The position numbers and the translations under genes are program-made. A DNA stretch of 64,000 bases. It comes from Magnetococcales bacterium DCbin4. Lineage in GTDB: Bacteria > Pseudomonadota > Magnetococcia > Magnetococcales > UBA8363. The notes under the pieces were generated by a model that saw only the letters and a program-made list of their open reading frames with translations, was not told the DNA's origin and ran no database searches. Below are positions 1 through 64,000 of the stretch, one piece after another. Position 1 is the stretch's first letter. Each line of letters starts with the position of its first letter. The DNA lies in assembly GCA_002753735.1 (NCBI GenBank), contig PEAN01000015.1, positions 1 through 64,000 on the forward strand, in the 5' to 3' direction.

Positions 1-87
1 GCGTAATATCACACAGATGCTTGCAGATACACCGAGAGCAAGAAAACGACAGGACATTCGCTTTCTTTGCGAAATTTAACGCATATG

Positions 88-211
88 GGGGATTGCCCTC
101 AGGGTGTTGATCTTGTTTTTGAATTTAAACAAAAAGGTTTCCATGCTTTGGTTTTTGACTTTGTTTCTAAAGTCAAAACCCTGGGGGCAATCCCCCAGAC
201 CCCTTTTTTTT
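88..211 (+). repeat. Compound palindromic element with terminator-like end
   Basis: Three nested inverted repeats are visible. The outer arms, 88-104 and 179-195, are complementary at 16 of 17 positions. Inside them is a perfect 10-base stem (153-162 with 169-178). At the right end a second hairpin, CTGGGGG (181-187), loop CAAT, CCCCCAG (192-198), is followed by ACCCC and eight T (204-211), so on the plus strand it looks like an intrinsic terminator. The element sits just past the end of the minus-strand nucleotidyltransferase gene. Related shorter palindromes occur near 19789, 30739 and 53062. The short reading frames across it have no coding character. Confidence 0.6.
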
Positions 212-257
212 CTTATAATTTCCAAATGCGATTGCCCTGGTTGCCCGGATGGTTTGG

Positions 258-1646
258 CTATATTTTTTCCTGCAATGAAATCCATTCCAGGACCTTTTTG
301 CGAATGGAGTCCGGATTGTTGCGGGTCCGGTCTTCGCTGATCCACTCCAACAGCCAGCGCTGAAGTTCTCCAAGCCAGGGACCCGGTCGCCGTCGGACCA
401 CATCACGAATGTCACCGCCACTCAGGGCAAGGTCGCTGTTGCACAGTGTGATGCAGGCGCGGCGCAAACCTCGGCAACGGTCGATGACTCGGGAATATTC
501 GGTCGGATTTTTCTTGTCGCCGGCAGGGGGTGACTTGTAAACGGCATGTTTCCAATGGAAAATCAGTGCGACCAATCCTTCGACGGGGAGCGATTCCCCG
601 AGCAGGCGTCGCAGTGCACGGTCACTGAATGGGAAACTCAGGTTCAGGTTGTTGATTATGTTAAGTATTTTCTTTTGTCGCCTCCTGGAGAATCCATATC
701 GGTTCAACATGGAGATGATCAGGTGGATGGTCTTTTCCTGGGTGGCGCCCTCTTCAATTTTTTGCACGGAACGCAGTTCTTTGGCGTGGAAGACCAAGCC
801 CGCCAGAATCACCGTCCAGCGCAAATCCAAGAGTGAAATATCTTCTTCCCTGGGGGACTGGGAAATATTGACCATGGTTTGTAATGCATGTTGCCAGACG
901 GTGGTTCCATGTTCCCCGCCCGGCTGGAGAATATGACGCAATCCATGCAATTCCGGCAGCATTGCCATTCCCAGTTCCGAATCAAACAGGGTCAACAGCA
1001 ATTCCCGACTTTGGAGCGTATCCAGGGCAAAGGAAAAAATACGATCCAGTTCGACCCGTATCCGTTCCGGGGGGACCTGATCCAGGGAAATCTTCAAGCT
1101 TGATTGGAGATCATTGGGATTGGGGACGGCGGAGAGTTGCAGGGAAAAGCGGAACAGACGGATGGCCCGCAACGGGTCGCCGCGCAAAGTTTCATCACCG
1201 TTGACCAGTCGGATGCGCCCCGAGGCGAGATCACCCCGTCCATTGAACGGATCGATCAGGGGACCGTCGGGCCAGGCATAGGCCATGGCGTTGACGGTGA
1301 TGTCCCGGTGCAGCAAATCTTCTTCCACGGTTGGGGTTTGGGCGGGACGATGGCGAAATTTCGAGATTTCAATCGTCTTTGGCTTCTCCCATCCCTTCAA
1401 TGGTACAAAGACCGATTTTTCCCCACTGCCGCCTCCGACCGCATCATGTCCCTCTTGACGCAAGGATTCCAGGCATTGTTCCAGTGGGCGGGGCGTGAGT
1501 ATGTTCAGATCGTTGCTCAGGGGGCATCCCTGTAGCACATTGCGTACGGCACTTCCAACCAGATGAATGGGTCCGATCAATTGGTTGAGTTCATCCAAAA
1601 GGCTTGCAATGAACGGTGGGAAGCCGTTTCTTAAAGAGGGTAGCAT
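258..1646 (-). CDS. cca: CCA-adding enzyme / poly(A) polymerase family nucleotidyltransferase with altered active site
   Basis: The 462-residue protein has the class II tRNA nucleotidyltransferase layout: an N-terminal nucleotidyltransferase head beginning with HLVGSAVRN, then LLHRDITVNAMAY, the LIDPFNG loop and RGDPLRAIRLFRF, followed by helical domains. Intact members add CCA to tRNA 3' ends. Two things are odd. The metal-binding D-x-D reads D-L-N here (SNDLNILT), and the usual GGAVRD reads GSAVRN. The later HD-like region keeps VWQHAL but has LAGLVF where an HD doublet is expected. I chose the ATG at 1646; the open frame runs on to 1955 but would overlap the divergent mtaB start. Family placement is firm, but ordinary CCA-adding activity is doubtful. 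Confidence 0.8.
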   Translation of the reverse strand: MLPSLRNGFPPFIASLLDELNQLIGPIHLVGSAVRNVLQGCPLSNDLNILTPRPLEQCLESLRQEGHDAVGGGSGEKSVFVPLKGWEKPKTIEISKFRHRPAQTPTVEEDLLHRDITVNAMAYAWPDGPLIDPFNGRGDLASGRIRLVNGDETLRGDPLRAIRLFRFSLQLSAVPNPNDLQSSLKISLDQVPPERIRVELDRIFSFALDTLQSRELLLTLFDSELGMAMLPELHGLRHILQPGGEHGTTVWQHALQTMVNISQSPREEDISLLDLRWTVILAGLVFHAKELRSVQKIEEGATQEKTIHLIISMLNRYGFSRRRQKKILNIINNLNLSFPFSDRALRRLLGESLPVEGLVALIFHWKHAVYKSPPAGDKKNPTEYSRVIDRCRGLRRACITLCNSDLALSGGDIRDVVRRRPGPWLGELQRWLLEWISEDRTRNNPDSIRKKVLEWISLQEKI

Positions 1647-1694
1647 GACAACACATCCAGTCGCCGAAGACGAAAGGGAAAGGTTTGAAGGCAC

Positions 1695-3086
1695 ATGAAA
1701 GATAAAAAGATCACCGGTGCCGTCACTGTCCTTACCATGGGATGCCGAGTGAATCAATTCGAAACCGACCTGATTCTTGAAATGGGGAACGATCATGGCT
1801 TTTGTACCACCCATTCCCTGGATGAGGCGGATGTCATCGTGGTCAATACCTGTTCCGTCACCCGGGAGAGCGAGCGGCAGGCGCGCAAATTGGTACGCAG
1901 GCTGGTCCGCGAGCATCCCGCCGCCCGTCTGGTCATCACAGGTTGTTATGCACAACGATCACCGGAAACCTTTGCCAATCATCCCAATGTTGAACTGGTT
2001 GTTGGCAATGCCGACAAGAAACAGCTGTGGGATCTGTGGTCCCGGCACCTCCGGCAGGAGGTTTTAGACTGCACCACGACACTGGCAGGGGGGGATTCCG
2101 GGGTCCATGGTGGTGGCATCGCGCTGCAGGGGCCTTTGTTGGAGCATTCCCCGGACCGCGCCCGTACCCTGTTGCAGATTCAGGATGGCTGTGACCGGCA
2201 GTGTACCTACTGCCTCATTCCCCGGGTCCGTGGCCCCGGTTTGAGCATGGATCCCGGACGTGTCTTGAGTCAGGCGCAACGTTTCCTGGCATCGGGCAGC
2301 CGGGAGTTGGTTCTGTTGGGAATCGATATCGGATCCTATGGCAGGGAGTTGTCGCCACCTTCCTCCCTGGCTGAAATGGTGGATGCACTGTTACCGCTTT
2401 GCACCGAGGCCCGTTTGCGTCTTTCCTCGGTGGATCCCATGGATTTGGATGACCGCTTGCTGGAACGGTTCCATCCCGGTTCTCCCTTGTGTCCCCATCT
2501 GCATCTTTCCATCCAGAGTGGCGACGACCTGGTCCGCAAACGGATGGGGCGCCATGGCAGTCGGCAAGAGATCCTGGATCGCATTCATCGATTGCGTCAC
2601 ATCAACCCCGGGATTGTCCTGGGGGCCGATCTGATTGCCGGGTTTCCCACGGAATCGGAAGAAGCCTTTGGCAACACCCTGGATCTGGTTGAAGCGGGTG
2701 GATTGACTTTGTTGCATGTGTTTCCCTATTCCCGGAGGCCCGATACCCCTGCGGCCCACTTCCCATCCAGAGTCCATCTTTCTGAACAGACGATTCGTCA
2801 ACGCGCCGCCGCGTTGCGACATATGGGAAAAGAAATGTTCAGAAGGCGGATTGAAGAACGGTTGCTTCGGACTGCCGATGTCCTTGTGGAACGATTGGAT
2901 GGGGGGGATGCCTGGGGAACCTCGGAGGATTACCAGACGGTCCGTTTCGCCAATCTTCTCGGTGATCCCCATGGTTCCATACGCCGTGTCCGGCTGACCG
3001 GATACGACCCGGTCGCAGAATCTTTTTCGGGGGTTGTTCCATCATTCTCCACAGGGTTATCCACAGCATCTGTGGATAACTCATGA
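1695..3086 (+). CDS. mtaB: tRNA t6A37 methylthiotransferase (MtaB-type radical SAM enzyme)
   Basis: This 463-residue methylthiotransferase would convert t6A37 to ms2t6A in tRNAs. The N-terminal UPF0004 domain has the three cluster cysteines C17 (TMGCRVNQFE), C53 (NTCSVT) and C84 (ITGCYAQ). The radical SAM motif CxxxCxxC follows at C166, C170 and C173 (DGCDRQCTYC). The TLGCKVNQ-like start and length favour MtaB over MiaB or RimO. It diverges from the nucleotidyltransferase gene across a 48-base gap, and a GAAGG lies just upstream of the ATG. Its last codons carry two DnaA-box-like sequences. Both neighbours act on tRNA, though they are divergently transcribed. Confidence 0.9.
   Translation: MKDKKITGAVTVLTMGCRVNQFETDLILEMGNDHGFCTTHSLDEADVIVVNTCSVTRESERQARKLVRRLVREHPAARLVITGCYAQRSPETFANHPNVELVVGNADKKQLWDLWSRHLRQEVLDCTTTLAGGDSGVHGGGIALQGPLLEHSPDRARTLLQIQDGCDRQCTYCLIPRVRGPGLSMDPGRVLSQAQRFLASGSRELVLLGIDIGSYGRELSPPSSLAEMVDALLPLCTEARLRLSSVDPMDLDDRLLERFHPGSPLCPHLHLSIQSGDDLVRKRMGRHGSRQEILDRIHRLRHINPGIVLGADLIAGFPTESEEAFGNTLDLVEAGGLTLLHVFPYSRRPDTPAAHFPSRVHLSEQTIRQRAAALRHMGKEMFRRRIEERLLRTADVLVERLDGGDAWGTSEDYQTVRFANLLGDPHGSIRRVRLTGYDPVAESFSGVVPSFSTGLSTASVDNS
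3046..3079. promoter_or_regulatory. Cluster of DnaA-box-like 9-mers
   Basis: TTATCCACA at 3057-3065 and its reverse complement TGTGGATAA at 3071-3079 are both perfect matches to the strongest E. coli DnaA box. They face each other across five bases. A third 9-mer, TTCTCCACA at 3046-3054, differs at one base. All three lie inside the last codons of mtaB. Binding is inferred from sequence alone, and the site could be a regulatory or titration site rather than an origin. Confidence 0.5.
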
Positions 3087-3161
3087 AAAACCCTGCTTTC
3101 AATACACTATAATCGATCTGATGAAAGTTTGATCCCACCCACCATGCATCTTTAGATCGAA

Positions 3162-3200
3162 GAAAAACGGCCTTCTTCAACTGATGTTGAAGAAGGCCGT
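3162..3200 (-). terminator. Intrinsic terminator of glnA
   Basis: A perfect 15-base stem pairs 3167-3181 with 3186-3200 around a four-base loop. Read on the minus strand it is followed by TTTTTC, so it ends glnA 27 bases past its stop. On the plus strand no T-run follows, so it is a poor terminator for mtaB. Confidence 0.9.
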
Positions 3201-3226
3201 AGAACGATCGGTGATGCGTGAAGCGA

Positions 3227-4648
3227 TCAGGAGCTGTAATACATGAGGAACTCAACGGGATGGGGGGTGTGTTCCATGCGGTAGACCTCACCCATCTTCA
3301 GGTTGATCCAGGCATCGATGAGGTCATCGCTGAACACGTTGCCTTTTTTCAAGAATTCGCGATCCTTGGAGAGTTCTTCCAACGCTTCCCGCAACGAGCC
3401 GCAAACGGTGGGGATGCTCTTCAATTCCTCGGGGGGGAGATCATAGAGGTTCTTTTCCATCGGAGGACCCGGATCGATCTTGTTTTCGATGCCGTCAAGA
3501 CCCGCCATCAGGATGGCTGCAAAGGCGAGATAGGGGTTGGAGGCGGGATCGGGGAAACGAACTTCGCAACGCTTGGCCTTGGGATTGCTGGCGGCGGGAA
3601 TCCGGATGCTCGCGGAACGGTTGCGGGCGGAATGGGCCAGCAGCACCGGGGCTTCAAAGCCAGGGATCAGGCGTTTGTAGGAGTTGGTGGTGGAGTTGGT
3701 GAAGCCGTTGAGGGCGCGGGCATGTTTCTTGATGCCCCCGATGAACCACAGGGCTTCCTGGGACAGATCGGCATATTGGTTGCCGGCAAAGGTGGGTTGG
3801 CCGTTCTTCCAGATGGACACATGGCAGTGCATGCCCGAACCGTTGTCGCCGGAAAGGGGCTTGGGCATGAAGGTGGCGGTTTTGCCCGCGGCATGGGAGA
3901 CGTTGTGCACGACGTATTTGTATTTTTGGATATTGTCGGCCATCAAGGTCAACTTGTCGAAGCGCATGTCGATTTCGCATTGACCGGCGGTGGCGACTTC
4001 GTGATGGTGAAACTCGATGTTCAATCCCATTTCTTCCATCATCGTACACATTTCGGACCGCAGATCCTGGAAGGAATCGACGGGTGGCACGGGGAAATAG
4101 CCGCCTTTGACACCAGGCCGATGGCCATGGTTGCCGTCTTCATAATCGGCATTGCTGTTCCAGCTGCCTTCCTCGGAATCCAGTTCGACCTGGGCATAGT
4201 TGATGCCGGCACCGAACCGGGCGGAGTCGAAGATGAAAAATTCAGCTTCGGGACCGAAGAAGGCGGTATCGCCGATGCCGGTGTATTGCAGATAGGCTTC
4301 GGCCCGTTTGGCGACGGCTCTGGGGTCACGGGAATAGCCTTCACCGGTGAACGGATCATGAATGTCGGCGATGAGCACCAGGGTGGTCGCTTCGGTGAAG
4401 GGATCCAGGACTGCAGTCGTGGGATCGGGTTTGAAGACCATGTCGGAATGGTTGATTTCGCACCAACCGGCAATGGATGAACCATCGAAACCGAAGCCAT
4501 TTTCGAAGACATCTTCGTTGAACATGCGGACCGGACAGGTAATATGTTGCCACTTGCCGTGAAAGTCGGTGAAACGGAAGTCAACGAACCTCACGTCGTG
4601 TTCCTTGACCATGGCCATAACCTTTTTTACCGCTTCTTGATCAGCCAT
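3227..4648 (-). CDS. glnA: Glutamine synthetase, type I
   Basis: The 473-residue enzyme makes glutamine from glutamate, ammonia and ATP. The N-terminal beta-grasp domain has [10 protein letters not shown] (about 53-62). Catalytic-domain motifs include the metal-binding [10 protein letters not shown] (131-140), GSGMHCHVS (270-278) and NRSASIRIP (343-351). The adenylylation site is present as Y402 in NLYDLPPE, so control by a GlnE-type adenylyltransferase is likely. Length and motifs are those of GSI-beta. A GAGAGGATT ribosome site precedes the ATG on the minus strand. It lies 114 bases downstream of amtB on the same strand, so the two may share a nitrogen-regulated transcript, and a strong terminator follows. 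Confidence 0.97.
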
Positions 4649-4762
4649 TCTGCCAATCCTCTCTCTACATGGATGTTGATGTTTTGCCCTGTGGTCATGT
4701 CATGCCGATGAATCATGGAACGACAGGGTGCGACGGGGGAAACATGAAGCACCGGAGTTACG

Positions 4763-6082
4763 TTAAAAGGATCCGGTGTCAAGGTTGTATCCCTTTTCGT
4801 CATGGAATGCCAGATCCAATCCTTCGGTTTCCTGGTCACGGTCGGCACGCAGGCCAACCGTGGCATCGACGATCTTGAGAATGATGAAGGTCAGGGTGCC
4901 GCTCCAGGCGAGGGTGGCGATGACGCCCAGTGCCTGAACGCCGACCTGGTGCAGCATCGATCCGCCACTGGCGAGGCCGGTTCCACCCAACATGGGTGCG
5001 GCAAACACCCCCGTCAGAATGGTTCCGAGGATGCCGCCGACGCCGTGGACCGGGGAGACGTCAAGGGAATCGTCGATTTTCAGTCGTTGTCTGATCAATT
5101 GCGTGAACCAGTAGCAGACCCAGCCGGCGAGTAATCCGATGAAGGCGGCCCCTGCGGGTCCGACGAATCCGGAAGCGGGTGTGATGGTTCCAAGACCCGC
5201 CACCATGCCGGTGACGATTCCCAGGATGCTGGCCTTGCCATGGCGAACCCATTCCATGGTCATCCAGGCCAGGGAACCCGTTGCGGCACCGAGGTGGGTG
5301 ACCAGAATCGCCATGCCCGCATTGCCGTTGGCGGCGAGGGCGCTGCCACCGTTGAAACCAAACCATCCAACCCACAACATGGAGGCGCCGGTAAAGACCA
5401 TGGTCATGTTGTGTGGCATCATGGGGGTTTTGGGAAATCCACGACGGTTTCCGATGACGAGGGCGGCGATCAGGGCGGCAATTCCCGCATTGATATGGAC
5501 GACCGAACCGCCGGCAAAATCCATGAATCCCAATTGTGCCAGCCAACCCCCTCCCCAGACCCAGTGGCACAACGGGGCGTAGATGAAGATGACCCATAAT
5601 GATGAGAACCACAGGACTGCCGAAAAGCGAGCCCTTTCGGCAAATCCGCCGATCACCAGGGCTGGGGTGATGATGGCGAAGGTCATTTGAAACATGACGA
5701 AGACGGTTTCCGGGATATCTCCGGTCAACGAGGTCGGGGAGACGCCAATCAGGAATACCTTGTCCCATCCGCCCCAGAAGGCTTGGAGGGAATCACCATT
5801 GCCAAAGGCCAGGCTGTAGGCGAAAAGGAACCAGATGGTGGAGACCAGGCAGGCGATGCTGAAGCATTGCATGAGGATCGACAGCACGTTACGGATACGG
5901 ACCAGTCCACCATAGAACAGCGCCAGGCCCGGCAGGGTCATGAACAGTACCAGGGCCGTGGAGGTCAATATCCATGAGGTATTGGCCTGGTTGAGCGTGA
6001 CTGGTTCCGCCAGGGCGTCGTGTGCGGACAAGATTGATGTGAGCGCAATGCCCAATCCCAGGGACCACAAATTTTTTTGCAT
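4763..6082 (-). CDS. amtB: Ammonium transporter
   Basis: This 439-residue Amt/MEP/Rh channel carries ammonium across the inner membrane. A Sec signal peptide ends near ALA (residues 23-25), as in many bacterial Amt proteins, and about eleven membrane segments follow. The paired pore histidines are H196 (GGSVVHINAG) and H346 (SPVHGVGG). It precedes glnA on the minus strand. Unlike the common glnK-amtB arrangement, no PII gene lies on either side, so any PII partner must be encoded elsewhere. No clear promoter could be picked from the 252-base gap upstream. Confidence 0.96.
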   Translation of the reverse strand: MQKNLWSLGLGIALTSILSAHDALAEPVTLNQANTSWILTSTALVLFMTLPGLALFYGGLVRIRNVLSILMQCFSIACLVSTIWFLFAYSLAFGNGDSLQAFWGGWDKVFLIGVSPTSLTGDIPETVFVMFQMTFAIITPALVIGGFAERARFSAVLWFSSLWVIFIYAPLCHWVWGGGWLAQLGFMDFAGGSVVHINAGIAALIAALVIGNRRGFPKTPMMPHNMTMVFTGASMLWVGWFGFNGGSALAANGNAGMAILVTHLGAATGSLAWMTMEWVRHGKASILGIVTGMVAGLGTITPASGFVGPAGAAFIGLLAGWVCYWFTQLIRQRLKIDDSLDVSPVHGVGGILGTILTGVFAAPMLGGTGLASGGSMLHQVGVQALGVIATLAWSGTLTFIILKIVDATVGLRADRDQETEGLDLAFHDEKGYNLDTGSF

Positions 6083-6334
6083 GTTCAGAAGCTCTTTGGA
6101 AAAAAACAGGTTTACCGTGTATATCCATCCGTCTCTTGTTCGTACCTTGGGAACAGGAGTCGGAACCCTTTTGATCCGTCAACCGTCGGCAAGGAACAGG
6201 CCAGATGGGTACTGTTTGATAAAACAACGGGTTGCAGCAGAAGGGGTGTACTGATTGTGCATGAAAACATGGCAACATGATTAAATTGAGTGCAGCAGGC
6301 GCAAGTGGAATGCCTTGAAAATGGACAAGGGTGA

Positions 6335-8311
6335 TCAAGGATCAATCAATGTGGCGTTTCCGGACAGGACGGACTTCAGTTTTTCCTCGACGGTATTGAT
6401 GACCCCTTCCCAGTCGCCCGTAGCGGTTTGGCGAATGAGTCGCAAGCTTGGATACCAAGGGGAATCGGGACGTTTGAGCAACCACCGCCAGTCGGGTACC
6501 GCCGTCAACAGGACCCAACCGGGTCGTCCCAGGGCACCGGCAAGGTGGATGACGGAGGTATCGACCGAGATGATCAGGTCCAAATGGGTGATCAGGGCTG
6601 CCGTTGCAGCAAAGTCGATCAGTTCATCGGTGAAATCAAAGGTATGATTGCCCTCCGCAAAAAGAAGACGATCATTTGCATCGGCCTCCTTTTGCAGGTT
6701 GAAGAAGGTACATCCGGGGGTGTTGAACAGCCGGGCCATGGTTTTGAAGTCCATGGAACGGTTGCCATCATTTTTTTGCCGGGGATTGCCACGCCAGGCA
6801 AGGCCGATCCTCAGGCGGTCCCGGCTGCCCATCCGGTCATGAAACGACTGCATCAAAGCGGGATCGGCATGGAGATAAGGGATGGGGCATGGGATGGTAC
6901 CGGGGGTCGTCTGCAACAGATATGGGAGGCTCATCAACGGGGCTTGGCAATCACAGGGGGGGATTGAGTCGGATCGGGAAATCAGGATGTCGATCCCCGG
7001 CAGGGAACGAAACAAACGTACCAGGGGTTCCGGGCACAAAAGGATGATCTGTTTGACCTGTGTCCTGACCCGGGGGAGATAGCGGATGAATTGAATGCTG
7101 TCACCGAATCCCTGCTCACAATGAATCAGAATGGAGGAGTTCGGTTGAGGGGTGCCATCCCACAAGGGTTGTGCGTGTCCGTGAGCCCTGAAATCCCTGG
7201 ATTGCCAGCGCCATTCAAACTTTTTCCAACCCAAGGCGAAATCGCCCTGCAACAGCCGGATCAAACTTTCATTGTAATGGGACGATGGATGATCGGGACA
7301 CAGGGAAAGGGCGTGTTCCAGCATTGCCAGTGCCTCGTCCAATCGACCCAGTTGATGCAGGCAGCCCCCCAGGTTGCAATACGCTTCGACGAAGTCGGGT
7401 CTGAGCCGCAGGGCTTCCTGATACTGTTCCTTGGCCTGATTGTATTTTCCCTGTTTTTGCAGAATGTTGCCGCAGGTGTTGTATGCTTCGGAAAGGTTGG
7501 GGTTCAACTGCAATGCCCGGTTGCAATACGCCAGTGCCCGGTCTCTTTCGCCATGGAGATCCCAGGCGATGCCCAGGTTGTTCCAGGCTTCGGGAAGGTT
7601 GGGTTGGAGGTCAACCGCCTTTTCAAGGTGGTCGATGGCTTCACGGGTGTGACCCGATTCAAGATGAAGCTGGCCGAGATTGTTGTGGGCCCGGGGGTGA
7701 TGGGGGTGCAGCGTGAGGAGTGATTGATAATGTTGGATGGCTTGGGCACGTTGGTTCAATTGTTGGCAGAGCGATCCCAGAAGAAACCGGATTTCGGGGT
7801 GGTGAGGTTGGTGTTGCATGGCATGGGATAGTTGGGCCAGGGCTTCCCCGGGTCGCTTCATATCCCGCAACAGCAAGGCAAGGTTGAAACGGGCCGCAAC
7901 ATATTCGGGGCGGATCTGAAGGGCTGCACGGAACAGATCGTGGGCTTCTTCATGGACGCCTTGTTGATGCAATACAGTGCCCAGGTTGTTCATCACCTCG
8001 GCAAATCCGGGTTTGAGGGTCAGTGCATGGCGGTACAGGGCGATGGCCTGACTCCACTGTCCCTGATCGTGAAGAATCATCCCCAGATTGTTCATCGCCT
8101 CGGTATGATCAGGGACATGGCGTAGTACGAGTTGGTAGGATCGGGCTGCTTCGGTCAAGTTGCCCGATCCATGGAGTTCGACGGCCTGTTGGAACCATCG
8201 TTCCGGGGAAACGATGCCCGACCGGTCCAGGGGCGGGGTGCCATGAGCGGGTAGGTTCTTCCTTGAAATGGGATGTCGCCGGGAAGGGGCGGCATTTTTT
8301 CTTTTGCCCAT
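6335..8311 (-). CDS. TPR-repeat protein with C-terminal glycosyltransferase-9-like domain
   Basis: The N-terminal two thirds (about residues 35-345) are back-to-back 34-residue TPRs with the usual A-x-NNLG and A-I-x-x-Y patterns, such as AEAMNNLGMILHDQG and PEAWNNLGIAWDLHG. The last 250 residues resemble the heptosyltransferase/GT9 fold: GFGDSIQFIRYLPRV, LRIGLAWRGNP and DTSVIHLAGALGRP. Proteins with this layout are usually taken to be sugar transferases or scaffolds for glycan or protein modification; the substrate cannot be read here. It stands alone on the minus strand, ending 252 bases from the amtB start. The N-terminus is Lys/Arg-rich with no signal peptide, so it is likely cytoplasmic. 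Confidence 0.85.
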   Translation of the reverse strand: MGKRKNAAPSRRHPISRKNLPAHGTPPLDRSGIVSPERWFQQAVELHGSGNLTEAARSYQLVLRHVPDHTEAMNNLGMILHDQGQWSQAIALYRHALTLKPGFAEVMNNLGTVLHQQGVHEEAHDLFRAALQIRPEYVAARFNLALLLRDMKRPGEALAQLSHAMQHQPHHPEIRFLLGSLCQQLNQRAQAIQHYQSLLTLHPHHPRAHNNLGQLHLESGHTREAIDHLEKAVDLQPNLPEAWNNLGIAWDLHGERDRALAYCNRALQLNPNLSEAYNTCGNILQKQGKYNQAKEQYQEALRLRPDFVEAYCNLGGCLHQLGRLDEALAMLEHALSLCPDHPSSHYNESLIRLLQGDFALGWKKFEWRWQSRDFRAHGHAQPLWDGTPQPNSSILIHCEQGFGDSIQFIRYLPRVRTQVKQIILLCPEPLVRLFRSLPGIDILISRSDSIPPCDCQAPLMSLPYLLQTTPGTIPCPIPYLHADPALMQSFHDRMGSRDRLRIGLAWRGNPRQKNDGNRSMDFKTMARLFNTPGCTFFNLQKEADANDRLLFAEGNHTFDFTDELIDFAATAALITHLDLIISVDTSVIHLAGALGRPGWVLLTAVPDWRWLLKRPDSPWYPSLRLIRQTATGDWEGVINTVEEKLKSVLSGNATLIDP

Positions 8312-8521
8312 GGAGCCGATACCTCATGCGAGTAGACGAACGACCCTGTTCTGGGCGATCCTGATCCAGGGGGTCTTCCTTGTCAAAGGTTGGAGGCGAT
8401 CTTTTCGGCCACAAGGATTTCGATTCTCGAACGTATGGATTCGCTCATGTTCGTCTCTTCTGCGGTCGATGAAAAGGCTAGTTGACATTGATGGAATTGC
8501 TTCATCACGCGGGAGGCCAAG

Positions 8522-9058
8522 GTGGGACAGAGCCGGTTGCCAGACACATGGATTTCCCTCCAGGATTTTTATACCCGATCTCCCAGCCAGAAACGGGCTG
8601 TCCAACCCGATCCTTCTGAGCCTGGTGTGGACCAACCCCCCCCCTCGGTGGATTGGATCGACGCCTCCGATTATTTTATCAGGGGGGTTCGTGTCGAGAA
8701 GCCACCCATCGCCACGGATCAATTCGTCGTGACCATGAAGGAAGCGGCTCCCGAAGAACCCCTGCCACCCGAAGCAGGATTGACCATCTATGATGCCATG
8801 AAACAAATCCATTCGGTTTACGGTCCAAAGAATTCGATCTTTTCCCGTTTGCGCCAACTGGAGCAACAGGATCGGCGGGAGTTGAACAGTGGGCGCATCG
8901 ACGATAAGGAATTTGAACGTCGGGCGGTTGCCTCCGCCATCATTCGCGAAAACCATGGACGACGGATGGAAGAGATCACAAAATGGTATATGGAGAATTA
9001 TTTCCGTATTTTCGATAATCCGGAACCCGATCCAACCGCCGATGGGAAAAAGCATTGA
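8522..9058 (+). CDS. Hypothetical protein, 178 residues
   Basis: I do not recognise this protein. It starts at GTG with GGGAGG seven bases upstream. There is no signal peptide or membrane segment. The first 90 residues are Pro-rich and probably disordered. Residues about 95-165 are charged and predicted helical (IFSRLRQLEQQDRRELN and neighbours), possibly a short coiled coil. It is followed after 12 bases by a secreted protein on the same strand, so the two probably form a pair, divergent from the TPR gene. Confidence 0.65.
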   Translation: MGQSRLPDTWISLQDFYTRSPSQKRAVQPDPSEPGVDQPPPSVDWIDASDYFIRGVRVEKPPIATDQFVVTMKEAAPEEPLPPEAGLTIYDAMKQIHSVYGPKNSIFSRLRQLEQQDRRELNSGRIDDKEFERRAVASAIIRENHGRRMEEITKWYMENYFRIFDNPEPDPTADGKKH

Positions 9059-9088
9059 AGGGCGTTAACCGTGAATAAGGATGGATCA

Positions 9089-10030
9089 ATGAAGGTGCGC
9101 TTGCTCAAAGGGACCTGCGGGATGCTCATCGCATCCATGCTGTGTGTATCGGGCATGGCATGGGCTGATGAGGAAAAACTGCTCGACGAATTGCGGCAGG
9201 TACTGGAAGAGGGGAGGCGCACTCGGGCGGCAAAACCTGAATTTTTGAACAAACTTGATCGAATTTTGAATCAGGCCCGGGGGGGCGTGGCCAGGTTTTT
9301 GCTGAGGGATCGGTTCGATGATGGTGATTATGAGGTCAATCCGTCCTGGACGGTGGTGACGGGAAATTTCCATGTGGATGCATCGGGCGCGTTGTTTTCA
9401 TCGATGGCGAGCGCTGAGGCATTGCCAATGCAGGAAGGGGGAGGGACGGTCGGGGCGGAGAATCAAGGGAAGCAGGATGCCGACATGAAGATGGTCATGG
9501 GGATTGTCGGTTTGTTGGCCGACGGTAAGTTTCCCGGGCAGGGGGCTGGTTCGCAAACTGCGAAGGGGGGACGGGGAAGCGACGGCCAGAAAGACGGCAA
9601 GGGGATTGCCATCATCCGTGTTCCGATTTCAACAGAAAATACATTTCATCTGCGATTTTTGTTCCGTGCCGATTCGGCCCTGGGGCAGGGAGAGGTGGGC
9701 TTGTTCCTCGGGCAGGAGCTTCGTTCCGGGTATCGGTTGTTGATGAATGCCGATCCCAATCGGGACAAGACCGTGGAAATTGTTCGTTATCATGAGAGCC
9801 GACATCCAGAGTCGGTTGCCATGATCCCCGGGAATGGACTGGGGGATGGTTTGAATCACGAACTGACCTGGAAACGGACCGACAATGGCACGATGACGGT
9901 GGGGTTGGATGGTCGCAACATTTTGCAAACCCGTGATGTTGCCATCAACCAGGGATTCGATGGTCTGGTTTTGATCAATCGCGGTGGCGACATGGCCTTT
10001 GACAATATTGAATTGTCGGCCGGCAGGTAG
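9089..10030 (+). CDS. Secreted protein with a lectin-like beta-sandwich region
   Basis: A Sec signal peptide ends near AWA. A short charged helical stretch (LLDELRQVLEEGRR) follows, then a region reading RDRFDDGDYEVNPSWTVV, which looks like the start of a concanavalin-type fold. The C-terminus (TMTVGLDGRNILQTRDV, FDGLVLINRGGDMAFDNIEL) also matches that LamG/DUF1080-like pattern. A Gly/Gln-rich low-complexity insert covers about residues 120-175. I place the start at ATG 9089, with AAGGATGGATCA upstream, though a GTG at 9071 is in frame. The protein is probably periplasmic or on the surface. No catalytic motif is evident and the ligand is unknown. Confidence 0.65.
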   Translation: MKVRLLKGTCGMLIASMLCVSGMAWADEEKLLDELRQVLEEGRRTRAAKPEFLNKLDRILNQARGGVARFLLRDRFDDGDYEVNPSWTVVTGNFHVDASGALFSSMASAEALPMQEGGGTVGAENQGKQDADMKMVMGIVGLLADGKFPGQGAGSQTAKGGRGSDGQKDGKGIAIIRVPISTENTFHLRFLFRADSALGQGEVGLFLGQELRSGYRLLMNADPNRDKTVEIVRYHESRHPESVAMIPGNGLGDGLNHELTWKRTDNGTMTVGLDGRNILQTRDVAINQGFDGLVLINRGGDMAFDNIELSAGR

Positions 10031-10056
10031 ACGCGGGGGCGATGATTCTGGATCAA

Positions 10057-10093
10057 AAGGGGGCTCCTCTCAAGAGGGGGTCCCCTTTTTTTT
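10057..10093. terminator. Bidirectional terminator
   Basis: A G/C-rich imperfect hairpin (about 10059-10085, with G-U pairs) is followed by eight T at 10086-10093 on the plus strand. On the minus strand it is followed by CTTTTG. It lies between the secreted protein and hepT, which converge. Confidence 0.75.
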
Positions 10094-10135
10094 GCTTTGG
10101 ATCACCTGTTGCACATGCCGGTCGAGGATTTCAGG

Positions 10136-10567
10136 TCATGGGCGGTGTCCCGGGTTTTCATTGTGTTTCAGGATGGTTTGGGTGAACACCAGCAACTCAT
10201 CCAGGTGTTGGGTAATGATGGAAACGGTGATGGGGAGTTGCAGGGTTTGGTAGTCATGTACGGCGATGTTGCGAAAGCCCACCATGCGTTTGAGGGCATC
10301 GGCCAGTTTGGCCGGGATCCAGCCGCCTCGGGCCAGCAGGTCAAAAACGTTGCGTGCGCCTTGGGGGATTCCCAGGCGTTCCCGGCGGATCAGATGTTGC
10401 CCCATATCCAGAGCTGCCTCACAGGCGCGTTGGATATTGAGGATGGCGGCGTCCTGGCGGGTGAAATCCTGAGCAAAGGTTTCCGGGCTTTTGTGATACT
10501 CCTCATGGGCACGGGCCACACAACGCTCAATGGTGGCCGATTTGTTGAGCAGCACATCATCGACCAT
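10136..10567 (-). CDS. hepT: HEPN toxin, HepT family (DUF86)
   Basis: The 143-residue HEPN-fold protein has the diagnostic R-x4-H-x-Y motif as RNIAVHDY near residue 110. In characterised pairs the R and H form the RNase site and the Tyr is AMPylated by the MntA antitoxin, which silences the toxin. The open frame extends to 10675, but the ATG at 10567 (MVDDVLL) matches family length and overlaps the end of mntA by 11 bases, typical of this operon. On the minus strand it follows mntA. It borders the methyltransferase operon, consistent with a defence island. Confidence 0.88.
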   Translation of the reverse strand: MVDDVLLNKSATIERCVARAHEEYHKSPETFAQDFTRQDAAILNIQRACEAALDMGQHLIRRERLGIPQGARNVFDLLARGGWIPAKLADALKRMVGFRNIAVHDYQTLQLPITVSIITQHLDELLVFTQTILKHNENPGHRP

Positions 10568-10958
10568 GGATGATTCCCTCCTTTGCGATGATCGCCAGAA
10601 GTGGTGCGCGGGCTTCGTCCAGGGCGGTCTTTTCGCTGAGGATGAAGCTTTCGTAGAGGGCCGCCCGGGCGTCACGCGCCCACAACCGCTGCCCGGTGGT
10701 GATGATCCGATACTGCATCACCGTGCTCGCCGCACGTAAATCCAGCAGGTCTACCGGGCATCCGGCGATATCGGCGAGGTCGCTTGCCAAGTGCCACAAA
10801 GCGACCGGATCCGCTTTTCCGGGCACGAGCAGCGCCAGATCCAGATCACTGTCCGGGGCGCTGCCGCCGGAGATGCGGCTGCCAAAGGCGTAGAGCGCCA
10901 GCAGGTCGGGTTGATGCATTTGCACCTTATGAATCAGATCCGAATAGGGGAACTCCAT
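10557..10958 (-). CDS. mntA: MntA-type nucleotidyltransferase antitoxin
   Basis: This 133-residue minimal nucleotidyltransferase has the GSx10DxD signature (ALYAFGSRISGG, then PDSDLDLALL at about residues 25-43). In known MntA/HepT modules it transfers AMP to the tyrosine of the HEPN toxin. The gene is first in the operon and overlaps hepT. Its start lies 80 bases from the divergent methyltransferase frame. All key residues are visible, so the pair looks functional. Confidence 0.9.
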   Translation of the reverse strand: MEFPYSDLIHKVQMHQPDLLALYAFGSRISGGSAPDSDLDLALLVPGKADPVALWHLASDLADIAGCPVDLLDLRAASTVMQYRIITTGQRLWARDARAALYESFILSEKTALDEARAPLLAIIAKEGIIHGR

Positions 10959-11038
10959 GCTGATGATCGCGCTTGAGAAGTGATAACCATGGAAAAGGGA
11001 GCATGTGGTGATGTATAATCATCGGGAGCGGAGCGCCG

Positions 11039-12226
11039 GTGTATACACTTGACCCGGGGCTGAGTGCTCCATGTGAGATGTTGGTTAGAACTTTTGTAAA
11101 GCGGGATACGCTTATTTTTCAGATGATGACCCATGGATCCGAATACACTCAACGAAACCGTACTGACCGGCCAATCCGCAGCCTGACGGCCATTGATCTC
11201 TTTTGTGGGTCCGGTGCTGTGACCAGTGGACTCAAAGAAGCGGGATTCCGTGTTTTGGCAGCGGTGGATGTGGACGACGTCGCATGCCAGACATATCGCA
11301 TGAATCACCCTGAAGTCAAGCTGTTGCACGGGGACATCGCAGATCTCGATCCCGCGGTGCTGAAAAAGTGTGTGATGGGTGAACTCGACCTGCTCGCCAT
11401 CTGTGCCCCATGTCAGCCATTCAGCACCCAGAATCGTAAGCGCTTCGGCAGCGACGAACGGGCGCAATTGTTGCTCATGACCATACCCATCATTGAGACC
11501 CTTCTGCCCAGGGCGATCTTCGTTGAAAACGTGCCCGGGTTGGGGAAGACCGAGGTTCTCCCCAATTTCAAGAGTGCGCTCCAACGGTTGGGGTACACGC
11601 CAAACGATCCGGTAGTGATCAATGCGGTCGATCTCGGGGTTCCCCAGCGTCGAAAACGCACGATCATGTTCGCCTGTCGGGATGGCTCCGTGGCCCCGGT
11701 TGATTTCGCGAAGCTGTCACGCGGGAAGTCGACCTCCGTCAGGGATTGGATCAGTGACCTGCCCCCCCCTCCGATTGGGCGACCGCCCTCTTGTGTGGAC
11801 CCACTCCATATCGCAAGGAAACATGCCCCGATCACGCTGGAACGTTTGAAGCACGTTCCGAAAAACGGTGGCCGCCGCAGTGATATCCCGGAGGCGCTTC
11901 AACTCAAATGCCATCGGGGGTTGGACCGGGGCGAATTCCCGGATACTTATGGTCGGCTGGCCTGGGATGAACCCGCGCCAACGATCACAACCGGGTGTAC
12001 CGATCTGACCCGTGGCCGCTTCGCGCATCCAGAAGAGGACCGTGCCATCACCGCGAGGGAGGCCGCTTGCTTGCAGACCTTCAACCGGGACTACCGCTTC
12101 GCTGGGAATCTCCAACAAATCGCCACCCAAATCGGGAATGCCGTTCCACCGTTGATGATGAAGGCGCTCGCTGATCCCATCGCCACTGCGTTGGGTGCTG
12201 CACGGGAACCGATGCATACGGAGTGA
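11039..12226 (+). CDS. DNA (cytosine-5)-methyltransferase
   Basis: The C5 methyltransferase motifs are in order: I (AIDLFCGSGA, residues 51-60), IV with the catalytic Cys (APCQPFS, C125), VI (FVENVPGL, 161-168), VIII (VPQRRKRTIMFA) and X (QIGNAVPPLMMKAL). The target-recognition part between VIII and IX is short, about 130 residues, so the target sequence cannot be read. Start choice is uncertain: GTG 11039 has GGAG six bases upstream, but motif I starts at residue 51 and ATG codons at 11078 and 11123 would give more usual N-termini. A vsr gene starts nine bases after the stop, the classic partner of a Dcm-type enzyme. It is the first gene of a four-gene operon. Confidence 0.93.
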   Translation: MYTLDPGLSAPCEMLVRTFVKRDTLIFQMMTHGSEYTQRNRTDRPIRSLTAIDLFCGSGAVTSGLKEAGFRVLAAVDVDDVACQTYRMNHPEVKLLHGDIADLDPAVLKKCVMGELDLLAICAPCQPFSTQNRKRFGSDERAQLLLMTIPIIETLLPRAIFVENVPGLGKTEVLPNFKSALQRLGYTPNDPVVINAVDLGVPQRRKRTIMFACRDGSVAPVDFAKLSRGKSTSVRDWISDLPPPPIGRPPSCVDPLHIARKHAPITLERLKHVPKNGGRRSDIPEALQLKCHRGLDRGEFPDTYGRLAWDEPAPTITTGCTDLTRGRFAHPEEDRAITAREAACLQTFNRDYRFAGNLQQIATQIGNAVPPLMMKALADPIATALGAAREPMHTE

Positions 12227-12235
12227 TCCCAACCC

Positions 12236-12667
12236 ATGAGCCGTCCCCCAGCCTCTTCGCCCACGGTTTCCAGCGTGATGCGCAAAGTGGGTAGCCGGAA
12301 CACGGGCCCCGAGATCGCCATTCGTCAGTTTTTGTTTGCACGTGGCCTCCGTTACAGGGTTCAGTATCGACCGGGGGATGTGGATATCGGTCGTGCAACC
12401 ATCGATATCGCCTTCCCCGGCAAGAGGGTCGCGGTGTTCATTGATGGCTGTTTCTGGCATGGCTGCCCGGTACACGGGACGGTTCCCAAGGCCAACGCCG
12501 ACTGGTGGCGGGCGAAGCTCGAAGGGAACCGGGTACGGGATATCCGGGTACGGGGGATTCTCCGTGACGGGAGTTGGGATGTGCTCGCATTCTGGGAGCA
12601 CGAATCCGCGGAGGGTGTGGTTCGGGCAATCGTGGCACGAATACGTGGTGGAACCGAACGGGGATAG
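12236..12667 (+). CDS. vsr: Very short patch repair endonuclease
   Basis: The 143-residue Vsr protein nicks beside T:G mismatches that arise when 5-methylcytosine deaminates. Family hallmarks are the N-terminal MRKVGSRNTGPEIAIRQ, the catalytic DIAFPGKRVAVFIDG strand, and the zinc-associated CFWHGCPVHG with the W-rich stretch after it. It sits between the methyltransferase and the GHKL protein. Its stop codon is immediately followed by the GTG of the next gene, so co-transcription is nearly certain. In this setting it could also act as a restriction nuclease; sequence cannot separate the two roles. Confidence 0.93.
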   Translation: MSRPPASSPTVSSVMRKVGSRNTGPEIAIRQFLFARGLRYRVQYRPGDVDIGRATIDIAFPGKRVAVFIDGCFWHGCPVHGTVPKANADWWRAKLEGNRVRDIRVRGILRDGSWDVLAFWEHESAEGVVRAIVARIRGGTERG

Positions 12668-15600
12668 GTGACGATGGCCGGACTACGGGTCAGGGCGAGA
12701 ACGGTGGACATGTTGGGGCGTCAGCAGATCGCTGGCATCCCAACCGCGATCCACGAGCTGTTCAAGAACGCCCATGATGCCTATGCGCGTCGGGTGGAGG
12801 TGGATTACCACCGCAAACAACGCGTCCTCATCCTGCGGGATGACGGGTTGGGCATGACCCGGGAGGAGGTGGAGAGCCGGTGGCTCACCCTCGGCACCGA
12901 GTGCAAATTGAAGGTCAATGCGTCCATTGGAGATGTCTGGACCGGACCTGAGGGTCTCGAAAGCCGTGTGGTCATGGGGGAGAAAGGGATCGGTCGCCTC
13001 GCCGTCGCGGTGATCGCCCCCATTACCTTGATGTTGACACGTGCCATCCGTCCCGACGGCCACGATGATCTCGTGGCCGTTCTCGTGCATTGGGGTGTGT
13101 TCGAGCAGCCCGGCATCGATCTGGATGAAGTCCTCATCCCCATTCACGAATTCCCCGGCGGATCGCTCCCGGATCGTGTCGCGTTGGGGCGGATGATCGG
13201 GGAGCTGCGGGAGAATATCCGGGGGCTCAGCGGTCAGCTCCCCACGGGTGCGGTGGACACCCTCTTCGCAAGTCTTGATACCGCTGCCCGGATTGACCCC
13301 TCCAAGCTGGATGTCACGCTGAACAATCATCGCGAAAAGCCGCTCACGCTTTCCGGTGACGGCCATGGCACCTGGTTTTTCTGCCTTCCCGTGGCCCCTG
13401 AACTCGATCTCGATATCGATCATCGGTCCGATGGTGGCAAAAGCGGCGACGGGATCGAATCCAAGCTTCAGCAGATTCTACTCGGTTTCGCCAATTCCAT
13501 GGACCGTGAGCATCGCCAAGTCCTGGTCACCGAATTCCGGGACCACGGATTGGATGGTGAGGTGGTTGAACTGATCGGGGGGAAGAATTTCTTCGACCAC
13601 AGTGCATTCACCCTGACGGATCATCTCATCGAGGGGGCGTTTGACGAATATGGACAATTTCATGGGAGTATCCGCTTCTACCAGAATGAACCCCGTGAGA
13701 TGACCTGTTCCTGGACCGGGGGCAAAGGGCGCCCCATTCGCTGTGGACCATTCAAATTCCGGCTCGGTGTACTGATGGGTGAGCTTGGCGAAAGCGCATT
13801 GAACGCTACCGATCACGCGGTCATGCGGCAACGGTTGAATGCGTTGGGAGGTCTCTATGTGTACAGGGACGGCATCCGGGTCCTCCCCTACGGTACCTGG
13901 GATCACGACTTCCTGGGTATTGAACATCGTCGAACGTTGGCGGCAAAGGACTGGTTCTACTCCTACCGTCGCATGATCGGGTACGTGGACCTCCGTCATG
14001 ATCATAATCACGCCTTGAACGAAAAGGCGGGACGGGAGGGATTTCGGGAGAACTTGGCGTTCCGGGATTTCCGTGAAGTCCTTGTCAATCTCTTCAGGGA
14101 GACCGCCATTCGTTTTTTCCGTGAGGGTTCCAACGAGGGTGATGAGTTCCGTGAAAAGCGGACCCTGTTGGAGGAGGGGCATGCGCAACTCCAGGCCAGG
14201 AAAAGGCGGGCGGATGAGCGCCGCAAGGAGTTCATTCAGGCACTCCGAGCATTCCGCAAAGAAGCGGAAGGTGGGGGGTTCCACCAGCGCGCCCGCACAT
14301 TGCATGATCATTTCACCGCCCGTCTGAAGGTTGTGTCTGAACTCAGTGATTCCGGGGAGTTCCTCGATGCCCTGTTCGCTTTGGAGCGTGAATTCCTGGC
14401 CGGGATCGGAGCATTCAACCGGGATCTCACCCTGATCAAGCCGGCCCGTTTGGCCCTGGGCCGTCAGGAGAAGGAGTGGGAGGTCCACCAGCGCCTCATG
14501 CCCGGCATTCGGGCGGATACCGTTGGGATGTTGGAGCAGGGGATCGGGGAGGCCATCTCCAGGTTGGCGCGTGACCGGGTGGATACCGATCAACGTCGCA
14601 TCGTCGCATTGAACATGCTCGGCAGTGGACGGGAGTCGGTTCGGAAAGAGGCGATGCAGTACCGGCGGAAAACCGAGAGAACGGCGGAAGCGTTCCGGAC
14701 GGAACTGAAAAAGCTGATGAACCGGGAGACCAGGGGAATCTCACAGGATCTGGAAAATCTGATCGCCGACTTCACCCGCGATACGGTGGTGCATCCGGAC
14801 CGTATCGAGACACGGCTCATGGAGGTTGAGAAACGCTTGGTCGAGATGCGCGACGGACACGTCAAGGTGCTCAACGATATCCGTGGGCAGTTGGAGGAGA
14901 TCACCGAGAGCATCCGGACCGGCAGGGCCATGGATCACGGCGCGGATGTACTGGGGAATCGACTCGCCCAGTTGGAGGATCAACGGGAGTTCGAAGCGCA
15001 ATTCGTTCAGATCGGGATGACGGTCGGCATTCTCGGACATGAGTTCGAACGGGCGGCTGCGGGCCTCCGCAGTGGCATGCGCGACTTGAAACCCTGGGCG
15101 GACAAGACCCCGGGCTTGATGAGTGTCTACAAGCGGCTCCGGGAATCCTTCGAGTACCTGGATGGATATCTGATGCTGCTCGACCCCCTGGGCCGTCGCA
15201 TGACGCGGCGAAGTGTCGAGGTGCCGGGGAGCGATATCCATCGGTACCTCAGGAGGATCTTCGGCACTCAATTGGAAGGGACGGGGGTTGCTTTGCAGAC
15301 CACATCGGCCTTCGAGGCCCAGCGCATCAGGTGTCGGAGTTCCTCTTTGCTCGGTGCCATGACCAACCTGGTGGACAACGCCATTTACTGGGTGCAGCGT
15401 TCGGTAACCGGGGTGAAGGTGATCACCCTGGATGCGGACGATCACGGGTTTCTGGTACGGAATACCGGCCCGGGCATTTCCCGGTTCGATGCACCCCATA
15501 TTTTCGACTTCGGATGGTCGAGTCGACCCGGTGGGCGGGGAATGGGACTCTCCGTTTCCCGGCAGGCGCTGCTGGGGGAGGATTTGAGCTTGGAGTTGAT

Positions 15601-15688
15601 CACCATTGGGGAGGCGGTGGAACCGGTGTTCAGGATCGCGCCGCTCGGGAACGATCAGGACGGGGACGATCAAGGGGGAGGGGCATGA
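12668..15688 (+). CDS. Double-GHKL ATPase: MutL/MORC-like N-terminus and histidine-kinase-like C-terminus
   Basis: This large 1006-residue protein has two separate ATP-binding modules. The N-terminal one has HELFKNAHDAYA (29-40), RDDGLGMT (57-64) and GEKGIGRLAV (104-113), the pattern of MutL, Hsp90 and prokaryotic MORC-type ATPases. Residues about 500-760 are charged and coiled-coil-like. The C-terminal one follows a HisKA-like helix with GHEFE (H791, possible phosphoacceptor), then an N-box (TNLVDNAIYW, 899-908), a G1 box (NTGPGI, 932-937) and a G2 box (GRGMGLSVSR, 956-965). The start is GTG 12668, abutting the vsr stop, or ATG 12674. The stop overlaps the next gene as ATGA. GHKL ATPases of this kind are known beside restriction-modification genes. 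The direct function is unproven. Confidence 0.85.
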   Translation: MTMAGLRVRARTVDMLGRQQIAGIPTAIHELFKNAHDAYARRVEVDYHRKQRVLILRDDGLGMTREEVESRWLTLGTECKLKVNASIGDVWTGPEGLESRVVMGEKGIGRLAVAVIAPITLMLTRAIRPDGHDDLVAVLVHWGVFEQPGIDLDEVLIPIHEFPGGSLPDRVALGRMIGELRENIRGLSGQLPTGAVDTLFASLDTAARIDPSKLDVTLNNHREKPLTLSGDGHGTWFFCLPVAPELDLDIDHRSDGGKSGDGIESKLQQILLGFANSMDREHRQVLVTEFRDHGLDGEVVELIGGKNFFDHSAFTLTDHLIEGAFDEYGQFHGSIRFYQNEPREMTCSWTGGKGRPIRCGPFKFRLGVLMGELGESALNATDHAVMRQRLNALGGLYVYRDGIRVLPYGTWDHDFLGIEHRRTLAAKDWFYSYRRMIGYVDLRHDHNHALNEKAGREGFRENLAFRDFREVLVNLFRETAIRFFREGSNEGDEFREKRTLLEEGHAQLQARKRRADERRKEFIQALRAFRKEAEGGGFHQRARTLHDHFTARLKVVSELSDSGEFLDALFALEREFLAGIGAFNRDLTLIKPARLALGRQEKEWEVHQRLMPGIRADTVGMLEQGIGEAISRLARDRVDTDQRRIVALNMLGSGRESVRKEAMQYRRKTERTAEAFRTELKKLMNRETRGISQDLENLIADFTRDTVVHPDRIETRLMEVEKRLVEMRDGHVKVLNDIRGQLEEITESIRTGRAMDHGADVLGNRLAQLEDQREFEAQFVQIGMTVGILGHEFERAAAGLRSGMRDLKPWADKTPGLMSVYKRLRESFEYLDGYLMLLDPLGRRMTRRSVEVPGSDIHRYLRRIFGTQLEGTGVALQTTSAFEAQRIRCRSSSLLGAMTNLVDNAIYWVQRSVTGVKVITLDADDHGFLVRNTGPGISRFDAPHIFDFGWSSRPGGRGMGLSVSRQALLGEDLSLELITIGEAVEPVFRIAPLGNDQDGDDQGGGA

Positions 15689-17496
15689 CAACCCAGCCGG
15701 AACAACATTGGCGTGAGCACCTGGAAAGGGCGGCCAAAGCATTCATAAGGACTGCTGTCGTGATCGATAATGAGGCGGTTCTCAGTACTGAACCGCCATT
15801 CAAATCCGCGTCGAATCAAGGCGGGGAACATTCCCACGAACATTTTTCCCAACAGGCCGCCATTCCCGATGACGATGGTTTCGGGGAGCGGGTGGACGAT
15901 GATGGGATTATAATGGATGAAGGGGAAGATTCAGGGGGGAGCGGTCGGAATGATCGTGCCGGGAACGGCAACGGTGACGATGTGAAAGGGGATCACCAAC
16001 TCGACCTCCGGTCCATGAGCGAGGCATTCGCAAAGCACGGAATCGTCTGTGGGATGATGCTCCCCCATATGGAAGGGTGTGCCGCGGATATCCCCGGGTT
16101 CGTGAATAGGGCTGTGGAATTCTCCCTGCATGCCGATGTGGTCATCGTGGACTGGAAGCTCCATGAGGATAAAACAGGGGTTGATCGGGCTTCCCAGCAA
16201 ATCATCGTCAAGCTCCTTCGGAAAGATCAATCCAACAAGGGGCGCCTGCGATTGATTTGCGTGTACACAGGTGACCCGGTTCAGGATGATCCCTCAAGGG
16301 ACACGATCTCCAGTGGATTGCGTGGCATATTGGAAGCCTCGGGAATTAATTCTGAAGTCGGCACTTTTGAGCATTGGGATGGGATTGGTCCTTACATCAA
16401 GGGACCACATTACCTGATCGCCATTGTGAAAAAGGATCGCGGCACCACCCCGGGAATTTCAGAGGAGGGGTTGCCCGGTTTCCTGGTTCATGCTTTCACG
16501 TATATCATTGATGGCATGCTTCCCGCTTTTTCGGTGGCAGCGGTCGCTGCGATCCGGGAGAACGTCCATTATGTGCTGTCCGACTTCAGTGCCGATCTGG
16601 ACAGGGCCTACATCGCCAACCGGGCGATCAGCGATCCACCCGGCGACGTGGCGGAAATGATGAGGAAGCTTCTGCTCGCCGAGTTTGACGGGGTGGTCAG
16701 TGCTGCGGGGGTGACGGACACCTATTTGGGCGTTGATGCATTGGAGAAATGGTGTGGTGTCCAGTCCCGTTTCCGTGATGACACCGGGATCAAGACAAAG
16801 AACGTGCAATCCACCGAAGAACTGATCAAGGGATTGTTCCGGGTTGGCGGTGCTGGGGAGAAGGGGGGGGATTTTCAGATCAAAGCCGAGAAGCGAAAGC
16901 GGATTTCGTATTGTTTGCATCAAAGCGATGCCGATAGCGTCATGATGGAAGCACGTTTTGCGCGAATGTGCCATAATAAGCGGGAGCGCTATGGACGCAA
17001 TCATACACGGGACGGTTGGCTCCCCTCATTGGGGTTCGGGACGATCCTGAAAACCATTGAGCGGGATCCGCAAGACCCTGCGGATCAATATCTGCTGTGT
17101 GTGACGCCCGCCTGCGACACGATTCGCCTCCAAGGTTCGACCAGAATGGCATTCTTGGAGTTGCGACATGTGGGATCGATTTCCCCCACGAATTCTGGAA
17201 TCAAGGATAAGTTCAACTTGATCTTGGTGTGCGATGATACCGATCATCAGGTCGCATTCATGTTGGAGCCGCGTTTTGAACATGTACGGGTGCTGGCATT
17301 CGACCCGCGAAATGGACAGATTTCGGCACAGGGGGATAATGATGGTTTCGTCTTTATTGAACAAAATAATAATAGGTGGCGTTGGATCGGGGAGTTGCGC
17401 CCGGAGCGGGTCCAACATGAACTCCACAACTTGACATCGCACTGGTCACGGATCGGTATTGACCAGTCAGAGTGGTTGCGACTATCAGGAAAGTAG
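15685..17496 (+). CDS. Receiver-like protein of the methyltransferase operon
   Basis: The 603-residue protein starts at an ATG overlapping the GHKL stop, with GGGGGAGGGG upstream. Its first 250 residues contain the pieces of a receiver domain in order: TAVVIDNE (D28), VVIVDWKL (D156, candidate phosphoacceptor), LICVYTGDP (T195) and YLIAIVKKD (K249/K250). A long acidic and Gly-rich insert (about 40-105) separates the first two. The remaining 350 residues match nothing I recognise; they include a helical part around FLVHAFTYIIDGMLPAFSV and a beta-rich end. No nuclease motif is evident. Translational coupling to the kinase-like GHKL protein suggests the two interact. The receiver assignment is an inference from motifs only. 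Confidence 0.7.
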   Translation: MTTQPEQHWREHLERAAKAFIRTAVVIDNEAVLSTEPPFKSASNQGGEHSHEHFSQQAAIPDDDGFGERVDDDGIIMDEGEDSGGSGRNDRAGNGNGDDVKGDHQLDLRSMSEAFAKHGIVCGMMLPHMEGCAADIPGFVNRAVEFSLHADVVIVDWKLHEDKTGVDRASQQIIVKLLRKDQSNKGRLRLICVYTGDPVQDDPSRDTISSGLRGILEASGINSEVGTFEHWDGIGPYIKGPHYLIAIVKKDRGTTPGISEEGLPGFLVHAFTYIIDGMLPAFSVAAVAAIRENVHYVLSDFSADLDRAYIANRAISDPPGDVAEMMRKLLLAEFDGVVSAAGVTDTYLGVDALEKWCGVQSRFRDDTGIKTKNVQSTEELIKGLFRVGGAGEKGGDFQIKAEKRKRISYCLHQSDADSVMMEARFARMCHNKRERYGRNHTRDGWLPSLGFGTILKTIERDPQDPADQYLLCVTPACDTIRLQGSTRMAFLELRHVGSISPTNSGIKDKFNLILVCDDTDHQVAFMLEPRFEHVRVLAFDPRNGQISAQGDNDGFVFIEQNNNRWRWIGELRPERVQHELHNLTSHWSRIGIDQSEWLRLSGK

Positions 17497-17680
17497 TTTT
17501 ATTCCAGAAGCTTTTCTTTGATGTCTTTGAATTAATCGCCAAATTGCCGAACATGTGGGTGGCGAGACGGGATGGATGCAGGGATTTTTTTATTATGGTA
17601 TGATATTTGCTTAATTGCCTTCCGAGCTTCGGTGTTGATTTGCCCGTAGCGATGTCAATCTTGGAGTCAAGAGGATTGGA

Positions 17681-19666
17681 ATGGCAATGAAACGCAAAAA
17701 TAATGGGCGCGTCCTTTCCCTGGTCAGCCTGCTGTGTCTTTCTACGCTGGCAGGTGGATGTGGAGGCGGTGGCGATTCGGGTTCTTCGTCAACGGCGACC
17801 AGCGCTCCGGCTGAAGTGTTGGTGGGCAAATTTCTTGACGGTCCCACCGACGGATTGAACTACCGTACCAGCGGTAACGATTCGGGTGCCACGGATGCCA
17901 AGGGGCAGTTCACCTATGTCAGCGGGGAGAGCATCTCCTTCTATCTCGGAGGATTGCCTCTGGGATCCACTTCGGCCCGAGGGGTGATCACCCCCATTGA
18001 TTTGGTCAGTGGCGGCTATGTGGACCACGATGAGGTGGTGAACCTTTCCCGTTTTCTGCAAACGCTCGATGAAGACGGCAATCCCAGCAATGGGATTACC
18101 ATATCGGCGCAAGCCCGATCAGCGGCGCAAATTCATTTTCCCTCCGGTCCCGATTATTCACGGTTTTTCAAGACTGATGGCCATGGGCAGGGGTTTGCCA
18201 GGGATTCCCAGGTGGCTGGGGAATCGGTCGCGACCAAGGGATTGGAAAACTATTTCAAAGATGCCGGGATTTTTCGTTATAAGAAATCCAATTGGGTTGA
18301 GCAGGACAGCATCGCGGGTTTTCTGGTCCCTGAACGCTTTGCCACCAATCATCTGCGGGGGACCATCCAGAATCAGACCGAAAATTGGAGTCTGACGTTG
18401 ACCCCGACGCAATCGTCTTCGAGCAATACCCCGGGGACGACGACCACCACGACCAGCAGTGCCATCAATGCACCGGGTACCGCAGCGTTCACAGTGTATT
18501 ATAAAACCACCGAGACGACGACCAGTACGACCGAAAATACCTTCCAGTATTATGATCCTGACAACCATCCATTGGTGGACGGTACCATTACCTTTCCCGG
18601 GATTGGGATCGTGACCCAGGTTACTTCTCCGACAACTTCGACGGGTACGACCGGTACGACGACGGGTACTGCCGCTACGACGACCCGGAATGTGGCAGTG
18701 ACGGGAACGCTGACGGTGACCTTCAAGGGTGCCACGGTGAGCATGGTGTCAAAAATTGGTTCCAGTGGCAGGAATCAAGGGCAGATCAATATTGAACTGT
18801 TGGAAAGTTCTACCAGCAACACCGCCACCTTCACGCCTGATGCGACCACCACGGAAAGCGTGACCATTCCCGCTTCGGAAATTTCCTCCCTGGTGTTGAA
18901 GGCGACGGTGGACCAGGATCAGGGGACGATCAGTGACAGCAAATTTTCCATCAAGTTTGCCAACAGTACCTGGCAGAACAGCCTGAATCTGGGGACGGTC
19001 TATGGTACCTGGAGTCGGGGCAGCGACAGCGGTAACATCATTTTCAACGAGTTGTATCGCAGTCTGGCCGCCGGCAGCACACGCAAGACCTGGGAACTTT
19101 ATGGGATTGGCTATACCGACCAGGAGATGACCGCCGAACTTTCTGGCAGTGTCGGGGCCTACACCCAACTGTCCAATGATCGGACCAACCTGAAGCTGAT
19201 CACCGATTCTACCATCTGGTCGGACAAGAACAATCCGATCTCTCTGCAAGGATATGTCGGTTTCGAACTGGTGGTTTACGACGATTCGGTCCGAGTCGAT
19301 AAATTGACGGTATCGAATGCTTCAGGTGGTTATACCCCCGTCACGGAAACCAATGAGCATGAATTTTCCAACGGCAACAAACGCTATTTCAATCTCGCCT
19401 CGTCGAACATGGCTGAAAGTACCGACCTGAAGACGGTTTTGTCCAAGGATTTGAGTGAGCGGACTTCCGGGACCACTTCCACGACGACCACGACCGATAC
19501 GAGCAGTCAGGATGGGACCGAAACCTGGGCAATCAAGGATGTCACGCAAGGTCCGGGGATGGTCTCCGTGGTATTTACCAAAAATTCTTCCCTCAAGGGG
19601 GCGGGATATGCGTTTCAATCGACTCTGGCGGCACAGGATTATCTGATCATGAAATTGGCGCAATAA
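17681..19666 (+). CDS. Thr/Ser-rich lipoprotein
   Basis: The signal peptide ends in a lipobox (LAGGC), followed by a Gly/Ser linker, so the protein is probably lipid-anchored on the outer membrane. Residues about 45-105 (VGKFLDGPTDGLNYR, FTYVSGESISFYLGGLPLG) form a module I have seen near the N-terminus of other bacterial surface lipoproteins, often with adhesin-like tails. Middle stretches (about 245-290 and 310-350) are runs of Thr with Ser and Gly, likely an extended stalk. The ATG at 17681 has an AGAGG upstream; ATG 17687 is an alternative. It is a single gene after the defence operon. Function is unknown. Confidence 0.7.
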   Translation: MAMKRKNNGRVLSLVSLLCLSTLAGGCGGGGDSGSSSTATSAPAEVLVGKFLDGPTDGLNYRTSGNDSGATDAKGQFTYVSGESISFYLGGLPLGSTSARGVITPIDLVSGGYVDHDEVVNLSRFLQTLDEDGNPSNGITISAQARSAAQIHFPSGPDYSRFFKTDGHGQGFARDSQVAGESVATKGLENYFKDAGIFRYKKSNWVEQDSIAGFLVPERFATNHLRGTIQNQTENWSLTLTPTQSSSSNTPGTTTTTTSSAINAPGTAAFTVYYKTTETTTSTTENTFQYYDPDNHPLVDGTITFPGIGIVTQVTSPTTSTGTTGTTTGTAATTTRNVAVTGTLTVTFKGATVSMVSKIGSSGRNQGQINIELLESSTSNTATFTPDATTTESVTIPASEISSLVLKATVDQDQGTISDSKFSIKFANSTWQNSLNLGTVYGTWSRGSDSGNIIFNELYRSLAAGSTRKTWELYGIGYTDQEMTAELSGSVGAYTQLSNDRTNLKLITDSTIWSDKNNPISLQGYVGFELVVYDDSVRVDKLTVSNASGGYTPVTETNEHEFSNGNKRYFNLASSNMAESTDLKTVLSKDLSERTSGTTSTTTTTDTSSQDGTETWAIKDVTQGPGMVSVVFTKNSSLKGAGYAFQSTLAAQDYLIMKLAQ

Positions 19667-19809
19667 GACGCTTTGGTGCATCATTGTTGCGTGTGGTTTT
19701 GTGGTTGCAGTCCTCATGGATGGGTTTGGGAAAAGGGGCTTGTTCCCAAACCCTCCAGGGGGATGCAGGATTGAAGGCACATCAGGATCCTGTGGGCAAT
19801 CCCAGTCAT

Positions 19810-19833
19810 TCCCGCGGAAGCGGGATTTTTTTT
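19810..19833 (+). terminator. Hairpin plus T-run after the lipoprotein gene
   Basis: TCCCGC (19810-19815), loop GGAA, GCGGGA (19820-19825), then eight T (19826-19833). It is a convincing intrinsic terminator, though 144 bases after the stop. Just before it, 19789-19805 reads as one copy of the GGCAATCCC palindrome family. Confidence 0.75.
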
Positions 19834-19891
19834 GAGTCAGTTTTTTATTAATTTCAACTGGTAAGAGACTTTGAAAGGGTGATTCTAAGGC

Positions 19892-21760
19892 ATGTTGTTT
19901 TTCGGGGAGGGGGGAAGGAAAAAATCGCGTGGTATTCCAACCATGGGAGTTGGAACATTCAGGATTGCATTGGCGCTGGCACTGCTGGGGGCGGGATTGC
20001 CGCACGAAGCCTGGGCTGGCGACGATGGTGGCGGCCATGTGGTCATCCACAATATCGCACTTTCCATGGTGGTCGCCAGTGTGGTTGGCCTCTTCATGAA
20101 GGTGTTGCACCAACCTTTGATCCTGGGTTACCTCATCTCCGGGATCATTATCGGACCCGTTGGTTTCGGGTTGATCACCAATCAGGAGCAAATTTTGACG
20201 GTGGCGGAGATTGGGTTGATTCTGCTGCTGTTCATGATTGGCTTGGAGATCGATCTCAAGCGCATGTTGTCCTCCGGGCGGTTGGTACTGCTCACCGGGG
20301 CATTGCAGTTTCCGATTTCCGTTTTGGCGGGCCTGGGGTTTTTCCACCTGTTGGCATTCTTTGGTTTGGGACCGGGTGGGGGCTATGCCGCATTTTACAG
20401 CGCCATCGCCATCGGCATCAGCAGTACCATGGTGGTGGTGAAGCTGCTCTACGACAAGAAAGAACTCGATACCCTTCCGGGACGGATTACCGTCGGCATC
20501 CTGGTGTTCCAGGATCTTTGGGCCATTATCCTCCTGGCGGTCCAGCCCAACTTTTCCAATCCGCAACTCAGTGGAATCCTGCGAACCTTCGGTTCAGGGG
20601 CCTCTCTGGTGGTATCGGCCCTCCTGGTCAGCCGTTTCATTCTGCCCCGGGTGTTCCGTTTCGGGGCCAAAGTCCCGGAGTTGATGTTGATCCTGTCGAT
20701 GGGATGGTGTTTTCTGGTCAGTCTGGTGGCAGCGCATCCGCAGGTGGGGCTGTCCATGGAAATGGGGGCGCTGATCGCCGGGGTGAGTTTGGCCACATTT
20801 CCCTACAACCTGGATGTGATCGCCAAAGTGATCTCCATCCGCGACTTTTTCATCACGCTCTTCTTCGTTGCCCTCGGGATGCAGATCCCTCTGCCGGAAA
20901 TACCGGTGTTGGGGGTGGCACTGATGATCATCGTCGGGTTGATCCTGTCCCGCGTGTTGGGGGTGTTCACGGTATTGCATCTGTTGCGGGCGGGGCATCG
21001 GACCAGTTTGACGACTGCCATCAACCTGACCCAGATCAGTGAATTCGCGCTGGTGATCCTTTCTTTGGGGATCACCTTCGGTCACATCAGTGCGGAAGTG
21101 ATGGCTCCGGTCTTGTGGGCTTTTTCATTCATGGCGGTCGCTTCGACCTATCTGGTGGGATGGAGTCATGTGTTGCAACAGCGGGCGGGAAAATTACTGG
21201 TGACCATGGGGGTCAGGGATATTGGAGATGCCCTGGATGAGATCCTTCATCGCAAGGAGCATCCGATTGTCATCCTGGGGTTCTTTCGTATTGCCAGCGC
21301 CTTGGTGGCAGAGTTGGAACGGACCCATCAACACCTGCTGGAAGAAGTTTTGGTGGTGGATTTCAATCCCTTGGTTCACCAGCGCTTGTCGGAACGTGGC
21401 ATCCCCTGCATCTACGGCGATATTGGACATTCCGATACCATGCGCCATGTGGAGATTGAACATGCCCGGGTGGCGCTCTGCACCGTTCCCGACAGCGTGC
21501 TCAAAGGGGTGAGCAACCTTAAACTGTTGCGCATGCTCAAAGAGTTGTGTCCCCACGCCCGCTGCATCATGACCGCCGAGAATCTGACGCAGGCGCAATC
21601 GCTCTATGCTGACGGTGCCGATTATGTCCTGATGCCTTCCGTTCTGACCGGCGAATCCCTGGTCAACGTACTGGAACTGGCCCTTCACGGTACCATGGAA
21701 CATCTGCAAGAATCCCACAGGGAGGCGCTGAGTGTCCGAAAAGAGATTCTTTTTTCGTGA
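19892..21760 (+). CDS. CPA2-family monovalent cation:proton antiporter with C-terminal RCK-like domain
   Basis: The 622-residue KefB/KefC-type transporter has about twelve membrane segments (residues 45-425), with LGYLISGIIIGP and the IGISSTMVV helix typical of CPA2 exchangers. A cytoplasmic TrkA-N/RCK-like domain starts near HPIVILGFFRIAS. The Gly-rich nucleotide motif expected there (GxGxxG) is reduced to GFFRIA, so NAD(H) gating may be lost. The first 17 codons may not be translated: beginning at ATG 19943 gives a clean signal peptide (ALALLGAG to AWA), while ATG 19892 has only a close AAGG. The likely role is K+ or Na+ efflux and pH balance. It is monocistronic. Confidence 0.85.
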   Translation: MLFFGEGGRKKSRGIPTMGVGTFRIALALALLGAGLPHEAWAGDDGGGHVVIHNIALSMVVASVVGLFMKVLHQPLILGYLISGIIIGPVGFGLITNQEQILTVAEIGLILLLFMIGLEIDLKRMLSSGRLVLLTGALQFPISVLAGLGFFHLLAFFGLGPGGGYAAFYSAIAIGISSTMVVVKLLYDKKELDTLPGRITVGILVFQDLWAIILLAVQPNFSNPQLSGILRTFGSGASLVVSALLVSRFILPRVFRFGAKVPELMLILSMGWCFLVSLVAAHPQVGLSMEMGALIAGVSLATFPYNLDVIAKVISIRDFFITLFFVALGMQIPLPEIPVLGVALMIIVGLILSRVLGVFTVLHLLRAGHRTSLTTAINLTQISEFALVILSLGITFGHISAEVMAPVLWAFSFMAVASTYLVGWSHVLQQRAGKLLVTMGVRDIGDALDEILHRKEHPIVILGFFRIASALVAELERTHQHLLEEVLVVDFNPLVHQRLSERGIPCIYGDIGHSDTMRHVEIEHARVALCTVPDSVLKGVSNLKLLRMLKELCPHARCIMTAENLTQAQSLYADGADYVLMPSVLTGESLVNVLELALHGTMEHLQESHREALSVRKEILFS

Positions 21761-21893
21761 GTTCGTGGCAGGGGGGAAAGAGACATCGGGTTGGTTGAGT
21801 CTCTTCACGGGAATGATTGAATGGTGAACGATCTCTGCGGGTCAATCCAGTTTTTGAGTTTTTTTTGTGTATGGGATGACGGGGCCGATTTGT

Positions 21894-22529
21894 TTATTTG
21901 ACCAGATTGTTTTTCAAGGCATAGTGGGTCAGTTGGGCGTTGTTTTCCAAACCAAGTTTGGTCAACAGCCGGTTGCGATAGGAACTGATGGCCGAAATGC
22001 TCAGGGAAAGGTCCGCCGCGATCCGGGTGACGGTTTGTCCGCTGGCGATGCGACACAGGACGGTGAATTCGCGGTTGGATAACAAGGAATGGGGTGGGGT
22101 GTCGCCGTTGTTGTTGGCGATGTGTTCCATGAGGTCATCAGCCATTTCCTCATCAATGTACCGGTTGCCCATGGCGACTCTGCCGATGCCATGCAGCAGT
22201 TGCTCCAGGCCGCAATCCTTGGTGAGAAATCCCCTGGCCCCGGCACGGATGAAGCGGATGGCCAACTCCCGGTCACGATGCATGGTCAGAATCAGAATGG
22301 GCAATGCGGGCCACTGTTGATGGATGAGGGTCACCAGTTCCAGCGTGTTTTTTCCGGGCATTGAAACATCAAGCAACAAAAGATCCCAGGGTTCGGCCTG
22401 CAACCGGATGACGACCTCATCACCGTTTTCGACCTCTCCGGCGATGACCATGTCCTGCCGTTCAGCAAGAATCCGCTTGAGTCCTTCACGAAAGATGGAA
22501 TGATCGTCTGCCAGCAGGATGCGAATCAT
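21894..22529 (-). CDS. LuxR/NarL-family response regulator
   Basis: The 211-residue regulator has a receiver domain (DDH at 8-10, phosphoacceptor D54 in LLLDVSMPG) and a C-terminal LuxR helix-turn-helix (LSNREFTVLCRIASG through VTRIAADLSLSISAISSYRNRLLTKLG). Its start overlaps the stop of the upstream histidine kinase by four bases (ATGA), so the two are a cognate pair. Targets are unknown. Confidence 0.93.
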   Translation of the reverse strand: MIRILLADDHSIFREGLKRILAERQDMVIAGEVENGDEVVIRLQAEPWDLLLLDVSMPGKNTLELVTLIHQQWPALPILILTMHRDRELAIRFIRAGARGFLTKDCGLEQLLHGIGRVAMGNRYIDEEMADDLMEHIANNNGDTPPHSLLSNREFTVLCRIASGQTVTRIAADLSLSISAISSYRNRLLTKLGLENNAQLTHYALKNNLVK

Positions 22530-23677
22530 GGTGTTTTCTCCGTCACCATCGTGTGGCTGATGGGCATGTTGGCGGTGATCCGTGTCCCTTGCCTGGAAGA
22601 TTCGATATGGAGCTCACCACCATTCTGACAGGCGCGCTCCTCCATCCCGCGTAATCCCAGGTTGCCAAGGGGATCGGTGAGAATGTCATCGGCGATGCCG
22701 CGACCGTTGTCTTCGATCACCAGCCGGACACAATCGGAATCCCGGGTCAGATCGATGCGCACTTCGGTGGCCCGGGCATGGCGGCTGACATTGGTCAAAG
22801 ATTCCTGAAGGATGCGAAACAGGGCGATCTTGCCATCTTCATCCAGGATCGTCTCTCCCATCCCGGTTTCGACCAGGCAGGGGATGCCACTGGTTTTCTC
22901 GAACTCCGCCGCCTGCCATTCAAGTGCCGCTGCCAGACCGCACTGATCCAGAATGGGTGGGCGCATCATCAGGGTCAGGTGCCGGACCTTGGCAATGGCA
23001 TCTTCTACCTGATGTTTGAGCCGTTCCAGTTCCTGCCACAGGCGATCATGATCGAAATGGTTGAGCTGCAACCATTCGATGGTCATTTTTTGTTGCGCCA
23101 GGGTGTTGCCCATCTCATCATGCATCGCTTGTGCGATATGGCGTCGTTCTTCCTCGCGCACCCGGATGAGATGTCGATTCAATGCATGCAGTTTGGTTTG
23201 CGCCTGCTCCAGCGAGGCGGTTCGTTCCGCAACCCGTTGGCTCAGATGATCCCGGTGACGGCGTAATTCTTCCCGGGCATTGTGCAATTCAAGAAACACT
23301 TCGACTTTGGAGCGCAAAATCCGGTCGTCGATCGGTTTTTGGATGTAATCGACCGCACCCGTTTGATAGCCGCGCAAGGTATGGCGTTCATCGGTCAGGG
23401 CCGCGGTGATGAATATCAAAGGGATGTTCCGGGTCCGTTCCGCCCCCCGCAGATAGTCGGCCAGTTCGAAACCGCTCATGTCCGGCATGTGGACATCGAT
23501 CAGGGCCAGGGCGAACTGATGTTGCATGCACAGGGCCAGTGCCGGTTCCCCCCCTTTGGCCAGGGTCACGGTTGCCGGGATTCCCTGGAGCAGACGCTGC
23601 ATGGCCCGCAGGTTGGCGGGTTGATCATCGACGACCAGGATACCGGGCAATGGGTTCATGATTTTCTCTTTTTCCAT
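22526..23677 (-). CDS. Receiver-linked HisKA_3-type sensor histidine kinase
   Basis: The 383-residue soluble protein has an N-terminal receiver domain (D61 in LALIDVHMPDMSG), a coiled coil (about 127-170), a HisKA_3 dimerisation helix with AQAMHDEMGN (probable phospho-H186), and an HATPase with LTNVSRHARA and DNGRGI. It has no membrane segment, so its input likely comes through the receiver. GGAGA lies nine bases before the ATG. It is divergent from the large hybrid kinase at 23740 with only 62 bases between, which suggests joint regulation and possibly phosphotransfer between the two. Confidence 0.92.
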   Translation of the reverse strand: MEKEKIMNPLPGILVVDDQPANLRAMQRLLQGIPATVTLAKGGEPALALCMQHQFALALIDVHMPDMSGFELADYLRGAERTRNIPLIFITAALTDERHTLRGYQTGAVDYIQKPIDDRILRSKVEVFLELHNAREELRRHRDHLSQRVAERTASLEQAQTKLHALNRHLIRVREEERRHIAQAMHDEMGNTLAQQKMTIEWLQLNHFDHDRLWQELERLKHQVEDAIAKVRHLTLMMRPPILDQCGLAAALEWQAAEFEKTSGIPCLVETGMGETILDEDGKIALFRILQESLTNVSRHARATEVRIDLTRDSDCVRLVIEDNGRGIADDILTDPLGNLGLRGMEERACQNGGELHIESSRQGTRITANMPISHTMVTEKTP

Positions 23678-23739
23678 GGCTCAATCTCCCGATGGGGATG
23701 TACCGTGTCATGACGTGTTCGTTTGTTCAGGGGGGATCC

Positions 23740-26700
23740 ATGACGTGGTTGGAATCACTTTCGTTTAAAAGCAAACTGGCAATTCTTTTTTTCCTGATCG
23801 CCATTCTACCGCTTCTGGCGACCGGATGGTTGACCGTGGAACAGGCGGACCGGGTCCTCATGGACAAGGCGAAAGAGGCGTTATCGACCGCCTTGTTGTT
23901 CAAGAAAATGCAGGTGGAACAATATTTCGACATGACCGGGAAACAATTGCGGGAACTTTCGTTGCGCAGTGGCCTGAAGGAATGGTTGACGCAAATCAAG
24001 CATTCCTTCCATGAGACCGCCGTACCATCGGAGACCGCCGTTTTTCGTGATCGCCTCAAGGCCCGTTTTGACCTTTCTTTTGTGCCAGAATACCGGAAAC
24101 GTCAGGGAAACCGGGTGCCGCCGGATGCCTACATCACCTTGTTGGATAACAGGGCGCTGTTTTGGCAGGAACGTTTGTTTGTCCACTCCAATAGTGCGTT
24201 GAAGGTCACCGGCAACGAAACCGGGGATGGTGCCGAACTGTTTATCCGTCTGCATTATCTGTACGATGACATGATGCGTCAACAAATTGATAATTATGAC
24301 TATTATGACCTGTTCATGGTGGATGACCAGACGGGGCACATCGTTTATGCGGTACGCAACGAAATCGATTTTGCCACGTCCCTGGAGTCGGGTCCATTTG
24401 CCCAGACGGGTCTTGGCACGGCATATCGAAGTGTTCTGGCGCGGGATGAGGCGGATGATACCCCGGTCATGGTCGATTTTTCCCCCTATTTCCCCTCGTT
24501 TGACGAACCTTCCGCGTTCATGGCGGTTCCGGTGATCGATGCGGGAAAACGGATCGGCCTTCTGGCGACGCAGATCCATTTTCGTGCCATCGATAAAATA
24601 TTGAATGATGAACGCGGACGAAGCAAGGGTGTGCGGATCGTGTTTCTGGATCGCCATGGTATTGAAATGACGGATGGTGAACCCGTGGTCTCCGGGGATG
24701 GGCAATCGGGATTGTTCCCGAAAACCGGTGCTGCCACTTCGGAATCGTTTCAAAACCGTGGGCTTCATGACCTGGAAAAGGCCCTGTGGACCCGGATCAA
24801 TCTCGATCTCCCCGGTTTTTCCAGCAGTCTGGTGGGCGTCAGTTCACTGACGGAGGTGATGGCACCCGTCGAGGTGATGGATCGCTCCCTGGCCATTACC
24901 TTTGTGATGTCCCTCCTGGCGGTCACGGTGTTGGCGGTGGGTTCTGGAGGTTTGTTGTTGTCACCGTTGCGACGTCTTTCGGCGACTGCCGGCAAGATCG
25001 CCAAAGGGGAATGGTCGGCACGGGTCGGAGTGACCAGCGATGACGAACTGGGCACGGTGGGGCGTGCCTTCAACAGCATGGCCCAGCGGGTGGAAGAGGA
25101 ATACTGGATCAAGGAACACTTGGCACGGTTGAGCCGCATATTCCAGTCGGTCAAGGGGGTGGAGGCGTTCACCCGGACGGTGCTGCGGGAACTGATGGAG
25201 TTGTTTGCCGCGACTCAGGGTGCCTTTTTCCTGTTGGATCGAAGAAAGGGTCGTTATGTCTCGGTGGCGGCGTATCGAACCCAGCCATGGCATGACGAGT
25301 CCCTCTCATTTGCCCTCGGTGAGGGGATTGTCGGTCGTTGCGCACTGGAACGCAGGGTGTTGGTTTTCGAGGGATCGCCGGAGCCGGTGTGGTCGGTGGC
25401 GACCGGGTTGGGCACCAGCCCGCCCGTCGCCCTCCTGGCCTTGCCCATGAACTATCAGGATCATGCCCAGGGGGTGGTGATCATGGTCTCCACTCATCCG
25501 TTTTCCCCGATCCAGCGGCAATTGTTGGAGGAAATTGCCCTGTTGGGTGGGTTGACGTTGGACAATCTGGAGCGGGTGCAACATGTGGAAGAATTGTTGG
25601 AGGAAATGCGCCGCCAGACTGTGGAATTGGAGATGGGACAGCAGGAACTGGAACAGATGAATCTGGAGTTGGAAAGGACCAGTCAGGATCTTCGTCTGTC
25701 CGAAGAATTGTTGCGCAATCAGAACGATGAGCTGGAGGCCAATAACAGGGCCTTGGAGGCACAGTCGCAACTGTTGGCGGGCCGCAACGAACAGTTGGCG
25801 CAGGCCCATGCCGATCTTGAACAGACCAGCCGTTACAAGTCGGAATTCCTCGCCAGCATGTCGCATGAATTGCGTACGCCCCTGAACAGTATTTTGATCC
25901 TGGCCAGGGAGTTCATGAGAAACACCGAAGGACACCTGGTTGCCGAGCAGGTGGAGGATGCCGAGGTCATCCATCAAAGTGGCAGTGAACTGTTGGAGAT
26001 GATCAATGAAATCCTCGATCTTTCCCGTATCGAGTCGGGCCAGATGGAACATCGCCTTGAAGAGACGGTGTTTGCATCGTTCGCAACCGAAATGCGGCGC
26101 CAGTTCGCCCCCTTGGCCAAGGAAAAAGGTTTGATGTGGCAGGTCGATGTCGATGAAACGATGACCGAGCCATTATGGATCGATCAGGAAAAAATTCGGC
26201 GGATCGTCAAAAACCTGGTGGCCAATGCCTTCAAGTTTACCCGGGAGGGGCGGATTGCCCTGCATATGGGTTTGGAACCAGCGGCCGAGAATACGGTGCC
26301 TCATCTGGTGATCTCTGTTGCCGATACCGGTTGCGGGATTCCCCCGGAAGAGCAGGAGCGTATTTTTGATGCCTTTCGGCAAATCAAATCGAACGATGGC
26401 GGGAAGCAGGGGGGGGTCGGGCTGGGATTGGCGATTGCCCGCAAACTGGCGGGATTGATCCACGGGGAAATCCAACTTGCCAGCACACCCGGTCAAGGGA
26501 GTACCTTTACCCTGAGGGTTCCCTGCGCTCCGGTATCTGAAATTGCGGGGGGGGATCCCGTTGCGGCACCGCCTGCGCCGGATGCGTCGGAGGGGATTCC
26601 CGATCTTTGGTTGACGGAGTTTTCCCGTGGTTCGCCCCAGGGCGAGGTGTCTTCTGGGAATACCCGTCGTCTGTTGATCATTGAGGATGACCCGGTCTTT

Positions 26701-27846
26701 GCCAGGTCGGTGCGGCAATTGGCCGAGGGCAGAAAATTCGAGGTTGTGGTCGGGGCGACCGGCAGAGAAGGGTTGGCTTTGGCGGTCCAGATCCGGCCTG
26801 GAGGCATCCTGCTCGACCTGGGGTTGCCCGATATGCCCGGGGAGGAGGTCATGGCTCGCTTGCGTGCCGATGTGCGGACCCGCCACATTCCGGTGCATGT
26901 CGTGTCGGGGGAGGGGGGAGCCGGGCCGGCGGCGCGACCGGGGAGCTTGGGATTCCTCGCCAAACCGGTCCCCGATGCCGACCTCCTTGAAGTTTTGTAC
27001 CGGATGATGCCGACTTCGACGGACCGACTCCATCGGTTGCTCTTGGTGGAGGATCATGTCGCGATGCGACGGTCGATCATCGACCTGATCCGGGATGTGC
27101 CGGTCACGGTGGTGGAGGCGGAAAACGGTGCGCAGGCATTGGAGCTGTTTGCTGCGGGATCTTTTGATTGCATGGTCCTGGATCTGGGTCTGCCGGATAT
27201 CGATGGGGCGCAGTTGTTGGAGCGCATGCGCGCCATGGGAACCCTGCCGCCGGTGATCATCCATTCCGCCCGTGAACTGACGCGGGCACAATATGAGCTT
27301 TTGCAGGGATATACCGACAGCATCGTGGTCAAGGGGCCGCATCTGGAAGCCCGTTTGCGGGAAGAGATCATCCTGTTTCTTCACCGAGTGATCCGTGACA
27401 CGCCGGAGGTCTTGCATGGGGATTCCTCCAATCCGCTGCCTCATCGCGATGATCTGCTGGTGGGGAAAAATGTTCTTTTGGTCGATGACGATGTGCGCAA
27501 CGTATTTTCCATGACCCGGAGCCTTGAAAAAAGGGGGTTGCAGGTGCGCATGGCAGGCAATGGTGCCGAGGCGATCACGCTGTTGCAGCAGGGGCCAGCG
27601 GTGGATATCGTCCTGATGGACATCATGATGCCGGTGATGGACGGCTATGAGGCCATCCGCCGGATTCGTGCCCGGGATTCATGTCGTAGGATCCCGGTGT
27701 TGGCGTTGACGGCCAAGGCGATGCATGAGGATCGACAAAAATGTTTGGAGGCGGGGGCCAACGATTATTTGAGCAAACCGGTGGATATGGATCGTCTGTT
27801 CGAGATGATGCGGATCTGGCTGGAAAATGTTAACATTCAGGAATGA
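23740..27846 (+). CDS. Membrane hybrid sensor kinase with three receiver domains
   Basis: The protein has about 1368 residues. Order: a membrane helix near 10-30, a periplasmic sensor region of about 350 residues, a second helix (ITFVMSLLAVTVLAVGSGGL), HAMP, GAF (around 480-610), a long Gln/Glu-rich coiled coil, HisKA with MSHELRTPLN (phospho-H709), an HATPase with DTGCGIP, and three receivers with acceptors D1026, D1148 and D1294. The third receiver has the most typical motifs (DIMMPVMDG). I chose ATG 23740, preceded by GGGGGGATCC; the frame extends 16 codons upstream. Such multi-receiver kinases usually feed a phosphorelay. No Hpt protein is adjacent. The signal is unknown. Confidence 0.92.
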   Translation: MTWLESLSFKSKLAILFFLIAILPLLATGWLTVEQADRVLMDKAKEALSTALLFKKMQVEQYFDMTGKQLRELSLRSGLKEWLTQIKHSFHETAVPSETAVFRDRLKARFDLSFVPEYRKRQGNRVPPDAYITLLDNRALFWQERLFVHSNSALKVTGNETGDGAELFIRLHYLYDDMMRQQIDNYDYYDLFMVDDQTGHIVYAVRNEIDFATSLESGPFAQTGLGTAYRSVLARDEADDTPVMVDFSPYFPSFDEPSAFMAVPVIDAGKRIGLLATQIHFRAIDKILNDERGRSKGVRIVFLDRHGIEMTDGEPVVSGDGQSGLFPKTGAATSESFQNRGLHDLEKALWTRINLDLPGFSSSLVGVSSLTEVMAPVEVMDRSLAITFVMSLLAVTVLAVGSGGLLLSPLRRLSATAGKIAKGEWSARVGVTSDDELGTVGRAFNSMAQRVEEEYWIKEHLARLSRIFQSVKGVEAFTRTVLRELMELFAATQGAFFLLDRRKGRYVSVAAYRTQPWHDESLSFALGEGIVGRCALERRVLVFEGSPEPVWSVATGLGTSPPVALLALPMNYQDHAQGVVIMVSTHPFSPIQRQLLEEIALLGGLTLDNLERVQHVEELLEEMRRQTVELEMGQQELEQMNLELERTSQDLRLSEELLRNQNDELEANNRALEAQSQLLAGRNEQLAQAHADLEQTSRYKSEFLASMSHELRTPLNSILILAREFMRNTEGHLVAEQVEDAEVIHQSGSELLEMINEILDLSRIESGQMEHRLEETVFASFATEMRRQFAPLAKEKGLMWQVDVDETMTEPLWIDQEKIRRIVKNLVANAFKFTREGRIALHMGLEPAAENTVPHLVISVADTGCGIPPEEQERIFDAFRQIKSNDGGKQGGVGLGLAIARKLAGLIHGEIQLASTPGQGSTFTLRVPCAPVSEIAGGDPVAAPPAPDASEGIPDLWLTEFSRGSPQGEVSSGNTRRLLIIEDDPVFARSVRQLAEGRKFEVVVGATGREGLALAVQIRPGGILLDLGLPDMPGEEVMARLRADVRTRHIPVHVVSGEGGAGPAARPGSLGFLAKPVPDADLLEVLYRMMPTSTDRLHRLLLVEDHVAMRRSIIDLIRDVPVTVVEAENGAQALELFAAGSFDCMVLDLGLPDIDGAQLLERMRAMGTLPPVIIHSARELTRAQYELLQGYTDSIVVKGPHLEARLREEIILFLHRVIRDTPEVLHGDSSNPLPHRDDLLVGKNVLLVDDDVRNVFSMTRSLEKRGLQVRMAGNGAEAITLLQQGPAVDIVLMDIMMPVMDGYEAIRRIRARDSCRRIPVLALTAKAMHEDRQKCLEAGANDYLSKPVDMDRLFEMMRIWLENVNIQE

Positions 27847-27852
27847 GGAATC

Positions 27853-28431
27853 ATGAATTTCAATCAATTGAAGTATGTCCTGGTGGTCGCCAGGGAAAAA
27901 AATTCAATCGTGCAGCCCTGCCGTTTCAGGAGCATGGCGTGGACGTGATCCCATTGTATGATGAACCGTTTGTGGCCATCGTTCCGGCGGGTCATCCCTG
28001 GCAGGATCGCCGCGATCTGACGGGACGGGACCTGGCTGAGGATGATTTGATCCCGTTGGGCGAAGGCAATTGTTTCCGTGATCTTATCCTTATAAATATG
28101 CCCTGAATGCATGCGTATGGAGGCCCTTGCTTCGGGACGTGGTGACATCAACGAGGGGAGTTCCCTGGAGATCATCCGGCATATGGTGGCGACCGGGGTG
28201 GGCGTTTCAGTGTTGCCTGTGACTTTCGTTAATAATGTTCTGTGCCATTCGTTGACCTGCCCGGCCAAGGAAAACCAACTGGTGCGGTTTGTCACCTGCG
28301 GCGATCCGGTCCCCAGTCGCCGGGTGGCACTGGTGTTCTGCAGCTCTTTTCCTTTTCCCTCAATGATTGACGCCCTGGCCGACGCCATTCGTACCCATCC
28401 ACCTGTGGGGGGCCGGTTAGTGTCCTCGTGA
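27853..28431 (+). pseudogene. oxyR: Broken OxyR-type LysR regulator
   Basis: ATG 27853 opens with MNFNQLKYVLVVAREKN, the start of a LysR/OxyR helix-turn-helix. About seven codons later the frame shifts and the rest of the DNA-binding and linker part is missing. A second frame gives OxyR effector-domain text (IPLYDEPFVAIVPAGHPW, LIPLGEGNCFRD) and stops near 28106. A third frame carries INEGSSLEIIRHMVATGVGVSVLP to 28431. So there is a deletion of roughly 100 codons, at an A-rich spot, plus at least one more frameshift. It lies directly upstream of katA, the common OxyR target. No full-length product is possible. Confidence 0.88.
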
Positions 28432-28456
28432 ACACATAATGATATCTCTTTGAATA

Positions 28457-28493
28457 ATAGGATATGGCTATCGATATTATAACTATATATTAT
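28457..28493 (+). promoter_or_regulatory. OxyR-type operator in front of katA
   Basis: Four tetranucleotides sit at the OxyR spacing of seven bases: ATAG (28457-28460), CTAT (28468-28471), ATAA (28479-28482) and TTAT (28490-28493). The first two match the ATAG-N7-CTAT-N7-ATAG-N7-CTAT pattern exactly and the last two differ by one base each. A possible -35 TTGTAT (28493-28498) and -10 TATCAT (28517-28522), spaced 18, abut it, the layout of an OxyR-activated promoter. The DNA is AT-rich, so chance matches are easier. Confidence 0.5.
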
Positions 28494-28574
28494 TGTATTA
28501 TTCGATTGAATAAAGGTATCATCTCCTTCATGTACCCCTGTAACCCGGTTTCTTCAGGCATGAGGACGGAAAAC

Positions 28575-30014
28575 ATGAAAAAATTCCATTTGACGGCTGC
28601 CAATGGCCACCCCATCTCCGACAATCAGAACACGATGACTGCCGGTGCCCGGGGACCCGCACTGTTGCAGGATTGGTGGCTGCTTGAAAAACTGGCCCAC
28701 TTTGCCCGCGAGCGCATCCCGGAACGGGTCGTGCATGCCAAGGGATCGGGAGCCTTTGGTACACTGAAGATTACCCATGATCTGACCCGTTACAGCAAGG
28801 CCAATGTTTTTTCCGAAATCGGCAAGGAAACCCCGGCGTTCGTCCGTTTTTCCACCGTGGCTGGGGAGCGGGGTGCGGCCGATGCGGAGCGGGATGTCCG
28901 GGGGTTTGCCGTAAAGTTCTACACGCAAGAGGGTAATTGGGATATCGTGGGCAACAACACTCCGGTTTTTTTCTTGCGTGATCCCTTGAAATTTCCCGAT
29001 TTCATCCATAGCCAGAAACGCGACCCCAAGACCCATCTGCGTTCCAATGTAGCGGCATGGGATTTTTGGACCCGTCATCCGGAATCGTTGCATCAGGTGA
29101 CCATCCTCATGTCCGACCGGGGGATTCCCCAGAATTTGCGTCAGATGCATGGCTTTGGCAGCCATACCTACAGTTTCATCAATGCGACCAATGAACGGTT
29201 CTGGGTGAAATTTCATTTCAAGTCCAAGCAGGGGATCGCCAATTGGACCGATGCAGAGGCGGCCCGGGTGGTGGCAAAGGATCGTGAATCGTCCCAGAGG
29301 GATCTTTTCGAGGCCATTGAACGGGGAGATTTTCCCCAGTGGCGTTTTTGCGTGCAGATCATGCCGGAGCGCGAAGCTGAGACATATCACCTCAATCCCT
29401 TCGATCTGACCAAGGTATGGCCCCATGCCGATTATCCGCTGATGGAGGTGGGGGTATTGGAATTGAACAGGAATCCGGAAAATTATTTTGCGGATGTGGA
29501 ACAGGCTGCCTTCACCCCTGCCAATCTGGTGCCCGGTATTTCAACCTCTCCCGACAAAATGCTCCAGGGACGGTTGTTTTCCTACGGTGATGCCCATCGT
29601 TACCGTTTGGGGATCAACCATCACCAGATTCCGGTCAACGCGCCACGTTGTCCATTTGCGCGAATTTTCCATCGGGATGGGGCGACACGGGTGGATGGCA
29701 ACCAGGGTGGAATGGTGAATTATCAGCCCAATCGTTTTGGAGAATTCGAGGAAGATCTTTCCGCAGCCGAGCCACCCTCAAGCCTGAATGGTACCGCTGA
29801 TCGCCACGACCATCGGGAGGATACGGATTATTACAGCCAACCCGGTGCATTATATCGTTTGATGTCAAGCGAACGGCAACAGCAACTTTGTGGCAATATT
29901 GCACGTCATATCCAGGGGGTACCCTCGGAGATCGTTTCCCATGCACTGGTGCATTTCCGCAAGGCGGATCCCGCCTATGGGGCGGGCGTCGAAGCGGCGA
30001 TCAAGGCTTTGTGA
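28575..30014 (+). CDS. katA: Monofunctional haem catalase, small-subunit type
   Basis: The 479-residue catalase splits hydrogen peroxide in the cytoplasm. The distal histidine is in [11 protein letters not shown], the distal Asn in [12 protein letters not shown], the [10 protein letters not shown] signature is intact, and the proximal haem tyrosine is in [15 protein letters not shown] use ATG 28575 with AGGAC eight bases upstream; the frame extends to 28464 through the operator and is not translated there. Rubrerythrin follows after 30 bases, so both probably form a peroxide-defence operon. A degraded copy of this gene's last 75 or so bases occurs at 34934. Confidence 0.96.
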
Positions 30015-30044
30015 GGTTCTGTCGTTTACACGTCAAGGAGATCC

Positions 30045-30551
30045 ATGAATATGAAGACCAAAGACAATTTGAAAGCGGCTTTTGCTGGCGAGAGCCAGGC
30101 CAACCGTAAATATCTGGCCTTTGCCAAGAAGGCGGAACAGGAGGGATATCCGGTGATTGCCCATCTGTTCCGGGCGGTGGCCGAGGCGGAAACCGTTCAT
30201 GCCCATGCCCATTTGCGCAATCTGGGGGGGATTGGTGATACGCTGACCAACCTGCGCGAAGCCAAAGCGGGCGAGGATTACGAGATCAGTCAGATGTATC
30301 CCGACATGGTGGCGACCGCCGAAGCGGAGGGGGAAACGCGGGCCGCCCAGGGAATGCGCCATGCACTGGCGGTGGAAAAGGTCCACAGTGTTCTTTACGG
30401 CCAGGCAATCGCTGCCCTGGAAGCGGGAAAGGATCTGGATCACGATCTTTTGCATGTCTGTGAAATCTGCGGCCATACCGTCTTCGGCGAACCCGAGGGG
30501 AAATGTCCCATCTGTGGTGCAAAGCAGAGTTCCTATAAGAAAGTGGCGTAA
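30045..30551 (+). CDS. rbr: Rubrerythrin
   Basis: The 168-residue protein is a non-haem di-iron peroxidase with a C-terminal rubredoxin-like domain. The four-helix part has the Glu and His ligands (GESQANRKY, EAETVHAHAH, EVE-like VEKVHSVLY), and the iron-binding cysteine pairs are CEICGH and CPICGA. AAGGAG precedes the ATG. It reduces peroxide with electrons from a rubredoxin-type donor and is common in anaerobic or microaerophilic bacteria. It partners with katA upstream. A scar copy of its last 75 bases lies at 35043-35117. Confidence 0.95.
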   Translation: MNMKTKDNLKAAFAGESQANRKYLAFAKKAEQEGYPVIAHLFRAVAEAETVHAHAHLRNLGGIGDTLTNLREAKAGEDYEISQMYPDMVATAEAEGETRAAQGMRHALAVEKVHSVLYGQAIAALEAGKDLDHDLLHVCEICGHTVFGEPEGKCPICGAKQSSYKKVA

Positions 30552-30573
30552 AGGATTTTCGTCTGTTCACAGT

Positions 30574-30602
30574 CGGACCGGCCAAGGTCGGTCCGATTTT
30601 TC
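30574..30602 (+). terminator. Terminator of katA-rbr
   Basis: TCGGACCG (30574-30581) pairs with CGGTCCGA (30590-30597) and is followed by five T. It lies 22 bases after the rubrerythrin stop. Confidence 0.85.
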
Positions 30603-30879
30603 AATAGTTCTCGCTTTCCGCCGTCACCGTTCTGGCCCCCATGCCGATCTACCCGTTTGATCTGGATGAGGTTTTGTAAGCCAATTTATGTTGGTCGAAT
30701 CGCGAAAGATGGGTTGAAACCATCAAGCCGCAGGCAGGCCCCTGCAGGGGATTGTCAAAATATCTATATGATATAAAAGTATATTATTATGTTTCAAGTA
30801 ACGGTTCCCCGGTATTGGGAAGGCGAAGTAAACGCCCATGTTGTTCAGTCCGTCGCAAATGATGTGGCGTTCAGAGGCA
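30603..30879. other. Convergent intergenic region with palindrome
   Basis: The gap between rubrerythrin and the minus-strand SulP gene has no gene. It holds CCCCTGCAGGGG at 30739-30750 followed by ATTGTC, a probable member of the GGCAATCCC palindrome family in reverse, and an AT-rich stretch (about 30757-30800). Confidence 0.5.
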
Positions 30880-32541
30880 TTACCGGTCTGGATCCGTCGT
30901 AGCCAGGGCGGTTTTTAATAGAACTTTTGCTTCCTGCAGGCTACTCACCACGGCCAGATCGCCTGCTTGACCTGCGTTGGCGGAAAGCAGGAGCGCTTCT
31001 TGTTCACTGGTATGCGCCGAGACGACCAGGAGAAATCCTTGTTGACGCCTCCGATGTTCTTCACGGAGGATTAACTCTGCGGCGCTGTTGTCGAAGTAGG
31101 CCACATGTCGCAAATCGATGATCACCGGCATCCCCTCTGCCTGCGACAGGTATGTGGAAAACTGGTCAAGTGAAGCGAAGAAAAGGTTGCCATGAAGTTC
31201 CAGTGCCATGCCTGGCCCGACGCGCACTCGCTTACATTCCAGACGGGTGGCGCCAAGAATAAAGGGGATCAGGGAAAGTAAGAGCGCTACGACCAAACCG
31301 GTATTGAGGCCCATGAATGCGATCGTGACAAAGGTTGCCGCAAAGGTCGCGAATTCTTGTCGAACCTGTGCCAGACGACGAATTTCCATCGGCTTGATCG
31401 TTGCCAGGCCGACGATGAAAAGCATTCCAGCCATGACCGGCATGGGCAGATAGGCGAAATAGGCGCCACATACGACGGATAAGAGCAATACGAAACCGCT
31501 GGAAAAAATTCCTGAAAGTGGCGTATTGGCCCCGATCTGTCTGTTCAGGGCGGTGCGGTTGAAACTGCCGGATCCGGCAAAACTTGAAAAAAACGGGGCC
31601 AGGAAATTGGAGGCCGCCTGGGCGAATGCCTCCTTATCCAGATTTACCCGTTCGCCGTGATCAAGGTTGATCCCTTTGGCGATGACCATGGTTTGCGCCA
31701 GACCAATGACGGCAATTGCAGTGGCTGCCGGGATCATCTCCAGGGCCATGTGAAAATAGTCGTTACCCCACGGCGGGGTGGAAAAGGGGAACAAAGAAAA
31801 GGGCAACCGGCCCAGCATTTCCATTTCGGTAATGACCTGGGGTTGGAAAGCGTGGATGGACGAAGCTGCCAGTATTCCCACCGCTGCGGCTACCAATATG
31901 TGGGTACGTGGCAAAAGACGACGAAGCCCGACACCCGTGACGATGGTCAACACGCCCACGGTCACGGCGTAAGGATTGATCAAATCTTCGCCGCTCATCA
32001 TCAGGATGGCGATTTTTTGGAAAAAGAACGGGACATTGAGACCATCAACGCCGGTGATCCCTTCCAAGGTGGAAAAAAGAATTTGGAAACCAACTCCGGT
32101 GGTTATCCCCAGAACGGCAGCGGGACTGAAATATTGGAAATATCGACCGCCGCGGAGCAGCCAGATCATCAATTGAATCAGGCCGACCAGCAGGGAAAGG
32201 ATCAGGACGCCATCGATATAGAGGGGGCTTCCCCGCCCGGCAAATCGGATGACCTCCTCACCGATCAGCATGGCTACAGCGGTATTGGGACCGCCAACGA
32301 TGGTGGAATTGCCAAAGAGACAGGCGAAAAGTGTGACATAAATGGCGCAGTACAGGCCATATTCCGGGGGCAATCCGGCCAGATAGGCAAAACTCACTGC
32401 CTGGGGGATGACCAGGACCGCGCCGACAAAACCGATGAAAGCCTCTTGGCGGGGACGCATGCGGCGAAGCCAGGAAAGGTTGGGACACGCTTCCCGGAAC
32501 AAAGCATTTTGTTGGACTGAGGTGAGTAACCGAAAGGTCAT
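30880..32541 (-). CDS. SulP/SLC26-family anion permease with STAS domain
   Basis: The 553-residue protein has about eleven membrane segments. Family motifs are VLVIPQAVSFAYLAGLPPEYGLY near residues 42-64 and the FSPAAVLGITTG helix. A C-terminal STAS domain (PVIIDLRHVAYFDNSAAELIL) follows. SulP proteins move sulfate, bicarbonate or other anions; substrate cannot be fixed by sequence. Downstream on the minus strand of the TsdA-like cytochrome and the CNBD-rhodanese protein, a sulfate or thiosulfate-related role is plausible. No clear ribosome site precedes the ATG. The gap to tsdA is 130 bases. Confidence 0.9.
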   Translation of the reverse strand: MTFRLLTSVQQNALFREACPNLSWLRRMRPRQEAFIGFVGAVLVIPQAVSFAYLAGLPPEYGLYCAIYVTLFACLFGNSTIVGGPNTAVAMLIGEEVIRFAGRGSPLYIDGVLILSLLVGLIQLMIWLLRGGRYFQYFSPAAVLGITTGVGFQILFSTLEGITGVDGLNVPFFFQKIAILMMSGEDLINPYAVTVGVLTIVTGVGLRRLLPRTHILVAAAVGILAASSIHAFQPQVITEMEMLGRLPFSLFPFSTPPWGNDYFHMALEMIPAATAIAVIGLAQTMVIAKGINLDHGERVNLDKEAFAQAASNFLAPFFSSFAGSGSFNRTALNRQIGANTPLSGIFSSGFVLLLSVVCGAYFAYLPMPVMAGMLFIVGLATIKPMEIRRLAQVRQEFATFAATFVTIAFMGLNTGLVVALLLSLIPFILGATRLECKRVRVGPGMALELHGNLFFASLDQFSTYLSQAEGMPVIIDLRHVAYFDNSAAELILREEHRRRQQGFLLVVSAHTSEQEALLLSANAGQAGDLAVVSSLQEAKVLLKTALATTDPDR

Positions 32542-32671
32542 GACATCACGTACTGATGAAATGTGGGACGAGAATCGTTTCCCCGTACGGTTTGGGAACC
32601 AAACGCAGGCATCTTAAGGCCGGGTCCTTGACAGCGATACGATAAACGGGAACATGGCGGGCGGAAACCCC

Positions 32672-33511
32672 TTATTGTGGTATTTGCTCCTGCTGAGGGG
32701 AGAATGAACGCATTAATTTTTCAAAAAGTTTGCCCAGACGACTTTCTCTGGGATCGGAGGGTCGAAGTTGGACATGAAGGAAGGCGGCGACATCCAGAGC
32801 CTGCTGATGGCTCAAGCTTTTTTCATTTCCAACAGGCATGTTTGCCCAAATGAAACCGGCACTGGTTGGAATGCGATGCATCCCTGCCCCCTTGTTATAG
32901 CTGTTCAACCCCCACAGCGGAGGGGCATTGGAACTGCCATCGCCATGATCGCCATGGCAGACGGAACAGCGTTCTCGATAGACTTCGCCGCCATTGGCGG
33001 GATTGGGTTCGAAACCGGTGTCGGGCACTATGGGAACACCGCGGCCGGGTGGCGCTTCTCCGATCACTTGTCCCTTGGATAGAAAGTTGATATAGGCGGA
33101 GATGGCCAATACCTCCGGGGCATTTTCCGGAGGCATCAATCCATCCATGCTGTAGGCGAAACATTCTCGAATGCGCAGGCCAACACCGTTGCTGCGTCCA
33201 TTTTTGTCCCGCCATTTGGGGTACATGCCCGCGACATGCAAGGGCAAGGCACCGGCCCGTGTTCCCGCATCCAGATGGCAGTTGGAGCAACGCAGCCGGT
33301 TACCCACATAACGGGCAGCCAGCTTGGTCGTATCCGTCACCAGTCGATAGCCAAACAAAACATTGCTCAGGTAATCGTCCAAAAATGGCCGTTTGGCCAA
33401 GGACTCAACTTCCTCCAGGGATCCAGGCCATGCTGCTGGCGCGAGTATCCAAAATGCCACGCTGAACATGATGCTCAGTATGAGATGACGTGCCAGCTTC
33501 ACCTTCACCAA
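32672..33511 (-). CDS. tsdA: TsdA-like dihaem cytochrome c (probable thiosulfate dehydrogenase)
   Basis: The 279-residue periplasmic cytochrome has a signal peptide ending near AWPG and two haem sites, CSNCH (75-79) and CSVCH (182-186). The segment GLRIRECFAYSMDG (111-124) resembles the TsdA motif whose Cys (here C117) ligates the catalytic haem, and the first-haem region (NCHLDAGTRAGALPL) is also TsdA-like. TsdA joins two thiosulfates into tetrathionate. The nominal start is TTG 33511; GTG codons at 33508 and 33502 lie at better distances from the GGAGG, so one of them is probably used. Neighbours (rhodanese, SulP) support sulfur metabolism. SoxA-like or other dihaem roles remain possible. 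Confidence 0.78.
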   Translation of the reverse strand: MVKVKLARHLILSIMFSVAFWILAPAAWPGSLEEVESLAKRPFLDDYLSNVLFGYRLVTDTTKLAARYVGNRLRCSNCHLDAGTRAGALPLHVAGMYPKWRDKNGRSNGVGLRIRECFAYSMDGLMPPENAPEVLAISAYINFLSKGQVIGEAPPGRGVPIVPDTGFEPNPANGGEVYRERCSVCHGDHGDGSSNAPPLWGLNSYNKGAGMHRIPTSAGFIWANMPVGNEKSLSHQQALDVAAFLHVQLRPSDPRESRLGKLFEKLMRSFSPQQEQIPQ

Positions 33512-33714
33512 TCCTCCATGCTGCGTTCAGGATCGACATAGACAAGAACTTTGTGGACAGACAGGGGTTGTTCAATCCAGGAAAGGTTAAACATGACCGG
33601 CAGTGCCTTGTGAGAGGCAATGCAGTGATCGCTTACGGGGCCTCGCTGTCCAAAATATTGAAATCACCGGGGTTGCGGCCCTGTGCCATGACGAAGTTTT
33701 CTCGGGCACAGGAT

Positions 33715-34776
33715 TTAATAATCGATTTTTCTATCGAATGGCCAATCCCGCATCCCCCCCTGGATCACGCAGGCATCCTTGACATTGAATTGGCGCAGCA
33801 GCATGGCTCCCACGGAGGCACGTCGACCGGAGGCGCACATCACCAGGTAGGTTTTATCCGGGTTGAGTTCAATCTGCCGTGCGCGTAATTCCGGCAATGG
33901 GACCAGCAAGGATCCGGGAACATGTCCTTCATCAAACTCCTCCTTGTAACGCACGTCCAGGACCTGGGAACCGTTTTTGATCAGGACGTTGGCCTCATCG
34001 GGTGGGACATGTCGGATCAGGGGCGTGGCGATGAGGTGATCGAAATCAGCCTTGACCAGTTTGAGAAGCACGCCATCGGTAATCATTTTAACGGTGGCAT
34101 TGCATACCCCCTTGGTGATCAATGACTCTTCCCCAAAGGCATCACCTTTGACCAGAGTGGCCACCAGTTTTTGCTGGTCGTCGTTGATTTCCTGCCGCCA
34201 GACTTCCGCCTTGCCGGATAGGATCAAATAATAGGCGTCACCCATTTGCCCTTGACGAACCACTTCCGTACCTTCGGCCACTTCCAGACGGATCAGACGT
34301 CGAAACACCTCCTCGACCGCCTCGAAGGAAAGGTTACGAAATGCCTTGGTCCGACGAATACAATCCAGACTGAATTCCTCATCCCGGTTGCCGCACAGGG
34401 CCGAGCATCGCGCCAATTGGTCCCAGGAAATCAAATCGGCAAGGCTTTCGCCGTCGGCATGAACGACGATGCTGTCCATGAGCGCCTTGATTTCCAGCTC
34501 CACCTGATTGGCAGGAATGAAATAGAGCGATCCCAGGTGATCTTTGGCGTCGATGATGGAATGGCTTTCTTCTCTAACGACTTCGACCCGTCCCTGTATC
34601 ACGTAAAAATAATCGGGGATGTTGCCGCTGTGCAGGAGAAAAGTTTCTCCCTTTTTCAGTTTCAGGATGCGCAATACATTTTCGGAACGCAGCAGTGTCG
34701 GGATCATCAGATCCTGAAAGGGACGGTAGTGTTGATGAAGGTGGTCGAGAACCTGATCGGAAGCACGTTTGAACAT
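33715..34776 (-). CDS. Tandem cyclic-nucleotide-binding-domain protein with rhodanese domain
   Basis: The 353-residue protein has two CNBD-like beta-barrels. The first (about 35-100) has LLHSGNIPDYFYVIQGRVEVV; the second (about 140-235) has VVRQGQMGDAYYLILSGKAEV and GDAFGEESLI, close to the phosphate-binding cassette. A rhodanese domain (about 255-350) follows with active-site C314 in VMCASGRRAS. There is no DNA-binding helix-turn-helix, so it is not a CRP-type regulator. It may sense a nucleotide or redox state while moving sulfane sulfur. It is first on the minus strand before tsdA (203-base gap) and SulP. No good ribosome site is visible. Confidence 0.88.
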   Translation of the reverse strand: MFKRASDQVLDHLHQHYRPFQDLMIPTLLRSENVLRILKLKKGETFLLHSGNIPDYFYVIQGRVEVVREESHSIIDAKDHLGSLYFIPANQVELEIKALMDSIVVHADGESLADLISWDQLARCSALCGNRDEEFSLDCIRRTKAFRNLSFEAVEEVFRRLIRLEVAEGTEVVRQGQMGDAYYLILSGKAEVWRQEINDDQQKLVATLVKGDAFGEESLITKGVCNATVKMITDGVLLKLVKADFDHLIATPLIRHVPPDEANVLIKNGSQVLDVRYKEEFDEGHVPGSLLVPLPELRARQIELNPDKTYLVMCASGRRASVGAMLLRQFNVKDACVIQGGMRDWPFDRKIDY

Positions 34777-34933
34777 TATCGGATCGCCGTTATTTGAAAG
34801 AGTATCGGCAAATATATCAAGACATGTGAAACATCGTCAAGTTGGCAAAGCCTGTCGCATCAAGGAAGTCAGCAGGCCGTAAACATTCAGTCTGCGTCGG
34901 ATGTATGGTATCGGCGGTCATACCCATATGTTG

Positions 34934-35117
34934 CCCATGCACTGGTGCATTTCATCAAGGCGGATCCGACCTGTGGGGCGGGCGTCGAAGCGGCGATCAA
35001 GGCTTTATTGGGTTCTGTCGTTTACCCGTCAAGAAAAATCCATACCGTCTTCGGCGAACCCGAGGGGAAAGGTCCCATCTGTGGTGCAAAGCAGAGTTCC
35101 TATGAAAAGGTGGCGTA
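34934..35117 (+). pseudogene. Scar copy of katA 3' end fused to rubrerythrin 3' end
   Basis: 34934-35042 matches the end of katA and the spacer up to the rubrerythrin start (29938-30045) with about ten differences; the katA TGA is changed. At the bases CCAT the match jumps to 30473-30551, the rubredoxin end of rbr. The same CCAT occurs at both breakpoints in the intact locus, so the inner part of rbr was probably lost by microhomology deletion. One rubredoxin Cys codon (TGT) is GGT here. An open frame of 63 codons crosses the junction, but it has no credible function. The remnant ends 45 bases from the STAND NTPase gene. Confidence 0.9.
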
Positions 35118-35161
35118 CGTTCGGGCCTCTCCATGACTCAGTTCGTTGCAAAATATTAAAA

Positions 35162-38100
35162 TCATGATGATTTTAAATTGTTTACGCCCTGGTTGGCAGG
35201 CTCCGGGGGACTGGGCTTTCTGGTAGAAACATCAATGACGATGACTTGAATGGAATACCTGGGGGTTGAAACAATGGTCTGATGCAATGCTTCTTCAAGC
35301 TCCTGACAAGTTGAAGGTGTTTTTTTGCCACGCTTCTTTGGAGGTACTTGTAGTCCACGTCCATGCGCTCCGAACCAGAAAACCAAATAAATACCGAACC
35401 CCTTCGTTTTTGGATCACGAACATAATTGGGAATCAACTGATCGTCCGCAGCGTTCCAAAGCTGGTCATGATCATCGCGTTTGATCTCAATTGGTATACT
35501 TATGTTTTCAAAACATATTTTGATATCGGCTCGCTTGTCATCCGCATAATGGCCTTCTGGATCGGAATGAATCTTCATTGGAGAAAGAGATGTGCGCAAT
35601 CTTTCCAACAGGCGATCCCGTCCGTCCTCTTCAGGAATCGGGCATGTCGTTCGTCCGTGAGCGTCCAGATTCCAGAAGGATTTGTAGCCATCCGTATTTC
35701 CATCCCTTAGTTCCCTGGCGATGGTGCGAAGGTGATCTACAACCAAAGCTTGAAGATCTGCCGCTGTGGCCGGGGAATGGTTATTGACCACGTTGACAAC
35801 GTTCTCCCATGTTGTGGGTTCGAATAATTTGTCGGCCTTTTTCTGGAGATGTTGGGCCAGGGAATGGCGAAGCTTATTGCGCCATGCAATGAGATTCTCG
35901 TCATCAATGAGCGATTGCAAGACAGTGGTGGCCTCTTCCGTTGTTTCTGCGGCAATTTTATTGATCAACTCTTTGATACATTGTGATCTCATATATTCTG
36001 GTTCACTCCATCCAACTCCATCTCCGATATCTTTTGGAGTGTAGATTTTTCCATAGAAAAGGATCAGATCAATAATGGTTGTAATGTTTAATGATAATCC
36101 CGGTATTTTATTCTCTCTTTCCTTGTTATCCTGATAGAAAATATCAAAAATAAAATCAAATAAAACACCGGCATCCTCTATTTCCAAAGAAAGAATGGGT
36201 TCGATTTCCGGCCATTTGAACTCTTCAAGAAGGTACGCAACGGCTGCCCACTGCGGCCAGCCTGGAATGTGATCCTTCTTTCTGCGATGAACCATTAATA
36301 TTAATGATTTCAACTCAGAACGATCCCCCCATATCAAGGCTGAAATTAATAGATTTGTTAAGTTGTTTCCTTTCATCTCTGGGCAATCCGCCAATAGAGG
36401 AATTGCAACTCTTTTGGCGATACCAGGCCATGTTTCAAGAGCATCCAATCTTCTGACATATTCCCTTCCAAATTTCAATTGTGGAAGCCAAAACTCTTTG
36501 GATGCGTGTGCAGCCAAGTCCGGATTCGTTGTGATAATATTTTCAAACCATTGAGGAATATGATCATTAGAGCCACGTAATAGCCACAAGGCGAAAGCTG
36601 AAGATAGCGTTGCATCGGAAAGTGTTTTCTTATCTCCAACGCTGATCAAGTCCATTGCTGATAAGATGACAGGAGCATATTTTGATTCATTGTAAGCGAT
36701 ACATTGCCTGCCAATTTCATCTGGTGAAGGGAGTGCATGGGTCATCAAGCATTGTACAAATCCTGCTTCTGCTGCCAGGGCAATCTCAATGGAGGTTTTT
36801 TCAACCAGACGCTGGTGCGGTTTTGTTGTTTTTATTGCATCCATGGACCAACTTTGATAGATTTCTGCAAGATCGAAAATTGCAATGAGATCCGTTCCAT
36901 TCCGAATACCATCAAGTCGGCGGGACAGGTCAGAAATATATTTATCTTTTTCTTTTTTTCTATTTAATTCCGACTCCATTCTCATTTGAGAAAATTTAAT
37001 AGTATCTTCATCTAATATGGAAAATAAAAATGGATCAAGATGCTGTTTGAACCGTGGGAATTTCCCAACAAAAATGAAGGCTCGGTCCAGCCAATGTGAT
37101 TCGGTTTGTTGCTGAATTAATAGTTTGATTCCAATCCGAAACATCGCTGCGGCAATACGCTCATCCTGGTTTTCCACGGCCAATTCTAAACACCAGTCTG
37201 CAAACCATGAGGGAGCTTCCATGTTTTGCAACAGCAGCCAAAAAAAATAGGTAGATTTTTCGATGTCTCCTGCGTCTTTTCTTTGTAACCAATATAAATA
37301 GAGTTTCTTGACTTTCTGAGGGTGAGAATTCATCCAGTTTTGTACTCGGGTTGCATGTGATTTTTTTCGATTATGATCAAGAATATTATGACCATGTTTG
37401 TCGATTACAACCTGCAACCATGTATACAGGTCTTCGAGCGAAACAGTTTCTCCATGTTGTTCCAGTGACCGGGATAATATCTCTCCTGCAAGATACTTGA
37501 AAGCTGAAGATGCCGTATGATCTCCATGGAATCCATTTTTAATATCCAATATGACCATTATGAGAGATGGTAATAATTCATCATTGGTTTTCTTGGGAAG
37601 TTTATGAGTCAAAAATTGATAATAGTAACCAAAATAATTGGCAAGTGGTGGAACAAGAAAGCGTGCAATTTCCCTGGGTGGCAAATGCTCAGGATACAAC
37701 TTTTCTAAAAGAATAGCACGAAATTCATGGTCACCATTTTGATCTTCGTTTCCTTCCAACCCTTCAAGAACTGGTATCAAATCCTTCATTCGATTTGCAA
37801 AGTGGGTGGCAAATATCTTTGTGGCGTGTTCTCGAAGATGAGATGGAACAGTTGGGTTGTTGATGAATGCGAACAGGGTATCTGAGGAAACAATAGGTCC
37901 TTTTCCATGCTGAATGATATCCAGAACTGTTATCAGCAGGTGAGTTGGTACATGTTGCCAATCAGATAAGATGGACTCAAATCGATCTTTCAATTTTGGA
38001 TCTGCAAGTCGTCCAAGTGGGTGACTTTCCCAGTGGCCTCCACGGAACCAGGGATTTTTCTTTGCCAACTCGGCAAGTCCATCCAAAATATTTTCTTTTC

Positions 38101-39262
38101 GGGATAAGGGTAGTGATTCGGGATCACCATACAGGATCAGCCCCATGGGGTCTGTATGGATGAATGAAGAAATGACCGAGTCGGGGCAGAGTGTGGTGAC
38201 CCAGGCGTGCAATCCGCGCAGGTGGGAAGGAACCAGTCCGTTTTTTGATGTCAGAAGATGGCGCACCCGCCCAGCCGGAAGTCCGTGATCGATCTGATGA
38301 ACCAGAAAATGGGCTGCTAAATATTCCGCCATCGTGCGATGATAATACGAAACGCGTTCAGGGGCGGGATTTCGGAAAAGTTTGGTTTGAGCCGCCTGCT
38401 TCAAGGGAAGGGGGGATCCATCAACTTGTGTCAGGTCGGGGAATCCTTCTTCATCGTAACCAACATCAAATGCAATTCCGGCAAGATCGGCGCGAAGGAT
38501 CAGGGTACACAACAACCCGGCAGCCAGGATTAGCTGGTCTGATGAAGGGGGGGCTGTCATCGCTTTACGGTGGGTCTTATTGTGTTCTTTAACCAACTTT
38601 GAACATGTGCGTTCAAACAACGCTTTGCGGGTTACCGGCCATTCCTGTCCCTGAGATACGACTTCCAACACCATTTCCAGACTTTGTGGATTGGTGATCC
38701 AATCAGCGATACCTGACTGTCTTGCCTGTTTCAGGAACGCCTGTCCATCAGGTACGCCTCTTTTTTCTATGATTTCCAGAATCTGCTCTTCGGAAAGTGG
38801 TTCCAGGCGAATAACGGTGACCTTCCCTGATTGTGAAGCTTCGCTGAGGTTGCTTTTGTCCAAATCGCCGAACCAATCTGCTGTGCGGCAGGAGAGGCGG
38901 AATTTGGGGGGATTAAATTCTTGCAAACGTCCAATGATGGCATCTAGAGCTTCATTGCCGTTTGCTTTTCCGGCTCGATGTTCATCCAGGCCGTCCAGGT
39001 AGAGGGTTCTTCCCTCAAGTCCTTGAGGATTTCTCGGGGGACAGAACTCCCGGATCGTCAGGTACTTCGCATGTTCTTCTTCTATGGCGGCCTGACAGAA
39101 ACTGGTGGTCTTGCCCATACCGGGCTCACCAAGAACGACCAGTGCCGGTTCAGAAAAAAACGCGGAGATCGGTCTTGGATTGTTTTCTTTTCCATTTTGT
39201 TCATCTACGCGGGAAAAGAGGCGAGGGACAATAATGCGATTGATATCATTCATACAAGCCAT
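35162..39262 (-). CDS. STAND/NACHT-like NTPase with probable C-terminal PD-(D/E)XK nuclease
   Basis: This 1366-residue protein has an N-terminal P-loop NTPase with Walker A GEPGMGKTT (45-53) and an acidic Walker B LYLDGLDEH (87-95), as in NACHT/AAA-type STAND ATPases, then a winged-helix-like part (to about 340). The long middle (about 350-1190) is helical and may be HEAT- or TPR-like repeats. The end holds RADIKI (D1246) and PIEIKR (E1259, K1261), a good PD-(D/E)XK core. STAND NTPases joined to nucleases are known antiphage proteins; a C-terminal nuclease would be the reverse of the usual Avs order. The gene is visibly more AT-rich than its neighbours, with many AAT/ATA codons, suggesting transfer. 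It stands alone. Confidence 0.78.
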   Translation of the reverse strand: MACMNDINRIIVPRLFSRVDEQNGKENNPRPISAFFSEPALVVLGEPGMGKTTSFCQAAIEEEHAKYLTIREFCPPRNPQGLEGRTLYLDGLDEHRAGKANGNEALDAIIGRLQEFNPPKFRLSCRTADWFGDLDKSNLSEASQSGKVTVIRLEPLSEEQILEIIEKRGVPDGQAFLKQARQSGIADWITNPQSLEMVLEVVSQGQEWPVTRKALFERTCSKLVKEHNKTHRKAMTAPPSSDQLILAAGLLCTLILRADLAGIAFDVGYDEEGFPDLTQVDGSPLPLKQAAQTKLFRNPAPERVSYYHRTMAEYLAAHFLVHQIDHGLPAGRVRHLLTSKNGLVPSHLRGLHAWVTTLCPDSVISSFIHTDPMGLILYGDPESLPLSRKENILDGLAELAKKNPWFRGGHWESHPLGRLADPKLKDRFESILSDWQHVPTHLLITVLDIIQHGKGPIVSSDTLFAFINNPTVPSHLREHATKIFATHFANRMKDLIPVLEGLEGNEDQNGDHEFRAILLEKLYPEHLPPREIARFLVPPLANYFGYYYQFLTHKLPKKTNDELLPSLIMVILDIKNGFHGDHTASSAFKYLAGEILSRSLEQHGETVSLEDLYTWLQVVIDKHGHNILDHNRKKSHATRVQNWMNSHPQKVKKLYLYWLQRKDAGDIEKSTYFFWLLLQNMEAPSWFADWCLELAVENQDERIAAAMFRIGIKLLIQQQTESHWLDRAFIFVGKFPRFKQHLDPFLFSILDEDTIKFSQMRMESELNRKKEKDKYISDLSRRLDGIRNGTDLIAIFDLAEIYQSWSMDAIKTTKPHQRLVEKTSIEIALAAEAGFVQCLMTHALPSPDEIGRQCIAYNESKYAPVILSAMDLISVGDKKTLSDATLSSAFALWLLRGSNDHIPQWFENIITTNPDLAAHASKEFWLPQLKFGREYVRRLDALETWPGIAKRVAIPLLADCPEMKGNNLTNLLISALIWGDRSELKSLILMVHRRKKDHIPGWPQWAAVAYLLEEFKWPEIEPILSLEIEDAGVLFDFIFDIFYQDNKERENKIPGLSLNITTIIDLILFYGKIYTPKDIGDGVGWSEPEYMRSQCIKELINKIAAETTEEATTVLQSLIDDENLIAWRNKLRHSLAQHLQKKADKLFEPTTWENVVNVVNNHSPATAADLQALVVDHLRTIARELRDGNTDGYKSFWNLDAHGRTTCPIPEEDGRDRLLERLRTSLSPMKIHSDPEGHYADDKRADIKICFENISIPIEIKRDDHDQLWNAADDQLIPNYVRDPKTKGFGIYLVFWFGAHGRGLQVPPKKRGKKTPSTCQELEEALHQTIVSTPRYSIQVIVIDVSTRKPSPPEPANQGVNNLKSS

Positions 39263-39957
39263 AAGTGTCTCAGGAACGTGAGTGGAGCAAGAGAGGCATC
39301 AATGATTGTAATTTCAAGAATGCACCACAGACAGGAACCGGGTGATCGGCACAAGTTTCTTGCCGGACACCCTTTCTGCAATGTATTTCGTTTGTCGGCA
39401 TCGGATCATGCAGGGAGGTTGGCGTGGAGCGCAAGTTGAGCTTGTTTTTCTTATGGATTCGTTTGTTGAAGGTAGGTGTGTAGAAATAAGAAGTACAGTA
39501 TAAGGTTATTGATAACTGTATAATTGTATCAAGAACGATAACAGGTTTGCAATGTGAACCATTTCAGCATGAAAGTCATTGCATGCTCATGGTTAAGGTT
39601 ATGCAATATATAATAAATATAATTAAACATGGTTGTTCTGTGAAAGATCTGATCAACTTGCTCGATGAAAACATCAAATGGAATTGACCTGCATTTTGTA
39701 TGTATCTGCCCGATAGGTCATGAAGGGAGTCTTGCGCCTGACCAGAGAAGATCAATCCCTTGCTGTGTGAGTCAGGAAAGGTTGACATTTCTTGAATCAG
39801 GTGTACCTTTAATTGAAATGCTGTTTAAAGCATATCTGAAGGTAGGCTTGATTTGTACATTTTTTTCAAATATTATTTATATAATTGTGCGATAAAATAA
39901 CTGTATGATAGAGTCTCGCGTGAGTAATATAAATAAACATAAGTTAACCATACCGAC
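39263..39957. other. AT-rich intergenic region without recognised gene
   Basis: There are 695 bases between the divergent NTPase and chemoreceptor genes. The right two thirds are very AT-rich. Short frames of 70-76 codons exist on both strands (39576-39788 minus, 39665-39895 plus), but they lack ribosome sites and any similarity I know. Promoters for both flanking genes must lie here, though I could not pick them with confidence. Confidence 0.5.
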
Positions 39958-41952
39958 ATGACGCAATCCGCCTCAGCCACGGCCACGTTTTGGAATATTC
40001 GGACAAAGATTCTTCTGCCGATCTTGTCGATCCTTGCCATCGGTTTGACGTTGGTGGGTTGGATATCGTTTTGGGTGGCACGGGATGCGGTGACCGACAG
40101 TGCGATGCTGTCCATGCGTAACACCCTGGAAAAAAAGGTACAACAGGCGGAGGCGTTTCATGCCAAGGCCAGGAGCGATCTGCTTTTGGCAATGGAACAT
40201 CGGGTGTTTGCCGATTATTTCAATTTGGCGGAGGTCCGGGCGGGCAACCGGTATGATGCCCAAAAGGTCATTCAGTTCACCGAACGGCAGCGGGCATTGA
40301 AAGATGTCATGGATCAGTGGGTTTTGTCATTGCAACGACGGTTTCCCATCGTCGAGACCTGCGTGATTGATGCGACCGGCCAGGAACACATGCGGATTAC
40401 TCAGGGGGAAATCGCCCCGGACAGCGATTTTTCCAGCGAGGAGAATGGTGCCGATTTTTTCGCCCCGACATTTGCCCAGGCTACGGGGACGGTGTACATC
40501 AATCCCCCCTATATGTCGGTGGATGCGCGCCAGTGGGTTTTTTCCTATACCTCTCCCATCGCCCTGGAAGATGGTTCCCGTCCCGCCTTTTTCCATTATG
40601 AAGTGCCGGTATCCCTGTTCCAGGACCTCCTTAAAGAAGGGGGAACGGAACGGGATGCTGGCGTTCGGGTAAAGGCGAAACGCTTCATTCTGGTCGATCA
40701 GGAAGGTTTGCTCATCGGAGATAGTTCCCAAGCGATTCCACTGGACCTGAAAGCGGGGGATGATCCTGAAAAGGGGGTGGCATTGTCCAATTACCTGCCG
40801 TCCATGGAGCTACTGAGCGAAGATCCCGAATGGAAGGAACTTGCGGCACGCATGCGTACCGGGGAGCGCGGTGAAGGCCATTTTTTGATCAACGGCGTGT
40901 CGCATTACATGGTGTTCATGCCCCTTCCCACGTTTGGCTGGGGGATGGGACACATCATGTCGGAGGCGGATCTGTTTGAGGGACGATCTTCGTTGCAGCG
41001 GATTCGCATGGTCATCATCGCGGCGGCGGTTGGGGCGTTGTTGGTCGCGGGCATGGTGATTCTGGGGGTCGCGAGCCATCTGACCCGCCCGTTGCGGGAA
41101 TGCCGCAATCTGTTCGGACGGATTTCCGAAGGCTACTTGAGTATTTCCTGTGAAACGACGCGCCGGGATGAGATCGGCGCGTTGTTGCGTGCCCTGGGGC
41201 TGATGGCCAATCGGTTGCGGGAGGTGGTGACCCTGGTCGGCAATTCCACAGCACGGGTCAGCAGTGGCAGTGCTGAACTCAAGAATTCCAGCCATACGGT
41301 GTCGGAAGGGGCGGTGGAACAGGCCGCTTCCATGGAGGATATTTCCGCTGCGATGAAGCAGATGACGTCCCATATCCGTCGTAACAATGAAAATGCCCAA
41401 CAAACCGAGGCTTTGGCCCGTAATGCGGCGCATACCGCGACCCGGGGTGGGAACTCGGTACGCATGGCGGAAGAGGCGATGGAGCGGATTTCCAATCACA
41501 TTACCTTGATTGGGGAGATTGCCCGGCAGACCGACCTGTTGGCACTCAATGCCGCCATCGAGGCGGCACGGGCGGGAGAACATGGCAGGGGATTCGCCGT
41601 GGTGGCGACTGAAGTGCGCAAACTTGCGGAACGCTCCCAGGAAGCGGCCTCTGAGATTATCCGCCTGTCCCATACCAGTCTGACGACCGCTCAGGATGCC
41701 AGTCGGATCATGAACCGTCTGGTCCCTGAAATTGGATCGACCGCTCAACAACTTCAAGAGATTGCCCAGGCCAGCAACGAACAAAAGGAACATGCGGAAC
41801 GCATCGATCTTTCAATTCGGAACCTGGATGAGGTGATTCAAAAAAATGCGGCCGCAGCGGAAGAGATGTCGGCCACTTCGGAGGATCTGGCCGCCACCGC
41901 CACTTCTTTGCACCAGGCCATGGACTTTTTCAAAATTGAATCCCAATCCTGA
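39958..41952 (+). CDS. Methyl-accepting chemotaxis protein
   Basis: The 664-residue receptor has a membrane helix at about 15-38, a periplasmic sensor region of about 300 residues (dCache-like, with [19 protein letters not shown] and [13 protein letters not shown]), a second helix ([19 protein letters not shown]), HAMP, and the cytoplasmic signalling tip around [20 protein letters not shown]. It would bind a small ligand and control CheA. No CheW-binding partner is adjacent, but cheA and cheR are within this window. No clear ribosome site precedes the ATG. There is no C-terminal NWETF pentapeptide. Confidence 0.94.
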
Positions 41953-42363
41953 CGTTCTTTGGGTGCAACGGCGCAGAATGTGCGATGAAACAGGACAAGA
42001 TTCGCCGCAATCACCAGGTTCACTGGCGAAATGGCACGGGTGGGCGGATTCCAAAGGACGTGGTTCACAGTTCCGGGAGAATCATGGTGTGCCCCGGATC
42101 CTGGTCCATCCAGGGATGTTGTGTCTCCGAACCATCGGCCATTGCCCATTGGGAACTCCCCTCTTCGATTATCGCTCCCTGACCGTTCCGGCATTACCGT
42201 TGGCCTCTCTGGTGCTGCTGCTTCGTCTGCCGCCACTTCGGCATCGTCAATAGCTTCTGCCTTGGTGGATCAGGTGGATGTCTGACCCGGGGTGGATCCT
42301 TCTTTAATCCGTGCAGAGGGGTATGTTAAACTCGCCGCAACGGATATGAAGGAAGGATCCATC
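41953..42363. other. Intergenic region before the small membrane protein
   Basis: This 411-base stretch holds short overlapping frames on both strands (for example plus 42031-42285, ending in an Ala/Ser-rich tail), none with a ribosome site or recognisable similarity. I see no hairpin or repeat that stands out. Confidence 0.4.
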
Positions 42364-42564
42364 ATGAAACGTCGCAATGATCGTCTGGTGGCGCTGGTCA
42401 TCCTGGGAATGGTGGCCCTGAATTTTCCCATCCTCTCGCTGTTCAGCCGGGAGGGGGTTGTCTTTGGAATCCCGTTGTTGTTTTTCTATCTGTTCGGATT
42501 CTGGTTGCTGTTCGTCCTGATGATCGCCATGATCGTGACACGCAAATCCGGGGAAAAACCCTGA
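42364..42564 (+). CDS. Small two-helix membrane protein preceding the symporter-kinase
   Basis: The 66-residue protein has two hydrophobic helices (LVALVILGMVALNFPIL and a second over about residues 33-58) and a short charged tail. ATG 42364 has AAGGA upstream; the longer frame to 42292 lacks one. It ends one base before the SLC5-kinase start, so they are co-translated. Small membrane proteins of DUF3311/DUF485 type often precede sodium:solute symporters. This one is probably an accessory subunit, but I cannot name its family with certainty. Confidence 0.7.
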   Translation: MKRRNDRLVALVILGMVALNFPILSLFSREGVVFGIPLLFFYLFGFWLLFVLMIAMIVTRKSGEKP

Positions 42565-42565
42565 C

Positions 42566-45310
42566 ATGTCCTGGATATGGTTGGCTCCTACGATTTCCAT
42601 CGCCTATCTGGGGGTGTTGTTTGCGCTGGCCTATCATGCCGACCGGCAGGCGGCCCGGGGGCGGTCGCTGGTCAACAATCCCATCATCTATACCCTCTCC
42701 ATCGCCATTTATTGCACCTCATGGACCTATTACGGCAGCGTCGGACGGGCGGCGATGGGTGGGGTGGGGTTCTTGCCCATTTTCCTCGGGCCAACCTTGA
42801 TGGCCGCTTTGTGGTGGCTGTTTCTCGCCAAAATCATCACCATCGCCAAGGTCAACCATATCACCTCCATCGCCGATTTCATCTCTTCCCGCTATGGCAA
42901 GAGTCCCGCCCTGGGGGGGATGGTGACGTTGTTCGTGGTCATCGGCGTCATGCCCTACATCGCCCTGCAATTGAAAGCAGTCGCCGTGACGTTGGATGTG
43001 GTTTCCTTTCTTGACGAGGGGATTGCCGTCGGTCCTCTTCCGGAGTTGTGGCAGGATACCGCTTTGCATATCGCCCTGTTGTTGGCCTTGTTCGCCATTT
43101 TGTTCGGTACGCGGCATCTGGATGCCAGTGAACGCCATGAAGGAATGGTCATGGCGGTCGCTTTTGAATCGCTGGTCAAACTGAGTGCCTTTCTCCTGGT
43201 GGGTTTGTTCGTCACCTTCGTCCTGTTCGATGGAGTGGAGGATCTGTTCGGCAGAGCGATGCAACATCCGGAGCTGCGCCGACTCATGAGCTTCGATGTG
43301 GTCCCGGGGGGATATCCTTCGTGGTTTTCCATGACGTTTCTGGCCATGCTCGCCATCATGTTCCTCCCCCGGCAGTTTCAGGTGTTGGTGGTGGAAAACC
43401 TCAATCGGGAACATGTTTCCCAGGCTTCCTGGCTGTTTCCGTTGTACCTTCTGGCCTTCAACCTGTTTGTCCTTCCCATTGCCCTGGCGGGTCGGATCAT
43501 CTTCATGGATGGTTCGGTGGATCCGGATACCTATGTGCTGGCACTGCCGATTCACGGCCAGCAATCCTGGTTGGCGGTCTGTGTCTATATTGGTGGTTTG
43601 TCCGCGGCAACCTCCATGGTGATCGTCGAAGTGGTCGCCATGTCCACCATGGTCAGCAATGATCTGATTCTCCCCATGTTGTTGCGCTTCAGGTCCAATT
43701 TCCGTGATGACCTCTCCGGGGTCATCCTGTTTTTGCGGCGTGGCATCATCCTGGGTCTGCTGCTGTTGGGATATCTTTATTATCGCCTGATCGGGGAATC
43801 TCATACCCTGGTGAGTATCGGCATGATTTCCTTTGCCGCCGTCGCCCAGTTCGCCCCTTCGATCCTGCTCGGGATCTATTGGACCCAGGCGAGCCGGAGG
43901 GGGGCAATGGGGGGATTGTTGGCCGGTTTCCTGGTCTGGGGGCATACCTTGTTGCTCTCCTCCTTTGCTCAATCAGGCTGGATTGCGCACAGTTTCCTCA
44001 CGGAGGGGCCTTGGGGGATCGCCTGGCTCAAACCCCACGCCCTGTTCGGTTTGACCCTGTTCGATCCCGTGACCCATTCGGTCTTCTGGAGCATGTTGGC
44101 CAATGTCGGAATTTTGGTCATGGTCTCCCTGTTCGACCGGCAAACGGCGGTGGAGCAGATTCAGGCATTGAATTTCGTCAACGTCTTCGAACAGGGGGCC
44201 AAGGGGGGGGATGCCTATCTTTGGAGTGGATTCGTCAGTGTTCAGTCATTGAAAAAATTGTTGGCCCGGTTCGTCGGACCCGCCTCGGCGGAAGCCGGTT
44301 TCGCGCAATATTTCCGTCAATGCGATCTTAAACTCGATGATTCATCCCAGGCCCCTGCCCATCTGGTGGCCTTTGTCGAAAAACATCTGACCGGTGCCAT
44401 CGGTTCCGCCTCGGCCCGGGTGATGATTTCCTCGGTGGTTTCGGGGGAAGAGTTGGATTTGCAGGGGGTGATGCGGATCCTTGATGAAACCAGTCAGGTG
44501 ATCGAATACAGCCAACGTCTGGAACTTAAATCGCGTCAGTTGGAGGCGGCGACTGCACAGTTGCAGGAGGCCAATGCCCGTCTTCAGGAATTGGATCGGA
44601 TGAAGGATGAATTCCTTTCCACCGTCAGTCATGAACTCCGGACGCCCCTGACCGCCATTCGTGCCTTTTCCGAAATTCTGCATGACAATGATGATCTGCC
44701 GCTTCAGGAACGGCATCGTTTTACCGCCATCATCATCAAGGAAACCCGGCGTCTGACCCGGCTGGTCAATCAAATCCTCGACCTGGCCAAAATTGAGTCG
44801 GGGAAGATGGAATGGAGTGTCACCGAGGTCGATCTGCCATTGCTGGTTCAGGAGGCGGTCGATGCAACGCGACAATTATTCGACAATAAATCGGTGCAGT
44901 TGCTCAACAAGGTCCCGGATCAAACGATGATGTTGTGGGCGGATCGGGATAAAATCATTCAAGTCGTGATTAATCTGTTGTCCAATGCGGTCAAGTTTTG
45001 TGATGCCCAAACCGGCAGGGTGGTCATCGAACTGAGGGAAACGGAAGCGGATCTGGGGGTGGCGGTGGTGGACAATGGTTCCGGGATTCCCGAGGAGGAT
45101 CTGGAGCGGGTGTTCGAAAAATTTTACCAGGCCCAGACCGATGCCATCGATCTTCCGCTCGGGACCGGGTTGGGGTTGACGATCTGTCGCAAGATCATCG
45201 AACGGCACCAGGGGAGGATATGGGCTGAAAGTGGTGTGGGGCAGGGGACGGCATTTATTTTCCTGCTGCCCAGGCAGGTGCAGGATCCCGAAGATTCCGG
45301 ATCACCCTGA
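42566..45310 (+). CDS. Sodium:solute symporter-histidine kinase fusion (CbrA-like)
   Basis: The N-terminal 520 residues form an SLC5-type transporter of about thirteen helices (IYTLSIAIYCTSWTYYGSVG, ITSIADFISSRYGKSP). A linker and coiled coil (about 640-680) lead to HisKA with TVSHELRTPLTAIR (phospho-H689) and an HATPase with DNGSGIPEEDLERVFEKFYQ and GTGLGLTICRKII. It has 914 residues and no receiver domain. CbrA-type fusions sense or carry nutrients and signal to a separate response regulator, for which no gene is adjacent. It is co-translated with the 66-residue protein. The transported solute is unknown. Confidence 0.93.
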   Translation: MSWIWLAPTISIAYLGVLFALAYHADRQAARGRSLVNNPIIYTLSIAIYCTSWTYYGSVGRAAMGGVGFLPIFLGPTLMAALWWLFLAKIITIAKVNHITSIADFISSRYGKSPALGGMVTLFVVIGVMPYIALQLKAVAVTLDVVSFLDEGIAVGPLPELWQDTALHIALLLALFAILFGTRHLDASERHEGMVMAVAFESLVKLSAFLLVGLFVTFVLFDGVEDLFGRAMQHPELRRLMSFDVVPGGYPSWFSMTFLAMLAIMFLPRQFQVLVVENLNREHVSQASWLFPLYLLAFNLFVLPIALAGRIIFMDGSVDPDTYVLALPIHGQQSWLAVCVYIGGLSAATSMVIVEVVAMSTMVSNDLILPMLLRFRSNFRDDLSGVILFLRRGIILGLLLLGYLYYRLIGESHTLVSIGMISFAAVAQFAPSILLGIYWTQASRRGAMGGLLAGFLVWGHTLLLSSFAQSGWIAHSFLTEGPWGIAWLKPHALFGLTLFDPVTHSVFWSMLANVGILVMVSLFDRQTAVEQIQALNFVNVFEQGAKGGDAYLWSGFVSVQSLKKLLARFVGPASAEAGFAQYFRQCDLKLDDSSQAPAHLVAFVEKHLTGAIGSASARVMISSVVSGEELDLQGVMRILDETSQVIEYSQRLELKSRQLEAATAQLQEANARLQELDRMKDEFLSTVSHELRTPLTAIRAFSEILHDNDDLPLQERHRFTAIIIKETRRLTRLVNQILDLAKIESGKMEWSVTEVDLPLLVQEAVDATRQLFDNKSVQLLNKVPDQTMMLWADRDKIIQVVINLLSNAVKFCDAQTGRVVIELRETEADLGVAVVDNGSGIPEEDLERVFEKFYQAQTDAIDLPLGTGLGLTICRKIIERHQGRIWAESGVGQGTAFIFLLPRQVQDPEDSGSP

Positions 45311-45696
45311 ATTTCTTTGCGGTTGTCGAACGAGGAAAGGGGGGCCGCCTGAATCATCACCCGCTTGGGCTTGCCGCAATATCTCTTTGGTTCTCAGTTG
45401 CGTTGATGTGTGGTGAATCGTTGTCCGGAGAATCCCTTTTGGCAGATGTTGTGCGGGGAGACTTGTTTTTTTGCACCCGATGTCGATGTCCCATGGAGAT
45501 GACAACGTTCCGACATCTTTTTCCCCTCGACCCCCTCCGTCAGGCAAAACCTGCCCCTTTGGCTGGCCTGCTAGGTCAATCTTTCCATATTCTGGAGATA
45601 AATAATTGATTTTGTTTGTTTTGATTTCATGGCATGACTATTGAATGTCATTCTGGGACGTTCATCCCCTTTCCCCCGGTATTCGATGAGACCGCC
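45311..45696. other. Leader region of the flagellar cluster
   Basis: No convincing gene lies between the symporter-kinase and fliK; frames at 45302-45547 (minus) and 45403-45609 (plus) look like chance. The right end holds a sigma-54-like site at 45630-45645. Confidence 0.45.
45630..45645 (+). promoter_or_regulatory. Possible sigma-54 promoter for fliK
   Basis: TGGCATG, four bases, TTGAA fits TGGCAYG-N4-TTGCW except at the usual C of the -12 element, an important position. It is placed about 50 bases before ATG 45697. Sigma-54 commonly drives hook genes, so the position is sensible, but one mismatch in -12 keeps confidence low. Confidence 0.3.
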
Positions 45697-46851
45697 ATGA
45701 TTCCTTTGAGCATGCCCCTGCCGGAAGTCCAGTTGCCCAAACCAGCGGATGTTGCTTCCAACCCATCGGCCAATCCGACACCGCCGCCGGAAGAAGATTT
45801 CAAGGAAGTCCTTGATCGGGCCGTGAATCCGAAGAAGACAGATCCTGTCACTTCCAAAGACGCACAAAACACCCCCGGGGCAGAACAGGATGTGGCTACG
45901 CAACAAAGTGCCACCCCCATGGAAAAGGGACAAAAAAACGAAGCGACGCAGAAAACAGAAGCAAGTGCCAAGGAAAAATCTGGGAAAACAGCGGCAGAGG
46001 AAGTGGAACAGACGACCAAACGCCACGAGGATGAGGATGAGCAAAAGGATGAAGCAGTCATCGCCCCATGGATGATGATCCTCCCGGATCAACCTGTCGT
46101 GACAACGATGCATCCCCAACTGACTTTGGAACAAAACCCCCTCTCCTTGGAACACCCTTCCATGGAACAAGGAATGATGAGTGGTGGTGGTACTGGAATG
46201 GGAATGGGAATGGGAGGGGCTTCCAAGGGGGGATGGATTCCCCCCAATCCCATCGAAATGGCATTGACCGGCTTCAAACCAGCACAGGCGAGCACGGGAC
46301 GTGCGGGACAGGAGTTGTTTTCGCTGATGACCGAGACCGGATTGAATGGCCAGCGGGTATCGGGAACCGGACAGGTCATTCAGCATGCCGCCAAGGCGAC
46401 CATGCCTGCTTATTCGGCCAGCTTTGGCGAAGATCTGGCAGAACAGATCGGACGGATCCGTTTGATTTCCCGACCGGGAATGTCCGAGCAGGTTCGGATC
46501 AATCTGGTTCCCCGCGAACTGGGAACCCTGGATGTTCGTCTTTCGGTCGATGAGGAGAATCGGATCCATCTGTTGATCACCGCCGACAGTGATGCTGCCC
46601 GCGACCTGCTCAACAAACAGATGCCACAGTTGAAGGAAGCCTTCGCGCGCCAAAATTTCGGTCTTGGTGAGATTGCTGTCCAGGTCGATCAGCGACAAAA
46701 GGGCGACGCTTCGGGTCAGGAATTTGAATGGCGTGGAGGAGGCGGAGGTCTTTTCCAAGGGGATACGGAACATAATGACAGCGAACCGCGTCCAATATCC
46801 GAGATGCGACGCCCATGGACTCCTGGTCAGGGGCTATCGGTTTTTGCATGA
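45697..46851 (+). CDS. fliK: Flagellar hook-length control protein
   Basis: The protein has a Pro/Thr/Glu-rich, probably disordered first half. The C-terminal Flg_hook domain includes IRLISRPGMSEQVRINLVP and ELGTLDVRLSVDEENRIHLLI, then LLNKQMPQLKEAFARQNF. It measures hook length during export and switches FlhB specificity. From ATG 45697 it has 384 residues; an ATG at 45634 is in frame but overlaps the possible promoter, and neither has a good ribosome site. A Gly/Met-rich patch (GGGTGMGMGMGGA) is unusual. It is followed by flgD and flgE, the standard hook order. Confidence 0.88.
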   Translation: MIPLSMPLPEVQLPKPADVASNPSANPTPPPEEDFKEVLDRAVNPKKTDPVTSKDAQNTPGAEQDVATQQSATPMEKGQKNEATQKTEASAKEKSGKTAAEEVEQTTKRHEDEDEQKDEAVIAPWMMILPDQPVVTTMHPQLTLEQNPLSLEHPSMEQGMMSGGGTGMGMGMGGASKGGWIPPNPIEMALTGFKPAQASTGRAGQELFSLMTETGLNGQRVSGTGQVIQHAAKATMPAYSASFGEDLAEQIGRIRLISRPGMSEQVRINLVPRELGTLDVRLSVDEENRIHLLITADSDAARDLLNKQMPQLKEAFARQNFGLGEIAVQVDQRQKGDASGQEFEWRGGGGGLFQGDTEHNDSEPRPISEMRRPWTPGQGLSVFA

Positions 46852-47089
46852 ACCCGTATCAGGTGACGGGCAAAAGTTGCCCATGGGCACAAAATTCGGG
46901 TTGGAGCGGAAAAAAAATGGCACCATCGCAGATCATCGTTGTGGATCATGTTGAAAACAAAGGACTTGTTTTGCGGGTTAGTTAGGCATGAAACTTGAAT
47001 AACGGATCGTAACACCAGCGATCCACACTCGGGATTGCATGCAACCCCAAAGGGATCCGGTTCAAGGTCACGCATCAGGAGATAAAGAT

Positions 47090-47776
47090 ATGGTCGTCAC
47101 TGGCACGTTTGGTTCCGTACCCAGCACCCCCACGGATACCGGTAAATTTGTATCCTCCAAACAGGATGCTGGCAAACTACAAACCGATTTTCTGAAGATG
47201 CTGACCGCTCAATTGGAACATCAGGATCCCCTGGAACCCATGGACAACACCGAGATGACTTCGCAAATGGCGCAGTTTTCGGCCTTGGGCGAGCAACAGC
47301 AAAGCAATGAACTGCTGCGGCAGCTTATTTCCATGCAAACGGTGGATCAGGTCAATCAGGCGGTGGGATATATGGGCAAACAGGTGGTCGTCGAAGGCAA
47401 CCGCACCCTGTCTGAGGATGGGAAGGCGACGGTCCGTTTCCAGATGCCTGAAAACGGAGCCGCCACCGTCAATCTTTATGATGAAAGCGGTCGTTTGGTG
47501 AAAACATTGGACGCACGGCCCTTCGAAGCGGGAGAACAAAGCTTTACCATTACCGACAAAGCCTTGCCACCAGGGGTATTGACCTTTTCAGTCGCACTGC
47601 ATGGCGCAGAAGAACAGACTGCCCTGATGACCTTCGAGGCAGGCGAAGTGACTGGAGTCGTCAACAACCCCGAAAACGGCGTTACGCTGGAGGTCAACGG
47701 TCATGCGGTCAAGCTGGCCGATGTCCGCCGTGTGGAACAACTGCCAAGCAAGACGACTTCGTCGTCGGCAGGCTGA
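47090..47776 (+). CDS. flgD: Flagellar hook capping protein
   Basis: The 228-residue FlgD acts as the scaffold cap for hook assembly. The conserved N-terminal motif is QTDFLKMLTAQLEHQDPLEPMDNTEMTSQMAQFS in two parts (residues about 33-66). The C-terminal half has the FlgD Ig-like/tudor region (ATVNLYDESGRLVKTL). The start at ATG 47090 is set by AGGAGATAAAGAT; the frame extends to 47039. It lies 238 bases after fliK and 56 before flgE. Confidence 0.94.
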   Translation: MVVTGTFGSVPSTPTDTGKFVSSKQDAGKLQTDFLKMLTAQLEHQDPLEPMDNTEMTSQMAQFSALGEQQQSNELLRQLISMQTVDQVNQAVGYMGKQVVVEGNRTLSEDGKATVRFQMPENGAATVNLYDESGRLVKTLDARPFEAGEQSFTITDKALPPGVLTFSVALHGAEEQTALMTFEAGEVTGVVNNPENGVTLEVNGHAVKLADVRRVEQLPSKTTSSSAG

Positions 47777-47832
47777 TGGTTCGGCATCTCATAGATACAG
47801 TTTGACCAGCGCATTGTTTCAGGAGAGCATTC

Positions 47833-49674
47833 ATGTCCATCATTCAAGCCATGTTCGCAGGTTCCAGCGCCTTGACCAACTTTGGCGAGGCGATGACGGT
47901 AATCGGCAACAACCTGGCTAACGCAAACACGACCGCGTTCAAGTCCAGCAGCTCCTCATTCGAAGACGTATTGATTCAAACGGTCGGGAACCAGGGCAAC
48001 GGTGCTTCGACGCAAATCGGAACCGGTGTCGGTCTTGCGGATGTCCGACAGGACATGACCCAGGGATCCTTTTCCGCCACCTCCAACGTGACCGATCTGT
48101 CCATTGATGGCAAGGGATTCTTCATGGTGAAAGACAGCACCATCGGGTCGGCATTGGATGAAAGTGGCCGCCCGATGGATACTTTTTATACCCGTGCCGG
48201 CGGATTCACCAAGGACAAGAATGGCGATCTGGTCACTTCGGGAGGGATGGTGTTGCAGGGATGGGAACTGGATGAGGATGGCAACCAGCGCGCTGGTGGT
48301 CTGACCGACCTCAATCTGGCCAAATTCGTCAACATCAATCCCACTGCCACCAGCCATGTCAAGGTCGGCGCCAACCTGGATGCCAGCACCCAGGCCAAGG
48401 ACATGTTGGTCAAGTACAATCCCGAAGATCCATCCACCTATGACTTTTCCACTTCGGTCCGTGTGTTCGATACCAAGGGGACCGGGCACAATGTCGAAAT
48501 CCATTTTCGCAAACTGCCCATGGCCATCCCCGCCACCATGACCGGAGGCAGTGATACTTCCAAGAAAATGCGTTTCGATGTCAATGATTCGACGGGCAAG
48601 GCGTTCGTTGAAGGACAGGAACTTAAGATTCCCATCACGTTTAAATCGCTCAAGGACAGCACCGAAATCGCCGGTGAATACACCTACAAGATCACCAAGG
48701 ATGATGTCGGTAAAAAAACGATCAGCCGCAGTGTTCAAATGTCGGAAATCAAGGCCAAGACCGATGGCAAGGCTCCTGCACTTGTGGATGGGGTTCGTTA
48801 TACAATCAAGGCGGATCCTCCCACCGGAAGCGGTCTCACCCTGACCAACCTTTCGGGCGATGACGGGGTTTCGGAAATCAAGGGGGTCAGTAATGACAAT
48901 ACCTGGGAATGGCATTCGGTGGTCCAGAGTTCTGAATTGGAATTGAATCAGCGAGGGTCCACTTCAACCCTGACGGCACTTGATCTGGATAAAGCCAACG
49001 TCAAGGCGTCTCCGGATGGTGCCACTTACACCTCGGGACGATTGGAATTCGACAACCAGGGCAAGTTGGTTCAGGAAGGCTCGACCCCGCTCAAGTTTCA
49101 ATTCCTGGGGGCCGAAGCTCAGGAAATCCTGTTTGATTTTGGCGATGCCCTTGGCAAACAGGGCGATGCCACCAACGATTTCTCCAAAAAGACCCTGGAT
49201 TTGAACTTTACCGACACCACGCTGAATTCTGATCTGGGCAACACCGGGGCCGACGGTTGTCTCCAGGTCACCAGTGGTTTTGCCACCCTGCGCCTGGAAC
49301 AGAATGGATTTCCTTCAGGATATCTCGACAAACTGGCGGTCAATCAGAAAGGGGAGGTGATCGGCAACTTCACCAACGGTCAAAGCAAGAAACTTTACCA
49401 GGTTGCCCTGGTGGACTTTGATGATGAAACCTCGTTGGAACAGGTGGGATCCAATCTGTTTGCCGAAACGGTCGCCTCAGGGCTGCCCAGAATCGGTGAG
49501 CCGACCAGTGGTCGTCTGGGTGAAATCCTTTCCTATTCATTGGAACAATCCAACGTGGACATGTCGGCGGAATTTGTCCGGATGATCACCACGCAGAGGG
49601 GATTCCAGGCCAACTCGCGCATCGTCACCGTTACCGACGGTATGTTGGAGGAGCTCCTGGCCCTCAAACGCTGA
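47833..49674 (+). CDS. flgE: Flagellar hook protein
   Basis: The 613-residue hook subunit has the rod/hook N-terminal helix (AMFAGSSALTNFGEAMTVIGNNLANANTTAFK, residues about 6-37), the flagellar-basal-body core, D1/D2 domains, and the C-terminal heptad helix (LEQSNVDMSAEFVRMITTQRGFQANSR). It is longer than the 400-residue enterobacterial form because of insertions in the middle, common in several phyla. AGGAG precedes the ATG. It is exported through the flagellar type III system. Confidence 0.96.
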   Translation: MSIIQAMFAGSSALTNFGEAMTVIGNNLANANTTAFKSSSSSFEDVLIQTVGNQGNGASTQIGTGVGLADVRQDMTQGSFSATSNVTDLSIDGKGFFMVKDSTIGSALDESGRPMDTFYTRAGGFTKDKNGDLVTSGGMVLQGWELDEDGNQRAGGLTDLNLAKFVNINPTATSHVKVGANLDASTQAKDMLVKYNPEDPSTYDFSTSVRVFDTKGTGHNVEIHFRKLPMAIPATMTGGSDTSKKMRFDVNDSTGKAFVEGQELKIPITFKSLKDSTEIAGEYTYKITKDDVGKKTISRSVQMSEIKAKTDGKAPALVDGVRYTIKADPPTGSGLTLTNLSGDDGVSEIKGVSNDNTWEWHSVVQSSELELNQRGSTSTLTALDLDKANVKASPDGATYTSGRLEFDNQGKLVQEGSTPLKFQFLGAEAQEILFDFGDALGKQGDATNDFSKKTLDLNFTDTTLNSDLGNTGADGCLQVTSGFATLRLEQNGFPSGYLDKLAVNQKGEVIGNFTNGQSKKLYQVALVDFDDETSLEQVGSNLFAETVASGLPRIGEPTSGRLGEILSYSLEQSNVDMSAEFVRMITTQRGFQANSRIVTVTDGMLEELLALKR

Positions 49675-49686
49675 TCCTGACCTCCT

Positions 49687-49720
49687 CCGGGGGCGGAAAT
49701 CGGTCTGAAAACCGCCCCGG
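49687..49720 (+). terminator. GC-rich hairpin after flgE
   Basis: CCGGGGGCGG (49687-49696) pairs with CCGCCCCGG (49712-49720) apart from one bulged G. No T-run follows, so it may only attenuate or protect the hook transcript. It separates the hook genes from fliL. Confidence 0.4.
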
Positions 49721-49864
49721 GCACCCCAAAAAGGTCAACCAACATCCCTGCGCTGCATTTTTCTTCCGTTTTCGACCTTCACGGATCATGGAAGACGTTG
49801 TGGCGTTTACAGGATGCTGTTAATGTAAAGCAGCTTTCGGGATTGTCATCACAAAAGGTGAAAC

Positions 49865-50365
49865 ATGGCAGAAGATTCTGAAAAGGAAGAGTCTGGCGGC
49901 GGCGGTGGTGGATTGATCAAAATCATCCTGCTGGTGGTGGGACTTTTGGTTGGGGCGGGTGGTGGTTTCTTTTTTGGCAAGGGGATGGGGGAAAAAGCGG
50001 CCAAGGAAGCCCAACAACTTGAACCCGCTGCGGAAAATGTCAATAAGGACCCCAACACCATGGTTGGGGAAATGTTCAAGCTGGAACCCTTCGTGGTCAA
50101 CCTGAGCGAACCGCGCGGTAATCGCTACCTGAAATCGACCATCGAACTGGAAATGGACAGCGAAGCACTCAAGTCGGAACTCGAACGGCGCAAGGCACAG
50201 CTCCGGGATACCATCCTTCAACTCCTGACCTCCAAATCGTCCCAGGAATTGCAGGCGATGGAAGGAAAGTTCCGTCTGCGCGACGAACTGCTCAGCCGCA
50301 TCAATGCCATGCTGGTCAACGGCACGGTGACACGGGTCTACTTTACCGAATTCGTCATCCAATAA
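49865..50365 (+). CDS. fliL: Flagellar basal-body-associated protein
   Basis: The 166-residue inner-membrane protein has an acidic and Gly-rich N-terminus, one membrane helix (IKIILLVVGLLVGAGGGFFFG) and a periplasmic domain (FKLEPFVVNLSEPRGNRYLK, RDTILQLLTSKSSQEL) typical of FliL. It supports stator function and torque. AAAAGGTG precedes the ATG. It is ten bases before fliM, consistent with an operon. Confidence 0.93.
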   Translation: MAEDSEKEESGGGGGGLIKIILLVVGLLVGAGGGFFFGKGMGEKAAKEAQQLEPAAENVNKDPNTMVGEMFKLEPFVVNLSEPRGNRYLKSTIELEMDSEALKSELERRKAQLRDTILQLLTSKSSQELQAMEGKFRLRDELLSRINAMLVNGTVTRVYFTEFVIQ

Positions 50366-50375
50366 CCACACCCAC

Positions 50376-51371
50376 ATGACTCAAATCCTATCCTCCGAAG
50401 AGATCGATGCCCTGATGCAGGGGCTGGAAGAGGGTTCCATCGACCTGGAAACGGTTGATGGCGACCTTCCCGCCGGAGCCGAGGAGAAAAAGGTAACCGC
50501 CTTCTTCTTCGGCCAGAAAACCTCCATCCGCGTCGGGGCCATGCCGGGCCTGGACCTGATCAACGAACACCTGGCATCTCAACTCTCCTTCAAGTTGAGC
50601 CAAAAGGTGGGACGCGAAGTTCATGTTCAGCCCAAAACCACCACCAACCAGATCTTTGGGCGTTTTCTTCATGGTCTGGATCCCCCGATCTTCATCAGCA
50701 TTCTACGGGTGGAACCGACTCAGGCGATGAGTCTGATCTCCATCGACGGCGATGTGATGTATCACATTCTCGAAGGGTTTTTCGGTGGCTCGGGCGATTC
50801 CGAACGCCCGTACCGCAATTTTTCCCCTTTCGAGATGAAGGTCATCGACCGGATCATGGATGTTACCCGGGAACAGATTGAACTTTCCTGGAAAAAACTT
50901 GATAACTCCTTCAAGCTGATCCTGACCCGGTGGGAAAATCAACCCCAGTTTGCTGCGGTCATGCCCCTGGACGAAACAGTGTTTCTCATCTCGTTCGCCG
51001 TTGAGGTGGGTGATGCTGAAGGGAGCCTGACGGTTTGTTATCCTTCCGTGATTCTTGAACTGTTCAAACAACAGCTCAAGGTTGGATTCCAGCAGAAGGA
51101 TCAGGTTGAAGGCTCTTCGGCCTGGATCGACTCCTTGATTCATCAACTGGGAATGGTTTCATTGCGGGTTTCTCCCGTGATTTCCAATGAAGTCATGTCG
51201 GTCCAGGACATGCTGGATTTGAAGACGGGTGATGTCATCACCCTCAGCCATGACATGTCCAAGGATATTACGGTCGAAGTTGAAGGCAAGGTGAAATTTC
51301 TTGCTCAGGCGGGCATTGTTCATGGGAAAAAGGCGGTTCGCATCACCCAGATTGTCCCTGAGGATAAATAA
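50376..51371 (+). CDS. fliM: Flagellar motor switch protein FliM
   Basis: The 331-residue switch protein binds CheY-P and FliG. The N-terminal CheY-binding helix is ILSSEEIDALMQGL, the middle domain includes GGSGDSERPYRNFSPFEMKVIDRIM in part, and the C-terminus is a SpoA domain (MLDLKTGDVITLSHDM). It lies ten bases from fliL with no obvious ribosome site, so it is probably translationally coupled. Confidence 0.96.
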   Translation: MTQILSSEEIDALMQGLEEGSIDLETVDGDLPAGAEEKKVTAFFFGQKTSIRVGAMPGLDLINEHLASQLSFKLSQKVGREVHVQPKTTTNQIFGRFLHGLDPPIFISILRVEPTQAMSLISIDGDVMYHILEGFFGGSGDSERPYRNFSPFEMKVIDRIMDVTREQIELSWKKLDNSFKLILTRWENQPQFAAVMPLDETVFLISFAVEVGDAEGSLTVCYPSVILELFKQQLKVGFQQKDQVEGSSAWIDSLIHQLGMVSLRVSPVISNEVMSVQDMLDLKTGDVITLSHDMSKDITVEVEGKVKFLAQAGIVHGKKAVRITQIVPEDK

Positions 51372-51421
51372 ATGTCGCTGATCGGAATCTAAAATTCTCT
51401 TCATCGATAAGAATGATCAAT

Positions 51422-51456
51422 AAAACCTTGGTTATGATTCTGAGGTTTTTTTCTTG
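51422..51456 (+). terminator. Terminator-like hairpin between fliM and fliN
   Basis: AAAACCT (51422-51428) pairs with AGGTTTT (51443-51449) and the T-run continues to 51452. The stem is short and AT-rich, so read-through is likely. A TTGACT follows at 51454-51459, but no matching -10 was found. Confidence 0.4.
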
Positions 51457-51498
51457 ACTGTTTTCAGGCCCTAGTGATTGGATCGGGAGAGTTCCGGA

Positions 51499-51846
51499 AT
51501 GGAAGACAACGAGGCCGACAACCTGGATTTCGACATGCCCCCCCTTGCCGGGATCGACAACATGTCTGTATCTCATGGACTTCCAAAAAATTTGGAACTC
51601 CTCATGGACGTACCGTTGAATGTATCGGTACGTCTGGGTGGTGTGAAGATGCAGATTCGCGACCTGCTGAAACTCAACAAGGGGGCATTGATCGAGTTGG
51701 AGAAAGAGGCGGATGATCCACTTGAAATCCACGTCAACGACCGCCTTCTGGCTTATGGTGAGGTCGTCATGATCAAGGACAAGCTGGGAATTCGCATCAC
51801 CGACATCGTCTCCCTGAATGAAAGGTTGGAGAATCTTCGCGGATGA
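51499..51846 (+). CDS. fliN: Flagellar motor switch protein FliN
   Basis: The 115-residue protein has a variable acidic N-terminus and a SpoA/CheC-like domain: DVPLNVSVRLGGVKMQIRDLLKL, then LEIHVNDRLLAYGEVVMIKDKLGIRI. It forms the C-ring base with FliM. I use ATG 51499 (GGGAGA upstream); a TTG at 51478 is in frame but a weak choice. Its end overlaps fliO by four bases (ATGA). Confidence 0.94.
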   Translation: MEDNEADNLDFDMPPLAGIDNMSVSHGLPKNLELLMDVPLNVSVRLGGVKMQIRDLLKLNKGALIELEKEADDPLEIHVNDRLLAYGEVVMIKDKLGIRITDIVSLNERLENLRG

Positions 51847-52259
51847 GACGAAACGATTTTTCCTGCCGCTGGACGTATGTCTTGTTGTTGATGATGGTGC
51901 CGATCTCCCAGGGTCAGGCTGAAGAGGTCGATCCTGTCGTCGATCTGTGGGCCAAGGGGGTGGAAGTTGCGGGTTATCTGTTCATATTCGTCGTGCTGGC
52001 GGCATTGTTGATTCATCTGAGCAAACGTTACCAGCCTTCCTGGGGTGGGCGTGGTGCGATTGACATTATTGATGGTCGAACGCTTGGACCGGGGATGGGC
52101 ATCCGTCTGATACGGATCGGCTCTCGTGCATGGCTGTTGGGTGTGACCCGGGAACGGATCAGCCTGCTTGCCGAATTGAATGCTGCTGAACTTCCTGCGG
52201 GCAAGTCGACCGACAGTATCCGCTCATCGGGTGTCTCTGCCGTGAGGCTGGACCCGTGA
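51843..52259 (+). CDS. fliO: Flagellar biosynthesis protein FliO
   Basis: The 138-residue protein has a signal-like N-terminus, one membrane helix (AGYLFIFVVLAALLIHLS) and a cytoplasmic tail with the FliO pattern DIIDGRTLGPGMGIRLIRIGSRAWLLG in part. FliO helps FliP assemble into the export gate. It overlaps fliN (ATGA) and fliP (GTGA), so all three are translationally coupled. Confidence 0.9.
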   Translation: MRRNDFSCRWTYVLLLMMVPISQGQAEEVDPVVDLWAKGVEVAGYLFIFVVLAALLIHLSKRYQPSWGGRGAIDIIDGRTLGPGMGIRLIRIGSRAWLLGVTRERISLLAELNAAELPAGKSTDSIRSSGVSAVRLDP

Positions 52260-53035
52260 ATCCGTGGGTTAAACGGGGTATTTTGCTTGCGTTGTTGCTG
52301 GTGACGCTGACGTGGGTTTTATGGATCGATCCGGTCCAGGCGGCCAACATCAAACTTCCCGGCGTGACCTTTCACACCGGCGAGGCGACCGGCGAGGCTG
52401 ATCCCGAACAGGTGGGCATCGGTCTGCAAATCCTCGCGTTTTTGACCTTGTTTTCCCTGGCACCGGGCCTTCTGGTGATGGTGACCTCCTTTACCCGGGT
52501 CATCGTCGTGATGTCGTTCACCCGTCAGGCTTTGGGGCTGCAAGGGCAACCCCCCAACCAGGTGTTGATCGCCCTGGCCCTGTTCGTCACCATGTTCGTC
52601 ATGGGTCCGGTATTCGACCGGGTCTATGACAACGCCATCCGTCCCTATCTGGACAAACAGATCAAGGAGGAGACGGCGTGGAAACGGGCGGTGGAACCGG
52701 TGCGTGCCTTCATGTTGCGTCAGACCCGGGAAAAAACCCTGGCCTTGTTCGTGCGGCTGTCAGGCGAAAAAAAACCGCAAAACGTCAATGATATCCCCAT
52801 TCGCCTGATCATCCCCGCCTTCATCCTGTCGGAATTGACCACCGCCTTTCAAATCGGCTTTCTGATCTACCTCCCTTTTTTGATTGTTGACATGGTGGTG
52901 GCGAGTGTCATCATGTCCATGGGGATGATGATGTTGCCACCGTTGGTCATCTCGATGCCGGTCAAGTTGATCCTGTTCGTTCTGGTCGATGGCTGGACCC
53001 TGGTGGTGGGATCGTTGGTACAATCATTCAAATAA
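52256..53035 (+). CDS. fliP: Flagellar export gate protein FliP
   Basis: The 259-residue protein has a signal peptide ending QAA and four membrane helices, with MVTSFTRVIVVMSFTRQALGLQ and AFILSELTTAFQIGFLIYLPFL as FliP signatures. It starts at a GTG that overlaps the fliO stop. FliP normally precedes fliQ and fliR; here ligA follows instead, so those genes must lie elsewhere. Confidence 0.95.
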   Translation: MNPWVKRGILLALLLVTLTWVLWIDPVQAANIKLPGVTFHTGEATGEADPEQVGIGLQILAFLTLFSLAPGLLVMVTSFTRVIVVMSFTRQALGLQGQPPNQVLIALALFVTMFVMGPVFDRVYDNAIRPYLDKQIKEETAWKRAVEPVRAFMLRQTREKTLALFVRLSGEKKPQNVNDIPIRLIIPAFILSELTTAFQIGFLIYLPFLIVDMVVASVIMSMGMMMLPPLVISMPVKLILFVLVDGWTLVVGSLVQSFK

Positions 53036-53056
53036 GGAATGATCCAGAAATAATGA

Positions 53057-56807
<3,751 letters not shown>

Positions 56808-56832
56808 GGCGGCCCAGGGGAATGAACAGGAA

Positions 56833-56869
56833 GGAAAAGGGGGTTTTGAAAGAGGGAACCTCCTTTTCC
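56833..56869. terminator. Hairpin between convergent ETF-QO and DUF2927 genes
   Basis: GGAAAAGGGGG (56833-56843) pairs with CCTCCTTTTCC (56859-56869) apart from one position. T-rich sequence is limited on either strand, so it may act as a weak shared terminator. Confidence 0.5.
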
Positions 56870-56915
56870 TTCTCGATGATCATGAGACAATTTTTCCCGT
56901 CTAATAATGGGTTTC

Positions 56916-57734
56916 TCAAAATTCCAATTCTTTCTTGAGCAGGGTGCGGGCCAGTACCAAAGCTTCATCACGCGGCATTCCCAACCGCATGCGATCATCA
57001 TAGAGAACATGCACCATGGCCCGATCATAACGGGTCAGTTCATTGAACCGACTTTTGTCGTTGAAAACCGATTGGGTTACCCGCTCGCTGTCATTGGGCA
57101 ACCCCATGACCTGGGTCAATTCCTCGACCACACATGCCCGGACCTCCTCCCGGGACAGATGCGATGGAATGACGACCACGGCGGCGCGAATTTCATCCTG
57201 TTTTTTGAAGAATTTGGCAAAACAGGTCGAACTGGCAATCATACGATCCACTTCGTTGCTGTCATTGTTGAAATATTTCATGACCGATGCATGGATTTTT
57301 TCACGGGGAATGAAAAAGACAATGACATTGACTTCACGGGTATCAAACCCCTTCGGGACCATCCCCGCCTTGCGCATGGGTTCCGAATACACCAGGTCAA
57401 CGGGATGACCGGTCAAATGTTTGAGTTCGCCGACATGCTGGCGGATATCGGCATCGAGAAACTCGGGGGCATCGCCTTGAACCCCGATACGAATGGAATT
57501 TTTCCATTTGCGTACCCGAGGGAACCGTTCTTTCGTAAATTCATTGCCGAAAGTGACACTGTCAAAATGGAGCAATAACGTATCGATATCAGGCTGCGAC
57601 GACATTCCCATGACGAATAAAGCCATCACGACCCAGATTCCAGGCCATCCATGAAGGTGGCTCCACCCAATGCTTCGGGTCGGTAAGGAAGGAGCACGCT
57701 GAATCTCGAATGTTCCAGTCATTTTGGCTACCAT
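56916..57734 (-). CDS. DUF2927-family protein
   Basis: The 272-residue protein has one N-terminal hydrophobic segment (GIWVVMALFVMGMSS), a possible signal anchor, then a soluble domain. The C-terminal part CVVEELTQVMGLPNDSE, SVFNDKSRFNELTRYDRAM and VLYDDRMRLGMPRDEAL matches the DUF2927 pattern of secreted alphaproteobacterial proteins, some of which look like degenerate zinc peptidases. The HExxH motif is absent; EELTQ takes its place. It is divergent from cheR. Function is unknown. Confidence 0.75.
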   Translation of the reverse strand: MVAKMTGTFEIQRAPSLPTRSIGWSHLHGWPGIWVVMALFVMGMSSQPDIDTLLLHFDSVTFGNEFTKERFPRVRKWKNSIRIGVQGDAPEFLDADIRQHVGELKHLTGHPVDLVYSEPMRKAGMVPKGFDTREVNVIVFFIPREKIHASVMKYFNNDSNEVDRMIASSTCFAKFFKKQDEIRAAVVVIPSHLSREEVRACVVEELTQVMGLPNDSERVTQSVFNDKSRFNELTRYDRAMVHVLYDDRMRLGMPRDEALVLARTLLKKELEF

Positions 57735-57850
57735 GTTTATCAGAAAAAAAGTAACATGCCTGTATCTGACGGCATTTCAAAAACATCCACCCAAGGGATT
57801 TTTGCCACCAATCCCTTCCAGATCCACGATCAGGGAGAGATGAAAGACCG

Positions 57851-58732
57851 ATGGCACAAGAAGATTTTCCAACCATTGAACTCAGATACGGACTGTCGGA
57901 CAAGGATTTCAACCGCTTGGCCCGATTTATCCAGACCGAGTGTGGCATTCAGATGCCACCCTCGAAAAAGTCGCTGGTGACCGCCCGATTACAAAAACGA
58001 TTGCGCATCCTCAAGATGGAATCGTTCACCGATTACGTTGATTGGGTCCTTGATCCCAGTGCTGCCGGCGAAGAACTGATCAATTTTATCGACATCATCA
58101 CGACGAATAAAACCGATTTCTTCCGGGAACCGGGCCATTTCGACTTCATGACCAAGGAAGCCCTGCCTGACCTGCTCAACAGACACCAGGCGGGTCTGCG
58201 CCGACCGGTTCAAATCTGGAGCGCTCCCTGTTCCACCGGCGAAGAACCCTATACCATGGCCATCGTACTCCTTGAATTTGCCGAAAACAAAAAAATACCT
58301 TCCTACAAAGGGCAAATACTCGGTACCGACCTTTCGACCCGGGCACTCAAACATGGTCAGAATGCCGTCTACGACATGGAGCGGGTTGCCACACTGCCCG
58401 CATCCTTGAAGAAAAAATACATGCTGCGCAGCCGTGATCCAAACACGCCAAGGGTGAAGATGGGGCCGGAATTACGGCAAATGGTCCGTTTTCAGCATTT
58501 GAATTTCATGGATTCCAGTTACAACATCAGCCAGGCCATGGACATCATCTTTTGCCGCAATTGTCTGATTTATTTTGATCGTCCCACCACTGAAGCGATT
58601 GTCAACAAGTTGTGCCGCCATCTGGCACCAGGAGGCTATTTTTTTGTCGGGCATTCCGAAACGCTCAACAACCTGAAGGTTCCCGTGACGCAAGTCGCCC
58701 CCACCATCTACCAACTTCCCCAAAGAGGGTGA
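57851..58732 (+). CDS. cheR: Chemotaxis protein methyltransferase
   Basis: The 293-residue CheR uses SAM to methylate receptor glutamates. The N-terminal helical domain (FNRLARFIQTECGIQMP) is followed by the SAM-binding fold: SAPCSTGEEPYTMAI, ILGTDLSTRALKHGQ, IIFCRNCLIYFD and LAPGGYFFVGHSE. GGGAGA lies upstream of the ATG. aroE starts three bases after the stop, an unrelated gene that is probably co-transcribed. Confidence 0.95.
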   Translation: MAQEDFPTIELRYGLSDKDFNRLARFIQTECGIQMPPSKKSLVTARLQKRLRILKMESFTDYVDWVLDPSAAGEELINFIDIITTNKTDFFREPGHFDFMTKEALPDLLNRHQAGLRRPVQIWSAPCSTGEEPYTMAIVLLEFAENKKIPSYKGQILGTDLSTRALKHGQNAVYDMERVATLPASLKKKYMLRSRDPNTPRVKMGPELRQMVRFQHLNFMDSSYNISQAMDIIFCRNCLIYFDRPTTEAIVNKLCRHLAPGGYFFVGHSETLNNLKVPVTQVAPTIYQLPQRG

Positions 58733-58735
58733 TCC

Positions 58736-59629
58736 GTGGTTCGCACCTCACCGCCACAGGATGAGGTTTCTCAGTGGCCGCTCCCCTGTCTGGGGAGTGG
58801 AACCACCCGTCTCCTGGGAATTTTTGGTGACCCCGTAGCCCATTCGCTCTCACCGGTGATTCATAATTTTTCACTGAATCTTCTAGGTTTGGATTATCGT
58901 TATCTTCCTTTTCATGTCGCCCCTTCCCGGTTGTACGATGCCCTTCAGGGATTCCGCATTTTGGGTGGAACGGGTTTCAACGCGACGGTTCCCCACAAGG
59001 AAGCCTTATTGCCGTGGATGGATGAACTTTCACCTGCGGCGGCGCGTATCGGGGCAGTCAATACCGTTCACCTTCAGGATCGGATGATTGGACACAACAC
59101 CGACGCCCATGGCTTTCTGGCCGCACTGCGCGAGGAATATCCCCAGCACCCAACCGGCAAGGTATTGGTATTGGGGGCCGGTGGCGCTGCCCGCAGTGTG
59201 TTGTCGGCTCTGTTGGACACCGATTGCAGTGCCATTTTCCTGGCCAATCGTACCGAACAACGGGCGATGGATCTGGCCCGTTTTTTCGCCCCCTTCGATC
59301 CCGACCGTCGCATCAAGCCGCTCCCCCTCGCCGTCGATCAACTCCCCTGGGAAGAGGTCTCTCTGTTGGTCAATACCACCTCACTCGGTCTCAAGGGTGA
59401 GGCCACGTTGCCCGTTGCATTGCATCGTCTTGCGCCCGACTGCCTGGTCTACGACATCGTCTATGGTCCCCAGGGGACACCATTGACCCGTCTGGCGTCC
59501 CGGCACAACCTGCACGCCATGGATGGCCTGGGGATGCTGATTCATCAGGCTGCAGCAGCCTTTTCCCTGTGGACCCAACATGAAATGCCCATTGCCGCCG
59601 TCAAAGCCCATCTGCTGAGGGCGCGATAA
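58736..59629 (+). CDS. aroE: Shikimate dehydrogenase
   Basis: The 297-residue enzyme reduces 3-dehydroshikimate with NADPH in aromatic biosynthesis. Substrate-binding parts are IFGDPVAHSLSPVIHN and GFNATVPHKEALL (catalytic Lys), with the Asp in GHNTDAHGF. The NADP fold has VLGAGGAARSVLSAL and ANRTEQRA. It starts at GTG 58736, with GAGGGTGATCC upstream from the end of cheR. The N-terminus is about 25 residues longer than most AroE proteins. Confidence 0.94.
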   Translation: MVRTSPPQDEVSQWPLPCLGSGTTRLLGIFGDPVAHSLSPVIHNFSLNLLGLDYRYLPFHVAPSRLYDALQGFRILGGTGFNATVPHKEALLPWMDELSPAAARIGAVNTVHLQDRMIGHNTDAHGFLAALREEYPQHPTGKVLVLGAGGAARSVLSALLDTDCSAIFLANRTEQRAMDLARFFAPFDPDRRIKPLPLAVDQLPWEEVSLLVNTTSLGLKGEATLPVALHRLAPDCLVYDIVYGPQGTPLTRLASRHNLHAMDGLGMLIHQAAAAFSLWTQHEMPIAAVKAHLLRAR

Positions 59630-59663
59630 ATAGAGGGATCGATAAATAGAGGGATCGATAAAT
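59624..59663. repeat. Tandem 16-base repeat at the aroE stop
   Basis: The unit CGATAAATAGAGGGAT occurs at 59624-59639 and 59640-59655, then a half unit to 59663. The first copy contains the aroE stop codon. It is a simple replication-slippage repeat. Confidence 0.8.
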
Positions 59664-60043
59664 CACAACCAGTTCAAGTACATCGTATCCAAACGCTACA
59701 TATATCTTTTCTGTCACCTTCATCCACTGGAAGGATGGCTGACAGTTGATTGATATATATAAAAATATTAAACCACGTCAAGTATGGAATGCATTATTTA
59801 ACCATTCCGATCCCCCTGCGTTTGGAAACGATCAAGAAGAAAAGGGGTTGGGGAACGAAATTACCAATAACTCTTTTATTAATGCCCGACACAATTTGCG
59901 TTTTTCCACAGGATACGCCGGGTTACCTCAGGGGATCATTCAGACCCCTGAAACAGAAAACCGGTGATCTGGAACAGTTTCCAGATTTCGTCGATGGCTA
60001 CGGTTTGTGTTGTGAGGTGATTCCAAGCTGTTTCATGCCAGGA
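59664..60043. other. Convergent intergenic region
   Basis: No gene is recognised between aroE and the minus-strand nitronate monooxygenase-like gene. There is a short perfect stem TCAGGGG (59928-59934) with CCCCTGA (59945-59951) and an AT-rich stretch near 59745-59810. Frames of 73-102 codons here look like chance. Confidence 0.45.
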
Positions 60044-61054
60044 TCACGACAGCATTGAGGTCAATTCCGTCATGATGTCGGTGACACTCTGAGTGGAATT
60101 GACCAAGCCGACACTTTGTCCTGCCATGACGGACCCTTGTTCGATGTCACCATCAATGGCAGCCCGTTTCAGGGCACCGACCCAGAAATGTTCCAACTCC
60201 AGTTGCGCCGTCTTGCGATCCTTGGTCCCCGCTTTGACCTCCTGAATCAATTGCAGTTGCAGGGAATTGAAGTTTTGCGTCCCCTTGTTGACCAGGGCGC
60301 GCACGGGAATGACCGGCAGCACCGGATCGAATTGCGCCGTCACCTGGGCGTCGCGCGATTGGGCACGTAAAAAGGCGTTTTTAAAGTTGGTATGCGCAAT
60401 GCATTCATGAGCAACAACGAAGCGGGTTCCCAATTGACATCCTGCCGCCCCCATGGCCACCAGTCCAGCGACCATGGTGCCGTTGGCGATGCCGCCTGCG
60501 GCAAAAACGGGTACTTCGGTCAGGTGGGGGAGAATTTCCTGAACCAGAACCGAGGTTGTTACGGGTCCGACATGACCGCCCGCCTCATGTCCTTCGATGA
60601 TCAAAGCGTCGGCACCTCGCTTGATCAACCTTTTACCCAGGGCCAGGGAAGGGGCGAATAAAATCACCTTGATCCCTGCCTGCTTCAGAGCATCAATGGT
60701 GGGTTGATCGGGAAGCCCCCCCGCCAGGACACAATGACTGACCTGTTCATCGATGACGACACGGACCAGTTCGGGAAGCTGGGGGTTCATCGTGATCAGA
60801 TTGACCCCGAAGGGGTTGGTGGTACGGCGACGAGTGGCCTGAATTTCCTGACGCAGCAATTCCGGCGGCATGCTGCCCGATGCCAAAACGCCAAATCCCC
60901 CTGCCCGGGAGATGGCTGAGACCAGGTTGTGTTCCGACAACCACGCCATCGCACCTCCCAGGATGGCATACCGGGTCCCTAAAAACCGGGTCCCACGTTG
61001 CCAGGATTCGGGGACCGCATTCCGGGAGGATCGAGAGGAATCGGGAAAAGACAT
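60044..61054 (-). CDS. Nitronate monooxygenase / enoyl-ACP reductase II-like flavoprotein
   Basis: The TIM-barrel FMN protein of about 336 residues has YAILGGAMAWLSEHNLVSAISRAGGFGVLASG in the N-terminal loop, IIEGHEAGGHVG (the NMO/FabK active-site His) and PVFAAGGIANG with VAMGAAGCQLGTRF for the phosphate site. Members oxidise alkyl nitronates or act as FabK; sequence alone does not separate these. I start at ATG 61054; the frame reaches 61120 but overlaps the terminator of the next gene upstream. It is a single gene on the minus strand. Confidence 0.85.
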   Translation of the reverse strand: MSFPDSSRSSRNAVPESWQRGTRFLGTRYAILGGAMAWLSEHNLVSAISRAGGFGVLASGSMPPELLRQEIQATRRRTTNPFGVNLITMNPQLPELVRVVIDEQVSHCVLAGGLPDQPTIDALKQAGIKVILFAPSLALGKRLIKRGADALIIEGHEAGGHVGPVTTSVLVQEILPHLTEVPVFAAGGIANGTMVAGLVAMGAAGCQLGTRFVVAHECIAHTNFKNAFLRAQSRDAQVTAQFDPVLPVIPVRALVNKGTQNFNSLQLQLIQEVKAGTKDRKTAQLELEHFWVGALKRAAIDGDIEQGSVMAGQSVGLVNSTQSVTDIMTELTSMLS

Positions 61055-61110
61055 GGTTCCAAGGGTTCCTGAAGGGGTGATAAGGATGGATGCGTTTAAC
61101 CTGTCATGAA

Positions 61111-61145
61111 AAACAAACAACCGAGGGCGCGGGATACGCGCCCTC
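61111..61145 (-). terminator. Terminator of the small minus-strand gene
   Basis: GAGGGCGCG (61123-61131) pairs perfectly with CGCGCCCTC (61137-61145). On the minus strand it is followed by GGTTGTTTGTTTTT, so it ends the 124-residue gene just before the nitronate monooxygenase gene. Confidence 0.85.
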
Positions 61146-61252
61146 GATCATGCTCCCGGGGGGCAGGATTGCTGATGCCCGTGTCCGTTACCCTGGCGTC
61201 GTTCGACCAGGAAACAGGTCCGTTGACCGGAGTCGGAATCCGACCCGTCACA

Positions 61253-61627
61253 TCAGGCGGCAAACGCGGCAGAAATGTCGGCTTTCTTGCTGTCGGAATC
61301 CAGGCGAACCTTTCTGCTGGATTCGGGGATGAGGCAAACCTTGAGCCGCTCTTCCAGCCGGTTCAATGCCCATTTGGGATCAATGTTGACCAGAGAGCAA
61401 ATCCAGTTGAAGGATCCCGGTTCCATGGACGGAGAGTGGAACCATTTTTTCAAGGTGCGGTAGTCATAGCGAAAAACAGGATCTTCCATGACGGCGGGGT
61501 CCTGGCGATACTTTTCCAGCGCGATCAGGTCACGTACCGCACGATCCATGACAGCCATCCACAGATGGGTGTCGTTATTGTCGGCGACGGGTTCGTTCAT
61601 GATCTCCGAAACCACCGATTTTTTCAT
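61253..61627 (-). CDS. Small conserved-looking hypothetical protein
   Basis: The 124-residue protein starts at ATG 61627, with a strong GGAGGAGG six bases upstream; the frame extends to 61684 without support. It has no signal peptide. The Trp-rich, helical text THLWMAVMDRAVRDLIA, LKKWFHSPSMEPGSFNWIC and VNIDPKWALNRLEERL suggests a compact fold, possibly nucleic-acid binding, but I do not recognise a named family. It has its own terminator and ribosome site, so it is surely expressed as a single gene. Confidence 0.72.
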   Translation of the reverse strand: MKKSVVSEIMNEPVADNNDTHLWMAVMDRAVRDLIALEKYRQDPAVMEDPVFRYDYRTLKKWFHSPSMEPGSFNWICSLVNIDPKWALNRLEERLKVCLIPESSRKVRLDSDSKKADISAAFAA

Positions 61628-62055
61628 GATCCTCCTCCCGGAATAATGCGTCGGTACCCACATGATCGACAAAAGACAAACCACCCACCCTGTCCTGCCA
61701 ATGATGAAAACCGGTCAGGTCGGGCCAAGTGGAAGGGGTGTTGTGGGCACATGTTGTTTTCGTTATAAGGTGTCGTCCTGCTTTCCTGGGTCAATGCCTG
61801 GTGAAATCAAAATTCAGCACGGTACGTCGAAGCCCAATTGTATAGTCGATTCCTGTTGCAATTGCAATCAGCAAATCTTTTCACTCGCGCGACTGTTTTG
61901 CAAGCCATATTTTGCCCCGGTCGGGGGGATGCCTGGAAAAGTGGGGGGATTCGGACATGTTTTTCAATGAGTAAGCTTGATTTAAAGATCGTGATGGTCA
62001 AAAATGGCGGCTTGAGACAATCTGCTTCCACTTATGCATTTCATAAAGGTTCGTT
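61628..62055. other. Intergenic region before cheA
   Basis: There are 428 bases between the divergent small protein and cheA. Short frames on both strands (61807-62031 minus, 61838-62140 plus) have no ribosome site or similarity. I see no clear promoter or repeat. Confidence 0.45.
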
Positions 62056-64000
62056 ATGTCCGAGGAAGATGATGAGCTATTGGGTATGTTTGTTCAGGAA
62101 GCCTCCGAGCATCTTGAAACCATTGAACCCGATCTCCTGACGCTGGAGGAGAACGGGGATGACACGGAACCGGAGATCATCAACAGGTTGTTCCGCGGCG
62201 TCCATTCCATCAAAGGCTCTGCCGGATTCTTCGGGCTTACCAACATTACCAAGCTGAGCCATATCATGGAAAATCTGCTCGGCAAGGTGCGGGAACGGAC
62301 CATGTCGGCCTCGCCTGCGGTCACCGACAGTCTGTTGTCGGGATTGGACAAGCTCAAGGCAATGATCGCGGATGTCTCTGCCAGCGGATCGGTGGATGCC
62401 AGCGAGGAAGTCCGTGTCATCCAGGCGGTATTGGATGGTGAAGGGGGGGCTGCGGCTGGACCTCCCGCAGCGGCGCCTGCCAAGGATGGGGCACCGGTTG
62501 CACCTCCCGCGCCGCCGCCCGAACCCGAGGCGGCACCCGGAGAAGAAGCGCAACCTGCCGAATCGGCTGCTGCCGGTGAAGAACTCCCATTCGATGTGAA
62601 GGAAGCGCCTGCACCCGGGAAGGTAGCGCCTGCACCCGGGGTGGTTCCCCCCAAGGCGGCGGCTCCTGCGGCATCGGGGCCGAAGATGCAGGCCACTGCG
62701 CCATCCGGGGTCGGTTTTGATCTCGCCAAATATCCGGACGTCGTTTCCGAATCCATCATTCATGGCCGGCGCTTCTTTTTGTTCCACCTGGATGTGGAGG
62801 GTTCCGGTTCCGACAAGAGGGTACGGTTCAACCAGACCAAGGCATTGCTCTCATCGGTCGGCAAGGTGGTGGATACCGATCCCGCCATTGCCGGGGAGCA
62901 GGACCTGGAAGGGTATTCCGGGGTGGTGCTGGACCTCCTGATCACGACGGTCCTGGAAGAGGATCTGCTCGTTTCGTTGCTCCAGACCGATTCTGGCCGG
63001 GTGCAACGGTTGGAGATCCCTTCCGAATTGGCGCACAAGGTGGCCCCCCCCAAAGGAACCGCCCCCTCCGCGAGCCGGCAGCCCGAGCGCTCGCCCGAGG
63101 CCGAAGTGGCCACGGAGGCGTTCGTGCAGGAGGTTGGGTTCAAACCACGGCTGCAACGTCCCGAGCCGGGATCTTTGTCCACCGTGGTCAGCAAGGGGCG
63201 TGAATCGAGCGGCTCTTCCAGCCAGAAGGGTGGTGGGCCGCCGGCGGTGGAAGAGACTTTGCGGGTCAGTGTCTCGCTGCTGGATGAACTGATCAACATG
63301 GCGGGGGAACTGGTGCTGGCCCGTAACCAGTTGACCCGGGCCGCTGTCGAAGTCCAGACCCAGTTTCCCCATTTCGGACCCTTGATTCAAAACCTGGACT
63401 CCATCACCAGCCGCATCCAGGAAAAGGTGATGCAGGCCAGAATGCAGCCGGTGAGCGTGGTCTTCAACAAATTTCCCCGGATCGTCCGCGATCTGGCACG
63501 CAAGCTTGAGAAAAAAATCGACCTGGAAATTCGTGGTGGCGAAGTCGATCTGGACAAGTCGGTGATTGAACATCTGTCCGATCCGCTGACCCACATGATC
63601 CGCAACGTTGCCGATCATGCCATCGAATTGCCGCAGGAGCGGATCAAGATTGGCAAACCAGAGGCCGGTCAGGTGGAACTGGCCGCCTATCATGAAAACG
63701 GCCTGGTGAATATTTCCCTTGCGGATGACGGGGCGGGGATTGATGCCGAAAAGGTCAAGCAGAAGGCCCTGGAACGGGGGCAGATCACCGAGCGTCAAGC
63801 CGATGCCATGAGCGAAGAAGACGCGCTGAATCTGATTTTCGCACCCGGTCTTTCCATGGCCAAAAAGGTCTCCGACGTGTCGGGACGCGGCGTCGGCATG
63901 GATGTGGTGCGCACCAATATTGAAAAACTGGGCGGTACGGTCACGGTCCAATCCAAGGTTGGCAAGGGGACCAACATCATCCTCAAGCTGCCGCTGACGT
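62056..64000 (+). CDS. cheA: Chemotaxis histidine kinase CheA, cut by the window edge
   Basis: 648 codons are present and the frame is open at the edge. The P1 Hpt domain has H50 in RGVHSIKGSAGFFG. A long Ala/Pro-rich linker (about 130-215) and an extra domain (about 220-320, GFDLAKYPDVVSESIIHGRR) come before the P3 dimerisation helix (DELINMAGELVLARNQL). The P4 kinase has an N-box NVADHAIELPQER, G1 DDGAGID and G2 SGRGVGMDVVR. The missing end should hold the rest of P4 and the P5 CheW-like domain. AAAGG lies upstream of the ATG. It probably begins a chemotaxis operon that continues outside the window. Confidence 0.96.
   Translation, partial: MSEEDDELLGMFVQEASEHLETIEPDLLTLEENGDDTEPEIINRLFRGVHSIKGSAGFFGLTNITKLSHIMENLLGKVRERTMSASPAVTDSLLSGLDKLKAMIADVSASGSVDASEEVRVIQAVLDGEGGAAAGPPAAAPAKDGAPVAPPAPPPEPEAAPGEEAQPAESAAAGEELPFDVKEAPAPGKVAPAPGVVPPKAAAPAASGPKMQATAPSGVGFDLAKYPDVVSESIIHGRRFFLFHLDVEGSGSDKRVRFNQTKALLSSVGKVVDTDPAIAGEQDLEGYSGVVLDLLITTVLEEDLLVSLLQTDSGRVQRLEIPSELAHKVAPPKGTAPSASRQPERSPEAEVATEAFVQEVGFKPRLQRPEPGSLSTVVSKGRESSGSSSQKGGGPPAVEETLRVSVSLLDELINMAGELVLARNQLTRAAVEVQTQFPHFGPLIQNLDSITSRIQEKVMQARMQPVSVVFNKFPRIVRDLARKLEKKIDLEIRGGEVDLDKSVIEHLSDPLTHMIRNVADHAIELPQERIKIGKPEAGQVELAAYHENGLVNISLADDGAGIDAEKVKQKALERGQITERQADAMSEEDALNLIFAPGLSMAKKVSDVSGRGVGMDVVRTNIEKLGGTVTVQSKVGKGTNIILKLPLT

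Follow-up and report, generated by a model that had tools for sequence, protein, structure and literature searches.

A methylase-linked operon of the HEF_HK/Response_reg_2 kind in a Magnetococcales bacterium encodes a candidate phosphorelay and a conserved C-terminal domain in its receiver-like protein

The window, a stretch of 64,000 nucleotides of DNA from Magnetococcales bacterium DCbin4 (contig PEAN01000015.1), contains an operon of four genes on the plus strand, denoted M, V, A and R; all coordinates given below for features of the operon refer to this strand. M (11126–12226) encodes a C5 cytosine DNA methyltransferase of 366 residues, V (12236–12667) a Vsr-type very-short-patch endonuclease of 143 residues that is an optional accessory, A (12668–15688) a protein of 1006 residues composed of a GHKL-S5 ATPase clamp, a coiled coil and a histidine-kinase core, and R (15685–17496) a receiver-like protein of 603 residues. 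Direct reading confirmed the start and stop codons, as well as the intergenic gaps of 9, 0 and −4 bases that an earlier, sequence-only reading of this DNA had reported. The MntA/HepT pair that had been placed next to the operon is real; it lies on the opposite strand and both of its proteins score above the NCBIfam cut-offs. The GC content of the operon is ~0.59, compared with 0.53–0.55 in its surroundings. The motif CCNGG is overrepresented in the window; it is self-overlapping and has no tie to M, and it was not used as evidence.

Profile searches matched M to PF00145 (3.5e-54) and, above the cut-off, to TIGR00675, and the motifs PCQPFS, ENV, QRRKR and QIGNAVPP could be read directly in its sequence, M being the cognate methyltransferase that a type II restriction-modification system calls for. 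The reading frame of M is open back to a GTG at 11039; the ATG at 11126 is the likelier start. V matched PF03852 (1.4e-18) and scored 103 bits against TIGR00632, above the curated cut-off of 97.85 for a Vsr protein. Besides Vsr and weak hits confined to the GHKL region, profile and PADLOC searches matched the operon proteins to no restriction enzyme family; an enzyme of an undescribed kind may be present.

Protein A contains two ATP sites. The N-terminal one is a GHKL site of the paraMORC/MutL/HgiDII-like type (residues 7–118; 12686–13021) with a HATPase_c_3 match over residues 26–117; its residues E30, N34 and D37, the D58-x-G60-x-G62 element and the GxKGIGR motif are invariant in 16 of 16 homologues. 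The HEF_HK domain, of DHp type (residues 781–847; 15008–15208; PF19191, 3.5e-22), contains the candidate phospho-acceptor H791 (15038–15040), which together with E792 is invariant among the 16 homologues. It is followed by a HATPase_c kinase catalytic domain (residues 896–968; 15353–15571; PF02518, 7.1e-13), in which N900, N904, G956, G958 and G960 are invariant in the same set. In the AlphaFold model of A (pLDDT 77.7), a long helical region (~462–836) lies between the GHKL-S5 front half and the kinase back half; in Foldseek searches, the front half resembled Hsp90/MutL and the back half ZraS/NifL. The sequence-only reading had described A as a double GHKL ATPase in a restriction-modification context. 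The context is right and both sites are present, but the second one is a histidine-kinase catalytic domain preceded by a DHp helix and no second MORC-type ATPase.

The receiver-like nature of R was borne out by a match to Response_reg_2 (PF19192, 9e-27) over residues 20–214, within a receiver domain that we place at residues 20–250 (15742–16434). Among aligned homologues, D28, D151 and the candidate phospho-acceptor D156 (16150–16152) are invariant and T195 is nearly so. The second member of the D28-N29 acid pair (15769–15771) is Asn in the window and Asp in all 15 aligned homologues, so that the end of strand β1 carries one acid instead of two; with N29 in place of Asp, phosphorylation of the window R is uncertain, and metal binding and phosphorylation may both be weakened. 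We nevertheless kept the window set in the HEF_HK/Response_reg_2 family because N29 is one changed residue in a protein that otherwise clearly matches the family.

A helical middle segment of R leads from the receiver to a β-rich C-terminal domain (residues 446–603; 17020–17493), a putative output domain that we term PxCD. Its C477-D478 and R589-x-G591 elements stand out: G452, C477, D478 and G591 are invariant in 16 of 16 sequences, and C472 and R589 are conserved. At E ≤ 1, Pfam returned no match to R other than Response_reg_2, and hence no DNA-binding output domain. The R alignment matched no sequence in the PDB, a BFVD fold search with R gave no credible match, PADLOC has no model for R, and back-translated patterns turned up no protein closely related to R among phages or GTDB contigs. 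Pfam and fold searches revealed no known nuclease motif in either A or R. In the structure model of R, which is of modest quality (pLDDT 61), the C-terminal part resembles several MazF chains (best Foldseek E 6e-3, prob 0.99). By hhalign, comparison of the tail with PemK/MazF (PF02452) was negative for the window's branch with its long proteins and marginal for the shorter branch described below (score 19.7, against a best of 18.6 among 60 block-shuffled controls). The resemblance of the tail to MazF is weak and limited to the fold, and we take it as no more than a lead.

The domains HEF_HK (PF19191) and Response_reg_2 (PF19192) were defined in 2021 from a set consisting of a C5 methylase, a histidine-kinase-like paraMORC ATPase, a receiver and often Vsr (PMC8011034). 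In that work, HEF_HK and Response_reg_2 genes were 91.6% linked in 644 regions (Bellieny-Rabelo 2021, PMC8011034), C5 methylases lay upstream, Vsr genes were present in 20 genera, and HATPase_c_3 + HEF_HK + HATPase_c was the dominant architecture (group 1) (PMC8011034). Its authors suggested that the genes form a two-component-like system of the cytoplasm with kinship to the paraMORC ATPases (PMC8011034; Iyer 2008, PMC2292703). The window has both Pfam domains, with the His and its acidic neighbour in HEF_HK and the active-site Asp in the receiver, a group 1 architecture in A, an adjacent C5 methylase upstream and Vsr nearby. On these sequence features, we assign the operon to the HEF_HK/Response_reg_2 set linked to restriction-modification, which is known from the sequence-based description of 2021. 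It differs from the published set in that Vsr lies between M and A instead of, most often, downstream of R, in that the receiver acid pair is D-N instead of the D-D of the family, and in the PxCD domain, no second domain of R having been described (PMC8011034). The earlier proposal of a distinct new system largely falls because this M/A/R(/V) set had already been described (PMC8011034). In the open literature searched, we found no experimental follow-up of the family, whether with phages or biochemical.

We also compared the operon with other known systems. Like the MZA anti-phage system (MzaB–E), it has a MutL-like GHKL ATPase in a methylase/Vsr setting; unlike MZA, it lacks Z1, AIPR and PD-(D/E)xK genes. 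The four operon proteins and MntA/HepT yielded no match to a Z1, AIPR or PD-(D/E)xK Mza protein, and we agree with the sequence-only reading that Z1, AIPR and a helicase are absent from the operon. Its suggestion of a reduced Mza system was rejected on the score of A against MzaB (15 bits, cut-off 850) and on the missing partner genes. The HgiDII/BbrUII GHKL restriction enzymes and the GHKL-Shedu protein VcSduA (PMC12137116) share with A an N-terminal GHKL ATPase tied to restriction, whereas A carries a histidine-kinase core in place of the nuclease and has a receiver protein as its partner. The match of A to the HgiDII/BbrUII model NF050001 (2.5e-16; 59 bits, cut-off 550) covers the N-terminal 112 residues (7–118) and not the full length. 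Detocs is a two-component-like anti-phage system with a kinase-to-receiver logic, in which a PNP-type effector cleaves ATP. In contrast to Detocs, R shows no match to a PNP-type effector, and a methylase is linked to the pair in the window.

Of 399 genomes from the phylum, 10 contain PF19192, as do 4 of 48 from the order; other classes show lower rates. From the window's branch, 17 loci were fetched with their flanks and two more were taken from plasmids; loci cut by contig ends were left out of the order count. M-A-R is contiguous in nearly all fetched relatives (the order in L029 is A-R-M), and the distances of A among the loci correlate with those of R at r = 0.96, with values of 0.81 for M-A and 0.80 for M-R. 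Given this contiguity and the A-R correlation, the M-A-R order is not due to chance. The recurrence that the sequence-only reading named as support for a system is borne out, with M-A-R as the recurring part; V is present in about half of the fetched loci, either downstream of R, upstream of M or, as in the window, between M and A. L025 has the second most similar M (51%), and there a frame-broken vsr remnant lies as a pseudogene between intact M and A genes. The distances of V correlate with those of the other genes at r values of 0.19–0.33, not significant and based on 7–8 loci only. Sequence comparison indicates that V is optional and that M-A-R forms the core among the fetched loci. V was rejected as the core nuclease because relatives lack it, carry it elsewhere or have it in decayed form, and because it is not co-inherited; since V is optional, T:G or strand nicking, previously suggested as part of the activity, is unlikely to be the core one.

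Setting aside signalling proteins of common types and two pairs due to chance, no other family recurs in the flanks of the window-branch M-A-R loci, and a hidden, separate restriction enzyme was rejected on these grounds. The gene at 17681 is present in five genus relatives without M, V, A or R beside it. Because this flanking gene lacks the operon in the genus relatives, and the GC content of the operon also exceeds that of its surroundings, horizontal insertion is the simplest view, and the operon was probably acquired in this way. In L035, R is split by an insertion bearing a recombinase gene.

A search with the PxCD domain found proteins of ~355 residues that have an ordinary receiver (PF00072) and adjoin a 724-residue A (L105, L106). 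Homology of the PxCD domain between the two branches was detected by hhalign (Prob 96, E 4e-9 over 32 columns), with unrelated controls negative. In a scan of GTDB contigs, a relative of the short A was present at 44 bacterial and archaeal loci; addition of three plasmid loci and removal of weak or duplicate ones left 43 loci with a full-length A of ~724 residues. R lies directly downstream of A in 41 of 41 loci and M directly upstream in 33 of 42, while V is present in 16 of 34. The kinase residues H503-E504 are invariant in 43 of 43 A proteins; the canonical receiver residues are E10, D11, D60 and T91, of which D11 and D60 are invariant in 39 sequences. The second branch (e.g. L106, L110, L147) resembles the operon of the window in its M-A-R(-V) order, in the two GHKL sites of A and in the PxCD domain of R. 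It differs in that its A lacks most of the coiled coil and a HEF_HK match, and in that its receiver is of the ordinary PF00072 type instead of Response_reg_2; neither HEF_HK nor Response_reg_2 was matched in the members scanned. A few of its loci have no M within the fetched DNA (e.g. L107), and the A-R pair is also carried by Campylobacter conjugative plasmids. We found no earlier description of this branch in the literature searched. The PxCD domain, conserved in R and, by profile comparison, common to both branches, is the new observation made here.

Taken together, the steady M-A-R order, the optional V, the intact kinase and receiver residues and the occurrence of PxCD with two receiver types fit a methylation-linked phosphorelay in which the tail of R gives the response. 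With moderate confidence, we regard the operon as a methylase-linked phosphorelay module of the HEF_HK/Response_reg_2 kind that moves horizontally and most likely serves to defend against foreign DNA; the defence role named in the earlier reading is kept as possible. By its family assignment, M would methylate cytosines at a host motif. Vsr repairs T:G mismatches left by deamination, and V would mend those arising at deaminated M sites, a dispensable task if its optionality is a guide. In A, which we take to be a soluble protein, the N-terminal GHKL-S5 half would be an ATP-driven clamp, as its fold supports. We infer, because of the MutL, MORC and GHKL-Shedu relatives of this half (PMC2292703, PMC12137116), that the clamp senses DNA or a DNA complex, probably one without the host mark. 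The kinase of A is predicted to phosphorylate H791, from which the phosphate would pass to D156 of R, the residues concerned being conserved. The phosphorelay would then free the PxCD domain to carry out the response, as suggested by its conservation alongside two types of receiver.

As the window's branch shows no recurrent family of separate restriction enzymes, we see in the A-R pair the best candidate for the restricting activity. The R tail could respond by restricting DNA, by causing a toxin-like shutdown or by controlling a restriction enzyme; we favour direct restriction or defence. A more specific scheme, speculative and on balance improbable, is restriction by phosphorelay, in which a methylation-sensing GHKL clamp kinase would fire the receiver and the PxCD tail, with a MazF-like fold and a new active site, would be the effector, a logic common to two deep branches in bacteria and archaea.

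Two observations stand against the phosphorelay module for defence: N29 in the window R, and a few sister loci without M in reach. A third is that some relatives carry a restriction enzyme, so that A-R may regulate instead of restrict. EcoRII genes are found at L105 and L147 of the second branch, and L122 and L124 have an HNH_2 gene immediately upstream of A; because these few sister loci carry such genes, a regulatory role stays alive. A-R would then be a two-component system that answers a cytoplasmic cue and controls a methylase or restriction enzyme, of the same set or elsewhere, without itself restricting. This would suit the conserved kinase and receiver residues and the restriction genes accompanying the pair in some loci, and the authors of 2021 lean toward regulation (PMC8011034). 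However, Pfam shows no DNA-binding output domain in R, a recognisable restriction enzyme to regulate is missing from most loci, and M lies directly beside A in most of them, and we consider this role unlikely.

We regard it as quite unlikely that A-R is a two-part, ATP-dependent restriction enzyme similar to HgiDII/BbrUII, with the receiver and DHp folds as structural remnants and no phosphorelay. In its favour, HgiDII/BbrUII is the closest NCBIfam model to the N-terminal GHKL of A, the partner is always a C5 methylase, and the window receiver has N29. Yet every long member retains H791-E792, D156 and the second ATP site, and every short one H503-E504 and D60, and neither A nor R yielded a known nuclease motif. 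Another view, in which the genes are an epigenetic set of the Dcm/Vsr type that serves housekeeping, includes a signalling pair and has no bearing on defence, is very improbable: although V and M resemble dcm-vsr and the literature searched reports no defence function for the family, its spread is patchy and horizontally acquired, with 1–2.5% of genomes carrying it and genus relatives having the flanking gene without the operon beside it, and relatives have restriction and mza neighbours.

For the methylase-linked phosphorelay module, the PxCD domain and the second branch provide the first concrete effector candidate in a set that has lacked an assigned function since 2021, and conservation singles out H791, D156 and C477. 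If the module acts as proposed, methylation-based immunity would include two-component signalling, and restriction-modification would be linked to phosphorelays; the PxCD tail common to two branches suggests how methylation could control a defence switch. The comparison with Mza retains some merit, as A-R lies beside mza-type genes in two sister-branch relatives: mzaB- and mzaC-type genes are located downstream in L108, and genes of the mzaC, mzaD and mzaE types directly upstream of A in L136, all scoring below the strict equivalog cut-offs.

A second branch of sets comprising a C5 cytosine methyltransferase (M), a GHKL/kinase protein (A) and a receiver protein (R) was found at the relatives' loci L105 (1984-8214), L106 (2103-6659) and L110-L152, spread over bacteria and archaea. 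Its A is a 724-aa GHKL/kinase and its R a canonical receiver; PF19191 and PF19192 gave no match in the members scanned. Common to R of this branch and of the window branch is the conserved C-terminal PxCD tail.

In L025, a frame-broken vsr remnant (13384-13989) lies between intact M and intact A, the slot of Vsr (V) in the window. In L122 (5235-5966) and L124 (232-1002), this slot immediately 5' of A is taken by a gene for an HNH_2 endonuclease.

Genes of mzaC-mzaD-mzaE type lie directly upstream of the A-R pair at L136:3-8981, and at L108:176-10183 V-M-A-R is followed by DUF3883, mzaB-type and mzaC-type genes. Six Poribacteria loci (L129, L131, L134, L140, L142, L152) carry a ∼540-aa gene of one family near R or directly downstream; the copy in L142 (9286-10905), the one tested, encodes an N6/N4 DNA methylase. 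At L035:9714-14899, an insertion with a large serine recombinase gene splits R. In L029, a second M-V pair has beside it a gene (2894-6613) whose 1239-aa product combines a protein-kinase-like domain with an ORC-CDC6-like ATPase.

Within the window, a HepT/MntA type VII toxin-antitoxin pair (10136-10958, minus strand) is divergent from the M-V-A-R operon. The minus-strand gene at 35162-39262, in a segment of low GC (about 0.40-0.45), encodes a 1366-aa P-loop ATPase-like protein, for which no Pfam match was found and the LmuA match was weak (E 2e-4); it is possibly a separate defence gene.

What the first reader, a model, noticed from the sequence alone, without database searches (positions are those of the whole stretch)
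35162..39262. Large NACHT-like NTPase with nuclease at the C-terminus
A Walker A/B STAND-type ATPase at the N-terminus, about 800 residues of helical sequence, and a D...E-x-K nuclease core at residues 1246-1261. Described Avs-type proteins carry the effector first and the sensor last, so the reversed order may define another class. The gene is alone and AT-rich compared with both flanks, as expected for a mobile defence gene.
Basis: partly seen in the sequence, partly recalled or inferred. Interest (0 to 1): 0.72.

Follow-up and report, generated by a model that had tools for sequence, protein, structure and literature searches.

The report
NACHT defence protein with C-terminal nuclease
A single bacterial gene encodes a relative of animal NOD-like immune receptors whose DNA-cutting part sits at the far end of the protein; it is very probably an anti-virus defence protein close to an already named family, EruA.

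Summary
The 1366-residue gene at 35162-39262 (-) encodes a NACHT ATPase with no room for an N-terminal effector, a long variable helical solenoid, and a C-terminal PD-(D/E)XK-type nuclease. An AlphaFold model matches NLRC4, NOD2 and NLRP3 over its first ~450-480 residues (Z 15-17). The C-terminal model has the PD-(D/E)XK core, though with only middling structural scores (Z up to 7.8). The order recurs: of 33 genomes found by an N-terminal profile, 28 carry an intact protein with the nuclease last.

It is not a new class. NCBIfam already names EruA, 'NACHT domain-containing antiphage protein' (full-length match, 920.6 bits, below its cut-off of 1000); HyoA shares the order. C-terminal effectors on STAND ATPases are in print for GT4 domains (PMC8195603), and one EruA/HyoA-like protein has GT4 in the nuclease's place. 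The gene is compositionally foreign and solitary here. Most likely a solenoid senses infection, the NACHT oligomerises, and the nuclease cuts DNA; no activity was tested.

The parts
35162..39262 (-). EruA-like gene, 1366 aa
   Evidence: NF058535 920.6 bits full length
37913..39262 (-). NACHT module, residues 1-~450; no N-terminal effector
   Evidence: AlphaFold model; NLRC4 Z 16.9 over 1-458, NOD2 15.3, NLRP3 15.2
39107..39130 (-). Walker A GEPGMGKT, residues 45-52
   Evidence: sequence; G48, G50, K51 invariant in 17
38981..39004 (-). Walker B LYLDGLDE, residues 87-94
   Evidence: D90, D93, E94 invariant in 17
35813..37912 (-). HEAT/ARM-like helical solenoid, residues ~451-1150, fast-evolving, proposed sensor
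   Evidence: all-helical model; importin/CAND1-like rows at Z 8-11, a level that helical repeats can reach without kinship; pairwise identity 0.24-0.46 per 50-residue bin among 6 Magnetococcales proteins against 0.49-0.73 in residues 1-450
35222..35647 (-). PD-(D/E)XK nuclease domain, residues ~1206-1347
   Evidence: nuclease HMM 170 bits, a profile that includes this sequence; model; structural rows
35630..35632 (-). E1211 on the first core helix
   Evidence: invariant 45 of 45
35525..35527 (-). D1246, predicted metal ligand
   Evidence: invariant 45 of 45
35480..35488 (-). E1259-x-K1261, predicted catalytic pair on the third core strand
   Evidence: invariant 45 of 45; strand 190-198 of the model
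35438..35440 (-). Q1275 on the following helix
   Evidence: invariant 45 of 45
39263..39957 (.). Intergenic stretch upstream of the gene; no clear promoter excess or RNA structure
   Evidence: 39001-40000 has GC 0.418

Best explanation
An EruA-like antiphage protein acting as a one-protein sensor-effector. Shown by sequence and models: NACHT ATPase at the N-terminus, variable solenoid in the middle, conserved PD-(D/E)XK-type domain at the C-terminus. Inferred: in the resting state the NACHT holds ADP; a phage product, or a host change caused by infection, binds the variable solenoid; ADP/ATP exchange makes the NACHT oligomerise; this pairs or uncovers the C-terminal nucleases, which need the D1246/E1259/K1261 metal site to cut DNA (phage, host, or both), stopping phage production, probably with death or dormancy of the cell. 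Because the nuclease sits about 750 residues beyond the NACHT module instead of directly in front of it, activation probably goes through the solenoid (release from autoinhibition, or contact between neighbours) and not through clustering of N-terminal domains as in Avs/bNACHT proteins.
For: NCBIfam full-length match to 'NACHT domain-containing antiphage protein EruA'. NACHT module supported by structure: in the first 24 of 50 rows, 21 titles name an NLR protein and three are chains of the oocyte cytoplasmic lattice, which I recall contains NLRPs. PD-(D/E)XK core order with D just before strand 2 and E-x-K in strand 3; 44 of 50 structural rows are PD-(D/E)XK enzymes by my recalled classification. 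Catalytic residues invariant in 45 of 45. Both ends conserved, middle variable. Effector replaced by a GT4 domain at the same end in one protein. Foreign composition; different neighbours in relatives; type I restriction genes adjacent in two; a copy between phage head genes.
Against: The score is under the EruA cut-off (920.6 against 1000). No phage, ATPase or DNase test of this protein is known to me, and I could not find the paper behind the name EruA. The nuclease fold matches are middling: Z at most 7.8, a level the tool warns can be chance; Foldseek none at E<=0.001, its list mixing restriction enzymes with unrelated folds. No PDB sequence match beyond chance. No clear defence gene among the 8 neighbours scanned. 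Trigger, oligomeric state and DNA target are unknown.
Confidence: 0.68

Rival explanations
1. The nuclease end is itself the invader detector: the protein is a restriction-like device that recognises particular DNA (ends, forks, modified or plasmid DNA) through the nuclease and solenoid, and the NACHT is an ATP-driven clamp or switch rather than a receptor for a phage protein.
For: Weak PADLOC match of residues 1113-1267 to LmuA of Lamassu (E 2.2e-4), seen in 4 of 17 homologues at E<=0.01, as is mad8 in 4 of 17 (best E 2.4e-4); structural rows include restriction enzymes, McrBC and SduA; two relatives sit beside type I restriction genes.
Against: The middle solenoid is the most variable part, which fits a receptor in an arms race better; the N-terminus matches NLR receptors strongly.
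Confidence: 0.2
2. The C-terminal fold binds DNA or holds subunits together but does not cut; harm is done otherwise, for example by ATP turnover.
For: No activity data; fold scores below Z 8.
Against: E1211, D1246, E1259, K1261 and Q1275 are kept in 45 of 45 sequences, some only 18-20% identical to the window's C-terminus; in one protein the domain is replaced by another enzyme, GT4.
Confidence: 0.05
3. A regulatory or housekeeping STAND ATPase not concerned with phages.
For: In this window and in G004 the gene lies among ordinary genes.
Against: Patchy spread (34 of 398 genomes of the phylum draw, HyoA-like ones included; full length in 3 of the 8 genomes of the genus, some of which are only 74-78% complete), foreign composition, changing neighbours, plasmid and phage-contig copies, NCBIfam antiphage name.
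Confidence: 0.07

Closest known systems
EruA (NCBIfam NF058535, 'NACHT domain-containing antiphage protein EruA')
   Same: Full-length match, residues 23-1346 to model 9-1318 of 1318, E 2.2e-276; same three-part order; the window protein falls inside the 23-row branch of the tree that holds the rows above the cut-off.
   Different: 920.6 bits, under the curated cut-off of 1000; five full-length relatives from the same order are also below it, 815-920 bits.
HyoA (NCBIfam NF058534)
   Same: NACHT first, nuclease of the same type last; catalytic residues shared.
   Different: 1430 model positions, separate branch; the window protein matches it only in part, best stretch 137-781, 173 bits.
bNACHT25/bNACHT32 and Avs proteins
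   Same: NACHT/STAND ATPase driving a PD-(D/E)XK DNase in phage defence (bNACHT25/32: PMC12169576, passages; Avs recalled).
   Different: There the nuclease is N-terminal and the sensor C-terminal; here nothing precedes the NACHT and the nuclease is last.
STAND-GT4 fusions (PMC8195603)
   Same: Effector placed C-terminally on STAND NTPases including NACHT (passages); Rhizobium plasmid protein L083 links the two.
   Different: Effector is a GT4 glycosyltransferase, not a nuclease.
Lamassu LmuA (PADLOC PDLC03853)
   Same: Weak match over the pre-nuclease helices and first half of the nuclease.
   Different: No SMC-like partner gene seen; the match is marginal.

Membership tests
EruA equivalog (NF058535) | Score at or above the curated cut-off of 1000 bits | tested here: not met
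   920.6 bits; filed therefore as EruA-like, not as an EruA equivalog
EruA equivalog (NF058535) | Match over the whole model in one stretch | tested here: met
   23-1346 to 9-1318 of 1318
EruA equivalog (NF058535) | Phage protection | not testable with these tools
   needs an assay
HyoA (NF058534) | Score at or above 1200 bits | tested here: not met
   173.1 bits, partial
NACHT clade of STAND NTPases | Walker A, Walker B with D-G-h-D-E (recalled motif), NLR-type NACHT fold | tested here: met
   motifs invariant; NLRC4/NOD2/NLRP3 Z 15-17; Pfam NACHT in 8 of 17 homologues at E<=0.01, but not in the window protein itself
PD-(D/E)XK nuclease superfamily | Core of helix, three strands, helix, strand with D and (D/E)xK in place (recalled) | tested here: met
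   model pLDDT 81.5, order of elements
PD-(D/E)XK nuclease superfamily | Catalytic residues conserved | tested here: met
   45 of 45
PD-(D/E)XK nuclease superfamily | Clear match to a solved member | tested here: inconclusive
   Foldseek none at E<=0.001; Z up to 7.8; profile search of PDB sequences only chance hits
PD-(D/E)XK nuclease superfamily | Cuts nucleic acid | not testable with these tools
   needs an assay
Avs / bNACHT with N-terminal effector | Effector domain N-terminal to the NTPase | tested here: not met
   Walker A at residue 45; NLR match starts at residue 1
Lamassu LmuA | SMC-like LmuB partner gene next to it | tested here: not met
   none among 8 neighbours scanned with PADLOC

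The most novel reading that the evidence does not exclude
EruA-like, HyoA-like and GT4-bearing proteins are one superclass of NLR-like receptors whose exchangeable effector slot is the C-terminus, beyond the sensor, and whose activation works by transmission along the solenoid instead of clustering of N-terminal effectors.
Probability: 0.45. Interest if true: 0.65.

Novelty: new member of a known kind. Interest (0 to 1): 0.42.

Why it matters
Described bacterial NLR-like proteins carry the killer domain in front and the sensor behind. EruA-like proteins invert this, so the question of how a NACHT switch turns on an effector some 750 residues away is directly testable with one gene and a few point mutants. 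The variable solenoid and constant ends also tell where to look for the trigger.

Tried and rejected
Categorically new class: rejected because NCBIfam names two antiphage families of this order and C-terminal effectors on STAND proteins are in print.

Stand-alone use of the nuclease: five C-terminus-only hits were looked at. G017 and G113 are cut by contig ends. The Duffyella hit lies in a 1040-aa open frame at the start of a circular record. G005 (same genus) is not cut by the contig end: an open frame with residues 1093-1351 (53% identity, catalytic residues present) is bounded upstream by two in-frame stops about 180 bases from the contig end, with nothing EruA-like before them (one search had missed it because I kept only the three longest ORFs of that stretch). 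Azospirillum B510 has a 289-aa annotated gene of the same extent. Decayed remnant or true solo nuclease: undecided.

Frequency of the GT4 swap: a family search with PF20706 rang in 244 of 398 genomes and 13 of 14 controls, i.e. mostly ordinary glycosyltransferases by my reading, and says nothing. The swap rests on one protein inspected (L083); four further records (H28-H31, also annotated as glycosyltransferase) match over the same N-terminal stretch and were not inspected.

The EruA model at a loose E<=0.001 also rings weakly at two other places of this genome and in 2 of 14 control genomes; at E<=1e-20 in none of the 14. PDB searches by sequence gave only chance hits. A DNA search of E. coli genomes with one above-cut-off EruA gene found nothing. 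Upstream RNA structure (z -0.46) and promoter count (13 against 9.5, sd 3.0) were negative. Empty-site comparison failed: the neighbour genes are not next to EruA in the relatives examined, and of 20 relatives searched only 3 have a full-length CRP/rhodanese-like gene; the DNA flank search gave many short matches, which I read as conserved chemotaxis sequence.

Literature: 'EruA'/'HyoA' returned 20 papers, none on phage defence by title or abstract start (one uses EruA for a SlyA-family regulator, PMC12839154, listing only); 'Eru'/'Hyo' occur in none of the 40 of 387 papers shown. The listings show no title or abstract start about a NACHT with a C-terminal nuclease; I did not open most of those papers. 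Kibby 2023 and Gao 2022 (recalled) are not held.
Full report
What is there. The ORF 35162-39262 (-) is intact, 1366 aa. Pfam gives only weak hits for the window protein, none below E 0.04, but NCBIfam gives a full-length match to NF058535, 'NACHT domain-containing antiphage protein EruA': E 2.2e-276, 920.6 bits, residues 23-1346 against 9-1318 of 1318; curated cut-off 1000. HyoA (NF058534) matches in part, 173 bits. PADLOC gives one weak hit, to LmuA. The genome is a 4.5-Mb assembly in 148 contigs; the only two relatives found in the named genome collection by short peptide patterns are Magnetococcales MAG contigs at 50% identity.

Anatomy, N-terminus. An AlphaFold model of residues 1-1200 (9 sequences, pLDDT 78.8, pTM 0.67) matches NLRC4 (Z 16.9, 390 residues, rmsd 4.5), NOD2 (15.3) and NLRP3 (15.2), beginning at residue 1. 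In the first 24 of 50 rows 21 titles name an NLR and three are chains of the oocyte cytoplasmic lattice (recalled to contain NLRPs). Many later rows are HEAT/ARM proteins aligned from about residue 385 on, at Z 8-11, which the tool says helical repeats can reach without kinship. So the NACHT module starts the protein. Of 42 proteins with the nuclease (window included), three open frames lack the N-terminus (L051, L079, L084); in the other 39 the Walker A starts between residues 34 and 79 (32 by pattern, six at 46-54 and L121 near 68 on looking again), so none has room for an N-terminal effector domain.

Anatomy, C-terminus. The model of residues 1065-1352 (11 sequences, pLDDT 81.5, pTM 0.75) has helix (with E1211), strand, strand (D1246 just before it), strand (E1259, K1261 in it), helix (Q1275), strand: the PD-(D/E)XK core as I know it. 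Foldseek against the PDB gave nothing at E<=0.001; the best is the restriction enzyme PspGI at 0.13, and the list mixes nucleases with unrelated folds. The second look by VIA-align gave BglII Z 7.8, Can2 7.2, OkrAI 6.8, EcoT38I 6.5, McrBC 6.1, EcoRV 5.9 and others. By my recalled classification 44 of 50 rows are PD-(D/E)XK enzymes (13 are EcoRV, 7 Can2, 5 BspD6I entries; the HerA-DUF and SfsA rows are the least sure); six are not (ERAP2, two Rep15, a designed repeat, Gea2, AP-2). Single Z values of this size can be chance; the recurrence of one superfamily, the topology and the residues together make the case.

Conservation. D1246, E1259 and K1261 are invariant in 17 full-length homologues, some only 17% identical, in 25 C-termini including 5 HyoA-like ones, and in 45 of 45 C-termini (44 distinct) together with E1211, E1236, Q1275, Y1280 and G1290. 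Those 45 were chosen as hits at E<1e-5 of a nuclease profile built from alignment A2 (42) plus three added by hand, so this is not a random sample. Left out of alignments: L022 (internal stop), L006 and L007 (the same DNA as L005 and L004), L001 (the window itself), and contig-edge fragments.

Order in relatives. The least biased test is the search with an N-terminal profile only (A6): 33 of 398 genomes match at E<=1e-15 (three candidates scored per genome). Of these, 28 have an intact protein ending in the nuclease; 16 of the 28 were themselves rows of the profile, 12 were not, and all 12 have the nuclease. The other five: G260 is cut short before the nuclease beside an ORF that I read as an integrase; G393 has an internal TAA; G256 and G044 are contig-edge fragments; G022 is a distant protein with many WD40 repeats. 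Outside this set one plasmid protein, L083 of a Rhizobium tumour-inducing plasmid, has EruA/HyoA-like sequence at 37-813 and a GT4-conflict domain (PF20706, E 8.9e-113) at 1242-1630 in place of the nuclease.

Where it varies. Among six Magnetococcales proteins mean pairwise identity is 0.49-0.73 per 50-residue bin in residues 1-450, 0.24-0.46 in 451-1150, 0.53-0.60 in 1151-1300, 0.41 in 1301-1350 and 0.03 in the last 16. Constant ends and a variable middle fit engine, sensor and effector.

Spread and setting. A match to the EruA model at E<=1e-20 is present in 34 of 398 genomes of the phylum draw, 9 above cut-off; several of the 34 are HyoA-like or fragments. In the genus, 3 of 8 genomes have it full length and G005 has a C-terminal piece. 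Plasmids: 45 of 72,556 records match some part, 2 over at least 80% in one place. Phage records: 1 of 50,697, in part. Viral contigs: six loci and two further contigs. In one, L039, the gene lies between portal, minor head and neck genes on one side and head maturation protease, major head and tail sheath genes on the other, consistent with travel as phage cargo. Of the four relatives with flanks examined, G045 and G003 have type I restriction genes next to it, in G003 with the start apparently overlapping the end of the specificity-subunit gene; among the neighbours scanned, three in G004 and one in G014, PADLOC found none, and G004's neighbours are ordinary. None of the four shares the window's neighbours apart from a partial match of the chemotaxis-type protein in G014. 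GC 0.444 against 0.555 agrees with import.

Tree. A quick maximum-likelihood tree of 38 full-length proteins puts the window protein with the other five from its order (6 rows, support 100), within a larger branch of 12 (support 92) that also holds L021, which is above the EruA cut-off; the other above-cut-off rows lie in a neighbouring branch of the same 23-row side. The cut-off therefore does not separate the window protein from EruA by descent, but as a tested feature it is not met, so I file it as EruA-like. The tree is a short search, rooted at the midpoint, with several long rows.

Literature. PMC12169576 (passages): STAND proteins have sensor C-terminal and effector N-terminal, and bNACHT25/32 carry an N-terminal PD-(D/E)XK DNase whose active site is required. 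PMC8195603 (passages): GT4 domains are often fused C-terminally to STAND modules including NACHT. PMC13092281 (passages): of 31 further validated E. coli systems 13 have PD-(D/E)XK domains and 7 P-loop NTPases; I saw there no protein I could identify as EruA. PMC7159879 (passages) was also looked at. The publication behind the names EruA and HyoA was not found, so whether its authors describe the C-terminal nuclease is unknown to me.

Judgement. The reading as a new class is not supported; it is an EruA-like protein from an order whose six full-length copies scored here (window included) all fall under the named family's cut-off. What remains open, and interesting, is how the switch works in this order of parts.

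Noticed in passing
34930-35117: Just downstream of the gene lies a scar: a copy of the 3' end of the gene I read as catalase (29934-30046, 89-90% identical) joined to a copy of the 3' end of the gene I read as rubrerythrin (30473-30550, 95%), with the part between missing. It may be a donor flank that came in with the defence gene, or a local duplication.
   Followed up: partly
L083 4917-9827: Rhizobium plasmid protein of 1637 aa with EruA/HyoA-like NACHT and solenoid but a GT4-conflict glycosyltransferase in the nuclease's place.
   Followed up: partly
L132 17251-18045 (-) and L050 5926-6795: Two short genes holding only the pre-nuclease helices and nuclease (window residues ~1086-1355), catalytic residues intact, one in the same genus and one on an Azospirillum plasmid; remnants or solo nucleases.
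   Followed up: partly
L039 5950-9972: EruA-like gene within the head and neck gene block of a phage contig with a tail sheath.
   Followed up: partly
L077 2392-5658 (-): EruA-like gene cut off before its nuclease, next to an ORF I read as an integrase at 1120-2403; a naturally nuclease-less allele.
   Followed up: no
L118 2391-7889 (-): Another genome of the same order has an 1833-aa protein with many WD40 repeats whose N-terminal part matches the EruA/HyoA NACHT profile distantly.
   Followed up: no
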